DNA from: Clostridiaceae bacterium
GTDB lineage: Bacteria; Bacillota; Clostridia; Saccharofermentanales; UBA5734
DNA: 44,798 nucleotides
NCBI GenBank assembly: GCA_012520975.1
Contig: JAAYNF010000154.1
Span: forward strand, 1 to 44,798
Direction of reading: 5' to 3'
The translations under genes were made by a program, and so were the position numbers. The first letter of the stretch is position 1, and each line of letters starts with the position of its first letter. Of the stretch, positions 1 through 44,798 are shown in pieces. Below the pieces are notes generated by a model. It ran no database searches and was not told the origin of the DNA. It worked only from the letters and a program-made list of their open reading frames with translations.

Positions 1-241
1 ATGCGCCCGGCCAAGAACAAACACAACATTACCAAGCTCCCAATCACCAGTGGTGGCAGTGTCCGAGGTGTCGCCAAACCAATCAAGGCAGGTTTTGCAG
101 AAATTGCGGTTTTCAAAATCCAAACCAAGGATAACACGGTGCTCCTAAGAGCGATGTATCCATTGAGCACCTTGACAACCTGTGTTACGATGCGAGCAAC
201 CTTAAGAAAGAATGCTTGCGCCGACAATCGGAAGGTATACG
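1..241. other. left-edge stretch, no gene assigned
   Basis: I cannot name a gene here. On the minus strand one frame is open from about base 144 to the window edge (48 codons, entered after a stop at 145-147). Its composition resembles protein (a run reading CLDWFGDTSDTATTGDWELG), so it could be the 5' part of a gene or a degenerate fragment running off the window. A different minus frame has AGGAG followed by GTG and would read as a hydrophobic N-terminus. Neither is recognisable. The plus-strand frame that starts at base 1 looks like a shadow. GGAAGG at 230-235 is the ribosome-binding site of the next gene. Confidence 0.3.
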
Positions 242-1132
242 ATGATGCGAACAAATGAAATAAACATCCGCGACCCGTACATTCTTCTCCATGGTGACCG
301 ATATTATCTGTACGGTACCAGAAGCGCTTCGTGCTGGGGGCTCATGGATGGCTTTGACTGCTACGTCAGTGATGATCTTGAGAATTGGTCCGGACCCATC
401 GAGATTTTCCATAACCATGGTGATTTCTGGGCGGACAGAAGCTACTGGGCGCCGGAATGCTACTTTTACCGGAATGCCTTTTATCTGGTAGCGACCTTTG
501 GGTCGAAAACCCGCAACAAAGGCATTCAGGTTCTGCGCTCCGAATCACCGATCGGCCCTTTCAAACCGCACAGCCCCGGGCCGGTTACACCGGCCGAATG
601 GGTCTGCATCGACGGCACCCTGTACTTTGACCGGGAAAACAAACCCTTTTTAATATTCAGCCTTTCGTTTGAAACCGATAAAAATGGCGGGATGTATGCC
701 ATGCCAGTAACCGCCGACCTGAAAGCGGTTGCCGGAATCCCACGGTTGCTGTTCAACGCATCCGAAGCCGGCTGGCCGGTACCGATTCCGTTCGCCAAAG
801 AAATGGGTGTTGATGGCATAGCCTATCTTTCCGACGGGCCTTTCCTGTTCCGCACCCATGACGGCAGACTGCTGATCATCTGGTCCAGCTGGACAGCCAA
901 AGGCTACGCCGTCGGCATGGCGGTTTCGGATAACCATGAGATTGACGGAAAATGGCAGCATCTCAAGGAATTGCTGATCCCGGAAAATGGCGGGCACGGC
1001 ATGATGTTCCGGGATAAGAATCACGAGTGGATGTATGCCTATCACCATCCCAATGATTTTGGTCTGGAAAAGCCTCGGTTCATCCACATCAAAGAACATC
1101 GAGGAAACGATAGCAACCCTATATCTCGCTGA
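242..1132 (+). CDS. Glycoside hydrolase family 43-type protein
   Basis: Five-bladed beta-propeller glycosidase of the GH43 type (arabinofuranosidase/xylosidase group), 296 residues with no signal peptide, so probably cytoplasmic. The start is the first of two adjacent ATGs, placed 6 bases after GGAAGG. Seen: RDPYI near residues 10-14, with Asp11 in the usual general-base position; WAPE at about 69-72; and WVCIDGTLYF with Asp124 in the pKa-modulator position. The usual general-acid motif EGPF reads SDGPF here, so Glu is replaced by Asp198. Length fits a single-domain GH43. It is a lone gene, convergent with and overlapping by 14 bases the end of the iolG-like gene. It may supply a sugar or glycoside aglycone, but nothing links it firmly to the inositol operon. 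Confidence 0.8.
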   Translation: MMRTNEINIRDPYILLHGDRYYLYGTRSASCWGLMDGFDCYVSDDLENWSGPIEIFHNHGDFWADRSYWAPECYFYRNAFYLVATFGSKTRNKGIQVLRSESPIGPFKPHSPGPVTPAEWVCIDGTLYFDRENKPFLIFSLSFETDKNGGMYAMPVTADLKAVAGIPRLLFNASEAGWPVPIPFAKEMGVDGIAYLSDGPFLFRTHDGRLLIIWSSWTAKGYAVGMAVSDNHEIDGKWQHLKELLIPENGGHGMMFRDKNHEWMYAYHHPNDFGLEKPRFIHIKEHRGNDSNPISR

Positions 1133-2132
1133 TTTTGACGGAGCGATTTTCGGCAAGGGATTTTTTGCAGGCGAGGCTGATGCGAATGGAGATCTCACCA
1201 TCCTCAAAACCTACCTCGGGGTCGCTGCCGCTTTTGATGCAGTCGACAAAGGAGCGAATTTCCGCTTTATAAGCTTCCATATAACGTTCCAGGAAGAACC
1301 AAAGCGGCTTTTGCGTGCATACTCCGTCGACCGTGGAGAGAATCGCGGTGGAGGGCTTATCGTTTTCACACTGTATGCTGCCCTTTGAGCCGAACGCCTC
1401 CGCCCGTTGATCGTAGCCGTAAACCGCCTTGCGTGAGTTGTCAATCAGCGCAAGCGCTCCGTTGGAGAGTTTGGCGGAAACGGTTGCCGTATCGACATCC
1501 CCCGCCTCACCGATTGCGGGATCTATAAGTACGGCGCCCTGGGCATAGACCTCTGCGACCTCCGCACCCGAAAGATAGCGGAGCATATCCAAATCATGAA
1601 TCATCATGTCCAGAAAGATTCCGCCCGATGTCTTTACATATGCAGGAGACGGGGGCTCGGGGTCCCGTGAACTGATTCTGATAAAATGCAAATCCCCAAT
1701 GGTCTTGTTTTCAACCGCTTCGCGGATGGCCCTGAAATTGTGATCGAACCTTCGGTTGAAGCCCACTTGATAGACAAGCTTTTTATCCGCGGAATCAAGC
1801 GCTTTTTTGACCTGCGCGATTTTTTCAAGGGAGTGGTCGATGGGCTTTTCGCAGAAGATGTGTTTTCCCTTTTGGATTGCCTCAATGGAAATCGATGCGT
1901 GTGTATCGGTGGAAGAGCAGATGAGCACTGCATCAATCCGTTCGTCGTTCAAAATCTCGTGATGGTCAAGATAGATGCCCTCAATTCCCACGCGTTTTGC
2001 CCATTCCGCCGTCTGCTGCGGCATGTACGGATCTGCTATGGACAGGATTTTCGCCTCGGGGACGCCCGTGATAATGCTTTTAGCATGAACCTGTCCGATG
2101 CGGCCGGCGCCGATGATGCCGATGTTTATCAT
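1119..2132 (-). CDS. iolG: myo-Inositol 2-dehydrogenase (Gfo/Idh/MocA family)
   Basis: NAD-dependent oxidation of myo-inositol to scyllo-inosose (2-keto-myo-inositol), in the cytoplasm. 337 residues, the usual length. The N-terminal Rossmann fold starts with GAGRIGQVHA at residues 8-17. The EKP motif (about 94-96) supplies the catalytic lysine. The C-terminal domain has GGIFLDMMIHDLDM, giving the DxxxH pair that corresponds to Asp172/His176 of the Bacillus enzyme. SRDPEPPSPAY, AGDVDTA and NSRKAVYGYDQR are characteristic of IolG rather than of generic family members. AGGAGG precedes the ATG. It is the last gene of the minus-strand operon, directly after the iolO-like gene (28-base gap). First step of the proposed pathway. 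Confidence 0.88.
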   Translation of the reverse strand: MINIGIIGAGRIGQVHAKSIITGVPEAKILSIADPYMPQQTAEWAKRVGIEGIYLDHHEILNDERIDAVLICSSTDTHASISIEAIQKGKHIFCEKPIDHSLEKIAQVKKALDSADKKLVYQVGFNRRFDHNFRAIREAVENKTIGDLHFIRISSRDPEPPSPAYVKTSGGIFLDMMIHDLDMLRYLSGAEVAEVYAQGAVLIDPAIGEAGDVDTATVSAKLSNGALALIDNSRKAVYGYDQRAEAFGSKGSIQCENDKPSTAILSTVDGVCTQKPLWFFLERYMEAYKAEIRSFVDCIKSGSDPEVGFEDGEISIRISLACKKSLAENRSVKISEI

Positions 2133-2160
2133 TTGTTCCTCCTGTCAAAACGATTTAAAA

Positions 2161-2985
2161 TTATTCTATGGCACCGCGGATCTTCTGCTGTGCCCTTCCT
2201 TCATTTTTCAATACGTATTCCCGGCTGGGAACGCACAGCGTCTCCAGCGCAAATGCTCCCTGATATCCCAGCTGCACCATGTGTCGCAAAATGCGGGAAA
2301 AGTCAATCTTGGTAAAGCTTGGCAGTCCTCGGTCCGAATCGGCAATGTGTACGTTTGTGACGAGGCTTGCGACGGATTGAAACGTATCCAGCACGTCTTT
2401 TTCCATCAGCGATGCATGGTAAATATCAAAGAGAATGCCACAGTGACTTGGGTTTCCGATTCCGTCGAGCAAACGCGTCACATCCGCGACGGTGTTCAAA
2501 AGATTAGTTTCCGCGGCGCATATCGGTTCGATTTGCAACATAACATTGTTTTGCGCGGCATACTCCGCAAGCTCCGCAATGCAAGCCGATAAAATCGCTT
2601 CCGCCGTGTCGATATCTGTTTCGGGTCTTCCACGCAGCAGCCCTATGGTCACGTTCGGATGACCGATTTTTGCGGAGAGATCAATGTGCTGCCTGACGAT
2701 GTCCATCGCCCGCATTCGAATGCCTTCATCCATAGAAGCAAGATAAATACCGTCTCTGCCATATGTCTGTCCCGTGGAAATCGTTGTGATTTTCAGTTTG
2801 TTTTCTTTTGCGCAATTGTTCAGCGCGTCAACATCAATCAGCTGCGGATACGCGACCGCGATTTCGACGCCCGTAAAGCCGTGCGCGCACAAAGAGGAAA
2901 AAGCTGCCTGCCATGCAACCGCATGATACGGGGAAAACCCCGTGTCGAACTGAAGGGGAACGGTTTGTGAAATAATGTTGCGCAA
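2161..2985 (-). CDS. iolO: 5-Keto-L-gluconate epimerase-like TIM-barrel protein
   Basis: Xylose-isomerase-type TIM barrel, 274 residues from a TTG start at 2985, chosen because AGGAGG lies 6 bases upstream. An upstream TTG at 3003 would place that Shine-Dalgarno inside the gene. It resembles T. maritima IolO (TM0416), which epimerises 5-dehydro-L-gluconate to D-tagaturonate. Shared patterns as I recall them: GFTGVEIAV near the start, STGQTYGRDG, LLRGR, the metal-ligand segment QIEPI followed by ETNLLNT, GILFDIYH, HIADSDR and a late FALETL glutamate. It lies between the creatininase-like and IolG-like genes, as expected for an inositol operon. The family also contains hydroxypyruvate isomerases and IolE, so substrate assignment depends on context as much as on sequence. 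Confidence 0.75.
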   Translation of the reverse strand: MRNIISQTVPLQFDTGFSPYHAVAWQAAFSSLCAHGFTGVEIAVAYPQLIDVDALNNCAKENKLKITTISTGQTYGRDGIYLASMDEGIRMRAMDIVRQHIDLSAKIGHPNVTIGLLRGRPETDIDTAEAILSACIAELAEYAAQNNVMLQIEPICAAETNLLNTVADVTRLLDGIGNPSHCGILFDIYHASLMEKDVLDTFQSVASLVTNVHIADSDRGLPSFTKIDFSRILRHMVQLGYQGAFALETLCVPSREYVLKNEGRAQQKIRGAIE

Positions 2986-3008
2986 GCTGTGCCTCCTGTT
3001 CAAAAATC

Positions 3009-3039
3009 ATGGGGCGGCGATTACTCATCGCCGCCCCAT
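3009..3039 (-). terminator. intercistronic hairpin/attenuator within the inositol operon
   Basis: Perfect 13-bp inverted repeat (3009-3021 with 3027-3039) and a 5-base loop. Read on the minus strand it is GC-rich and is followed within a few bases by TTTTT (3002-3006), the layout of an intrinsic terminator. It sits after the iolN-like stop (3046) and just before the ribosome-binding site of the iolO-like gene. It may terminate part of the transcripts or stabilise upstream mRNA, lowering iolO and iolG relative to iolM and iolN. Confidence 0.7.
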
Positions 3040-3045
3040 ACCAAA

Positions 3046-4167
3046 TCAGTCGATAAATATGCCTCTGCGGGGTAGTTCGTGAATGCTCTTCCAGCCTTCG
3101 CTGAGGGGTTCCTTCAGGCAGGGAGCGATCTCTTCTGCAGGGCGGTAGGAGAACTTCGAAGGATCCGGTACCGTGCCCGCGGGATATTTCTCAATGATAT
3201 CCTCGCACATGAGTGTCAGGTACTCGCAGATGGCTGCTATCGCACGCTTGACGCGACGCGGATGCGCCCGAGTGGGCTTGCCCACCACGCCTTCGGGTGT
3301 GCCAAAACGCTCGATCCAAGCATTGCCCTCCATCTCCTGCCAACGGTTGGGACGATGGAAAGAATCCACGGAACCATCGAAGAAACCATCTTGCAAAAAG
3401 CCGAAGTTGACGGGTGTCGCGTCGACACAGGCGTCCATGTCCATCATCTCGGGGAACATCAGCAGTCCAACGCTTGTTTCGGATTCATCTGCGTGCACAA
3501 ACGGCGTCGACACAAAGTCGGGACGTTCGTCACCAAGCGGATAGAAGAACTCTCGGACCGCTCTGTGCCATTCCACCACGCACGCGAAACCGGGAAGCTG
3601 GTATCTCTTAAAAAATTCCTGGACGGCGCTTTCGAGCATCCAGTCCTGTCCATGGTTGTTGACGAGGATGATTTTGCGGAATCCATCATCCCACAGACCG
3701 GCCATAACGGCGGTGAGTGTATCAACAATGGCGGTCTCGGATATCATGACGGTACCCGGCATACCAACATGGTGGTAGGGGTGCCCGCCGTAGTTGAGCG
3801 GCGGGAACGCGAGGTTGACCTCACGTCCGAGCTTTGCGGTCTTTCTTCTAACCGCCTCGCAGATGAGCTGCGCCATGAAGGTGTCAAGACCGGACGGGCT
3901 ATGCGCGCCGTGGTTTTCCGTGCATCCGATGGGTACCAGTACAATGTCGTTCTTTCTGCGCTTTTCAATCAGTTTCGAACGCGGCGTATTCTGGATATAG
4001 GTTCCTGCTACGCCCATCTCAAGGGGCGAACCAATGCCGTAATCATCGAGGATCTCTTGGATTTCCTCTTCAGAGGCGTCCCAGATTCGTTTCTTCATAC
4101 GGCCGACCTTGCTGTCCTCAAAGAATATGTTGGGATATTCGGTGGTAAGATAGTTTACATATGACAT
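3046..4167 (-). CDS. iolN: 3-Dehydro-scyllo-inosose hydrolase-like (creatininase family)
   Basis: Creatininase-superfamily amidohydrolase fold, 373 residues, longer than plain creatininases (about 250) because of an N-terminal extension of roughly 70 residues. Metal-site motifs: PIGCTENHGAHSPSGLD (about 78-94), GGHPYHH (about 127-133) and NNHGQDW (about 170-176). In T. maritima the creatininase-like IolN opens the ring of 3-dehydro-scyllo-inosose to give 5-dehydro-L-gluconate. Position between IolM-like and IolO-like genes supports the same role. GGAGGA precedes the ATG; the upstream gene ends 15 bases away, so the two are probably co-translated. A generic creatininase is unlikely given the neighbours, but the reaction is inferred. 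Confidence 0.78.
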   Translation of the reverse strand: MSYVNYLTTEYPNIFFEDSKVGRMKKRIWDASEEEIQEILDDYGIGSPLEMGVAGTYIQNTPRSKLIEKRRKNDIVLVPIGCTENHGAHSPSGLDTFMAQLICEAVRRKTAKLGREVNLAFPPLNYGGHPYHHVGMPGTVMISETAIVDTLTAVMAGLWDDGFRKIILVNNHGQDWMLESAVQEFFKRYQLPGFACVVEWHRAVREFFYPLGDERPDFVSTPFVHADESETSVGLLMFPEMMDMDACVDATPVNFGFLQDGFFDGSVDSFHRPNRWQEMEGNAWIERFGTPEGVVGKPTRAHPRRVKRAIAAICEYLTLMCEDIIEKYPAGTVPDPSKFSYRPAEEIAPCLKEPLSEGWKSIHELPRRGIFID

Positions 4168-4181
4168 AATTTTTCCTCCAT

Positions 4182-5384
4182 TCAGTCGTCCATGACGCAG
4201 GTGATTTTCATGTTGGTACGATCGGTCTGCAGTGCAAGAATGTGTTCGGGAACCTCATCCAGCGTGATTTTCTTGGTAATAATGGGCAGCATATCCATAC
4301 CCGCAGCCATGCTGGCGATGACGCGCGGGAACGTGCCGTGGCCGCTATGACCCTGTGCGCCGACGATGCGTGCTCTTCTGACCTGCAGAACCTCACCGGT
4401 TACGGGCATTTTCGCCTCGGCGCGCGCGACAACGACAACGGTGGCGTTGAGGGTCCTGCCCTCCCAGATGCACTGCTCGATTCCCGGATATACCACCGTC
4501 GGCAGACCCGTTGCCTCGAGATACAGGCTCGCCCCCATGCCATCCGTCAGGCGGAGCACCTCTGATGTAAAATCGACCTTGGTCGGATCGATCACGTAAT
4601 CCGCCCCCATCTTCATGGCAAGAGCCGCTCGTTCGGGTTGCGGTTCAGATACGATGACTGTTGCGCCGCCCATGGTCTTTAATTCTCTGCACGCCGCAAG
4701 GCCAACAGGACCCGCGCCGCAGATGACGGCGTTATCTCCGGGACGAACTCCGCCGCCGCGCTCGATAACAGCGTTGTAGGCGACGCAGCAGGGCTCTACC
4801 AAAGAACCTGCAAGGAAGATGTCGCTTTCGTCCTTATATATCTTGCGTAACGGCTCAAGGCTCCATAGGCAGCGATCCGGCAGCACGATGTATTCGCAGA
4901 ACGCGCCATTCACATTGAAACCAATCTCATCCAGTCTTTCACAGTGGTTGGGCCAACCGTCCGCGCAGGGCTTGCAGCTGCCGCACCACAGCATCTCCTC
5001 GGCACAGACAAGCTCACCGCCCTTGAACGGCTTGTTGGTTACCTTGTCGATGGCGCCGGGACCGCCCTTGACAACCACACCGCTGAATTCGTGACCAAGG
5101 ATGCAAGGAAAGCCGGTCAGACCGGGATAATAGATGTAGCCGTCTTCCTGGGCCTGTGCCATATGAACGTCACTACCGCAGATGCCGCAGGCCTTTACCT
5201 TGATAAGCACCTGACCGGGGCCCGGTTCCGGGATGTCGTGCTCGTCGATGGAAATATAAGGATCTCTCCACACCTGACTGCCGAGGTATGTTTGAACCTT
5301 GTCGATGTCCTTGCTGCCAAGCTTGAAGCCGGGCTTCGGATCCCACGTGGCGTGAAGTGTTACACCTCTCATCTTTTGTGCCAT
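4182..5384 (-). CDS. iolM: scyllo-Inosose 3-dehydrogenase-like zinc alcohol dehydrogenase
   Basis: Medium-chain zinc dehydrogenase, 400 residues. The start at 5384 is preceded by GAGAGG; the longer frame upstream has no such site. The N-terminus, WDPKPGFKLGSKDID and VKACGICGSDVHMAQ, closely matches my memory of T. maritima IolM (TM0412), which oxidises scyllo-inosose to 3-dehydro-scyllo-inosose. Catalytic zinc ligands are Cys (CGICGSD) and His/Glu (LGHEFSG). The structural zinc lobe is CGSCKPCADGWPNHC. The NAD site is CGAGPVGLAA. The long loop between the GHE motif and the cysteine lobe and the tail motif GAQGHSGHGTFPRVI also match that subfamily. Third gene of the minus operon. A paralogue lies at 38132-39316. 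Confidence 0.85.
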   Translation of the reverse strand: MAQKMRGVTLHATWDPKPGFKLGSKDIDKVQTYLGSQVWRDPYISIDEHDIPEPGPGQVLIKVKACGICGSDVHMAQAQEDGYIYYPGLTGFPCILGHEFSGVVVKGGPGAIDKVTNKPFKGGELVCAEEMLWCGSCKPCADGWPNHCERLDEIGFNVNGAFCEYIVLPDRCLWSLEPLRKIYKDESDIFLAGSLVEPCCVAYNAVIERGGGVRPGDNAVICGAGPVGLAACRELKTMGGATVIVSEPQPERAALAMKMGADYVIDPTKVDFTSEVLRLTDGMGASLYLEATGLPTVVYPGIEQCIWEGRTLNATVVVVARAEAKMPVTGEVLQVRRARIVGAQGHSGHGTFPRVIASMAAGMDMLPIITKKITLDEVPEHILALQTDRTNMKITCVMDD

Positions 5385-5444
5385 AAATAATACCTCTCTT
5401 TTTCTATTGTTGAGTCCCTCTTCAGGGGATATCAGAACCAAAGC

Positions 5445-6215
5445 TTATACAGTTCTTAGCCTGTCGAGATTGATTTCGGGTGCGCGCGGGAACAGCTCTT
5501 TCAGTTCGGAAAAGTCGAAAATAATTCCGTCCGGGCGGTTCTCATCGGTGATAACTTCCTTCTTGAGTTTCTCAAGTTTCTCGGGCGTGGTGTAGAGAAT
5601 AAACATCCCAAAGCCTGCTAGGCGTGCGCCCTCGACATCGCGCTTGAGATTGTCGCCGATGTAAACGCAGCGTTCGGGCGCAACCGCAAGCAGATCACTA
5701 GCCCTTTTGTAAATCTCGGGGTCGGGTTTGCGGATGCCCTCGACACACGATAACAAAACAACGTCGAAATACTGTTCCAGATTATCCTCCCGCAACCAGT
5801 CAGGAATTTCTATGGAGGTGACGAGATTACTGATGATGCCGAGCTTGTAGCCGTTCTCGTACAAATCCCGAATGCTTTGCACACCGTTTTCCGCTACGAC
5901 ACGCCTGCCGTCCTTGTTGCGAAACTCCACCGTCAGCTCCACGCAGTTTTTTAAAATCAAATCCCGCGGATATTCGGGCGTGAGCCACTTTGTCCACAGC
6001 TCGCTCTCCGGCGCTTCGCGCATGGTTTCAAAACACCATTTGCGGTATCCTTCGTAGCGATAATCCAAAAACTTGCAGAATGCATCGGGGTCGCCTGTTT
6101 CACCGCAAAGTTCGGCAATACGCTGCCTTGCCGTCCGCTCAAACGCGGCGTCGCGCTCAACCAGCCGTAACGTGCCACCAAGATCATAAAATATAGCGTC
6201 AAATTGTGTGCTCAT
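5445..6215 (-). CDS. HAD-superfamily hydrolase (paralogue 1)
   Basis: HAD hydrolase with an alpha-helical cap inserted after motif I, 256 residues. Motif I is YDLGGT: the nucleophile Asp is present, but the residue two places on, usually the Asp acid/base of phosphatases, is Gly. Motif II is IISNL, motif III KPDPEIY, motif IV GDNLKRDV. The cap carries ELWTKWLTPEYP and DGRRVV, also seen in the copies at 10108 and 10884. One of five related HADs in the window. It lies between another HAD and the iolM-like gene in the LacI-controlled operon. It may dephosphorylate an intermediate or an imported phosphorylated compound; substrate unknown. Confidence 0.8.
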   Translation of the reverse strand: MSTQFDAIFYDLGGTLRLVERDAAFERTARQRIAELCGETGDPDAFCKFLDYRYEGYRKWCFETMREAPESELWTKWLTPEYPRDLILKNCVELTVEFRNKDGRRVVAENGVQSIRDLYENGYKLGIISNLVTSIEIPDWLREDNLEQYFDVVLLSCVEGIRKPDPEIYKRASDLLAVAPERCVYIGDNLKRDVEGARLAGFGMFILYTTPEKLEKLKKEVITDENRPDGIIFDFSELKELFPRAPEINLDRLRTV

Positions 6216-6229
6216 GTCGTATCTCCTAA

Positions 6230-6979
6230 CTATATTATCTTATCGATAATGGGAATAATTTCAAGCAGATCGGTTATTTTGTAATCCGGTTCCAAACCGC
6301 TGCAGAGAAAACCTTCGTCTCTGTGATATATCGCTGGATTGTCGATCTGAATAGAGAGTCCGATGCCGGCATTTTTACAGCCCAAGACATCTCGCGACAG
6401 CGTATCTCCTACATAGCAAAACGCATCCTTTTCTATTTCCAGCTTGTCTATCGCCAGCCGAAAAATTTCGTGGGAGGGCTTTCGGAATCCGACTTCGCTG
6501 GACAGAATGATCATTTCCATCGCGTCGTATATCCCGCATTCCCTCAAAAAATATGGCGAAAACGTGGTTGAAATGGTATTGCTGATGATTCCAAGGCGTA
6601 GATTGCGCTTTTTCAGCGCATCCATGACCTCTTTTACATGAGGACGTGCCGTATTGACAACGCGCATATCGTTATACAGAAAACTCAGTTCTTCGCTTAT
6701 TGGGGCAAGCTTGTCTCTGCCAACGTCAAAATCCGCAAGATAGAACTCATCCCAAATCCTATCGGCGGGCCACTCCCACAATGTCTGTTCAACGTGATGC
6801 TTGTACCGCTCCGCGTTTTGATGGAGCAGGGAGGAAAACACGTCATCGTCTACAGGGATACGGATGTCTTGCTTTTCCAAACGCTTCCGGAGCTCTTTGA
6901 TAAAGCGCGCGCGCACCTGTTCATCGCTTGTAACAGTGTGAAGAGTACCGCCTATATCAAAAAAAACCGCCTGAATCAT
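6230..6979 (-). CDS. HAD-superfamily hydrolase (paralogue 2)
   Basis: First gene of the minus-strand inositol operon, 249 residues when started at 6979 (MIQAVFFDIGGT). A longer frame to 7030 would run into the operator and is unlikely. HAD motifs: FDIGGT (nucleophile Asp, Gly at +2), IISNT, RKPSHEIF, GDTLSRDV. The cap has IWDEFYLADF in the position of the ELWTxWLxPDYP segment of its relatives. It most resembles the HAD at 28703 (shared GDTLxRDV, RKPH/S, ISNTxS). Leader of about 70 bases from the predicted transcription start. Substrate unknown; expression with inositol genes suggests a cyclitol or sugar-acid phosphate. Confidence 0.78.
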   Translation of the reverse strand: MIQAVFFDIGGTLHTVTSDEQVRARFIKELRKRLEKQDIRIPVDDDVFSSLLHQNAERYKHHVEQTLWEWPADRIWDEFYLADFDVGRDKLAPISEELSFLYNDMRVVNTARPHVKEVMDALKKRNLRLGIISNTISTTFSPYFLRECGIYDAMEMIILSSEVGFRKPSHEIFRLAIDKLEIEKDAFCYVGDTLSRDVLGCKNAGIGLSIQIDNPAIYHRDEGFLCSGLEPDYKITDLLEIIPIIDKII

Positions 6980-7026
6980 TTTTACCCCAACAGCCTCCAA
7001 TAATGTGTGTTGTATCGGCATACAAT

Positions 7027-7038
7027 GCAAACGTTTGC
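7027..7038. promoter_or_regulatory. LacI-type operator O1
   Basis: Perfect 12-base palindrome GCAAACGTTTGC, 14 bases downstream of the minus-strand -10 box, so over the start of the inositol operon transcript. Identical cores lie at 10072-10083 and 23793-23804. Confidence 0.85.
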
Positions 7039-7052
7039 GTTATCTTGTCTTA

Positions 7053-7081
7053 ATTGTACGGCTGTACTCTGCTTTTGTCAA
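7053..7081 (-). promoter_or_regulatory. promoter of the inositol (iol) operon
   Basis: On the minus strand: TTGACA at 7081-7076, 17-base spacer, TACAAT at 7058-7053. It fires leftward into the HAD-HAD-iolMNOG operon. Confidence 0.8.
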
Positions 7082-7151
7082 CAACTTTTTGTGGGGCAAA
7101 AACGGAACGTTGCGGTTGATTCTTCGTGAAAATACCGACTTCGGAAAGGTG

Positions 7152-7180
7152 TTGACAGTTTTCTTGCCTCATAGTAATAT
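7152..7180 (+). promoter_or_regulatory. promoter of the lacI-PHP-MBL genes
   Basis: TTGACA at 7152-7157, 17-base spacer, TAATAT at 7175-7180. Divergent from the inositol operon promoter. Confidence 0.8.
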
Positions 7181-7195
7181 TATGCGCAAGCGTAC

Positions 7196-7207
7196 GTAAA
7201 TGTTTGC
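7196..7207. promoter_or_regulatory. degenerate LacI operator O2 (autoregulation)
   Basis: GTAAATGTTTGC matches the regulon palindrome at 10 of 12 positions and starts 15 bases after the lacI -10 box, the same geometry as the perfect sites. A TACGTAAA direct repeat (7193-7200 and 7227-7234) overlaps it; the second copy lies within a TTTACGTAAA palindrome at 7225-7234. Weak self-repression is the natural reading. Confidence 0.55.
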
Positions 7208-7255
7208 GTTGATTTGACAGGCAGTTTACGTAAATCCAGCCTTTAGGAGCATGAA

Positions 7256-8272
7256 TTGAGACGAGTTACGATAAAAGATATCGCAAAAGAGGCAAACGTC
7301 TCTTACGCCACCGTATCAAGGGCGTTGTCCGGTAGTCCCGAAATTAGCGAGAAAACCCGCGCTCACGTATTGGAAGTCAGCAAACGGATGGGCTACACGA
7401 AAAACTATATCGCCCATGCCATGGTGAAAAAGCGCACAGGATTGATCGGACTTATCGTCGCCAGTGTAAAAAACCCCTTTATGAGTGAACTTGCGTTTCA
7501 TATTGAACAGCATGCCATGCTGAAGGGATATAACCTCATGCTTTGCAATTCCTCCCATGATACGGAGCGTGAGCGACAGGTTTTTGAGGTGCTCATAAGC
7601 AGACAGGTGGATGGTATCATCATCGTTCCCACAAGCGCGGAAACCCACCGCCATCTTGCGCCGTATCTTGAGACAACCCCTACGGTTTTTGTCGGTGAAA
7701 ATCTGAGGGATGCCGCCGTGAGCTATGTGGCCATCGATAACTACCGCGGCACCAGAATCGGCATGGAGTATCTTTATGGGTTGGGACACCGGGACATCCT
7801 TTATTTCGGCAGGCGCAAAGGTTCTGTGACACATCAGCTGCGCGCGAACGGCTACATAGACGCATGCGAGGAGGCGGGGATCGAGCCTATGATTTGCCAC
7901 AGCAGCTACACGTCAAGCTCCATACAAAACGGCTATCAACTTGCAAAGACCCTGCTTGCAAAGCCCATCGACTACACGGCGGTTTTTGCGGCGACGGACT
8001 CAATGGCGCTTGGCTTTATGAAGGCGACCAGCGAGCTGAAAATCAGAATACCCAAGGATCTTTCCCTGATGGGCTTCGACAACATCCAGTATGCAGAACT
8101 ACCGCGCATTGATCTTACCACCATTGAGCAGCCCCAGCAGGCCATTGCGGCGACCGCCGTAGATACCCTGCTTGAGCGCATAAACAATCCGCAGGCAGGT
8201 TATGCGCACCACGTGTTGTCTCCGAAGCTGATTGAGCGCGGCACCTGCAAACAGCTGAGTGATACAGAATGA
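7256..8272 (+). CDS. LacI-family transcriptional regulator (regulon repressor)
   Basis: 338 residues. TTG start at 7256, 8 bases after AGGAG; the nearby ATG at 7251 hits a stop at once. The N-terminal helix-turn-helix is VTIKDIAKEANVSYATVSRALSG-type (residues about 4-26), followed by the hinge segment GYTKNYIAHAMVKKRTG, then a periplasmic-binding-protein-like effector domain (IGLIVASVKNPF, VDGIIIVPTSAE, LMGFDNIQYAEL, TTIEQPQQAIA). It sits between two target promoters and its own promoter carries a weaker site, so it is the likely binder of GCAAACGTTTGC. The effector may be an inositol-derived intermediate. A distant alternative is that it answers only to the HAD/PHP genes. Confidence 0.88.
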   Translation: MRRVTIKDIAKEANVSYATVSRALSGSPEISEKTRAHVLEVSKRMGYTKNYIAHAMVKKRTGLIGLIVASVKNPFMSELAFHIEQHAMLKGYNLMLCNSSHDTERERQVFEVLISRQVDGIIIVPTSAETHRHLAPYLETTPTVFVGENLRDAAVSYVAIDNYRGTRIGMEYLYGLGHRDILYFGRRKGSVTHQLRANGYIDACEEAGIEPMICHSSYTSSSIQNGYQLAKTLLAKPIDYTAVFAATDSMALGFMKATSELKIRIPKDLSLMGFDNIQYAELPRIDLTTIEQPQQAIAATAVDTLLERINNPQAGYAHHVLSPKLIERGTCKQLSDTE

Positions 8273-8289
8273 CAGCAAACGGAGGCGCC

Positions 8290-9000
8290 ATGTTTCGCTA
8301 CGACACGCATGTTCATACCAAGGAAACGAGCAGGTGTGGGCACTTAACCGCCGAACAGATCGTAAAAAAATACATAGAGCTGGGATATGACGGCATCTGC
8401 ATCACCGACCATCTGCATCAGGAATATATCGATACCCTCGACACCAAACAATGGTATTCAATCGCGGATGCCTATCTTGCCGGGTACCGCACCGCCAAAG
8501 AGTGGGGTGACAGGCTGGGGCTGTCCGTCATTTTGGGTGTGGAGATCCGCTTTCCGGAGAGCGAGCGGGATTATCTTTTGTATGGTGTGGACGAGATGTT
8601 TCTCTACCGCCATCCTTTTCTGTACGATACGACACCACAGGCGTTTTATGGCACGTTCTGCGATGAGGTGCTGATTATACAGGCGCATCCCTTTCGAAAT
8701 TATGAATTCATCCATGAGGGTTGCATCCACGGATTGGAGATCGTAAACGGCAATCCGCGTCATGCGAATCGCAACGACAGGGCGCTGCAATACGCACTGG
8801 ACAACCCGGATTTGTTTCGCCTCTGTGGATCGGACACCCATCGAATCGGAGATGAGGGACAAAACGCTCTGTTGTCGTGCGCGCCGATCCACGATTCTTT
8901 TGTGCTGCGCGACACCATTCTGCGCAGAGATTACTCCCTCTGGTCCAAGAATGAGAAAGATATCATTCTTGCCGGTTGCAAAAATATCGGAAAATGCTGA
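8290..9000 (+). CDS. PHP-domain phosphoesterase-like protein
   Basis: Polymerase/histidinol-phosphatase (PHP) TIM-like barrel, 236 residues. Start taken at 8290 because GGAGG lies just upstream; an in-frame ATG at 8269 overlaps the lacI stop and would add 7 residues. Metal motifs: DTHVHTKETSRCGH at the N-terminus, ITDHLH (about 41-46), GVEIRF (about 82-87), QAHPFR (about 133-138) and GSDTHRIG near the end. These are the usual ligands for two or three metals. It forms a translational unit with lacI and with the metallo-beta-lactamase gene that overlaps its end. Phosphatase or phosphodiesterase activity is likely; the substrate is unknown. Confidence 0.8.
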   Translation: MFRYDTHVHTKETSRCGHLTAEQIVKKYIELGYDGICITDHLHQEYIDTLDTKQWYSIADAYLAGYRTAKEWGDRLGLSVILGVEIRFPESERDYLLYGVDEMFLYRHPFLYDTTPQAFYGTFCDEVLIIQAHPFRNYEFIHEGCIHGLEIVNGNPRHANRNDRALQYALDNPDLFRLCGSDTHRIGDEGQNALLSCAPIHDSFVLRDTILRRDYSLWSKNEKDIILAGCKNIGKC

Positions 9001-9944
9001 AAATCCATTTTATCAATGTTGCCGATGGGGACGCCATTCTGCTGGAGCATTCCTATGAGGAGAAAACGCGCTATATTCTGATTGATACCGGAAGGAGCGT
9101 ATTACAAGACGATCCCTTGTCAAAGCGCATGCTTGCCGTCGACTATCTGAAACGGGCGGATGTCATGCGATTGGAGGGGTTGATTATCACGCATTTGCAT
9201 CTCGATCACAGCGCGGGGCTGGAAAACATTCTGAATGCCGGCATTGCTGTTGACAACATTTACGCATCGTTCTTTCCGCCCGCGGACGCGGATGATATTA
9301 TGGCGGATTCCGCCTGTGTCAAGACGATCAGGAATCTGATTGGAAGTCTGAATATCTATCATCAAAACTGTAAGAGGCTGCGTCAGAGCGGATGCGCATT
9401 TGTCGAGGTTACCGATACAAGGGACTTTTTCTTCGAGGATTTGCATATCAAGATTATATGCACCGATCCTCTTGCGAACAAGGCGCAAAACAGTATTTTT
9501 TCCGATTTGTTTTATCAAAATATTGCGGTTGATGCCGATGACGTTTATGCTGCCGCAGCGGCTCGCAACCCCAATTCTTTGCGCGTCCGGATAACGTACC
9601 GGGGTAAAATAATCGAACTTGCGGGAGACAGCTACGGGTCGCTGTGGGAGAACGAGAAGTTGGACAGGTGCGATATCTTCAAGCTGCCTCACCATGGAGA
9701 CCAGAAATCGATTACCCCTACCATCGCGGAAAAACTGTATCCCAGGTACGCCGTCATTTCCTGCCAGAGAGCGTATATGCCCGAAAAAGACAGACCTTCT
9801 CTGCAAATGGCGCAGATGCTCCTTAGCAGAGGATGCAAGGTCTATTTTACCGACAGCTTCGGTGCGCCGTGGAATGATGCGGTTTGCGATTGGGATGCGT
9901 GTGTCTTTACAATCACCGATAACGGCGACATTGTTGCGCCATAG
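8994..9944 (+). CDS. Metallo-beta-lactamase-fold hydrolase (ComEC C-domain-like)
   Basis: 316 residues. The ATG at 8994 overlaps the PHP gene's stop; the upstream TTG at 8976 has no clear ribosome-binding site. It opens with LKIHFINVADGDAILLE, typical of stand-alone relatives of the ComEC/Rec2 beta-lactamase domain, then IDTG, the metal motif THLHLDHSAG (about 66-75), a middle ELAGDSYGSLW and KLPHHGDQKS. It has no membrane segments, unlike ComEC. Proteins of this type cleave phosphoester or nucleic-acid bonds, but no specific substrate can be read here. Linked to the PHP gene, so both may act on the same phosphorylated compound. Confidence 0.75.
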   Translation: MLKIHFINVADGDAILLEHSYEEKTRYILIDTGRSVLQDDPLSKRMLAVDYLKRADVMRLEGLIITHLHLDHSAGLENILNAGIAVDNIYASFFPPADADDIMADSACVKTIRNLIGSLNIYHQNCKRLRQSGCAFVEVTDTRDFFFEDLHIKIICTDPLANKAQNSIFSDLFYQNIAVDADDVYAAAAARNPNSLRVRITYRGKIIELAGDSYGSLWENEKLDRCDIFKLPHHGDQKSITPTIAEKLYPRYAVISCQRAYMPEKDRPSLQMAQMLLSRGCKVYFTDSFGAPWNDAVCDWDACVFTITDNGDIVAP

Positions 9945-10029
9945 TTTTCTTTGGCTTTCGCCTTCGTCAAACATCGATGCATTTATGCCTGTATGTAAGG
10001 TTCTTTCCATTTCATCGCGCAACATGTTG

Positions 10030-10058
10030 TTGACAAATCAAAAGGGGTCGTGTATATT
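10030..10058 (+). promoter_or_regulatory. promoter of the HAD-PGM-kinase series
   Basis: TTGACA at 10030-10035, 17-base spacer ending in TG, TATATT at 10053-10058. The only strong promoter seen for the plus-strand genes that follow. Confidence 0.82.
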
Positions 10059-10071
10059 TAACAATCATAAC

Positions 10072-10083
10072 GCAAACGTTTGC
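10072..10083. promoter_or_regulatory. LacI-type operator O3
   Basis: Perfect GCAAACGTTTGC, 13 bases after the -10 box of the 10030 promoter and before the ribosome-binding site of the first gene. Confidence 0.85.
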
Positions 10084-10107
10084 ATAAATTTATGGAGGTG
10101 GAGGAGT

Positions 10108-10839
10108 ATGATTTCCCAAATTGATACGATCTTCTTTGATGTCGGCGCGACACTACGCTATGTTGTGGAGGATGAGCCCTTCGCCAAAGAAGCCGAACGC
10201 CAACTGATCAAACTGGTACAATCCACCGAGGAGCACGACGTGTTCTTTGAACGATTGACGGCCAATTGGCGGGCGTATCGAAACCGTGCGAAAACCATCC
10301 TGCTTGATTGCTCCGAAATGGAATTGTGGACGCAGTACCTTCTACCCGATTATCCTGTGGAGATCATTGCGCCCAATTCCGCGAAACTGACACGTTTATG
10401 GCGCGACCATGACGGACGCAGAGTGCCGCATGACGGGGTTTTGACCGTTGTTCCCGAACTGCACCGCCGCGGCTACAAACTCGGCATCATCGCAAACACC
10501 GTGACCGAGACCGAAATCCCGGATTGGCTGTGCGAAGATGGTATTGTGGGGTACTTTACCACGGTGATTTTGTCCTCCAAAGTGCGTTTGAGAAAACCGG
10601 ATCCGGCTATCTATGAGCTTGCCGCGCGCTGTGTTGGGTCGCCGCCGGAAAACTGCGTGTATATCGGTGATAATCCCATGCGGGATGTCGAAGGGGCGTA
10701 TGACGCCGGCTTTAGCGCCATGATTCTTTTTGAGGACGCGGGTGCCGCGGACAGAGAAGGAGAGCTTCCGGCTGCTGAGCCGACACACAGGATTCGTGCC
10801 ATCCCGGAGCTGTTGGATATTTTTTCCGATCGTGGCTGA
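10108..10839 (+). CDS. HAD-superfamily hydrolase (paralogue 3)
   Basis: 243 residues from ATG 10108, preceded by GGAGGTGGAGGAG. A much longer open frame extends upstream over the promoter and operator and is not used. Motif I is FDVGAT (nucleophile Asp, Gly at +2). Motif II is IIANT, with Ala where Ser/Thr is usual. Motif III KPDPAIY and motif IV GDNPMRDV are intact. Cap residues ELWTQYLLPDYP and HDGRRVPHDGV match paralogue 1. First gene of the LacI-regulated plus-strand series. Substrate unknown; the weak motif II may mean altered activity. Confidence 0.78.
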   Translation: MISQIDTIFFDVGATLRYVVEDEPFAKEAERQLIKLVQSTEEHDVFFERLTANWRAYRNRAKTILLDCSEMELWTQYLLPDYPVEIIAPNSAKLTRLWRDHDGRRVPHDGVLTVVPELHRRGYKLGIIANTVTETEIPDWLCEDGIVGYFTTVILSSKVRLRKPDPAIYELAARCVGSPPENCVYIGDNPMRDVEGAYDAGFSAMILFEDAGAADREGELPAAEPTHRIRAIPELLDIFSDRG

Positions 10840-10883
10840 AGCAACGTTTTAATGAAGATTGAGATGCCTTCTTGGAGGATGTC

Positions 10884-11627
10884 ATGAAAAAACCGGAAAA
10901 CATCACCGCGATATTTCTTGATTTGGGTGATACATTTCGCGTCATTCGCGAAGACGAAGCATACAAAACCAACGCAAAGAAGGAAATTGCGCGGTTGCTT
11001 GGTGTTGAAACCGACGCCGCGCGCTTCTTTGATGAAGTCATTGAGGTCAGATATCAGGAATATCGCAAGTGGGCGCTGGCAACCATGTGCGAGGCGCCGG
11101 AAAACCTGCTGTGGACATGGTGGCTTGCCTTCGATTTTCCGAAGGATTCAGTGAAAAAAAATGCCATGGCGCTCACCTATCAGTACAGACAAACAAAAGG
11201 AGAGCGCGTCGTGGTGGATGGCGGTGTGGAAACCGTCAAGGAACTGCAGCGTCGTGGCTACAAGCTCGGCATAGTGTCGGATTTGGTAGGCACGCAAGAG
11301 GTGGATGAGTGGTTGGACCGCGATCAACTGCGTCCGTACTTTTGTACGGTGCAGCAATCATCGGTCACTCTGATCCGAAAGCCGCATCCGGCAATATTCT
11401 TCTACGCCGTTCGAGAGGCGGGCGTAGATCCTGGGAACTGCTGCTTTGTGGGCGACAATCTCGACAGAGACATCGCCGGCGCAAAGCAGGCCGGCTTTGG
11501 GTACACGATTGGGGTTAGATACGAGGGGAAGCGCAACACAAAACTGGAGATTACCGAGGAAAATCGTCCGGATGCCTTCATCACGCATTTTTCTGAGCTT
11601 CTCGGCTACTTTCCGACGATTGATTGA
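10884..11627 (+). CDS. HAD-superfamily hydrolase (paralogue 4)
   Basis: 247 residues. ATG at 10884 follows GGAGG at 10874-10878. Motif I is LDLGDT (Gly at +2). Motif II is IVSDL, motif III RKPHPAIF, motif IV GDNLDRDI. The cap shows NLLWTWWLAFDFP and GERVVVDGGV, so it is closest to paralogues 1 and 3. It lies 44 bases after paralogue 3, suggesting tandem duplication followed by divergence, and 9 bases before the phosphoglycerate-mutase-like gene. Substrate unknown. Confidence 0.78.
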   Translation: MKKPENITAIFLDLGDTFRVIREDEAYKTNAKKEIARLLGVETDAARFFDEVIEVRYQEYRKWALATMCEAPENLLWTWWLAFDFPKDSVKKNAMALTYQYRQTKGERVVVDGGVETVKELQRRGYKLGIVSDLVGTQEVDEWLDRDQLRPYFCTVQQSSVTLIRKPHPAIFFYAVREAGVDPGNCCFVGDNLDRDIAGAKQAGFGYTIGVRYEGKRNTKLEITEENRPDAFITHFSELLGYFPTID

Positions 11628-11636
11628 GGAGGGAAC

Positions 11637-13202
11637 ATGAGCAAGGGTTTTCACGGCGGTGACGCTCTGGCAAGAGCGGTTGAGAGTGCATACCGCAACA
11701 ATCAGGTGGATTATTCAATGCCGCCCATGGCGCTGGTGGACGAGAACGGCAACGCCGTCGGTAAGATACAGGACGGAGATACCGTCATCTTTTGCTGTAG
11801 GCGCGGCGAGCGTGAAATCGAGTTGACCGAAGCGTTTACCGATCCGAATTTCACGGGCTTTGCGCGGAAGCATATGAAAGATCTTCTTTTTGCCATCCTG
11901 ACACTGTATCATGAAAAGTTCAAAGACCTGCCCATTGCGTTTGCGCCGGAGTGCGTGGATACGCCACTTGCTCAGGTGCTTTCGGCGCATGGCATTCGAC
12001 AGTTTCATTGCGCGGAATCCGAAAAGTTCGCGCACGTCACCCATTTCTTCAACGGCGGCCACAACGCGCCGTTCCCCGGAGAGGATGATGTTTCCATTCC
12101 CTCGCCCAAAGGCGTGGCATTTGACCAGGTGCCCGAGCTTCATCTTCCCAAGGTTTGCGAAAGAGTCAAGCAGGCGATCAATGACCAGTACGGATTTATT
12201 GTCGCGAATTTTGCAAACGGTGATGTTATCGGGCATACATCAAGCACAGAAGCCAAGTTGACCGCGGTAAACGCTGTTTCGGAATACGTGCACGAGGTTA
12301 CGGCACATGCCAAGACCAAGGGCTATACGATTCTGATTACCGCGGACCACGGAAACATCGAAACACTGCGTGACAGCCAGGGCAAGCCCCATGTGGCTCA
12401 TACAACCAGTCAAGTGCCGTTTCTCGTCGTTGATCCGAGGCACGAAAGCATCGTGCTCCGAGACGGTAAACTTGCCGATGTCAGCCCGACGATCTTGAAA
12501 ATACTCGGCATTGAGAAACCCGCCTTGATGCAGGGAGAATCCTTGATAACCGAGGGAGGAGTCCATAACAATCGCGTCATGCTGTTGATTTTGGACGGCT
12601 GGGGCATTGGAAGCGGCGATGAGAATGACGCGCTGTTTGTCGCGGATACGGAAAAATGGGACGCGTTGCTTACGCGGTATCCCAACTGCCGCTTGGATGC
12701 GTCCGGAGAGGCGGTTGGACTTCAAGCGGGAAAGGCCGGCAATTCGGAGGCGGGGCACACAAATCTTGGCGCGGGCAGAGTGGTGCTTCAGGATGACGTG
12801 CGCATCGATAACGCCATCGCAGACGGAACTTTCGAAAAAAACCCCGTGATTTTATCGTGCATCGAGCGCGCGAAAGAAAACGGCAGACCGCTGCACCTGA
12901 TCGCGTTGCTTACAAAAAGGTCGAGCCACGGTAGCATTGATTACCCCATTGCCATCACAAGGATGGCGGAGGGTGTCAAGGATGTGTTTATCCACATCAT
13001 ATTCGACGGACGTTCCACGGATCCGGGCAGCGCGCCGGCGCTGCTTCGTGAACTGGATTCCACGCTTTCGAGCATCGGCAGGGGAGTTATCGTTGACGGG
13101 GTAGGCAGGGGCATTGCGCTGGACAGGGACTTGAATTATGACAAGATAAAGCGCGCGTACTGCTCCATGACGGTCGGCACGGAAGGGAATTACAAACGAT
13201 AG
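11637..13202 (+). CDS. Circularly permuted cofactor-independent phosphoglycerate mutase-like enzyme
   Basis: 521 residues, about the length of GpmI (around 510), but with the two halves swapped. Residues 9-303 correspond to the C-terminal part of GpmI: ALARAVESAY, DGDTVIFCCRRGER, AESEKFAHVTHFFNGG with Lys130, NFANGDVIGH with Asp196/His200, ITADHGN with Asp237/His238, His255, QGESL. Residues 312-518 correspond to the N-terminal part: VMLLILDGWGIG with Asp320, GNSEAGHTNLGAGR with Ser370, HIIFDGRSTDP, GRGIALDRD. Metal ligands and the phosphoserine residue are kept. Substrate-site changes include GRD to GRS (Ser460) and loss of one His in the GGVHSH segment. GAGGAG precedes the ATG. It may be a mutase or phosphatase on a sugar-acid phosphate; 3-phosphoglycerate is the default, but the substrate is uncertain. 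Confidence 0.8.
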   Translation: MSKGFHGGDALARAVESAYRNNQVDYSMPPMALVDENGNAVGKIQDGDTVIFCCRRGEREIELTEAFTDPNFTGFARKHMKDLLFAILTLYHEKFKDLPIAFAPECVDTPLAQVLSAHGIRQFHCAESEKFAHVTHFFNGGHNAPFPGEDDVSIPSPKGVAFDQVPELHLPKVCERVKQAINDQYGFIVANFANGDVIGHTSSTEAKLTAVNAVSEYVHEVTAHAKTKGYTILITADHGNIETLRDSQGKPHVAHTTSQVPFLVVDPRHESIVLRDGKLADVSPTILKILGIEKPALMQGESLITEGGVHNNRVMLLILDGWGIGSGDENDALFVADTEKWDALLTRYPNCRLDASGEAVGLQAGKAGNSEAGHTNLGAGRVVLQDDVRIDNAIADGTFEKNPVILSCIERAKENGRPLHLIALLTKRSSHGSIDYPIAITRMAEGVKDVFIHIIFDGRSTDPGSAPALLRELDSTLSSIGRGVIVDGVGRGIALDRDLNYDKIKRAYCSMTVGTEGNYKR

Positions 13203-13219
13203 ATAAAAGGAGGTGGCAT

Positions 13220-13966
13220 ATGATTTTCGCTTCAAGTCTTTTTGATCCGATGAATCTATCCAATATTCAGCTGAATGCAGGGCAAATTGTGACGCGTCTG
13301 CTTGTCGCCATGCTGATAGGTGCGGTCATCGGAACCGAGCGTGAATTTACCCATAGACCTGCGGGGATTCGCACATATACGCTTGTTTCGTTGGGCTCCT
13401 GTGCGGTCATGATAACCAGCCAGTTAATTTTTCTGCAATACAGCCAGCACGGCGCAATGCCGGATCCGGGCAGACTCAGCGCTCAGGTGATTGCGGGTGT
13501 CGGCTTTCTTGGTGCGGGTACGATCCTTCGCGAGGGTGTAGCGGTCAAGGGGCTTACGACCGCGGCAGGTCTGTGGGCGGTGGCGTGCCTCGGCATCGCA
13601 ATCGGCGCGGGTTACTACATAGTCGGCGGAGTGGGTGCGGTGTGTTTGCTTGTGACACTGGTGGTCCTTGAATGGGTGCAACGCCGGATTATGCACAGAA
13701 GAAACGAAATCTATTCGTTTCGGGTGCTTTGTGATGATCAAGTGAAGGCACTGGAGAGCATATATGCGCTCTCCGCAAAGAACAACGGCAGGCTGAGAGA
13801 TATTCAGCTCGCAAGGGACGAGGAAAGTAGCAGCAAGAACGTGGCAATCCTGTTCCGCATCGACTTTTCCGGCAGACGTGCCATTGGGAATTCGGTTAAC
13901 TTCTTTAAGGATTTGAGCATCGATAAAGAAGTGGCATCTGTGAAGATGGAACGACTCAATATGTGA
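13220..13966 (+). CDS. MgtC/SapB-family membrane protein
   Basis: 248 residues; AGGAGG is 6 bases before ATG. Hydrophobic N-terminal half with about four to five membrane segments and the family signatures LLVAMLIGAVIGTERE, RPAGIRTYTLVSLGS, GVGFLGAGTILREG and GLTTAAGLWAVACLGIAIG. A soluble C-terminal domain of about 90 residues follows from about residue 155. Family members affect magnesium or phosphate homeostasis and ATP synthase in some bacteria. Its place among phosphatase and kinase genes, after a metal-dependent mutase-like enzyme, could reflect Mg/phosphate balance; this is inference. Its stop overlaps the possible GTG start of the next gene. Confidence 0.82.
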   Translation: MIFASSLFDPMNLSNIQLNAGQIVTRLLVAMLIGAVIGTEREFTHRPAGIRTYTLVSLGSCAVMITSQLIFLQYSQHGAMPDPGRLSAQVIAGVGFLGAGTILREGVAVKGLTTAAGLWAVACLGIAIGAGYYIVGGVGAVCLLVTLVVLEWVQRRIMHRRNEIYSFRVLCDDQVKALESIYALSAKNNGRLRDIQLARDEESSSKNVAILFRIDFSGRRAIGNSVNFFKDLSIDKEVASVKMERLNM

Positions 13967-13974
13967 GTGAGGCC

Positions 13975-14856
13975 ATGAACGCTTACGATGTAATGATAAT
14001 CGGTCCCGCGACCAGGGACATCAATATTGATTACACCGGCGTGGAGGATCGGCGTGTAGGCGGCGCCGTGTCTTTCTGCGCGGCGTCCGCCGCAGCAACG
14101 GGCGCCAAGGTATTTGCGGCGGTGAAGATTCATCCGGACGATGCCGACATTATGGATGAGATTCCGCTATCGGATTGCGACAAGATCATCCTTCCGGCAG
14201 TACGCACCACGCTGATGCGCAACGAGTACTTTACGCAGGATAGGGAGCGGAGACAGTCGAATTGCCTTGCGCAATCCGATACCGTGCAATTGTCCGAAAT
14301 ACCGAATCATTCCTGCAAGATTTATCACCTTGCAGGGCTGCTGTACGGGGATTTTTCCGAAACGCTGATTCGCGGTCTTGCAGATAGAGGCAAGCTGTCT
14401 GCCGATGCGCAGGGTTTTTTGCGGCACAATGTGGACGGAAACATGGAGTTCTTCGATTGGAAGGACAAGGAGAAGCTGCTGCCCTTTTTCTCATTTTTGA
14501 AGGTGGACGCATTGGAGGCGGAAATACTGACAGGTGAGGCGGATCGTGTTGCGGCGGCCAAGAAACTGCACGCAATGGGCGCGCATGAAATTCTGCTTTC
14601 ACACAACAAGGAAATGCTGATATTTGACGGGAATGCCGTTTATACCTGCCCCGTCAAGGCGCGCAACCTTCGCGGCAGGACAGGGCGAGGAGACACATTC
14701 ACGGGTGCTTATCTTGCGATGCGGCAAATGGGTGACGATATCGAGACCGCCCTGAAATATGCGACAGCATGCGTATCCCTCAAAATGGAATCCGTAGGGG
14801 TGTTTCGCGGAACTCGTGAGGATGTGGAGGCGTATTATGCCGAATTCTATCATTGA
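13975..14856 (+). CDS. PfkB-family carbohydrate kinase (possible cyclitol kinase)
   Basis: 293 residues from ATG 13975; an in-frame GTG at 13963 overlapping the MgtC stop is possible. It is a short ribokinase-fold protein without a lid-rich N-terminus: GPATRDINIDYTG, RRVGGAVSFCA and the C-terminal PfkB signature RGRTGRGDTFTGAYLA, containing the catalytic Asp (GRGDT, where GAGDT is usual). A central LSADAQGFLR with acidic residues resembles the equivalent segment of inositol 3-kinases of the PfkB family. Given the inositol regulon, inositol kinase activity is a reasonable guess; a sugar or nucleoside kinase cannot be excluded. Its end overlaps the next gene by 20 bases. Confidence 0.7.
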   Translation: MNAYDVMIIGPATRDINIDYTGVEDRRVGGAVSFCAASAAATGAKVFAAVKIHPDDADIMDEIPLSDCDKIILPAVRTTLMRNEYFTQDRERRQSNCLAQSDTVQLSEIPNHSCKIYHLAGLLYGDFSETLIRGLADRGKLSADAQGFLRHNVDGNMEFFDWKDKEKLLPFFSFLKVDALEAEILTGEADRVAAAKKLHAMGAHEILLSHNKEMLIFDGNAVYTCPVKARNLRGRTGRGDTFTGAYLAMRQMGDDIETALKYATACVSLKMESVGVFRGTREDVEAYYAEFYH

Positions 14857-15727
14857 GGGGGATGGCTATCTTATCGGAATAAACCTGCCCGGCACAAACC
14901 TTGCGGGAGTTGAGAACGCATTGCGCACTATCTCAGAAGACGGCTTTCAAGCGTGCGAAATCAATCTTTCAACCCTTCCCTTTATTCTTTACGGCGACAT
15001 AAAAACCGAGGTTGTAAGCTTTACCAAGGCCATCATGGAAAAGTACGATCTTGTTTATACCGCGCATGCAAGCTACGGGCTGGACCTTCGCAATGCCTCC
15101 ACACTGCCGTTGCATCAAAAGGTGCTCAACGCTTCTGTTATGGTGTGCAGCATGCTGGGCATCGACAGGCTGAACGTCCATTTTGAGGAACATTCTCCCG
15201 TTGCGGAGCAGGAGCAACTCTTCTTTGAAAGCATCATCCGCGCCGCCGACCTCGGGCAGGATCTTGGCGTTGCCGTAAACGTGGAGAACATTGAGGTGGA
15301 GGATGCGCGGCTCGCGCTTGACGCTGTGAAACGCGTCAACCATCCCAACTGCAAAATGACTTTGGATCTGGGGCATCTGTACATCTCCGCAAACTATTTC
15401 GGTTATGATTATTTCAAAACGCTTCAGGATTGCCTGCCGTACCTTGGGCACCTGCATATCAACGACAACTACGGCGTTTTTGAGCCGATGCGCATGACCA
15501 ACAAGCCTCTTTATGATACGCTTGACAAGGGGAGCCGTTTCACATTCGGTTTGGGGGATATTCACATCCCGCCATTTTGGGGTTCTGTGCCGATTGCGAA
15601 ATCCTTGAAAATAATTCGCGACAGCGGGTACCGCGGCATTTGGCTGTGTGAATACTACAGCGACAGATTCTCGCCGTTCAATCATCAGGTGTATACCGAC
15701 GTGCTAAGCTGTCTGCGCAACGAATAA
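14837..15727 (+). CDS. Sugar phosphate isomerase/epimerase-type TIM-barrel protein
   Basis: 296 residues from ATG 14837 (GGAGG 6 bases upstream), overlapping the kinase gene. AP-endonuclease-2/xylose-isomerase-like barrel: VYTAHASYGLDLRN, LNVHFEEHS, NVENIEVED with a metal-ligand Glu, MTLDLGHL, GHLHINDN and FGLGDIHIPPFWG. The protein at 34386-35282 shares nearly all these blocks, so the two form one subfamily, each tied to one of the two ABC importer systems. Probable aldose/ketose or keto-acid isomerase or epimerase; no closer assignment is possible from sequence alone. Confidence 0.75.
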   Translation: MPNSIIEGDGYLIGINLPGTNLAGVENALRTISEDGFQACEINLSTLPFILYGDIKTEVVSFTKAIMEKYDLVYTAHASYGLDLRNASTLPLHQKVLNASVMVCSMLGIDRLNVHFEEHSPVAEQEQLFFESIIRAADLGQDLGVAVNVENIEVEDARLALDAVKRVNHPNCKMTLDLGHLYISANYFGYDYFKTLQDCLPYLGHLHINDNYGVFEPMRMTNKPLYDTLDKGSRFTFGLGDIHIPPFWGSVPIAKSLKIIRDSGYRGIWLCEYYSDRFSPFNHQVYTDVLSCLRNE

Positions 15728-15796
15728 ATCTGCCGAAAAAGCGTACCATGCTCTCTTGCAAACAACACCGATGCCCGGAATTGAGGGGTGGTTGGC

Positions 15797-17152
15797 ATGA
15801 AAAAAACCATTGATTTTACCAAGGGCAATCTCGTAAAAGGGATTGTTTTGTTTGCTTTACCAATTTTGTTCAGCGAACTGCTGCAGAATCTCTACAACAA
15901 CGTGGATGCGCTTGTGGTCGGCAATTTCGTGGGCAGTGATTCTTTGGCTGCCGTCAGTGTATCGGCTCCGATTACAAAACTGATTGTCGGCTTTTTTACG
16001 GGCTTGAGCACGGGTGTTACGGCTCATTTGTCGCAATTGTTCGGCAGTGGCAGAGATATGCATCGACAGATGAATACGGTCGCATCGTTTTCTTTGCTGC
16101 TGGGGATCCTGCTGTCTGTGGTTGGATTTATTGTCACGCCGCTGCTGCTTTCTCTGGTTTCCCCTCCGCACGCTGTCCATGCGCAGGCGCGCTTCTACCT
16201 TTTTGTTTATATGTCCGGGCTGGTGTTTACAGTGTTCTACAACAACTGCTCCGGTATTCTACGCGCCTTCGGCGATGCGAGAGGTGCGCTTATCATAGTT
16301 GCCATCACAAGCGTAATGAATATCGTGCTGGACCTTGTTTTTGTATGTGTATTGGGGCTTGGCGTAGCGGGTGTCGCGATTGCGACCGTGCTGTCTCAAG
16401 CGGTTTCGGCGGTGGCGGTATTCTTTCGTGTTCGAGCGCATGATCCACGTTTTCGCATATCCGTAAAAGGCCTTATCGGAGAGGTCGGTTTCATCCTTTC
16501 TTTGCTGAAGACGGGATTGCCGGCAGGGCTGCAGCATTCTTTGGTATCGTTTTCCAATATATTCGTTTGGCGCTACATCTCCGCCTTTGGCACCGCTGCC
16601 ATGGCGGGCATCGGTACGGCGCAACGACTGGATCATTTCGTCTCCATGCCTGCCAAGGCGTTCGGCATCACGGCCACCACGATGGTCGGGCAAAATGTCG
16701 GTGCGAGACAGGAAAAGCGGGCGCGGTGGGGCATCCGCGTCAGCCTGCTGCTTTCGGTTGCGTCGGTGCTGTGTATGGGTGTTGTGATCTACAGTTTTTC
16801 CGAATTCTTCGTGGGATTGTTTAACAACGATCCCGAGGTCATCGCGACCGGTGTTGCCATGATGCGCTTTATCATCCCGTTTTATTTTATCGTTGCGGTT
16901 CGCCATAATCTGGTTGGCATGTTGCGCGGATATCGGGATACCTTTGTGCCCATGCTGCTATCTCTTACCGGCATGGTCGGCGCGCGGCAGCTGTTTTTGT
17001 ATTTCTCCATGGCGAGGGATCATAACGTCGGGAATATCTTTGCCTGCTATCCGGTTGCGTGGACCGTGACAACGGTGTTGATTCTGGTCTATTACCTTAT
17101 AAAAAAAAACACCAGAAAAAGAGGGGAGCAAAAGCAAATGTTCGGAATATGA
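15797..17152 (+). CDS. MATE-family efflux transporter
   Basis: 451 residues from ATG 15797, 8 bases after GAGGGG. Twelve predicted hydrophobic segments in two similar halves. Signatures are the N-terminal LFALPILFSELLQNLYNNVDALVVGNFVG, of which ELLQNLYNNVD is characteristic of clostridial MATE proteins, and the later TTMVGQNVGARQ. It would export an organic compound using Na+ or H+. In this operon it could expel a toxic or excess intermediate, or it may be unrelated. A 69-base gap separates it from the previous gene with no clear promoter. Confidence 0.85.
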   Translation: MKKTIDFTKGNLVKGIVLFALPILFSELLQNLYNNVDALVVGNFVGSDSLAAVSVSAPITKLIVGFFTGLSTGVTAHLSQLFGSGRDMHRQMNTVASFSLLLGILLSVVGFIVTPLLLSLVSPPHAVHAQARFYLFVYMSGLVFTVFYNNCSGILRAFGDARGALIIVAITSVMNIVLDLVFVCVLGLGVAGVAIATVLSQAVSAVAVFFRVRAHDPRFRISVKGLIGEVGFILSLLKTGLPAGLQHSLVSFSNIFVWRYISAFGTAAMAGIGTAQRLDHFVSMPAKAFGITATTMVGQNVGARQEKRARWGIRVSLLLSVASVLCMGVVIYSFSEFFVGLFNNDPEVIATGVAMMRFIIPFYFIVAVRHNLVGMLRGYRDTFVPMLLSLTGMVGARQLFLYFSMARDHNVGNIFACYPVAWTVTTVLILVYYLIKKNTRKRGEQKQMFGI

Positions 17153-17206
17153 CGACATTGTTCCGTACCGCACGAACTTGAGATGAGATTTTGTTCGGCG
17201 GCGAGG

Positions 17207-17225
17207 CGGTTTATTGCGTAAACCG
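17207..17225. repeat. small inverted repeat upstream of kdgK-like gene
   Basis: Perfect 7-bp arms CGGTTTA/TAAACCG around TTGCG in the 110-base gap before the kinase gene. It could be an RNA hairpin or a protein-binding site. It is not a copy of the regulon palindrome and no convincing promoter accompanies it. Confidence 0.4.
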
Positions 17226-17262
17226 TGGTAAGATAAGATAAAACGATAGGGAGGAGCTACTT

Positions 17263-18342
17263 ATGAAATTGAGGAATTTGGATTCTATTCGGTACGCCAT
17301 CGCGTGTCCTACGAGCATGGGGGTGCGGATCACCCCACAGAATCGCATGGCGGTACAAAACAGCAACCTGTTTTACCTGCAATGTACAAGCGCGGAGACA
17401 AATGTTCTCAACATTGCCTCTTCTCTTGGACATGAGTGCCTGGCGCTGACAAAGTTTGTGGAGGGCAGCCCCATCGCGGCGTTTATTCAGGCGGAATTAC
17501 GCAAGCGCAACATCCGTTATGAGGGGGCGACCGTTCCGCAGGGCGGACCGTGGGGCTATCGTCATCAGTTTAACATCGCGGATTCGGGTTTCGGCTTGAG
17601 GGGGCCGCGTGTATGGAATGATCGTGCAGGCGAGGTGGGCAGAACCCTCAACATCGCGGATTTTGATGTTCCGCGCATCTTTGGCCAGGAGGGCGTTGGC
17701 ATCCTGCACATATCGGGTTTGATCGCCGCGATGAGTTCCGATGCCACAAAATGCTGCCTTGCGTTGGCGGAGGCCGCGAAGCAGTACGGCACACTGGTCA
17801 GCTTTGACCTCAACTATCGCGAGACCTTCTGGGAGGGCAGAAAAGAGGAACTTTCCGACGCGTTTAGCCGCATCGCTTCCATGGCGGATGTGCTGGTTGG
17901 CAATGAGGAAGATTTTCAGCTGTGCCTTGGCGTTCAGGGCCCCGAAACCGGTGGCAAGGGGCTACCGGACAAGATTGGAAGCTTCCAAGCGATGATCGAG
18001 CAGGTGCGGGAACGTTATCCGAACACACAAGCATTCGGTACGACCTTGCGTCAGGTGCTTAGCGCAAACGAACATCTATGGGGCGCGATTTTGCTTTCCG
18101 AAGGCAAATGGTACGTGGAAGAGCCGCGTCCTATTGAGGTGATGGATAGAATTGGCGGCGGTGACGGCTTTACGGGCGGCATATTATACGGCATCTTATC
18201 GGGATGGACGCCGGACAAGTGGCTGAAGTTCGGTTGGGCGACGGGCGTGCTCGCGGCGTCTTCCCTAAACGATTACGCAGAACCTGCGGATGAAAAGCAG
18301 GTTTGGGATATTTACAAGGGCAATGCCCGTGTGCAACGATAA
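17263..18342 (+). CDS. 2-Keto-3-deoxygluconate kinase-like PfkB sugar kinase
   Basis: 359 residues; GGGAGGAG precedes ATG. Ribokinase fold with ETNVLNIASSLGHE near the N-terminus, LRGPRVWNDRAGEVG, SFDLNYRETFW (about 185-195), VLVGNEEDFQLCLG, a TLRQVLSANEHLWGAIL segment and the catalytic IGGGDGFTGGILYG. The NEED block, TLRxxxSAxxxxW and GGGDxF patterns are those of the Firmicutes KdgK group found in uronate operons. That implies phosphorylation of 2-keto-3-deoxygluconate, or of a related sugar acid such as gluconate, which would feed the neighbouring 6-phosphogluconate dehydrogenase. It is followed by that gene after 35 bases. Confidence 0.78.
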   Translation: MKLRNLDSIRYAIACPTSMGVRITPQNRMAVQNSNLFYLQCTSAETNVLNIASSLGHECLALTKFVEGSPIAAFIQAELRKRNIRYEGATVPQGGPWGYRHQFNIADSGFGLRGPRVWNDRAGEVGRTLNIADFDVPRIFGQEGVGILHISGLIAAMSSDATKCCLALAEAAKQYGTLVSFDLNYRETFWEGRKEELSDAFSRIASMADVLVGNEEDFQLCLGVQGPETGGKGLPDKIGSFQAMIEQVRERYPNTQAFGTTLRQVLSANEHLWGAILLSEGKWYVEEPRPIEVMDRIGGGDGFTGGILYGILSGWTPDKWLKFGWATGVLAASSLNDYAEPADEKQVWDIYKGNARVQR

Positions 18343-18377
18343 GATTATTTAAAAGATGATTAAAGGGGATGGACAAC

Positions 18378-19835
18378 ATGAAACAGGCTGATATTGGTTT
18401 GATCGGGCTTGCCGTTATGGGCGAGAATCTCGCGATGAACATGGAATCTAAGGGCTTTACCGTGGCGGTGTATAATCGCACCGTAGAGAAGGTGGATAAC
18501 TTTGTCAAAGGCAGAGCGGCGGGCAAGAACATCATTGGCTGCCGTACATTAGAGGATTTACAGGCGAGTCTCTCGGTTCCCCGAAAGGTGATGCTGATGG
18601 TTAAGGCGGGCAATCCCGTGGATGAGTATATTGAAAAGTTGCTTGCCGTCTTGGAGCCCGGCGATATCATCATCGATGGCGGAAACAGCCATTTTCCTGA
18701 TACCGCAAGGCGCGCCGCGTATGTGGAAAGCAAGGGGCTGCTGTTCATCGGTACCGGCGTTTCGGGTGGCGAGGAAGGCGCGCTGAAAGGTCCCGCTATG
18801 ATGCCCGGCGGCTCAAAGGCGGCATGGGAATACGTCAAGCCCATCTTCCAGAGCATCTGCGCAAAGGTAGGGCGCCACGGTGATATTCCCTGTTGTGATT
18901 GGGTCGGAGAAGGCGGCGCGGGACACTTTGTCAAGATGGTGCACAACGGCATCGAATATGGCGATATGCAGCTGATATGCGAGGCGTATCATCTGATGCG
19001 CGATGGTTTAGGATTCTCGACAGAAGAGATGCACCAAGTCTTCGCGGATTGGAACGAGGGCGAACTGGATAGTTATCTGATTGAGATTACGCGCGATATT
19101 TTAGGCTATGTGGATGCAAACGGCGAGCGGACCGTGGAGAAGATTTTGGACACCGCGGGACAAAAGGGCACGGGAAAATGGACGGCGATTACTGCGCTTG
19201 ACGAGGGAGTTGCCTTGACGCTTATTGCCGAAGCGGTGTTCGCGCGCTTTCTGTCCTCCCAAAAAGACGCGCGCGTGGAGGCGGCAAAGAAATACCCTAA
19301 AGAGATTCCATCGTTTGAGGGCGACAAAAAAGCGTTTGTGGAGAACCTTAAAAAGGCGGTATACGCCTCCAAAATTATCAGCTACGCACAAGGCTATGCC
19401 CTGATGCGCGAAGCGGCAAAGACCAACGGTTGGAATCTCAACTACGGCGGCATCGCCATGATGTGGCGCGGCGGCTGTATCATCCGTTCACGTTTTTTGG
19501 ACAAGATTTTTGATGCATTCGAAAAGAACTCCGAACTATCCAATTTGCTGATGGACGATTACTTCGCCTCCGTGATAAACGATTGCGCGGCATCGTGGCG
19601 CGAGATTGTGTCTTACGCAGCAAAGATCGGCATTCCCATGCCCGCCATCTCCTCCGCGCTCAACTATTTTGACGGCTACACCACAGCACGTCTTCCGGCA
19701 AATCTTTTGCAGGCGCAGCGCGATTACTTTGGCGCGCATACTTATGAGCGCATCGATGCGCCGCGGGGGCAATTTTTCCACACCAACTGGACGGGCGAAG
19801 GTGGCGATACCACCTCCGCAGCTTATCTCGCATAA
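18378..19835 (+). CDS. gnd: 6-Phosphogluconate dehydrogenase, decarboxylating
   Basis: 485 residues, full length. The start at 18378 sits 8-9 bases from AGGGGAT; an ATG at 18369 is too close to it. It oxidatively decarboxylates 6-phosphogluconate to ribulose 5-phosphate. Rossmann motif GLAVMGENLAMNM at the N-terminus and VYNRT at the end of beta-2, consistent with NADP use. Also DGGNSHFPDT, the substrate-binding GTGVSGGEEGALKGPAMMPGG-type block, and the catalytic KMVHNGIEYGDMQ with its Lys/Asn. Usually a pentose-phosphate gene standing alone or with gluconate genes. Here it lies inside the uronate/inositol series, between a KdgK-like kinase and a fructuronate reductase-like SDR, which suggests the pathway ends in 6-phosphogluconate. 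Confidence 0.93.
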   Translation: MKQADIGLIGLAVMGENLAMNMESKGFTVAVYNRTVEKVDNFVKGRAAGKNIIGCRTLEDLQASLSVPRKVMLMVKAGNPVDEYIEKLLAVLEPGDIIIDGGNSHFPDTARRAAYVESKGLLFIGTGVSGGEEGALKGPAMMPGGSKAAWEYVKPIFQSICAKVGRHGDIPCCDWVGEGGAGHFVKMVHNGIEYGDMQLICEAYHLMRDGLGFSTEEMHQVFADWNEGELDSYLIEITRDILGYVDANGERTVEKILDTAGQKGTGKWTAITALDEGVALTLIAEAVFARFLSSQKDARVEAAKKYPKEIPSFEGDKKAFVENLKKAVYASKIISYAQGYALMREAAKTNGWNLNYGGIAMMWRGGCIIRSRFLDKIFDAFEKNSELSNLLMDDYFASVINDCAASWREIVSYAAKIGIPMPAISSALNYFDGYTTARLPANLLQAQRDYFGAHTYERIDAPRGQFFHTNWTGEGGDTTSAAYLA

Positions 19836-19848
19836 GGAGGAGAGCGCT

Positions 19849-20697
19849 ATGAAACTACCCATACAAACGGATTTAGGCGGCAAGGTAGCTGTGGTGACTG
19901 GCGCAGGCGGTGTGCTCTGCGGGATGTTCGCAAAAGCTCTCGCGGCAAGCGGCGCAAAAGTCGCGCTGCTGGATTTGAACCTTGATGCCGCCCGGAAAAT
20001 CGCGGATGTCATCACGGAGGAGGGTGGCACGGCAAAGGAATATCTATGCAACGTGCTTGACCGCGCGAGCATGGAAGCCTGTCATGAAGCGGTGTTTTCC
20101 GATTTTGGCGCCTGCGACATCCTGATCAACGGCGCGGGCGGCAACAATCCGCGTGCCTCTACGGATAAGGAGTACTACGAATCGGGGGATTTGGACGCAG
20201 GTATCAAGACATTCTTTGATTTGGACAAGGGCGGCGTGGAGTTTGTGTTTAATCTGAACTTTATCGGTACGCTGCTGCCCACGCAAATCTTCGCCAAAGA
20301 TATGCTGGGAAAGACGGGCTGCAATATATTGAACATCTCTTCCATGAACGCGTACACACCTCTGACAAAGATCCCCGCATATTCCGGCGCGAAGGCGGCG
20401 ATTTCCAATTTTACACAGTGGCTCGCGGTGCACTTTTCCAAGGCAGGCATCCGCGTCAACGCCATTGCGCCGGGGTTCTTCTCTACCAATCAGAACAAAG
20501 CGTTGCTTTGGAATGAGGACGGAACTCCCACCGCGCGTACCGGCAAAATCCTCGCCGCCACCCCGATGGGCAGGTTTGGCGAGGCGGAGGAGCTCATCGG
20601 CGGACTGTTGTTCTTGCTTAACAACGAGGCTGCATCGTTCATTACGGGTGTCGTGTTGCCCATCGACGGCGGATTTTCCGCATATTCGGGGGTGTAA
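19849..20697 (+). CDS. SDR oxidoreductase, probable fructuronate reductase (D-mannonate oxidoreductase)
   Basis: 282 residues from ATG 19849 with AAGGAGGAGAG upstream. Short-chain dehydrogenase: VTGAGGVLCGMF (about 16-27), LDLN at the end of beta-2, NGAGGNNP, catalytic Ser in NISSMNAYTP, YSGAK Tyr/Lys pair, and a C-terminal LPIDGGFSAYSGV. The long insert after NNP (TDKEYYE...FFDLDKGGVEFV) and the ending match the UxuB/YjmF-type SDRs of Firmicutes and Thermotoga uronate clusters. These reduce D-fructuronate to D-mannonate with NAD(P)H. This fits directly after UxaE in the proposed route. A 5-keto-gluconate reductase is a less likely alternative. Confidence 0.8.
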   Translation: MKLPIQTDLGGKVAVVTGAGGVLCGMFAKALAASGAKVALLDLNLDAARKIADVITEEGGTAKEYLCNVLDRASMEACHEAVFSDFGACDILINGAGGNNPRASTDKEYYESGDLDAGIKTFFDLDKGGVEFVFNLNFIGTLLPTQIFAKDMLGKTGCNILNISSMNAYTPLTKIPAYSGAKAAISNFTQWLAVHFSKAGIRVNAIAPGFFSTNQNKALLWNEDGTPTARTGKILAATPMGRFGEAEELIGGLLFLLNNEAASFITGVVLPIDGGFSAYSGV

Positions 20698-20700
20698 AGA

Positions 20701-21984
20701 ATGAACTTCTTCTATACCGCCAAAACAGACGAAGGCTTATCCCGACAGGAGTTGCGCGCGGCGGTGGAGCGATCCGTATCTGCGCGCGACGCAAGAAGGG
20801 TACTGATTGTTCCGCCTGATTTTACACGCTTCCACAGCAACGCAGGTCTCCTGACCAACCTCTACTATCACCTTTTGACGGAACGCGGAGCCACAGTGGA
20901 CATTATTCCTGCGCTTGGCACGCACGTCGCCATGACCGATGCGGAGATCACCGAGATGTACGGCGACATTCCCCGCGAGCGCTTTTTTGTGCACAACTGG
21001 CGCACGGACGTGGTGCGATTGGGGGAAGTGCCGTCGGATTACCTGGAGAAGATTACTGAGGGTTTGTGGACGGACGCGGTCTCCGTGGAAATCAACCGCC
21101 GCGTGATGGATGCGCATTACGATTGGATTCTCTCTATAGGGCAGGTGGTTCCGCACGAGGTCATCGGAATGTCAAACCATGCGAAAAACCTGTTTGTCGG
21201 CGTGGGCGGCAGCGATATGATTAATAAGTCCCACATGGTCGGCGCGGTATACGGCATGGAACGCATGATGGGCAGGGATCACACACCCGTGCGAAAGCTT
21301 CTGGACTACGCATTGGAACACTATCTGTCCAAGCGCCCTGTCACATTCGTTCTTACCGTCACAACGGCGCCTGACGGGAACATTCGCACACATGGTCTGT
21401 TCATCGGCGAGGGAAGAGAATGCCTTAACGAGGCCGTGCGCCTCGCGCAGCAGAAGAACATCGATTTTGTGGAAACGGGACTGAAAAAGTGTGTGGTTTA
21501 CCTGGACCCATCCGAATTCAAAAGCACATGGCTTGGCAACAAAGCTATTTACCGCACACGCATGGCAATGGCGGACGGCGGCGATCTTGTTGTGCTTGCG
21601 CCCGGCATTGAGCGTTTCGGCGAGGATACCGAGGTGGATGCATTGATACGCAAGTACGGATATCGCGGCAGGATTCATACCTTGGAGCAGTTTAACAAGG
21701 CCGAAAACACAGACCTGCGCAACAACATGGGCGCAGCGGCGCATCTCATCCACGGATCAAGCGATGACAGGTTTACCATCACCTATGCGGTGAAGAATAT
21801 CTCCAAAGAAGAAATAACAAGCGTAGGCTTTGTCGCCGCCGATTACGATACGATGGCAGTCCGCTATGACCCGAAGACCTTGCAATACGGCTACAATGCC
21901 ATGCCGGACGGCGAAGAGATCTATTTCATTCCAAACCCCGCTCTTGGGCTATGGATCGACAAGCAAAGGTTCGCAGAAGAATAA
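20701..21984 (+). CDS. LarA-superfamily nickel-pincer hydroxyacid racemase/epimerase
   Basis: 427 residues; starts 3 bases after the SDR stop. Family signs: DFTR (Asp40, Arg43), GTHVAMT (His75) and PHEVIGMSNHAKNLF. Here His152 and Lys162 are spaced exactly 10 apart, as are His174 and Lys184 of Lactobacillus plantarum LarA. That Lys binds the nickel-pincer nucleotide. NKSH (His178) follows. Loop sequences differ from lactate racemase, so it is probably another 2-hydroxyacid epimerase. The superfamily includes a D-gluconate 2-epimerase, which interconverts D-mannonate and D-gluconate; that would link the adjacent mannonate-forming SDR to the adjacent 6-phosphogluconate dehydrogenase. The cofactor genes larB/C/E are not in the window. 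Confidence 0.8.
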   Translation: MNFFYTAKTDEGLSRQELRAAVERSVSARDARRVLIVPPDFTRFHSNAGLLTNLYYHLLTERGATVDIIPALGTHVAMTDAEITEMYGDIPRERFFVHNWRTDVVRLGEVPSDYLEKITEGLWTDAVSVEINRRVMDAHYDWILSIGQVVPHEVIGMSNHAKNLFVGVGGSDMINKSHMVGAVYGMERMMGRDHTPVRKLLDYALEHYLSKRPVTFVLTVTTAPDGNIRTHGLFIGEGRECLNEAVRLAQQKNIDFVETGLKKCVVYLDPSEFKSTWLGNKAIYRTRMAMADGGDLVVLAPGIERFGEDTEVDALIRKYGYRGRIHTLEQFNKAENTDLRNNMGAAAHLIHGSSDDRFTITYAVKNISKEEITSVGFVAADYDTMAVRYDPKTLQYGYNAMPDGEEIYFIPNPALGLWIDKQRFAEE

Positions 21985-22026
21985 CCGGCAGAAAAAGCCT
22001 TGTGGATCAGCATTTCCTGTCGGTTA
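21982..22026. terminator. possible bidirectional terminator hairpin
   Basis: Imperfect inverted repeat TAACCGGCAG/CTGTCGGTTA (one G-T pair) around a 25-base loop in the 63-base gap between two converging genes. There is no strong T-run, so terminator function is only suggested. Confidence 0.35.
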
Positions 22027-22047
22027 GCGAGACGATAAGACGCCTCT

Positions 22048-23505
22048 TTATGCTTCTATCTTCATCTTGCCGCTTACGAGCAACGACAAGTGTTTGCCGA
22101 TGTGGCGCACAAGTTCTGCTTGGTAATCGTTCTCATGCGTGTGCAGGCACGCAAAAAATGCGTTCCGGAACCAGGCCTCATTCAGCAATATTCCGTACGT
22201 GATGTGCATGGTCTGCCTTGAGGCGGGTATGGAGAGATATTCAACCAAGTATTCATCGCTTTCCAAATCAATGTTGGGAATCGTGTTTGAGTCGGTGGAC
22301 ACGTGGTAATATTGTTCCGCCTTCGCTCGATTGGCAAGCGCGAAGCGATGCGCGCGGCGGTACAGACTTGGGTTGGCCCGAGCAACAACCCGCAGAGCCT
22401 CCAGCCAGCTGGTGCCCGCCGTCTTCACGTGCACATGGCAGTTGGAGATCCTGCCCACTGCAGAGAAGACGGAAAATTTGTCCGAACCGGAATGCAGCGA
22501 GAGTTTGTAACCGAAATGGTCCGCAATTTGCTGATGCGCGGCATAGTCCCGCGCAAACGCGTTCAGGTCCCCTACATATTCAATTCCCTTTTCAAACTCT
22601 CCCGAAAAGTGCGGCGCCACGCTGACAGGCGTTATACCGTGGAGATGCAACTCGTTCGCGATTACAAAATGCTCCACAGGCGTGGTAATGGACAGTGTCT
22701 CATCTACGGACAGCTCAAAATCGACGTCGTGCGTCTTGACGCTTTCAATGAAACGGAAGCAATCGACGGTGTGCGTAATCGCCTTGTAGAAGACAAGCAC
22801 GGTTCTCTTGAGTTGTTTAAAGGAAATCTCCCCGATTACCGGAAACTCTTTTCCGACATAATTGTTTTCGTAGTGCGTTTTGACCGATGCGGGCAGAGCG
22901 GCGTACAAGGTGTCGATCTCTTCATCGCAGGCATTTGCGATTGCCGCATCAATATTGTTTGAACAATCAAGTGTAATCATGGTGCAGCCGCAATCCAGCG
23001 CCATCTTGATCTCTTCCCGGGTCTTCAAATGATCACCGTCCGCTCCGTATCCGCCCGTGTATCCCACCTGGAGAACACCGAAACTCGCCGCCGCGATAAC
23101 CTCCTCAAAGGTTCTTCCTGTTAGCGTCAGTTCACGAATGGATTGCTGTGCGAGCACAGGGAATGCATCGTAGCCCGAAATCGCCTTGATATGCCCCGGC
23201 GTGGCGATTCCCAGCCTGTCGCCAAGCCCTATCGTAAATGGGTGTCCCTTATGGCTGACGGGTTTGGTAAACGGAAGCAACGCATGCAGCGCTTTCGCGT
23301 TTTGGACCGACAGCTCGCAAAACCTGACTCCGTCGCAATCTTTTCCGTGAAATGCATGGGCACCGTTTCCCGAGACCGCAAGCAACTTTTTGCTGCCGTC
23401 ATTTACCATTGCGACGGCGGTACCGCTCGCCTCAAAAAAAGAATCGGCGTATGAAAAGAGTTGCTTTTGTGCTCGAAATGCATTTTTCAGCATTGTGCTG
23501 GGCAT
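22048..23505 (-). CDS. uxaE: Tagaturonate/fructuronate epimerase
   Basis: 485 residues, as in T. maritima UxaE (TM0440). Start at 23505 chosen for GGAGGGGG 5-12 bases upstream; a longer frame to 23595 would overlap the promoter. It interconverts D-tagaturonate and D-fructuronate. Seen: FTIGLGDRLGIATPGHIKA (about 90-108), FPVLAQQSIRE, FGVLQVGYTGGYGADGDHLK (about 142-161), FELSVDET, LSLHSGSDKFSV, VHVKTAGTSWLEAL, and MHITYG near the end. All are blocks I recall from TM0440. Transcribed alone on the minus strand from its own TTGACA/TATAAT promoter. It joins the inositol half (ending at tagaturonate) to the mannonate half of the pathway. Confidence 0.85.
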   Translation of the reverse strand: MPSTMLKNAFRAQKQLFSYADSFFEASGTAVAMVNDGSKKLLAVSGNGAHAFHGKDCDGVRFCELSVQNAKALHALLPFTKPVSHKGHPFTIGLGDRLGIATPGHIKAISGYDAFPVLAQQSIRELTLTGRTFEEVIAAASFGVLQVGYTGGYGADGDHLKTREEIKMALDCGCTMITLDCSNNIDAAIANACDEEIDTLYAALPASVKTHYENNYVGKEFPVIGEISFKQLKRTVLVFYKAITHTVDCFRFIESVKTHDVDFELSVDETLSITTPVEHFVIANELHLHGITPVSVAPHFSGEFEKGIEYVGDLNAFARDYAAHQQIADHFGYKLSLHSGSDKFSVFSAVGRISNCHVHVKTAGTSWLEALRVVARANPSLYRRAHRFALANRAKAEQYYHVSTDSNTIPNIDLESDEYLVEYLSIPASRQTMHITYGILLNEAWFRNAFFACLHTHENDYQAELVRHIGKHLSLLVSGKMKIEA

Positions 23506-23577
23506 ATACACCACCCCCTCCCGATTTTGCAATGCGGACGGCGCGGTATTTCTCATGTACGCGCCGCTAATAGACGA

Positions 23578-23606
23578 ATTATAAAGCAGTGCCATGGGCT
23601 TGTCAA
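23578..23606 (-). promoter_or_regulatory. uxaE promoter
   Basis: On the minus strand: TTGACA at 23606-23601, 17-base spacer, TATAAT at 23583-23578. Consensus sigma-A promoter. Confidence 0.85.
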
Positions 23607-23620
23607 CGAAAACGTTTCCA
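23607..23620. promoter_or_regulatory. cre-like / variant LacI operator upstream of uxaE
   Basis: Minus-strand TGGAAACGTTTTCG directly upstream of the -35 box. It fits the catabolite-responsive-element consensus well and also matches the local operator GCAAACGTTTGC at 10 of 12 core positions. Its position upstream of -35 differs from the other sites, so CcpA or an activating role is possible. Confidence 0.5.
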
Positions 23621-23747
23621 AAAATAGTATAGATGACGGTTTATGTTAGAATGAATCGAATAAACATGAAAATGGGTGAAGAGGGCTGATTTGAGAGGGT
23701 TTTAAAAATTTTGTACAAGATTTTATAATTTATAGGTGAATTTTGTG

Positions 23748-23776
23748 TTGACAATCACAAAGTGACTTTGTATAAT
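23748..23776 (+). promoter_or_regulatory. promoter of the first ABC importer operon
   Basis: TTGACA at 23748-23753, 17-base spacer, TATAAT at 23771-23776; a full consensus match. The rest of the 315-base uxaE/ABC intergenic region (23506-23820) is AT-rich with no gene seen. Confidence 0.88.
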
Positions 23777-23792
23777 TTGGTTGTAAGTGAAC

Positions 23793-23804
23793 GCAAACGT
23801 TTGC
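23793..23804. promoter_or_regulatory. LacI-type operator O4
   Basis: Perfect GCAAACGTTTGC (14-base palindrome when flanking C/G are included), 16 bases after the -10 box of the ABC importer promoter. Confidence 0.85.
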
Positions 23805-23829
23805 GACACAAAGAGAAGAGGTGTGGTCA

Positions 23830-25650
23830 TTGGCAAACAAGATCAAGCATCCGTTAACAGGAAAGAGGTTGAAGAACCTGATCCTTGGCGTTGTATCGAA
23901 TCCGTTCAATATGGTGGTCTTTATCTCGCTGATTTTGCTGATTAGCCTGATTATCGTTCCGTTGTTTACCATGTTGAGAGAGACGGTCACTCTCGCCGCA
24001 AGCGAGTTGAGACGTGTAGATGGTGAAATCGGCGATTTTACCCTCTATTATTGGAAGTATGTTTTCGCAAGCAAATTGTCAAGCGCGGTGCTGTGGACAC
24101 CGCTTCGCAATTCCCTGCTCATTGGCATATTCGTAACGGCAATATCCGTGCCGCTCGGCTCTATTCTTGCGTGGCTTGTTGTTCGCTCCGACATACCGGG
24201 CAAGAGGCTGCTTTCTATGCTGGTGATCATTCCCTACATGATTCCCTCTTGGTGCAAAGCATTGTCGTGGCTTGCGATGTTCAGAAATTCGCGCTCGGGA
24301 CATCTGGGCTTTTTTGCAGGGCTTGGCATCAACATTCCGGACTGGCTGGCGTACGGACCGTTTGCCATTATATCGGTCATGGTGCTGCACTACTATGCGT
24401 TCGCCTACATCATGGTGTCCGGCTCGCTGCGTTCTGTGAACAGTGAGCTTGAGGAGATGGGCGAGATTCAGGGCGCATCAAAGCTGCAAATATTAAAGAG
24501 CATCACGATGCCGCTGGTGTTGCCCTCTATTCTTTCGGCAGCCATCATGACCGTTTCCAAATCTGTCGGTTCGTACGGCGTGGCGGCGAATCTCGGAACG
24601 CGCATCGGCTACTTCACGCTTGCGACAAAGATGAAGGAATTCATCAATGTCGGTCCGCATGCGGTAGGATATGTCATGAGCATCCTGCTTATTGTGATGG
24701 CCACCGGAACCATCTTCGCGAATCGCCTTTTCCTCGGTCATCGCCGTTCGTTTGAGACAATGGGCGGAAAGGGCACCCGGCACACGCCGATTCCCCTCGG
24801 CATGTCAAAGTATCCACTCTTGATATTCATTGTGGTATTTCTGCTGGTGGCTATGGTCATGCCTCTGTTTGTGCTCTTGATGGAAACGTTCCAAAAATCA
24901 ACCGGTATGGGTTATTCGCTGGACAATCTCACGCTTTACAACTGGATTGGCAGACTTGAGGATGCGACTTGGCAGGTTGATTATCCCGGCATATTCCGAA
25001 ACCCGGAGTTTGGCAGGGCAGTATGGAATACCTTAAGACTTACGGTGGTAGCATCCATTATTACCGCGTTCTGCGGTCAGCTGCTGGGTTATATTTCATC
25101 GAGAGGCAGAGGCAAATGGTACGGCAGTCTTACTGAGCAACTTGTTTTTATTCCTTATCTCATGCCCGGCGTGGCTTTTTCCGCCATCTACTTTGCGATG
25201 TTCGCCAAACCCAGCCTGTTTGGCCTCATCCCATCATTGTACGGAACATTCACATTAATTGTGCTGGTCAGTGTCGTCAAGCACTTCCCGTTTGCCAGCC
25301 GCGCGGGCACCGCGAATATGCTGCAAATCGGCACGGAGCTCGAGGAGGCGGCAGATATCGCGGGTGCCAGCTTTTGGCGGCGCATGATCAGAATAGTTAT
25401 TCCGCTGGCGAAACAAGGCTTTATTTCCGGCTTTATGTTGATTTTTATCAGCATCGCGAAGGAACTGGACCTGATTATCATCATGATGACACCCCAAACC
25501 AGAACCATGTCGTATTTGGCATTCCAGTATTCACGTGATGCCATGCCGCAGATGGCGGATGCCATATCGGTCTGTGTTCTGGTGTTTATTCTCATCAGCT
25601 ACCGTATCGCGAACCACTTTGGTGCGGATATCGGCAAGAGCTGGGGTTAA
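23830..25650 (+). CDS. ABC importer permease, two fused permease domains (Fe/AfuB type)
   Basis: 606 residues from TTG 23830, with AGAGG about 8 bases upstream; a GTG at 23821 is possible but too near that site. Two binding-protein-dependent permease domains occur in tandem, each ending with an EAA loop: ELEEMGEIQGASKLQILKSI (about 207-226) and ELEEAADIAGASFWRRMIRI (about 509-528). About twelve membrane segments. This architecture is typical of iron (FbpB/SfuB), thiamine (ThiP) and hexose-phosphate (AfuB) importers. Partners are the ATPase and lipoprotein just downstream. Under LacI operator O4, so the substrate is more likely a sugar, cyclitol or phosphorylated derivative than iron. Confidence 0.88.
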   Translation: MANKIKHPLTGKRLKNLILGVVSNPFNMVVFISLILLISLIIVPLFTMLRETVTLAASELRRVDGEIGDFTLYYWKYVFASKLSSAVLWTPLRNSLLIGIFVTAISVPLGSILAWLVVRSDIPGKRLLSMLVIIPYMIPSWCKALSWLAMFRNSRSGHLGFFAGLGINIPDWLAYGPFAIISVMVLHYYAFAYIMVSGSLRSVNSELEEMGEIQGASKLQILKSITMPLVLPSILSAAIMTVSKSVGSYGVAANLGTRIGYFTLATKMKEFINVGPHAVGYVMSILLIVMATGTIFANRLFLGHRRSFETMGGKGTRHTPIPLGMSKYPLLIFIVVFLLVAMVMPLFVLLMETFQKSTGMGYSLDNLTLYNWIGRLEDATWQVDYPGIFRNPEFGRAVWNTLRLTVVASIITAFCGQLLGYISSRGRGKWYGSLTEQLVFIPYLMPGVAFSAIYFAMFAKPSLFGLIPSLYGTFTLIVLVSVVKHFPFASRAGTANMLQIGTELEEAADIAGASFWRRMIRIVIPLAKQGFISGFMLIFISIAKELDLIIIMMTPQTRTMSYLAFQYSRDAMPQMADAISVCVLVFILISYRIANHFGADIGKSWG

Positions 25651-25689
25651 TTTATACGCTGAAAGAAGATTTTTGAAAGGATTGTAATT

Positions 25690-26808
25690 ATGAGCAGGAT
25701 AGAACTGAAAAACATTGATAAATTCTTTGGTGATAATCACGTGCTTCGCAATCTCAACCTGGTTATCGAAGATGGCGACTTCATGACGCTGCTCGGTCCG
25801 TCCGGTTGCGGAAAAACTACTTTGCTGCGTGTGGTCGCAGGTCTTGAAAAGCCGCAGAACGGCACCATGACGATTGACGGGGTGGAGATTATCAACGCGG
25901 CGGACGCGCTGTTTGTCGAGCCAAGCAAGCGAGATTTGAATCTCGTATTCCAAAGCTACGCCCTTTGGCCGCACATGACAGCTTACAACAATGTCGCGTT
26001 CGGACTCAAGATTAAAAAAATTCCTGCCGCCAAGATCGAAGAGATGGTCATGAAGTCGCTGCGGCTGATGCGCATCGATGAACTCAAAGACCGCTACCCG
26101 AACGAGCTGTCGGGCGGACAGCAGCAACGTGTCGCCATCGCCAGGGCCATCGCGTCCGAGCCAAAACTGATTTTGCTGGACGAGCCGCTGTCAAACCTTG
26201 ACGCAAAGCTGCGCATCGACATGCGTGCCGAGCTGAAGAGACTCCACAGGGAAATCGGCGCAACCATCATCTACGTTACGCACGATCAAATTGAGGCATT
26301 GACCATGTCCACAAAGATCGCGCTGTTCGAGGAAGGGTGTCTGGCGCAGGTAGCACCGCCGATGGAGCTTTACATGAACCCCATTGATTTGGTCGCGGCG
26401 GACTTTATCGGAAATCCCAGAATTAACTTCCTGAAGGGTACCGCAAGTTATAGCAACGAGAAACTGCATGTCAAGATCAATATCGGCGAGTATGATTTTG
26501 ACAAAGAAGATATGACAGAGGAGCCCATCCCGGAAGGGGAATTCCCCTGTGTGGTCGGCCTTCGCCCGGAGCAGGTCTATATCCACACGGAAGCAGTAGA
26601 GAGCAGCATTCCCGCGACAATATACGCGGGGCAGCCCGCGGGCAGCGAAACATTGGTAACGTTGACGGTCGGCGGACAGGAATTTCTTGCGAAGGAAATC
26701 GGACTGAAAGACTACGAGATGGGACAGACCGTATATCTGGAAATCGACCCCAACAAGCTCAACGTCTACGACGAGAAGAGCACAAGACTGATCAAGCTTG
26801 CGGTATAA
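25690..26808 (+). CDS. ABC importer ATP-binding protein (MalK/FbpC/PotA type)
   Basis: 372 residues. Walker A GPSGCGKTT (about 37-45), Q-loop FQSYALWPHM, signature LSGGQQQR, Walker B LILLDEPLSNLDAKL, H-loop VTHDQIEAL. After residue about 240 there is a C-terminal TOBE-type regulatory domain with VGLRPEQVYI. Energises the fused permease encoded 39 bases upstream. Its relative in the second system is at 35287-36357. Confidence 0.92.
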   Translation: MSRIELKNIDKFFGDNHVLRNLNLVIEDGDFMTLLGPSGCGKTTLLRVVAGLEKPQNGTMTIDGVEIINAADALFVEPSKRDLNLVFQSYALWPHMTAYNNVAFGLKIKKIPAAKIEEMVMKSLRLMRIDELKDRYPNELSGGQQQRVAIARAIASEPKLILLDEPLSNLDAKLRIDMRAELKRLHREIGATIIYVTHDQIEALTMSTKIALFEEGCLAQVAPPMELYMNPIDLVAADFIGNPRINFLKGTASYSNEKLHVKINIGEYDFDKEDMTEEPIPEGEFPCVVGLRPEQVYIHTEAVESSIPATIYAGQPAGSETLVTLTVGGQEFLAKEIGLKDYEMGQTVYLEIDPNKLNVYDEKSTRLIKLAV

Positions 26809-26859
26809 CGCAATTGCATGATAAACACACACATACACCTTTGAAAGGAGAAGGAAATC

Positions 26860-28137
26860 ATGAAAAGACTGTTGGCATTTGTGATTGCTCTATTGCTTGT
26901 GTTCACGCTTATTGGCTGCAATGGGCAGGAGAGCAGTTCGGCACCGCCCGTCCAGACAACCAAACCGGTACCGGGCGAAACGACAGGAGCAGACCCCGAA
27001 CCTTCGGGAGATGATGAAATCGATTGGAACAATCTGAGCGATGAAGAATTGTATGAAATGGCAAAGGAAGAGGGCGGGATCATCAATGTGTATGCGGGTT
27101 CAGGCAAAATGCTGAAAACCGGCAAGGCATTCCTCGCGAAGTACCCCGATTTGAAACTCGAAGTATATGACCTCGACCAAGATGAAGCAAAGGGCAAGAT
27201 TAAAACCGAGAATGAAACCGGAAACATCACCGCTGATGTGCTGCACACGAAGGACACCGCCGGTGAGATCTACTATGACTATCTCCCCATGGGATACATC
27301 GAGACCTATTATCCCACGGATTTGGTCGCGAATATTCCGGATAATTTGCTCACCTACGGCTTGCCGTTCTATTCTTCGATGAACCTTTGGTATTACAACA
27401 ATTCGGCGTTCCCGGATGGTTGCCCGCTGGATAACTGGTGGGATATCGTTCACGTCAAAGAAGACGGCACTCCCAAGTGGAAACTCATTACCAAGAACCT
27501 CGGTTCTGAAACCGCGTACATCGCGCTGCTGAGCTCGTTTGCAATCAATTCGGATCAAATGGCCGCCGCATACGAAGATTACTATGGCGAGCCCATCACC
27601 TACACTTACGATGCGGAATTGGCGGAAGTTGAGGCGAACAATGCAGGCTTCGAATTCATTTGGCGTCTGTCCCAGCATCCGGGTCTTACCTTTATCGAGG
27701 ATGGCGACGAGATTGTTCAGGCCGTCCACTTCGCTTACGAAGAAGGTGGCGAACACGCTCTGGGCTTTGCGTCCGCATCCAAGCTTGATAACCGCGATGA
27801 CGGCTACAACATTGAGTGGGTGACGGGTCTTGCACCGTACACGGCGATGATGAACTGCAACTACATGTATGTCATCAGCGGCTGTGACAATCCTGCCGGC
27901 GCAAGATTGTTCATCCGTTTCCAAATGAGCAAAGAGGGTTTTGACAGTTCGTTCAATGCGCTGGGCAACTGGCCGGTTGATTCCTCGCTGCCCAACGAGG
28001 AGAACCCGTTCACCATGGCAGAATTCGGGCCGGAAGTTAACGGTGCAATTACGCCCGATATCGAGGCTTTGTACGACATCTTCCTCGACGCGCAAGACAG
28101 TTGGATTCACTGGTACGACATGAACCCGAACAAATAA
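26860..28137 (+). CDS. ABC importer substrate-binding lipoprotein (AfuA/FbpA type)
   Basis: 425 residues. Signal peptide MKRLLAFVIALLLVFTLIGC with a lipobox and lipid-attachment Cys20, then a Ser/Pro/Thr-rich linker to about residue 60. The mature fold looks like a class-II periplasmic-binding protein: EEGGIINVYAGSGK, FLAKYPDLKLEVYDLD, NLWYYNNSAF. AGGAGAAGG precedes ATG. The iron-type family includes AfuA, which binds hexose phosphates, so a phosphorylated ligand is plausible; no clear iron-binding Tyr pair can be assigned. Followed by a stable hairpin. Confidence 0.85.
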   Translation: MKRLLAFVIALLLVFTLIGCNGQESSSAPPVQTTKPVPGETTGADPEPSGDDEIDWNNLSDEELYEMAKEEGGIINVYAGSGKMLKTGKAFLAKYPDLKLEVYDLDQDEAKGKIKTENETGNITADVLHTKDTAGEIYYDYLPMGYIETYYPTDLVANIPDNLLTYGLPFYSSMNLWYYNNSAFPDGCPLDNWWDIVHVKEDGTPKWKLITKNLGSETAYIALLSSFAINSDQMAAAYEDYYGEPITYTYDAELAEVEANNAGFEFIWRLSQHPGLTFIEDGDEIVQAVHFAYEEGGEHALGFASASKLDNRDDGYNIEWVTGLAPYTAMMNCNYMYVISGCDNPAGARLFIRFQMSKEGFDSSFNALGNWPVDSSLPNEENPFTMAEFGPEVNGAITPDIEALYDIFLDAQDSWIHWYDMNPNK

Positions 28138-28158
28138 TCACGTGATTTAATCGCTACG

Positions 28159-28190
28159 TTGCGGGCGGTATGTAGGCATGCCGCCCGCAA
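28159..28190 (+). terminator. hairpin after the solute-binding-protein gene
   Basis: Perfect 10-bp stem TTGCGGGCGG/CCGCCCGCAA with a 12-base loop, 21 bases after the stop. No T-run follows, so it probably works as a partial terminator or an mRNA-stabilising structure that lets the binding protein be made in excess. Confidence 0.6.
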
Positions 28191-28223
28191 TACTATATAA
28201 TAAGGAGTTGCAGGGATTCTTCC

Positions 28224-28706
28224 GTGGAAAACAAAACAGCCACTAAATATGAATTCTGGGATATGTTCCGTTTCACCAAGGATGGAAAGCCAAAGAGCAG
28301 CGTGCTCGTCAATTCGTTTTCCTTAAGCCTTGCTGTTCTGATTGTAACCGGCCTTGCCTATTGGTTTCTGATTGATGTTATCGAGGGCATCGTTGTCGAC
28401 CGGGGCTGTCCGATATGGCTTGCAAACACGCTCGAAAGCCTTGTGCCCGCATTGATTGCGACAGGCTTGTTTCTATCACTTACATTCTTATTTAAAAACA
28501 AGGCATATGTGTTTTATGCTTATCTGTGGAATCTTTTCTACGCGATCTTGTTCATCGGCGCGGTTCTGTTGTTTGTGGACGAGGCAGATAGGGGCTTTCT
28601 CCTGCGCCTGTCACTGATGATCATACCTGCGCCGCTTCTGTTGGGGCTGGTGGGCTCCTTCCTTCTCGGGATATTTCTTCCGAACAGAAAGAGGAGGATA
28701 ACATGA
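28224..28706 (+). CDS. Small polytopic membrane protein, unknown function
   Basis: 160 residues from a GTG start (AGGG about 8 bases upstream; AAGGAG further away). Not recognised. About 30 hydrophilic N-terminal residues are followed by four hydrophobic segments (about residues 32-52, 70-88, 93-113 and 125-150) and a basic tail NRKRRIT. It overlaps the following HAD gene by ATGA, so the two are translationally coupled. It follows the importer genes in the same operon. A membrane partner for the HAD or the importer is possible, but there is no motif to support it. Confidence 0.65.
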   Translation: MENKTATKYEFWDMFRFTKDGKPKSSVLVNSFSLSLAVLIVTGLAYWFLIDVIEGIVVDRGCPIWLANTLESLVPALIATGLFLSLTFLFKNKAYVFYAYLWNLFYAILFIGAVLLFVDEADRGFLLRLSLMIIPAPLLLGLVGSFLLGIFLPNRKRRIT

Positions 28707-29449
28707 TAACGACCGTAATGTTTGACATGGGTGGCACGCTGGAAGATTTGTATTCCGACGAGACTACACAAAGAGCAATGGCGGAAAAGGAATTTTCGCT
28801 GTTAAAAGAATATTCGATCCCCTATGCGGGCAGTGTGTCAGATTTGCTGCACTGCATCAATACCAATATGCAACGTTATAAAGATGAAAGCGTCATTACA
28901 CGTATCGAAAAGAAGCCGGAGGAAATCTGGCGCGACTATCTCCTCAAGGATGTCGTCGATACATCCCTTTTGACGGAAGATATCTGTGAACGGCTTGCGC
29001 ATACGTGGGAAACTACTTACTTTATCAGAAAACTCCGCCCGCATGTCATTCCCATGTTAAGCAACCTAAAAGACGCGGGTTTACGGCTGGGTATTATCTC
29101 TAATACCGCAAGCATATTTCAAGTGTTTGATACGTTGGAAGTGTATGGTATACGAGACTATTTTGAACAAATCGTGTTGTCAAGCATCATCGGCTACCGC
29201 AAGCCGCACGTGAATGCATTCAGAATAGCGATGCGTCAAATGGGCGTTTTGCCGAATGAATGCGTGTACGTCGGCGACACGCTTGCCCGCGATGTCTCCG
29301 GCGCAATTGCCGCCGGTTTTCAAAAGACGATTCAAATCCATTCGTTCCTGACCGATTCGCGCGATGCCGGGCTCAAAGGCAAATGGGTGCCCGATTATTT
29401 TATTAAAGACATGAGCGAGATCCCTGCGATCGTCGCCGCTTTGAGGTAA
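28703..29449 (+). CDS. HAD-superfamily hydrolase (paralogue 5)
   Basis: 248 residues; AGGAGG lies in the end of the membrane-protein gene. HAD motifs: FDMGGT (nucleophile Asp, Gly at +2), IISNTAS, YRKPHVNAF, GDTLARDV. The cap holds EEIWRDYLLKDV in the place of the ELWTxWL segment. Closest to paralogue 2 of the inositol operon. Coupled to the small membrane protein and downstream of the importer, it would be well placed to dephosphorylate an imported compound. Confidence 0.78.
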   Translation: MITTVMFDMGGTLEDLYSDETTQRAMAEKEFSLLKEYSIPYAGSVSDLLHCINTNMQRYKDESVITRIEKKPEEIWRDYLLKDVVDTSLLTEDICERLAHTWETTYFIRKLRPHVIPMLSNLKDAGLRLGIISNTASIFQVFDTLEVYGIRDYFEQIVLSSIIGYRKPHVNAFRIAMRQMGVLPNECVYVGDTLARDVSGAIAAGFQKTIQIHSFLTDSRDAGLKGKWVPDYFIKDMSEIPAIVAALR

Positions 29450-29534
29450 GCGGACGGCTCGTTTGTCCTGACTTAGAATACAACGACTTTGGAGATTCCA
29501 ACAGAAAGTTTCTCTTAGGAGAAGAGGTGGTTCC

Positions 29535-31523
29535 ATGACAAACAAATTGTTCATTATTGCCCCCGTCTTGGGGGCAATTTCGCTTATTTTCGCCTTTATC
29601 AAGGCAAGCGGTGTCGCAAAGAAGGACGCGGGCAGCGCGCGTATGCAGGAGATCGCAAAAGCCATCTCCGACGGTGCAAAGGCGTTCTTGGCCGCGGAGT
29701 ATAAGATACTCGTCGTCTTTATCGTAGCGCTGGTTTTAATCATCGGATTTGGACTGAACAGCTGGCTGACTGCGGTGGCGTTTTTGATCGGCGCGGTGTT
29801 TTCAGTGCTCGCGGGCTTTTTCGGCATGAATGTTGCTAGTAAGGCGAATGTGCGTACCGCCGCAGCAGCGCAGTCGGGCGGCATGAAAGCGGCGCTCTCG
29901 GTCGCGTTCTCGGGCGGTACCGTTATGGGCATGTGTGTCGTGGGGCTGGGGCTCATGGGCTGCGGCATCATCTATATCCTTACCGGAGACGAATCCGTTT
30001 TGATGGGATTCAGCTTGGGCGCAAGCGGTGTCGCGCTGTTTGCGCGTGTCGGCGGCGGAATTTATACAAAGGCTGCCGATATGGGCGCGGATCTGGTGGG
30101 CAAGGTGGAAGCCGGCATCCCCGAGGACGACCCGAGAAACCCCGCCGTCATCGCGGACAACGTGGGTGATAACGTGGGAGATGTCGCGGGCATGGGCGCG
30201 GATTTGTTTGAGTCCTACGTAGGCGCGATCGTCTCTGCGGTTACGCTGGGCGTGGCTTTTTCTGCCGAGCGTGGTTCGCTATATCCGCTGTTGTTGAGCG
30301 CGCTCGGTATCGCGGCAAGCATACTGGGTACGTTCTTTGTAAGAGGCAAAGAAGAAGCCAATCCGCACAAGGCATTAAAGATGGCAAGCTACGTCTCTTC
30401 CGCCATCGTGACGGTCGGCGCGCTGTTGCTTTCATGGTGGTTGTTCGACGACCTCCTGCTTTCGGTTTCGGTTATCGCAGGGCTTGCGGTCGGCGTCGCC
30501 ATCGGCTTTGTCACGGAGCTGTATACCTCCTCGGATTACAAGTCGGTCAAGAACATCGCGGAGAAGAGCCTCACGGGCCCCGCCATCAATATCGTATCGG
30601 GACTATCCGTCGGCATGCTCTCCACCCTTGTTCCCATACTGCTTGTTTGCGTGGGAGTGCTCGTCGCCTATCTTACGGGCGGAATGTACGGCATCGCCCT
30701 CGCGGCCGTTGGCATGCTCTCCACCACGGGTATTACGGTGGCGGTGGATGCATATGGACCGATCGCGGATAATGCGGGCGGCATCGCTCAAATGGCAAAC
30801 CTGGATAGCTCCGTCCGTGATATTACCGACAAGCTCGATTCCGTAGGCAATACCACCGCGGCAATCGGCAAGGGCTTTGCCATCGGCTCAGCTGCGCTGA
30901 CGGCGCTTGCGCTGTTTGCCTCTTTCGCGCAGAAAGCGAACCTTACCATGATTGACGCCTTAAACCCCTATGTCATCGTCGGCATGTTCGTAGGCGGCGT
31001 ATTGCCGTTCTTATTCTCCGCACTAACGATAAACAGCGTCTCCCACGCGGCAAACCGCATGATCGCAGAGGTGCGAAGACAGTTCTCTGACAACCCCAAT
31101 ATCCTGCTCGGAACAGAGCTGCCCGATTACAAGAAGTGCGTGGCAATTTCCGCAAGTGACGCCCTCCGCCGGATGATTCTACCGGGCGTTATCGCGGTGC
31201 TGTCTCCGATCGCGGTGGGCATCCTTCTCGGCACGCAAGCGCTTGGCGGCATGCTTGTCGGCGCTGTGGTCACGGGTGTCTTGATGGCGATTTTTATGTC
31301 TAACGCCGGCAGCGCGTGGGATAACGCGAAGAAGCATATTGAAGAGGGGAATTTCGGCGGCACGGGCAGTAGCGCGCACAGAGCCGCTGTTGTGGGCGAC
31401 ACCGTGGGCGATCCGTTCAAAGACGCCGCGGGTCCGTCCATCAACATTCTGATCAAGCTTATGACCGTTATCGCCCTCGTGTTTGTGCCGCTGTTTGATC
31501 GGTTCGAAGGTTTGCTCGGATAG
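29535..31523 (+). CDS. hppA: Membrane-bound ion-pumping pyrophosphatase, K+-dependent type
   Basis: 662 residues, about 15-16 membrane segments. Pyrophosphate-binding motifs [19 protein letters not shown] (about 196-214) and [15 protein letters not shown] near the C-terminus. [14 protein letters not shown] has Ala where K+-independent enzymes have Lys (GNTTKA), which places it with K+-dependent pumps, most of which move Na+, some Na+ and H+. It recovers energy from pyrophosphate made in biosynthesis. AGAAGAGG precedes ATG. It is 85 bases after the HAD gene, and I see no clear promoter in between, so it may be read from the importer promoter. Confidence 0.93.
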
Positions 31524-31571
31524 TTTGATCAAATCGCGTGTGTTGTCAAGTATAGAGAAGCGAAACAAGTG

Positions 31572-31604
31572 AGATGGGAAGGCCAGCAACTGGCCTTCCC
31601 ATCT
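31572..31604. terminator. strong bidirectional terminator
   Basis: Perfect 15-bp stem (31572-31586 with 31590-31604) and a CAA loop, between hppA and the converging lacI gene. Few Ts follow on either strand, but the position and stem strength support termination of both. Confidence 0.75.
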
Positions 31605-31669
31605 TGGTTGTATCTTAGCCGAAAAGCCGGTCGACATCTCAAGGACGGGGGACGACCGCACACGGTATA

Positions 31670-32701
31670 TTACAGGCTTCCCTTTACCAGAATCTCATTC
31701 TTTGTGTATATCACAGACTCGTTCGGCTTTCTATTATAGACTGTTTTGTAAATGAGCAGCTCTATTGACAGATACCCCTGATTGATCATGTCGCTGTCGA
31801 TAGTGAAATTTATAACACCCTCACGAATAAGCTCTACAATTTCCGGATAGCGTTCAAAACATACTGCCTTGACTACATGAGAATGAGCAAGCTCCTTTAT
31901 CAACCTGCCGACAACAGCCGCGCCGCCACCTGTAACAAGTATGCCATCCGGTAGCGGTTTCCTGCACAAAATTGTACGCGTTTCGCTTTCAATTACCTTA
32001 AGATTATCATAGCCGACCACGGAACCCATGATTTCGATATTGGGATATTCCTCCTCTATCATGGACTCGAACCCCACACGTCTGCCCTCGCTGTAAGAAA
32101 TCGTTTCGCCCTTTTCTGTGGCCGCAACGAGCAAAACCTTCCCCTGTCCGGACAGGAGACTGCCCATCAGTGATGCCGCAATCCTGCCGGCCTTAACCGT
32201 GTCCTGCCCGACAAAGCATAGCCTTCTGCTATCCGGAATATCGAAGTTCATGGTCGTTACAACTGGAATACCGACATCTGTAGCCTTATTTATCGCAGAC
32301 CGTATCTTATCGGTGTTTATAGGACTTATTACTATGCCATCGACTCTTTTCTCAATGAGCTGTTCCAATATTTCCGCCTGTGCATTTTCATCAACATATC
32401 CGGTGTAATAATACGCAATTCTGATATCAAATCCCTCATATGTCTTCAAGGCTTGGCTCATGCCTTCTCTTATCATATCCAAGGCGTCTGATATAATGAG
32501 TATAACCGCAATCTCTATGATCGCGTTCTTTTTTTGCAGACCCTGTCCAAGTATGTTGGGAGTATACCCGGTTTTGTCGATAATCTTCTTTATTTTAAGA
32601 CGAACTTCATCGCTGACCCCTTCACGGTTATGCAAAACCTTATCCACCGTTGAACGATGGACACCCGCCATTTTTGCAATTTCCTTCATAGTAATACGCA
32701 T
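31670..32701 (-). CDS. LacI-family transcriptional regulator of the second importer operon
   Basis: 343 residues from ATG 32701 (AAGGA 6 bases upstream). N-terminal helix-turn-helix MKEIAKMAGVHRSTVDKVLHNREGV, hinge GYTPNILGQGLQKKN, then a sugar-binding-type effector domain (VDGIVISPINTDKI, GIPVVTTMNFDI, CFVGQDTVKAGRIAA, GILVTGGGAAVVG). The recognition helix (STVDKVL) differs from that of the first regulator (ATVSRAL), in keeping with the different palindrome at 32879-32898. Divergent from the second importer operon, which it probably controls. Confidence 0.87.
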   Translation of the reverse strand: MRITMKEIAKMAGVHRSTVDKVLHNREGVSDEVRLKIKKIIDKTGYTPNILGQGLQKKNAIIEIAVILIISDALDMIREGMSQALKTYEGFDIRIAYYYTGYVDENAQAEILEQLIEKRVDGIVISPINTDKIRSAINKATDVGIPVVTTMNFDIPDSRRLCFVGQDTVKAGRIAASLMGSLLSGQGKVLLVAATEKGETISYSEGRRVGFESMIEEEYPNIEIMGSVVGYDNLKVIESETRTILCRKPLPDGILVTGGGAAVVGRLIKELAHSHVVKAVCFERYPEIVELIREGVINFTIDSDMINQGYLSIELLIYKTVYNRKPNESVIYTKNEILVKGSL

Positions 32702-32833
32702 ATATTTGATCCTTATCGCAACCATTTGTTAAACAATATGGAAAGCAAGCCAATATTTCTTTTAATTAAATAATACATTAAAAACATTATTAAATATATT
32801 ATTAAATATTATTAAATATATAATTTTTATATA

Positions 32834-32862
32834 TTGCATTTTTAAATTTTTTGTGCTACTAT
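32834..32862 (+). promoter_or_regulatory. promoter of the second importer operon
   Basis: TTGCAT at 32834-32839, 17-base spacer, TACTAT at 32857-32862, in a very AT-rich 362-base intergenic region (32702-33063) that otherwise holds the operator below and a leader of about 190 bases with no gene seen. Confidence 0.55.
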
Positions 32863-32878
32863 TTCAATGTATATGGCA

Positions 32879-32898
32879 TTACGAGCACGTGCTCGTAA
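32879..32898. promoter_or_regulatory. 20-base palindromic operator of the second LacI regulator
   Basis: TTACGAGCACGTGCTCGTAA is a perfect palindrome of 20 bases starting 16 bases after the predicted -10 box. Same promoter-operator geometry as the first regulon but a different sequence. Confidence 0.8.
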
Positions 32899-32904
32899 AC
32901 TGTT

Positions 32905-32925
32905 AGGAGGCTAGAAGGAGGCTAG
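32905..32925 (+). repeat. tandem AGGAGGCTAG repeat in the leader
   Basis: AGGAGGCTAG occurs at 32905-32914 and again at 32916-32925. Both contain a perfect Shine-Dalgarno, yet no start codon follows at a usable distance. It may be a decoy ribosome-binding or mRNA-stabilising element near the 5' end. Confidence 0.45.
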
Positions 32926-33063
32926 TTTTTCTACCAAAAAGATCAATCTTTCTATCGTTTGCAAAGCTTATTAGTCCGAATGTTGTTTCAAGAAAAAGAA
33001 AAGCGGAACTTGGTATTATCTGTACAATAGCAGATAAAAAATAAGTCATGTGGAGGTATAAAG

Positions 33064-34302
33064 ATGAAAAAACAAGTAAAAATCCTAGCAAGCATGTTAC
33101 TTCTTATCATTATGGTCTGTGTGACAATTGCAGGATGTGCACAGGGAGGAACAGATCCAACTGGTCCAGGCGGGAAGACTGAAACTCCAACTTCTCCGCC
33201 GAAGCAAACAACGACAGGAACCGCCGCGGCAACTGAACTTCTTGATATGGATTGGGCCGAAATTGAGGCGCAAGCCAAGAAGGAAGGATCAGTAACATAC
33301 TGGTGTTGGGGTAACGAGGATTTCTACACTCAACTTGGCCAGGCGTTCGAAAGCAAGTATGGTATTAAATTCAACTTAGTCGTATCTGAACAAGCCGCTG
33401 GAATTCAAAAAGTATTAACGGAAAAAGACGGCGCCGTGGGCTCCTTTGATGTTATTAAAATTGGCGGGCAAACGGTAAAGCCAACAATGGATGCAGGTGT
33501 TTTTTATGGTCCCATACTTTCAAAAATTGAGGATGGAGACAAGCTGGATCCGAAACTTTCAGAACGACAGGAAGGCGTAGAGACCAAAGGATATCTCGTT
33601 CCCAGTCACAGAAATCAGACCGGTCTTTTGTACAATCCAAGGAAATTAACCAATCCGCCGCAGACTTGGGCGGAGCTTGAGGCTTGGATTGACGCAAATC
33701 CAAAGAAATTTGGATTTTGCATGCCTGATAAAGGCGGAAGCGGCCAAGCTTTTGTTCTAACGCTTATCAATCAGGTTGCCGGTGGACTGGATAAATATTA
33801 TGGAGATTCCGAAGTTGACGAGGCAAAGATCGAGAATTGGCAACTTGTATGGCAGTGGATTAAAGATCGTATGGATGATAGAATTACATTAACTACATCC
33901 AATAACGACTCGATTTCCCGTCTGAACCAAGGAGAGCTGGATTTGATCGTGGCTTGGGACGATAATTCATTTAACGCAATCTCGAAAGGTGAATTGTTTA
34001 AGGATGCGGTTCTTTACATTCCGAAATTTGGGATGCCGGGAGGCGGAGACACATCGGGATTGTTAAAAAATGCTCCCCACAAAGCGGCTGGTTTGTTGTT
34101 AATTAACTTTATGTCTTCAGATGAAGGACAGATGCTGTTTAGAGATGTTATGATGGCCTGTCCTGCAAGAACAGATATTCCGGCAACGGCAACTCTGTTG
34201 AAGGAAGAAGACAAACAATACAGCATACCGTGGATTCCGGCTGAATATAAGAAGCAATTCATTGAAGATTTCACGAAGTACGTTATGATGTCAGGAAACT
34301 AA
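33064..34302 (+). CDS. ABC importer substrate-binding lipoprotein, second system
   Basis: 412 residues. Signal peptide MKKQVKILASMLLLIIMVCV with lipobox TIAGC (Cys25), then a Gly/Thr/Pro-rich linker. Mature domain: AKKEGSVTYWCWGNEDFYTQLGQAF, YGIKFNLVV, GLLYNPRKLTNPPQTWAEL, WDDNSFNAISKGE, SSDEGQMLFRDV, an iron/spermidine/AfuA-type binding fold distantly like that at 26860. GTGGAGG precedes ATG. First gene of the second importer operon. Ligand unknown, but it co-occurs with an IolM paralogue and two TIM-barrel enzymes. Confidence 0.85.
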   Translation: MKKQVKILASMLLLIIMVCVTIAGCAQGGTDPTGPGGKTETPTSPPKQTTTGTAAATELLDMDWAEIEAQAKKEGSVTYWCWGNEDFYTQLGQAFESKYGIKFNLVVSEQAAGIQKVLTEKDGAVGSFDVIKIGGQTVKPTMDAGVFYGPILSKIEDGDKLDPKLSERQEGVETKGYLVPSHRNQTGLLYNPRKLTNPPQTWAELEAWIDANPKKFGFCMPDKGGSGQAFVLTLINQVAGGLDKYYGDSEVDEAKIENWQLVWQWIKDRMDDRITLTTSNNDSISRLNQGELDLIVAWDDNSFNAISKGELFKDAVLYIPKFGMPGGGDTSGLLKNAPHKAAGLLLINFMSSDEGQMLFRDVMMACPARTDIPATATLLKEEDKQYSIPWIPAEYKKQFIEDFTKYVMMSGN

Positions 34303-34320
34303 AGCACAAGGAGTGCGTGA

Positions 34321-34360
34321 TTGACCTGAGGCAAATGCCATGAGCAATGCCTCAGGTCAA
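34321..34360 (+). terminator. attenuating hairpin after the second binding-protein gene
   Basis: Perfect 13-bp stem TTGACCTGAGGCA/TGCCTCAGGTCAA with a 14-base loop, then TTTATT. Probable partial terminator that sets binding protein above permease expression. Confidence 0.7.
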
Positions 34361-34385
34361 TTTATTGAAGATGGAGAATTAAGAT

Positions 34386-35282
34386 ATGAAAGAAATAGTA
34401 ATAGGAATGAATTTTCCTAGACGTACGGCGGCGGAAAATATAGACCAAGCACTACAACACGTTGTAAACAGTGGTTTTGATTGTGTCGAGTTAAATCTCA
34501 GTGATTTTCCCCTAATAGCCGGTGGAGAGATTCAATGGGAGTATGTGCGCTATGTTAAGGAAAAATTCAATAAATACCCATTACAATATACTGCTCATAT
34601 TGGAGGAGGTCTTCAGCTTAGAAATATACATGAATACGATTTACAGAAAAATGTATTGAGATCTTCCATTGATATATGCAGCGAACTTAACCTCAACCCC
34701 CTTGTACTTCATTTTGAACAATCTTCACCACAACTCCAGAAGGAGAAAGCTTTTTTGGAGGCACATATAGAGGCGGCGGATTATGCAGCGGAATTCGGCA
34801 TCCAACTCTGCATCGAGAATATTGAAGTAGAGGATTACACAAAAGTTCTGGATATGATCGAAAAGGTAAACCGCGAAAATTTTAGAATGACGCTCGACGT
34901 TGGGCATTTGGCCCTTTCCACCACATATTTCGGCTGTGATTTTGAGGTGGCAATAAAAGAGTGTATACCATATGTCGGTCACGTTCATTTAAACGATAAT
35001 ACCTTGTCATTTGAAGAAATGCGAATAGAGAATTTCATGCTGTACCAGACCATGGATATGGGCTATCGGATTACGTTCGGGCGGGGCGATATTCATTTGC
35101 CTCCATTCTGGGGTAAGGTTCCTATGGAATGGGTACTCGAAACATTGCATGAGGCTGATTACAATGGTATCTATATCTGCGAATACGAAAATAATCTTTA
35201 CGTCCCGTTTCATAAGGGGATCCAAGAAAATGTACGGCAGGTTATAACCGGAATAAGAAACAGGTACAACGAGGGGAAGTGA
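34386..35282 (+). CDS. Sugar phosphate isomerase/epimerase-type TIM-barrel protein (importer-linked)
   Basis: 298 residues, within the importer operon between the binding protein and the ATPase. Blocks shared with 14837-15727: GFDCVELNLSDFPL, YTAHIGGGLQLRN, LVLHFEQSSP, CIENIEVED, MTLDVGHL, TYFGCDF, GHVHLNDN, FGRGDIHLPPFWG. Metal ligands of the xylose-isomerase-like fold are visible (Glu in ENIEVED, Asp/His in LDVGHL, His in GHVHLND, Glu in CEYENN). An isomerase encoded inside an importer operon suggests it acts early on the imported compound. Confidence 0.75.
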   Translation: MKEIVIGMNFPRRTAAENIDQALQHVVNSGFDCVELNLSDFPLIAGGEIQWEYVRYVKEKFNKYPLQYTAHIGGGLQLRNIHEYDLQKNVLRSSIDICSELNLNPLVLHFEQSSPQLQKEKAFLEAHIEAADYAAEFGIQLCIENIEVEDYTKVLDMIEKVNRENFRMTLDVGHLALSTTYFGCDFEVAIKECIPYVGHVHLNDNTLSFEEMRIENFMLYQTMDMGYRITFGRGDIHLPPFWGKVPMEWVLETLHEADYNGIYICEYENNLYVPFHKGIQENVRQVITGIRNRYNEGK

Positions 35283-35286
35283 TACT

Positions 35287-36357
35287 TTGGCAACCAGTGT
35301 TTCCGTGAATAACGTTGTCAAAAAATTCGGGAATGTCACAGTTTTGAAGGGAATAAGTTTTCATATCGAACCTGGAGAATTTGTAACGCTATTGGGTCCA
35401 TCAGGATGTGGTAAAACAACCATTTTAAGAATTATAGCCGGCTTCCTTGATCCGGAAGAGGGGCAGGTATTGTTTAATGATAAAGTAGTTAATAATGTAA
35501 AACCAAACAAAAGAAATACAGCGATGTGTTTTCAGTCCTATGCGCTTTTTCCCAACAAAACAGTGTATGAAAACATCCGTTTTGGCCTTAGAATGAGAAA
35601 GGTGCCAAGTGATGAACAGAGACAACGGGTTGAGAACGCAATTGCGATGGTAAATCTCACCGGTCTAGGCGATCGAAAGCCCTATGAGCTCTCAGGAGGG
35701 CAGCAACAACGTGTTGCGCTTGCACGCGCAATTGTCGTGAATCCAGACATTCTTCTTTTTGATGAACCGCTTTCCAACTTAGATGCGAAGCTACGGGAAA
35801 GGGTACGGATGGAAATCCGTGAAGTACAAAAAGCTATGGGGATTACCACAATTTATGTCACTCATGATCAGGCAGAAGCGCTTTCTATTTCAGACAATGT
35901 TATTGCAATGAGCAATGGCACGATTGTACAGAAAGCATCACCGCGTGCAATCTATGATTATCCTTCAACCGAATTTGTGGCCGATCATATAGGAGCGGCT
36001 AATATCATTCCGGCAGAAATGGGAAGCGCAAAGGGTGATTTTGTCGAAGTTAATACACCAATTGGCTGTTTGTATGCGAATAACTTTCATCATATTAAAG
36101 ATCAAAAAATTGCTCTTTGCATCAGACCTGAAGATTTGCATCCTGTTCTTAAGAAGGAAAGGATGGAAAATATGAATATCATTACCGGCAAAATAAGGAA
36201 TGCTATTTATATGGGAAATCAACTGGATTTATTCTTTTTAGTGAACGATTACTTAATTCGTGCCAGTGTGCCTAAGGATTATATTATAGAAGAAGGGGCC
36301 ACAATTGACTTTGCAATTCCTCGAGATAAGGTCCTTGTTGTAGGATGTGAGAAATGA
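35287..36357 (+). CDS. ABC importer ATP-binding protein, second system
   Basis: 356 residues from a TTG start (AGGGGAAG upstream, inside the end of the previous gene). Walker A GPSGCGKTT, Q-loop CFQSYALFPNK, signature LSGGQQQR, Walker B ILLFDEPLSNLDAKL, H-loop VTHDQAEAL. The C-terminal TOBE-like domain includes LCIRPEDLHP. Overlaps the next permease gene by ATGA. Confidence 0.92.
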   Translation: MATSVSVNNVVKKFGNVTVLKGISFHIEPGEFVTLLGPSGCGKTTILRIIAGFLDPEEGQVLFNDKVVNNVKPNKRNTAMCFQSYALFPNKTVYENIRFGLRMRKVPSDEQRQRVENAIAMVNLTGLGDRKPYELSGGQQQRVALARAIVVNPDILLFDEPLSNLDAKLRERVRMEIREVQKAMGITTIYVTHDQAEALSISDNVIAMSNGTIVQKASPRAIYDYPSTEFVADHIGAANIIPAEMGSAKGDFVEVNTPIGCLYANNFHHIKDQKIALCIRPEDLHPVLKKERMENMNIITGKIRNAIYMGNQLDLFFLVNDYLIRASVPKDYIIEEGATIDFAIPRDKVLVVGCEK

Positions 36358-37205
36358 TGAAGAAAGGAAAACGTTTTGAGTGGGGCTACTTGCTTCTTAT
36401 TCCGGGAATCGGGTACATTTTGCTTTTCATCATAATGTCTACCTATGTGATGATCATGCAAAGCCTAGGGTATTATAACTATACCGGTGAATCAGGGTTT
36501 TCGCTCCAATTTTGGGGAGAGGTGTTTGATCAGCAATTTCTTGATTCTCTTTTATATTCATTAAAAATAGGCATAGGCAGCTCAATGATTAGCATTGTGA
36601 TTTGCTACCCATTTGTACTTATTTTACAAAAAACAAAAGGCAAGAGGATTCTGCTTTCAATTATGAAAACACCAATGTTTATTCCCGCATTGGTAGGATC
36701 GTTTCTTATTATAAACATTATTGACTACCATGGAATAGTCAACGAATTACTGGTATTTTTGCGAATTATTGAAGAACCTCTTCGTTTAAGAAATGATAAA
36801 TATGGAATCGGCGTTCTGATGATACAAGTATGGAAGAATGTGCCGTTCCAGATGTTAATCATGAGCTCAGCCATTGAATCTATTCGGAAGGATGTGGTCG
36901 ATGCCGCACGAAATTTAGGTGCCAATATATTTTCTATTATAAGACATATTATCTTGCCTCTGACACTGCCTTCGGCCCTGATAGCGGTCACGCTTGTTTT
37001 TATTGGTACCTTTAACGACTTCGCGGTATCCAACACTGCCGGCCCATTGTATCCAAATTCACTGTCAAGTTTAATGCTAAGAAATGCAAATGTATTTGGA
37101 GAATGGAATTTATCCGCTTGCATTGGCACCATGATGATGATTACGACCATCCTATTGGTTTCAATCTACACGCTGATAGCGAAGAGGCTTGAAAAATTAG
37201 ACTGA
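36354..37205 (+). CDS. ABC importer permease 1, second system
   Basis: 283 residues, six predicted membrane segments, EAA loop VVDAARNLGANIFSIIRHIILP (about 182-203). PotB/FbpB-N type. Start overlaps the ATPase stop (ATGATG at 36354). Pairs with permease 2; together they match the single fused permease of the first system. Confidence 0.88.
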   Translation: MMKKGKRFEWGYLLLIPGIGYILLFIIMSTYVMIMQSLGYYNYTGESGFSLQFWGEVFDQQFLDSLLYSLKIGIGSSMISIVICYPFVLILQKTKGKRILLSIMKTPMFIPALVGSFLIINIIDYHGIVNELLVFLRIIEEPLRLRNDKYGIGVLMIQVWKNVPFQMLIMSSAIESIRKDVVDAARNLGANIFSIIRHIILPLTLPSALIAVTLVFIGTFNDFAVSNTAGPLYPNSLSSLMLRNANVFGEWNLSACIGTMMMITTILLVSIYTLIAKRLEKLD

Positions 37206-37219
37206 GAAGGTGGAATAAT

Positions 37220-38074
37220 ATGCCGAAGATGAGAAAATCTCCTAAAAGTCTATCGAAAAAAATATTAGGATTCTTGTTGCCTAGTGCGATTGGCCTTGTG
37301 CTCTTTGCGTGGATTGCAGTTCCATTGATTATGGCGGTTTTGTGGTCTTTAGTGAATCCTGATTATCCATGGTCTTATCCACAATTATTCCCCACCAATG
37401 TTTCCCTGTTTCAATGGGAATATATTTTTAAATATACAAATTTAGTGCAATCGATTTTAAACAGTTTTTTTATTGCGATTATGTCCATGTTGGTTTCATT
37501 TTTACTTGCATTACCCACTGCTTATGCTATAGGCCGTCGGAATATCAAAGGAAAAGAAACGCTTAAAATCATTATGCTGTTGCCTATGGCATTCCCCGGC
37601 ATGGTGATGGCGATGTTCTTAGGCAGAGTTCTTTTTATGACGGGGCTTTCAAGTACACGTATTGGAATAATTATCGGCCACACGCTTGTTGGTCTGCCCT
37701 ATATGCTGCGCATTCTTACCGTAAGTTTTGAATCCATGCAACAAGATCTAATAGATGCAGCCGACAATTTGGGTGCCGGTGCATGGACAAAATTTTCTGA
37801 AATATATTTTCCGATGATACTACCGGGATTAATTGCAGGCTGTATTTTTACGTTTATTACCAGTATGCAGGAATTTAATATCGCTTTTATTGTCGGTGCA
37901 CCCATAGTTCAGACAATACCAACGATTTTGTACTCTTATTTAGGTGTGAATTTCTTGCGCACTTCCGCATCAGTTGTAGCCCTCATTCTGCTTATACCTA
38001 ATATAACTCTATTGTTTATTACGGAACGCTTCCTGAAAACGGAATACATGGGTGCAGCATTAGGTAAAATGTAA
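37220..38074 (+). CDS. ABC importer permease 2, second system
   Basis: 284 residues, six predicted membrane segments, EAA loop LIDAADNLGAGAWTKFSEIYFP (about 177-198). PotC type. GAAGGTGG precedes ATG, 14 bases after permease 1. AT-rich coding sequence, like the whole importer. Confidence 0.88.
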   Translation: MPKMRKSPKSLSKKILGFLLPSAIGLVLFAWIAVPLIMAVLWSLVNPDYPWSYPQLFPTNVSLFQWEYIFKYTNLVQSILNSFFIAIMSMLVSFLLALPTAYAIGRRNIKGKETLKIIMLLPMAFPGMVMAMFLGRVLFMTGLSSTRIGIIIGHTLVGLPYMLRILTVSFESMQQDLIDAADNLGAGAWTKFSEIYFPMILPGLIAGCIFTFITSMQEFNIAFIVGAPIVQTIPTILYSYLGVNFLRTSASVVALILLIPNITLLFITERFLKTEYMGAALGKM

Positions 38075-38131
38075 TAAAAACAGAAGCAAGAGAAAGGTAA
38101 TTTTAGTAATACAAAGATAGAGAGGACATAG

Positions 38132-39316
38132 TTGGTTGTGAAAGCATATGTTATGGACGGTGTTTGGGATCCGAAGCCGGGGTATGTTCCGAACGCACGG
38201 GAAGTGCGCGAAAAAAGGGCGGTAAGGAGCGATATGGTTTACCGCAACCTTAAGGCGGGAATAAGAGAGGTTCCGGAACCGAATCCTGGCAATTTAGATG
38301 TCGTTATAAAGGTAGGAGCCTGTGGGGTGTGTGGTAGTGACATACACACGGGTGAGATGGCTTCCGACGGGTATACCAGATATGCGGGACACCTACGTCT
38401 TCCGGTGATCATGGGTCATGAGTTCTCCGGAGAAGTTGTCGAAATAGGAAAGGACGTAACGAGCGTCAAAGTGGGCGACATTGTAGCGGTAGAGCAGATA
38501 AGACCTTGTGGGTTCTGCGATGCATGCAAAACAGGCTATTTCAATAGTTGTCGGAACATTGAGGAAGTTGGTCTTTCTGTCGATGGGGGATTCAGCGAAT
38601 ATACGCTCGTGCCGGAAACTTTCTGCTGTAATATCAACGAAATTGAAAATCTGCTGGGGAATAGAATCGCCGCGCTGGAAGCTGGAGCGTTAGCGGAGCC
38701 GGCAGGTGTTGCATATAATGGAATCGTAGTCAAAGGTAAAGGCATAATTCCAGGAACGAATGTCGCTGTGATGGGCACAGGTCCCATAGGGCTTGCCGCG
38801 GTTTCTATTGCGAAGGCATCGGGTGCGGCGCAAGTTTTTGCAATTGACATTTCAGAGAAAAGGCTGGAAATAGCAAAACTGTGCGGAGCCGACATAGTGA
38901 TTAACTCTGCCGAGACGGAAAAGAAAGGCCATAAGATTTCTGATGTTTTGTTGGAGTTGACGCATGGACTCGGATGTAGGACTGTGGTGGAAACGGCAGG
39001 AGCGCCGGACAGCACATATCCTGAAATAGTAAAGTTTATGTCTATTAACGCTAATGTTGTTGTGATAGGTAGGAGCCCGAATGTAGCTCCCATAGATTTG
39101 GAGCAATTCATTGTAAAAGGATGCTCGCTTTCCGGTTCGATAGGAACAGCGGGAAACGATATAATACCCACCGTACTGCGACTTATGGCTTCCGGTCGTA
39201 TAGATATGCGAAAAACAATAACGGGGCGATTCTCACTGGATGATACGCAAAAAGGGATAAATGAGGCAAGAAAGGGCGGACAAGGCAAGGTCATGATAAG
39301 CCAGCATTACAAATGA
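38132..39316 (+). CDS. IolM-like zinc alcohol dehydrogenase (paralogue)
   Basis: 394 residues from TTG 38132 with AGAGG 6 bases upstream. Same opening pattern as the gene at 4182: WDPKPGYVPNAREV, then VGACGVCGSDIHTGE, MGHEFSG for catalytic zinc, CGFCDACKTGYFNSC for structural zinc, GTGPIGLAA for NAD. The C-terminal GSIGTAGNDIIPTVLRLMASGRID aligns with GAQGHSGHGTFPRVIASMAAGMD of the first copy. It probably oxidises a cyclitol ketone or related polyol; no IolN or IolG partner is next to it. 57 bases after permease 2. Confidence 0.8.
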   Translation: MVVKAYVMDGVWDPKPGYVPNAREVREKRAVRSDMVYRNLKAGIREVPEPNPGNLDVVIKVGACGVCGSDIHTGEMASDGYTRYAGHLRLPVIMGHEFSGEVVEIGKDVTSVKVGDIVAVEQIRPCGFCDACKTGYFNSCRNIEEVGLSVDGGFSEYTLVPETFCCNINEIENLLGNRIAALEAGALAEPAGVAYNGIVVKGKGIIPGTNVAVMGTGPIGLAAVSIAKASGAAQVFAIDISEKRLEIAKLCGADIVINSAETEKKGHKISDVLLELTHGLGCRTVVETAGAPDSTYPEIVKFMSINANVVVIGRSPNVAPIDLEQFIVKGCSLSGSIGTAGNDIIPTVLRLMASGRIDMRKTITGRFSLDDTQKGINEARKGGQGKVMISQHYK

Positions 39317-39413
39317 GATGAAAAAGCAAAAGCAATACGATTAAGGGCAACAGTATGATTATATCTCCGTTGAAAGGGATAAATAGCTTGATAATTATGA
39401 AGGAGAAGGAACA

Positions 39414-40232
39414 ATGGGAGTAAAAATTGGTGTATGCAATGAAGCCCTGCCGGGTGTGGGGGTATTCGCACCGCGGATCGTCAGCGAATTGGGTCTAGAC
39501 GGAATGCAGATTGAAATGGGTACGGAACTTCACGGGTACCCTATTTCTCAGAAAAAGATACAGAAATATTATCTGGATGAGCAACAAAAATACGGCATCG
39601 AATACCCGTGTATCGGGATGAGCGATCTTGATTTTCATCCGATCCATTCCAAACCCGGAACACCAATGTACGATTTTGTGAAAAAGATGATGGTAACCGC
39701 GGTGGATGCGGCAGCGGCAATGGAGATCCCCGTGATCATGGTGTGCTGCTTTGAGCAGAGTCTGATCAGGACCGATGAAGAACTTGAGCGTGCGGCCAAG
39801 ATGATCCGGTATGCGTGCGACCTCGCCGGCGAAAAAGGCGTCACGGTGGGGTGGGAAACTCCGCTTGAGGAAAAAAAGACGCGGCAGTTGCTAGACCTTG
39901 TGGACCGAAAGAACATAGGAGTTTTCTATGACAGCCAGAATTACAAATACGACAGCGGGCTCGAGCCGGTGGCGGAGCTGGAAAAGATATATGACTTGTT
40001 GATTCCGATGTTGCACGTAAAAGACGGTGTGGATTCCAAGAGTGACCACCTGCTCGGAACCGGCAATACAGACTTCTTCGGACAGATGGAAGTGTTGCGA
40101 AAACACAAATACTCCGGTTGGATTATCTCGGAAAACTATTATGATCGTGTCGGACTGCGCGACATGGATTCCGACTGGTTTGTAACGTTGAAAAAAGATA
40201 TCGAGATCATCCGAAGAGTGATTGACTGGTGA
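39414..40232 (+). CDS. Sugar phosphate isomerase/epimerase-type TIM-barrel protein
   Basis: 272 residues, AAGGAGAAGG before ATG. Xylose-isomerase-like barrel: IGVCNEALPG, GLDGMQIEMG, VIMVCCFEQS, VGWETPLEE with a metal-site Glu, VFYDSQNYKYDSG, MLHVKDGV with His, LLGTGNTDFFGQM and ISENYYD with Glu. A separate subfamily from the pair at 14837 and 34386, nearer the general IolE/hydroxypyruvate-isomerase group. Grouped with two zinc dehydrogenases, suggesting an oxidation-isomerisation module. Base composition is closer to the left part of the window than to the importer. Confidence 0.78.
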   Translation: MGVKIGVCNEALPGVGVFAPRIVSELGLDGMQIEMGTELHGYPISQKKIQKYYLDEQQKYGIEYPCIGMSDLDFHPIHSKPGTPMYDFVKKMMVTAVDAAAAMEIPVIMVCCFEQSLIRTDEELERAAKMIRYACDLAGEKGVTVGWETPLEEKKTRQLLDLVDRKNIGVFYDSQNYKYDSGLEPVAELEKIYDLLIPMLHVKDGVDSKSDHLLGTGNTDFFGQMEVLRKHKYSGWIISENYYDRVGLRDMDSDWFVTLKKDIEIIRRVIDW

Positions 40233-40260
40233 TACGAGAAAGAGTTGTCGAGGTAAGATT

Positions 40261-41331
40261 ATGAAGGCGATTGTGTTGAAACCAACCGGAAACGGCAATG
40301 CGGTGAAGTTTGCGTATGAAGAAAGGCCAAAGCCGGAGATCAAGAATGAAGATGACGTGCTCATCAAAGTATTAGGTGTAGGAATATGTGGAACGGATTT
40401 GCATATTCTGATGAATCCCCCGCTGCATCCGTCAAATCCGGGGATTATATTCGGACATGAGTTTTGCGGACAGGTTGAGGCGGTGGGGTCGTGCGTGAAG
40501 GACCTGAATAAAGGGGATAAGGTCATCGTCGATCCACATCCGCCGTGTGGATACTGCAACAACTGCCGCAGTGACCGGCCCGAGATGTGTGAGAATCTAT
40601 TCTTGCACGGCGAGGGAATTGAAGGACAGGCGGCGACGCGCGGCATCTTTAAAAATGGTGGGCTGACAAGCTACGCGGTTGTTCCCGCAGGCTCGGTTTT
40701 CAAGATCAATCCTGATACGCCGTTCCAGCGTATGGCGCTGGCGGAGCCGCTCGCCTGCGTAGGGTATGGCATTGAAAAGCTGAAGATTCAGGTGGGTGAT
40801 ACGGTTTGCATACTGGGTGCCGGTCCGATCGGACAATTGTTCTGCGCGCTGGCAAAAGCCAACGGCGCAACCAAAGTGATTGTGAGCGAACCACATGAAT
40901 ATAGGCGTACCAAGGCGCTTGAAATCGGAGCGACGCGCGTGGTGAATCCTGAAAAAGAGGATCTGAAACAGGTGTGCATGGAAGAAACCCAAGGCCTGGG
41001 GGTGGATCACTGTGTGGAAGCCGTAGGACAGCTTCTGATGACAGCGATCGATATGGTTCGCACCGGCGGCAAGGTGCTTATGTTCGGGCACGACGAGACG
41101 GCTGCGCCACCGATCAAACTGGGCGAGATCGTAAAGAAAGAAGTGGAAATACACGGCTGCTTTCTTGGCAAATATTACTATGAAAAAGCCGCGCGTATCA
41201 TCGAGAGCAACATTCTGCCGCTGGATAAGATCGCGACCCATGTGCTGCCGCTTTCCCGTTATCAGGAAGGACTGGATTTGCTTGAATCGGGTAAAGCGCT
41301 GAAAGTGGTTATATATCCGGAAGAATATTGA
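40261..41331 (+). CDS. Zinc-dependent polyol/threonine-type dehydrogenase
   Basis: 356 residues from ATG 40261 (GAGGT upstream). Medium-chain dehydrogenase: VGICGTDLHI (catalytic Cys), FGHEFCG (His, Glu), structural zinc CGYCNNCRSDRPEMC, LGAGPIGQLFCALAKANGA for NAD, then MFGHDE in the distal part. Resembles sorbitol, galactitol-phosphate and threonine dehydrogenases; the substrate is probably a polyol or sugar acid. Last gene of the plus-strand series before the tRNA. Confidence 0.82.
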   Translation: MKAIVLKPTGNGNAVKFAYEERPKPEIKNEDDVLIKVLGVGICGTDLHILMNPPLHPSNPGIIFGHEFCGQVEAVGSCVKDLNKGDKVIVDPHPPCGYCNNCRSDRPEMCENLFLHGEGIEGQAATRGIFKNGGLTSYAVVPAGSVFKINPDTPFQRMALAEPLACVGYGIEKLKIQVGDTVCILGAGPIGQLFCALAKANGATKVIVSEPHEYRRTKALEIGATRVVNPEKEDLKQVCMEETQGLGVDHCVEAVGQLLMTAIDMVRTGGKVLMFGHDETAAPPIKLGEIVKKEVEIHGCFLGKYYYEKAARIIESNILPLDKIATHVLPLSRYQEGLDLLESGKALKVVIYPEEY

Positions 41332-41346
41332 TTTGATAAGAGATAA

Positions 41347-41378
41347 AAAACCGCCAGAGCAGCCGCTCTGACGGTTTT
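41347..41378 (-). terminator. terminator after tRNA-Arg (possibly bidirectional)
   Basis: Ten-bp stem (41351-41360 with 41365-41374) extended by A-T pairs. On the minus strand all pairs form (one G-U) and a run of six Ts follows, so it ends the tRNA transcript. On the plus strand one pair is a C-A mismatch and four Ts follow, so it can also stop the dehydrogenase transcript. Confidence 0.85.
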
Positions 41379-41383
41379 AACGA

Positions 41384-41460
41384 TGGTGATCCCGAGAGGA
41401 TTCGAACCTCTGGCCTGCGGTTTAGGAAACCGACGCTCTATCCGGCTGAGCTACGGGACC
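41384..41460 (-). tRNA. tRNA-Arg (anticodon CCT)
   Basis: 77 bases with encoded CCA. Acceptor stem GGTCCCG/CGGGATC (one G-T), D-arm GCTC/GAGC, anticodon loop TTCCTAA giving CCT (reads AGG), T-arm AGAGG-TTCGAAT-CCTCT. The first pair of the anticodon stem looks mismatched (T/C). Confidence 0.93.
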
Positions 41461-41473
41461 GGCTGCAGAAGTA

Positions 41474-41502
41474 ATTGTATGGGATCGTTGTCCCCCTGTC
41501 AA
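41474..41502 (-). promoter_or_regulatory. tRNA-Arg promoter
   Basis: On the minus strand: TTGACA at 41502-41497, 17-base spacer, TACAAT at 41479-41474, ending 13 bases before the tRNA. Confidence 0.82.
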
Positions 41503-41543
41503 TGTAACGGTCGCATCGCACAGGCCCGATGGTCCGGTTCGGA

Positions 41544-42173
41544 TTATTCGCTTGCCGGCTCCTCGGCTGGTGGTGAAAATTCTCCGACATCGAAAGTTTC
41601 TTCGTCGGTCTCTTCTGTTTCGGGAAGAACTCTGATTCTTTGTGGTTTGACAATCGCATAGACTTCGTCTTCCGGATCAAGAATCTTGATTTCTTCATTA
41701 ATCTGAAAGTTGGTGGCCAAAATGGTGTCATCGGCCTCCATTTCGCTGACATCAACACTCAAATACTCCGGCAGCAAAGATACCGGACCGGTCATATCCA
41801 TCTCGTTGCGGATAATATTTAATTGCAGAAAACGATTTTCCAAACCTTCCAGGCCGTAGTAGTTGATCGGAATCTGCATTCTAACTTCCTGATGCTGAGT
41901 AACCAGCTGAATGGACACGTGCAACAATCTTCCGTCGACAACGTCTTTCTGTATTTCCCTGACGAAACCAAACTCTCTTTTACCATCGGTTTCGACCCAG
42001 ATTCGGGCGTTAGAGCCGTATCTGGAAATGACTCGATTAAGCGTAACAGCATCAAACTGGACCGGATATGAGGACGTATCGGTCTTGTTGAGTACGGCCG
42101 GAATAAATCCGGATCTCCTGATTTGGCCGGGTTTGCCGGATCGGTTCTGGGCGACCAGCACAATCTTCTCCAT
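41544..42173 (-). CDS. rplY: 50S ribosomal protein L25 / general stress protein Ctc
   Basis: 209 residues; AAAGGAG precedes ATG. The N-terminal L25 domain (about 1-90) binds 5S rRNA: GFIPAVLN, DAVTLNRVI, HVSIQLV. The C-terminal TL5/Ctc beta domain (about 95-185) has VRMQIPINYYGLEGL, LSVDVSEMEADDTI and an acidic Glu/Asp-rich tail (VLPETEETDEETFDVGE). The usual KGxGRxxRxxGxVPAVLYG opening is modified (NRSGKPGQIRRSGFIPAVLN). A possible promoter on the minus strand has TATAAT at 42272-42267 and a weak -35. Confidence 0.85.
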   Translation of the reverse strand: MEKIVLVAQNRSGKPGQIRRSGFIPAVLNKTDTSSYPVQFDAVTLNRVISRYGSNARIWVETDGKREFGFVREIQKDVVDGRLLHVSIQLVTQHQEVRMQIPINYYGLEGLENRFLQLNIIRNEMDMTGPVSLLPEYLSVDVSEMEADDTILATNFQINEEIKILDPEDEVYAIVKPQRIRVLPETEETDEETFDVGEFSPPAEEPASE

Positions 42174-42402
42174 GGGGTGCTCCTTTCTATGTGTACCGGA
42201 CGATTATATTTTTTGATCGTACCGGCAAATGGCTGAAAACTGATAACTTCAATTAGCCAGCGCCTCATTATACCACTTACAAGACTTCCGTGCTAATGCC
42301 AAACGCGAGGTTCTGTTCAAATGGCCGGTTTTCCGTATAATAGTAGATGGCCGACCGGAAAATGCCGACAGGCTGATTTTATCGGGGGGAGAAAGAATTT
42401 GA

Positions 42403-42819
42403 ATGGCAGAGTCCAAACGGGGAGCATGGTTTCGTTGGCTGAAATGGGGCGATTTTGTCATCGTGGCCCTTGTTGCTTTGTTAGCGGTTGCCTTGTTGCT
42501 GGCGATGCCGGATCGGTTTGGCGATTCTCGAGCAGCCGCCCACCTGACATGTGATGGTGAGATCCTTTGCCGGTGGACAGCAGACCAGCTATGGACGGGC
42601 GGTGAAACAACGATCGAAGCACATGGTTATCATTACATGATTATCTGGGGCCAAGGACGCATACGTTTTGCCGAAGCAGACTGTCCGGATCAAGTTTGTG
42701 TCCGGACCGGCTGGCTGAAATCAGAAGGGAATCTGGCGGCCTGCGTACCGGGCCATCTGATTCTTAAAATCAGCGGGGCGACGTCGGAACCGACTGAACC
42801 GGATGTGATTGTGCGATGA
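42403..42819 (+). CDS. NusG-domain-II-containing membrane-anchored protein
   Basis: 138 residues. One N-terminal membrane segment (about 18-36, IVALVALLAVALLLAM), then a small extracytoplasmic beta domain with ADCPDQVCVRTGWLKSEGNLAACVPGHLIL, whose paired Cys and Pro-Asp-x-x-Cys pattern marks the NusG-domain-II (DUF) family. In Clostridia this gene commonly precedes a Gx transporter gene and FMN-binding or ApbE genes, as here. Overlaps the next gene by ATGA. TATAAT at 42336-42341 is a possible -10 without a good -35. Confidence 0.8.
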   Translation: MAESKRGAWFRWLKWGDFVIVALVALLAVALLLAMPDRFGDSRAAAHLTCDGEILCRWTADQLWTGGETTIEAHGYHYMIIWGQGRIRFAEADCPDQVCVRTGWLKSEGNLAACVPGHLILKISGATSEPTEPDVIVR

Positions 42820-43361
42820 CCAAGAAAACCACGACCGCCATTCAGCAACGCAAAGGGTTGCACCGACTGACCGTCAATGCGGTCTTGATCGCATTGGCGC
42901 TGACGCTGTCCATCTTGGAGCGGTGGATTCCGCTGGATCTGTTGGTTCCGATTCCGGGAATTAAACTGGGTTTGGCCAATGTTGTTACGTTGTATGCCTT
43001 GATGCGACTACGGCCGTTGGATGCATGGATTATTTTGGTGGCGCGGAACCTGTTTATGGGGGCTGTTTCCGGCCTGACCACCTTCCTCTTTTCGCTGACC
43101 GGCGGCGCGCTGGCGCTGCTGACCATGTGGCTGCTCTGCCGGCTGGAAGGACGGGTTGTTTCTCTTGTCGGTATCAGCATCGCCGGCGCCGCTTTGCACA
43201 ACATCGGCCAGGTGACTGTTGCCAGTTTCCTGCTGAGTGAACCCCTTTTGTTTTTGACTTATCTGCCGCCGTTGTTGCTGACCGGTTTATTGACCGGATT
43301 GTTAACCGGACTTGCTGCCTGGCCGGTGATCCGCAGCCTGCCTGTGCGACCGGCCTTGTGA
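42816..43361 (+). CDS. Gx transporter family protein (heptaprenyl diphosphate synthase component I-like)
   Basis: 181 residues, five to six membrane segments. Signatures: LTVNAVLIALALTLSILERWIP, PIPGIKLGLANVVTLYAL, RNLFMGAVSGLTTFLFSLTGG and SIAGAALHNIGQV. The family is often misannotated as a heptaprenyl diphosphate synthase subunit; it resembles ECF S-component membrane proteins. Translationally coupled to the NusG-II gene. Substrate unknown. Confidence 0.85.
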   Translation: MTKKTTTAIQQRKGLHRLTVNAVLIALALTLSILERWIPLDLLVPIPGIKLGLANVVTLYALMRLRPLDAWIILVARNLFMGAVSGLTTFLFSLTGGALALLTMWLLCRLEGRVVSLVGISIAGAALHNIGQVTVASFLLSEPLLFLTYLPPLLLTGLLTGLLTGLAAWPVIRSLPVRPAL

Positions 43362-43368
43362 GGGAGAC

Positions 43369-43965
43369 ATGACCGACAAGTATTTGATTCCAATTGGCAT
43401 TTTGATGGCTATCTTTATCCTTTTGCCGATATTTAGCCGGCTGTTGGTACCATTTAATTTAGCCGTCCGAGAGCTTGTCGGCAAGTACCGCGATATGCGG
43501 ATCAGACCTCTGATGGTTTTTACCCATCGATACAATGATTTTCTTTCCTTTTCCATTCAACTACTTTTGCTGGGTCTGCTGCTTGGATTGGTTTGGCACG
43601 ATTGGCGCCGTGCCGGAGTACTTTTTATTGCGATGTTTATTCAGACCACCATCATCACTTTGTTCAAACGCCTGACATCCATTGACCGCCCACCTCAACT
43701 TGTTTCACATATCGTGATGACCTCCGGTTCCTATCCGAGCGGACACAGCGCGGCCAGCCTGACTTTTGCCTTGTTGGTTCCTCTTGTGCTCATGCCTTAC
43801 CTGAGTCAGGCGGTCATCATTATCTTAGGATCTCTGCTGAGTTGTGTGGCTCTTTTGACGGCTTATGGTCGGTTATATCTGGATGTGCACTGGTTCACCG
43901 ATGTCATCGGCGGATGGTTGTTGTCCATTGCTGTCTTTTTGCTCAGCATCGGATTTTTGACATGA
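43369..43965 (+). CDS. PAP2-family membrane phosphatase
   Basis: 198 residues, about five membrane segments. Acid-phosphatase motifs: KRLTSIDRPP (about 99-108), SYPSGHSAASL (about 122-132) and GRLYLDVHWFTDVIGG (about 166-181) with the catalytic His and Asp; the Ser-Arg of the third motif is Gly-Arg. Probably dephosphorylates a lipid pyrophosphate such as undecaprenyl pyrophosphate or phosphatidate at the membrane. 7-base gap to the Gx gene; the same operon. Confidence 0.85.
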   Translation: MTDKYLIPIGILMAIFILLPIFSRLLVPFNLAVRELVGKYRDMRIRPLMVFTHRYNDFLSFSIQLLLLGLLLGLVWHDWRRAGVLFIAMFIQTTIITLFKRLTSIDRPPQLVSHIVMTSGSYPSGHSAASLTFALLVPLVLMPYLSQAVIIILGSLLSCVALLTAYGRLYLDVHWFTDVIGGWLLSIAVFLLSIGFLT

Positions 43966-44022
43966 TTTTTGAATGCGGCATTGGCGCAAATATTAAAAAT
44001 TTCTCCTTTTGCATGAGACTTT

Positions 44023-44031
44023 TGCTATAAT
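44023..44031 (+). promoter_or_regulatory. extended -10 promoter of the rlmL-like gene
   Basis: TGCTATAAT (extended TGn plus TATAAT), 23 bases before the start codon; no good -35 box. Confidence 0.55.
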
Positions 44032-44054
44032 GAACCAATTGACAGGAGAGTCTT

Positions 44055-44798
44055 ATGAACGTCATCTTAACCACCTTGTTCGGCATCGAAGCATTGACCG
44101 CCGAGGAACTGATCGGTTTGGGCTACCCTCGGGAGCAACTGATCCTTAGTGACGGCCAAGTCCGCTTGGATCCCGGCACCGGACCGGATGCTTTTTCGCG
44201 CGCAATTCAGGCGGTTGCCCGGCTGAATATCGGTGTCAGGACCGCTGAACGCGTGCTGGTGGAATTGGCATCCTTTCCGGCTGCTGATTTCAATGCTTTG
44301 TTTGACCAAACCCGGGCGTTGCCTTGGGAGGATTGGATTCCAACCGGCGCGGCATTCACCGTAGCCGGTTATTCGCGAAAATCGGCGTTGTACGGTATTC
44401 CGGCCTGCCAGAGTCTGATCAAAAAAGCCATCGTTTCTCGTTTGCTGGCCGTGCAGGGACGGTCGCCCGACAGTCAACTGGCTGAGGATCCGGCCATGGG
44501 TTTTTTGCGCATTCAATTTGGCATTGTTGCGGATCGTGTATCGATGATGGTGGATACATCGGGCGATGGACTCCATAAACGCGGCTATCGCCGACTGCGG
44601 CATGAGGCCCCGATCAAGGAAACCTTGGCGGCGGCCATGCTGATGGTGTCACGGTTTGCTCCGTTCAGCGACGAAGCCTTGGTTGACCCCTGTTGCGGGT
44701 CAGGCACTATTCCGATCGAGGCTGCGTTGCTGGCCTGTCGTCTTGCTCCGGGTCTTAACCGGTCTTTTGCCGGTGAAAAATGGCCGCTGATCGGAGAA
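44055..44798 (+). CDS. THUMP-domain class I RNA methyltransferase (RlmL-type), 3' end cut
   Basis: 248 codons seen, open at the window edge. ATG 44055 is preceded by AGGAGAG. N-terminal ferredoxin-like/THUMP part (MNVILTTLFGIEALTAEEL, a THUMP region with FLRIQFGIVADRVSMMVDTSG), then GLHKRGYRRLRHEAPIKETLAAAML and the SAM-binding motif VDPCCGSGTIPIEAALLA. Family members methylate a guanine N2 of 23S rRNA (G2445 for RlmL). Full proteins are about 375 residues, so roughly a third is missing to the right. Confidence 0.9.
   Translation, partial: MNVILTTLFGIEALTAEELIGLGYPREQLILSDGQVRLDPGTGPDAFSRAIQAVARLNIGVRTAERVLVELASFPAADFNALFDQTRALPWEDWIPTGAAFTVAGYSRKSALYGIPACQSLIKKAIVSRLLAVQGRSPDSQLAEDPAMGFLRIQFGIVADRVSMMVDTSGDGLHKRGYRRLRHEAPIKETLAAAMLMVSRFAPFSDEALVDPCCGSGTIPIEAALLACRLAPGLNRSFAGEKWPLIGE

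Follow-up and report, generated by a model that had tools for sequence, protein, structure and literature searches.

A natural and conserved circular permutation of the cofactor-independent phosphoglycerate mutase fold with a switched pocket

One open reading frame in a contig of 44,798 nucleotides from a Clostridiaceae bacterium (the window, meaning the whole stretch of DNA analyzed) encodes a protein resembling the cofactor-independent phosphoglycerate mutase (iPGM, GpmI), with its two halves in swapped order. The locus raises the question of whether such an arrangement is genuine and, if so, which reaction the protein might catalyze. A first-pass annotation, made from the sequence alone, had proposed a circular permutation of the GpmI halves and had suggested a substrate other than phosphoglycerate.

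Architecture of the permuted protein

The 521-residue frame, which has an ATG start codon preceded by a GAGGAGGG ribosome-binding site, was confirmed to represent a circularly permuted iPGM fold (hereafter pPGM). In phmmer searches of the PDB, two swapped stretches matched the same iPGM chains: residues 313-519 aligned with residues 5-213 of 1ejj (1e-40), and residues 14-305 with residues 219-510 (1e-59). Pfam Metalloenzyme, Pfam iPGM_N and NCBIfam TIGR01307 agree, each matching in two stretches, and the TIGR01307 score (460.9 bits, versus a cut-off of 330.65) is the sum of the two swapped stretches. PF01676 (alkaline-phosphatase superfamily) scored 196.9 bits over two stretches, with the two-metal ligand set intact. 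The co-linear order of GpmI, in which the transferase domain is inserted between N- and C-terminal phosphatase parts, is absent from the protein.

Mapping onto Bst iPGM assigned residues ∼1-104 to the second half of the phosphotransferase domain and residues 385-521 to its first half, while the region between them (approximately 105-384) forms a contiguous phosphatase domain, whose old C- and N-terminal parts are joined by a linker at ∼305-313. The arrangement is thus the reverse of the canonical insertion: the phosphatase domain, interrupted in canonical iPGM, is in one piece, and the phosphotransferase domain is split between the two ends. The first-pass annotation had located the linker (about 8 residues) and the new termini correctly, as well as the motifs QGESL (∼299-303), LDGWGIG (at 319) and GNSEAGH (at 368). 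An AlphaFold (AF2) model built from 17 permuted sequences was confident, including the linker region (mean pLDDT 87.8, pTM 0.79, linker region 84-93). Foldseek searches with this model retrieved iPGMs only, with one half aligned per match, as a permutation requires.

Both halves share about 36-45% identity with GpmI (TIGR01307; 1EJJ), and the two proteins have in common both domains, the two-metal site, the phosphoserine and the cap arginines and lysine. The apgM-type enzymes (aPGM; TIGR00306 / NF003160) belong to the same superfamily, and a member is encoded beside pPGM in 13 loci, but they are not permuted and carry a different cap domain; pPGM scores only 27 bits against their cut-off of 320. 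The phosphonoformyl transferase PhpG (NF038358) is a phosphoglycerate-mutase relative with another substrate, but it lies on the apgM side, which is matched by the neighbor of pPGM, and is not permuted. To our knowledge, circular permutation is rare in nature among the enzymes of central metabolism, and a literature search found no paper on an iPGM in permuted form, nor any on an inositol-phosphate phosphomutase. The present protein represents a natural, conserved permutation whose pocket is switched, and that search turned up no earlier report of it.

Distribution and active-site signature

A search for the same permutation elsewhere, as the first-pass annotation had proposed, detected full-length co-linear homologues in 28 other genomes (54-66% identity, plus one at 41%), which excludes chance. 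When each species was represented by a single genome, 19 further co-linear permuted loci emerged, and broader searches brought the total to 30 loci in 29 genomes of Anaerolineae, Lachnospiraceae and other Clostridia/Clostridiales. The assembly of the window genome is fragmented (176 contigs), which might raise the suspicion of a misassembly or of gpmI copies in tandem taken for a single gene. That explanation retains practically no chance and may be called already refuted, since the permuted loci all agree in where they are cut, in the placement of the linker and in their signature residues, including the two that [Clostridium] asparagiforme DSM 15981 carries on its complete chromosome. Moreover, a canonical-order gpmI occurs separately in the window genome (G000:C72:8007-9575), and pPGM is therefore not one gene mis-split. 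The possibility that pPGM is unique to the window contig was rejected by the same 30 loci; the family is widespread, a point absent from the first reading.

Within the groups sampled, pPGM is uncommon. It was present in 2 of 301 Chloroflexota, in 7 of 251 genomes of one order and in 6 of 299 genomes of the [C.] asparagiforme family, and in the class of the window genome it was confined to that genome among 341. A search for viral occurrence of the permuted protein found none. In a midpoint-rooted tree, 29 non-redundant permuted proteins were separated from 48 canonical proteins with a support of 1.0, the sister group not being nameable. One protein (G087; L104 3205-4830, G087:C318:3229-4773) forms a deep branch, with ∼41-44% identity and the same cut site. 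It carries Gly at position 154, and its gene adjoins a secA-like gene, away from HAD and inositol genes; two TM0415-like kinases are encoded elsewhere in that genome.

In all permuted sequences covering the relevant positions, the metal ligands, phosphoserine, His123, Arg153/185/191/261/264 and Lys336 are kept, as had been noted for the window protein. In addition to its order and gene setting, pPGM differs from GpmI at Asp154 of the DGRD motif, which we take to contact the substrate hydroxyl in iPGM (no confirming paper was found in a literature search). This residue is Asp in 48/48 canonical proteins, while it is Ser in 28/29 permuted ones and Gly in the remaining one, the deep branch. In the window protein the motif reads DGRS (457-460), in line with the earlier reading of GRS for GRD, and the altered GGVHSH segment reads RSSHGS. 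Across the permuted proteins, GGVHS is replaced by KSSHG and FRPDR by RRGER; SSHG and RGERE were found in 29/29 permuted versus 0/48 canonical sequences. In total, 24 positions are fixed differently between the two groups, 14 of which are no more than 3 residues away from a catalytic one (p 3.5e-6 versus all positions). However, among the 85 positions that both groups conserve alike, 38 are equally near to catalytic residues. Part of the enrichment thus mirrors the distribution of conservation itself; measured against all conserved positions, the active site holds no marked excess of diagnostic changes.

Gene setting and inositol metabolism

The features of the window are listed in Table 1. 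The genes of the pPGM run occur in the order LacI, PHP, MBL, HAD, HAD, pPGM, MgtC, PfkB, TIM barrel and MATE.

Table 1. Annotated features of the 44,798-nucleotide window
Feature	Coordinates	Strand	Basis or remark
IolG, inositol 2-dehydrogenase	1119..2132	-	above TIGR04380 cut-off
IolO-like TIM-barrel epimerase	2161..3003	-	closest solved structure TM0416
IolN, 3-dehydro-scyllo-inosose hydrolase	3046..4167	-	above NF041098 cut-off
IolM, scyllo-inosose 3-dehydrogenase	4182..5441	-	above NF041097 cut-off
HAD hydrolase	5445..6215	-	
HAD hydrolase	6230..7030	-	
LacI-family regulator, head of run	7256..8272	+	homologues in 12 other pPGM loci
PHP-domain protein	8269..9000	+	
Metallo-beta-lactamase-fold (MBL) protein	8976..9944	+	
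HAD hydrolase, DVGAT motif, Gly at D+2, upstream in pPGM run	10108..10839	+	
HAD hydrolase, DLGDT motif, 9 bp before pPGM	10872..11627	+	
pPGM (circularly permuted iPGM-like)	11637..13202	+	phmmer, Pfam, alignment, model; domain limits via Bst iPGM numbering
New linker codons, old C-terminus (QGESLI) to old N-terminus (VMLLILDGWG)	12549..12575	+	phmmer boundaries, sequence
MgtC-family membrane protein	13220..13966	+	also near pPGM in L123, L124
Putative TM0415-type pyrophosphate-dependent myo-inositol kinase, PfkB/ribokinase family	13963..14856	+	sequence match, residue signature
Xylose-isomerase-like TIM barrel	14837..15727	+	
6-Phosphogluconate-dehydrogenase (6PGD) family protein	18369..19835	+	
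SDR	19606..20697	+	homologue L033:813-1646 above D-mannonate oxidoreductase cut-off; start overlaps preceding gene, true start probably later
LarA-like nickel-dependent putative hexonate epimerase	20701..21984	+	above NF052594 cut-off
UxaE-family tagaturonate epimerase	22048..23595	-	
Fused ABC permease, closest to 2-aminoethylphosphonate PhnU2 type	23821..25650	+	
ABC transporter ATPase	25690..26808	+	
ABC substrate-binding protein (SBP_bac_8)	26860..28137	+	
HAD hydrolase	28703..29449	+	
H+-translocating pyrophosphatase	29535..31523	+	homologue directly beside pPGM in L125

The window contains a myo-inositol locus of the Thermotoga type, comprising IolG, IolM and IolN homologues above their NCBIfam cut-offs, an IolO-like (TM0416-like) epimerase and a TM0415-like pyrophosphate (PPi) kinase, and thereby resembles the TM0411-TM0416 operon of Thermotoga maritima, for which the pathway intermediates have been named (PMC5931981). 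Beyond the counterparts of that operon, the window encodes pPGM, HADs, an ABC transporter of a different kind, MgtC and an H+-pyrophosphatase (H+-PPase). We know of no phosphoglycerate mutase-like enzyme in the Thermotoga operon. The window set (IolG-IolM-IolN-IolO, UxaE, SDR, hexonate epimerase and 6PGD homologue) could carry myo-inositol to ribulose 5-phosphate, in an order of steps that is partly assumed by analogy with Thermotoga.

The window PfkB kinase is nearest to TM0415 (2e-37), which is itself an inositol kinase dependent on pyrophosphate, the next PfkB match being far weaker (3e-6). It keeps K171, R229, R232, D234 and M266, together with D11, N78, S89, L116, Q141 and R145, while F221 is replaced by Val, such that 8 of 9 diagnostic residues are retained (K171, F221, R229, R232 and M266 of the PPi-kinase signature; D11, N78, Q141 and R145 for the acceptor). 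The three Chloroflexi kinases within the fetched pPGM flanks carry N78L, S89L and L116S, the set reported for homolog No. 49 from Levilinea saccharolytica, for which PPi-dependent inositol kinase activity was demonstrated and whose true acceptor was considered to be other than myo-inositol (PMC5931981). TM0415-like kinases were detected in 25/29 pPGM genomes, versus 1/21 control relatives lacking pPGM; within one order, they occurred in 6 of the 7 genomes with pPGM versus 13 of the other 244 (Fisher 5.5e-7). These counts were not corrected for shared ancestry.

HAD genes of several kinds were present at 24/30 loci. Those read retain the nucleophile Asp, KPDP and GDN, but carry Gly at D+2; across the loci, Gly replaces the second Asp in 30 of 31 HAD motif-I matches. 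The window itself encodes at least five HAD paralogues (5445-7030, 10108-11627, 28703-29449). Homologues of the ABC permease were found at 16 of the 30 loci, of the ATPase at 18 and of LacI at 13, and a phosphonate-type ABC transporter recurs near pPGM. A search of the PDB for the ligand identity of the window's ABC substrate-binding protein gave no match. Thirteen Chloroflexi loci carry an apgM-type enzyme; a uridine-kinase-like protein occurs at 12 loci and RpiR at 9. The uridine-kinase-like protein (L033 7572-8759) and its homologues in 11 other Chloroflexi loci have an unassigned N-terminal part of ∼185 residues.

Inositol genes were evident within the fetched flanks at 9/30 loci, many of the contigs being short. 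In G069, G070 and G058, homologues of IolN, IolM or IolG are encoded upstream of the pPGM run, and IolB and IolD adjoin pPGM in L129. An unexpected set for the family was observed in L127 (9657-14866), where pPGM is followed, in one run, by IolG (12 bp after pPGM), type II GAPDH, PGK and split transketolase genes. The two [Clostridium] asparagiforme copies (L102 9189-10988; L036 6001-7575) sit in differing settings, one with RpiR and, as judged by eye, an apparent tripartite tricarboxylate (TctABC-like) transporter, the other with an Afu/Phn-like ABC system. The occurrence of an H+-pyrophosphatase gene near pPGM in two genomes (window; L125 1-1339) suggests that pyrophosphate matters in this setting.

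Of 19 permuted-enzyme genomes checked, 18 have another phosphoglycerate mutase, in the form of a canonical gpmI, a gpmA or a separate apgM, as does the genome of the window. In one case (G065) the count rests on an apgM not seen adjoining the permuted gene. Since the sole checked genome without a mutase clearly separate from the locus was G062, which is fragmentary, pPGM is probably not the glycolytic phosphoglycerate mutase of its hosts. Searches of the checked genomes for gpmI, gpmA and apgM also led us to reject pPGM as the only such enzyme of its hosts.

Proposed function and competing explanations

The subfamily-wide replacement of Asp154 and the neighboring changes, the second phosphoglycerate mutase and the conserved inositol, inositol phosphate (InsP) and pyrophosphate setting together support the earlier suggestion of another substrate. 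Inositol phosphates were already among the candidates listed then, and the neighboring genes, a setting missed at the time, now name the likely pathway. On inference, pPGM most likely works on InsPs, as a phosphomutase or as some related enzyme. Whether it is specifically a Mn-dependent phosphomutase acting on an inositol phosphate, and not on phosphoglycerate, appears to us evenly balanced; the substrate, the regiochemistry, the direction and the mutase (rather than hydrolase) outcome are all inferred. No direct evidence exists for the substrate or activity of pPGM, including 2PG/3PG interconversion, and no enzyme that shifts phosphate groups on inositol phosphates is known to us.

Canonical iPGM catalyzes a vicinal phosphoryl shift between O2 and O3 of glycerate. 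By analogy, and judging from the conserved residues, the two-metal site of pPGM (D403, H407, H462 and D12, D444, H445, Bst numbering) would activate Ser62, which would accept the phosphoryl group from the substrate, while the cap domain (H123, R153, R185, R191, R261, R264, K336) would grip both phosphate and substrate, and the phosphoryl group would then be returned to a neighboring hydroxyl. The D154S, KSSHG and RRGER changes remodel the glycerate pocket. In the putative pathway, InsP-related compounds would be taken up by the ABC transporter and dephosphorylated by the several HADs; the TM0415-type kinase and H+-PPase would serve pyrophosphate-linked inositol phosphorylation or its reverse, and IolG-IolM-IolN-IolO, UxaE, mannonate oxidoreductase and hexonate epimerase would oxidize myo-inositol towards central metabolism. 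Reversal of the PPi kinase is thermodynamically doubtful. Ins(2)P is known to accumulate in bacterial phytate breakdown (PMC7618129), and a plausible specific role for pPGM would be the conversion of this phosphatase-resistant axial isomer to Ins(1/3)P.

Several observations count against an InsP mutase: inositol genes are present in only 9/30 of the fetched flanks, the deep-branching G087 protein occurs in a different setting, and the GAPDH and PGK genes in L127 fit a true phosphoglycerate mutase. A permuted but true phosphoglycerate mutase, recruited to a sugar/inositol regulon and boosting lower glycolysis, would also account for the score above the TIGR01307 cut-off and for the retention of all metal ligands, phosphoserine and phosphate-binding residues. 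We consider it unlikely, though still to be kept in play, in view of the loss of Asp154 in every permuted protein, the separate gpmA, apgM or gpmI in nearly every checked genome, and the linkage, at nearly all loci, to genes for inositol use, HADs and transport instead of glycolysis. The same loss of Asp154, a residue presumed to handle the acceptor hydroxyl, is central to a phosphatase reading, in which water hydrolyzes the phosphoserine and the inositol phosphate loses its phosphate instead of shifting it. The alkaline-phosphatase superfamily site is kept and the neighbors include many phosphatase-like proteins, but the whole cap (H123, R153, R185, R191, R261, R264), which in iPGM serves re-binding for transfer, is retained, and hydrolysis is already covered by the HADs; simple hydrolysis is rather unlikely.

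The carboxylate-binding arginines of iPGM are also kept, as would be expected if the substrate were not an inositol phosphate but a phosphorylated sugar acid further downstream (a phosphohexonate or phosphoglycerate analogue). The window and Chloroflexi loci such as G069, G070 and G1098 encode homologues of UxaE, mannonate oxidoreductase, hexonate epimerase and 6PGD, which would suit such a substrate, as would the TctC-like tricarboxylate-type transporter seen by eye beside the second copy of Enterocloster asparagiformis ([Clostridium] asparagiforme). However, these genes are missing from most pPGM loci (UxaE is found at only 5/30), in contrast to the PPi-inositol kinase, found in 25/29 genomes, and a sugar-acid substrate seems improbable. 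An inositol phosphate remains the substrate that we favor for pPGM, although the apgM-type enzyme and uridine-kinase-like proteins of the Chloroflexi are left unexplained by this scheme.

In its broadest form, the proposal would make pPGM the founding family of a new activity, an InsP phosphomutase that arose by permutation and re-tooling of a glycolytic mutase and that acts in an intracellular phytate-remnant pathway of gut Lachnospiraceae and Anaerolineae, coupled to pyrophosphate through the PPi-linked inositol kinase and the proton-pumping pyrophosphatase. This we put forward only tentatively, as a possibility with less than even prospects. The permutation itself spans two phyla and coincides with a fixed pocket change, and it provides a clean case in which to ask how a permutation and a new function come about together. 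Because pPGM passes the TIGR01307 cut-off, NCBIfam labels these genes as phosphoglycerate mutase, which would mislead metabolic reconstructions. If the InsP role is true, the loci offer a testable gene set for the use of phytate remnants by gut and rumen anaerobes. Farther along the window (33064-41331), a second ABC sugar transporter, TIM barrels and two Zn-alcohol dehydrogenases are encoded, perhaps for another inositol isomer.
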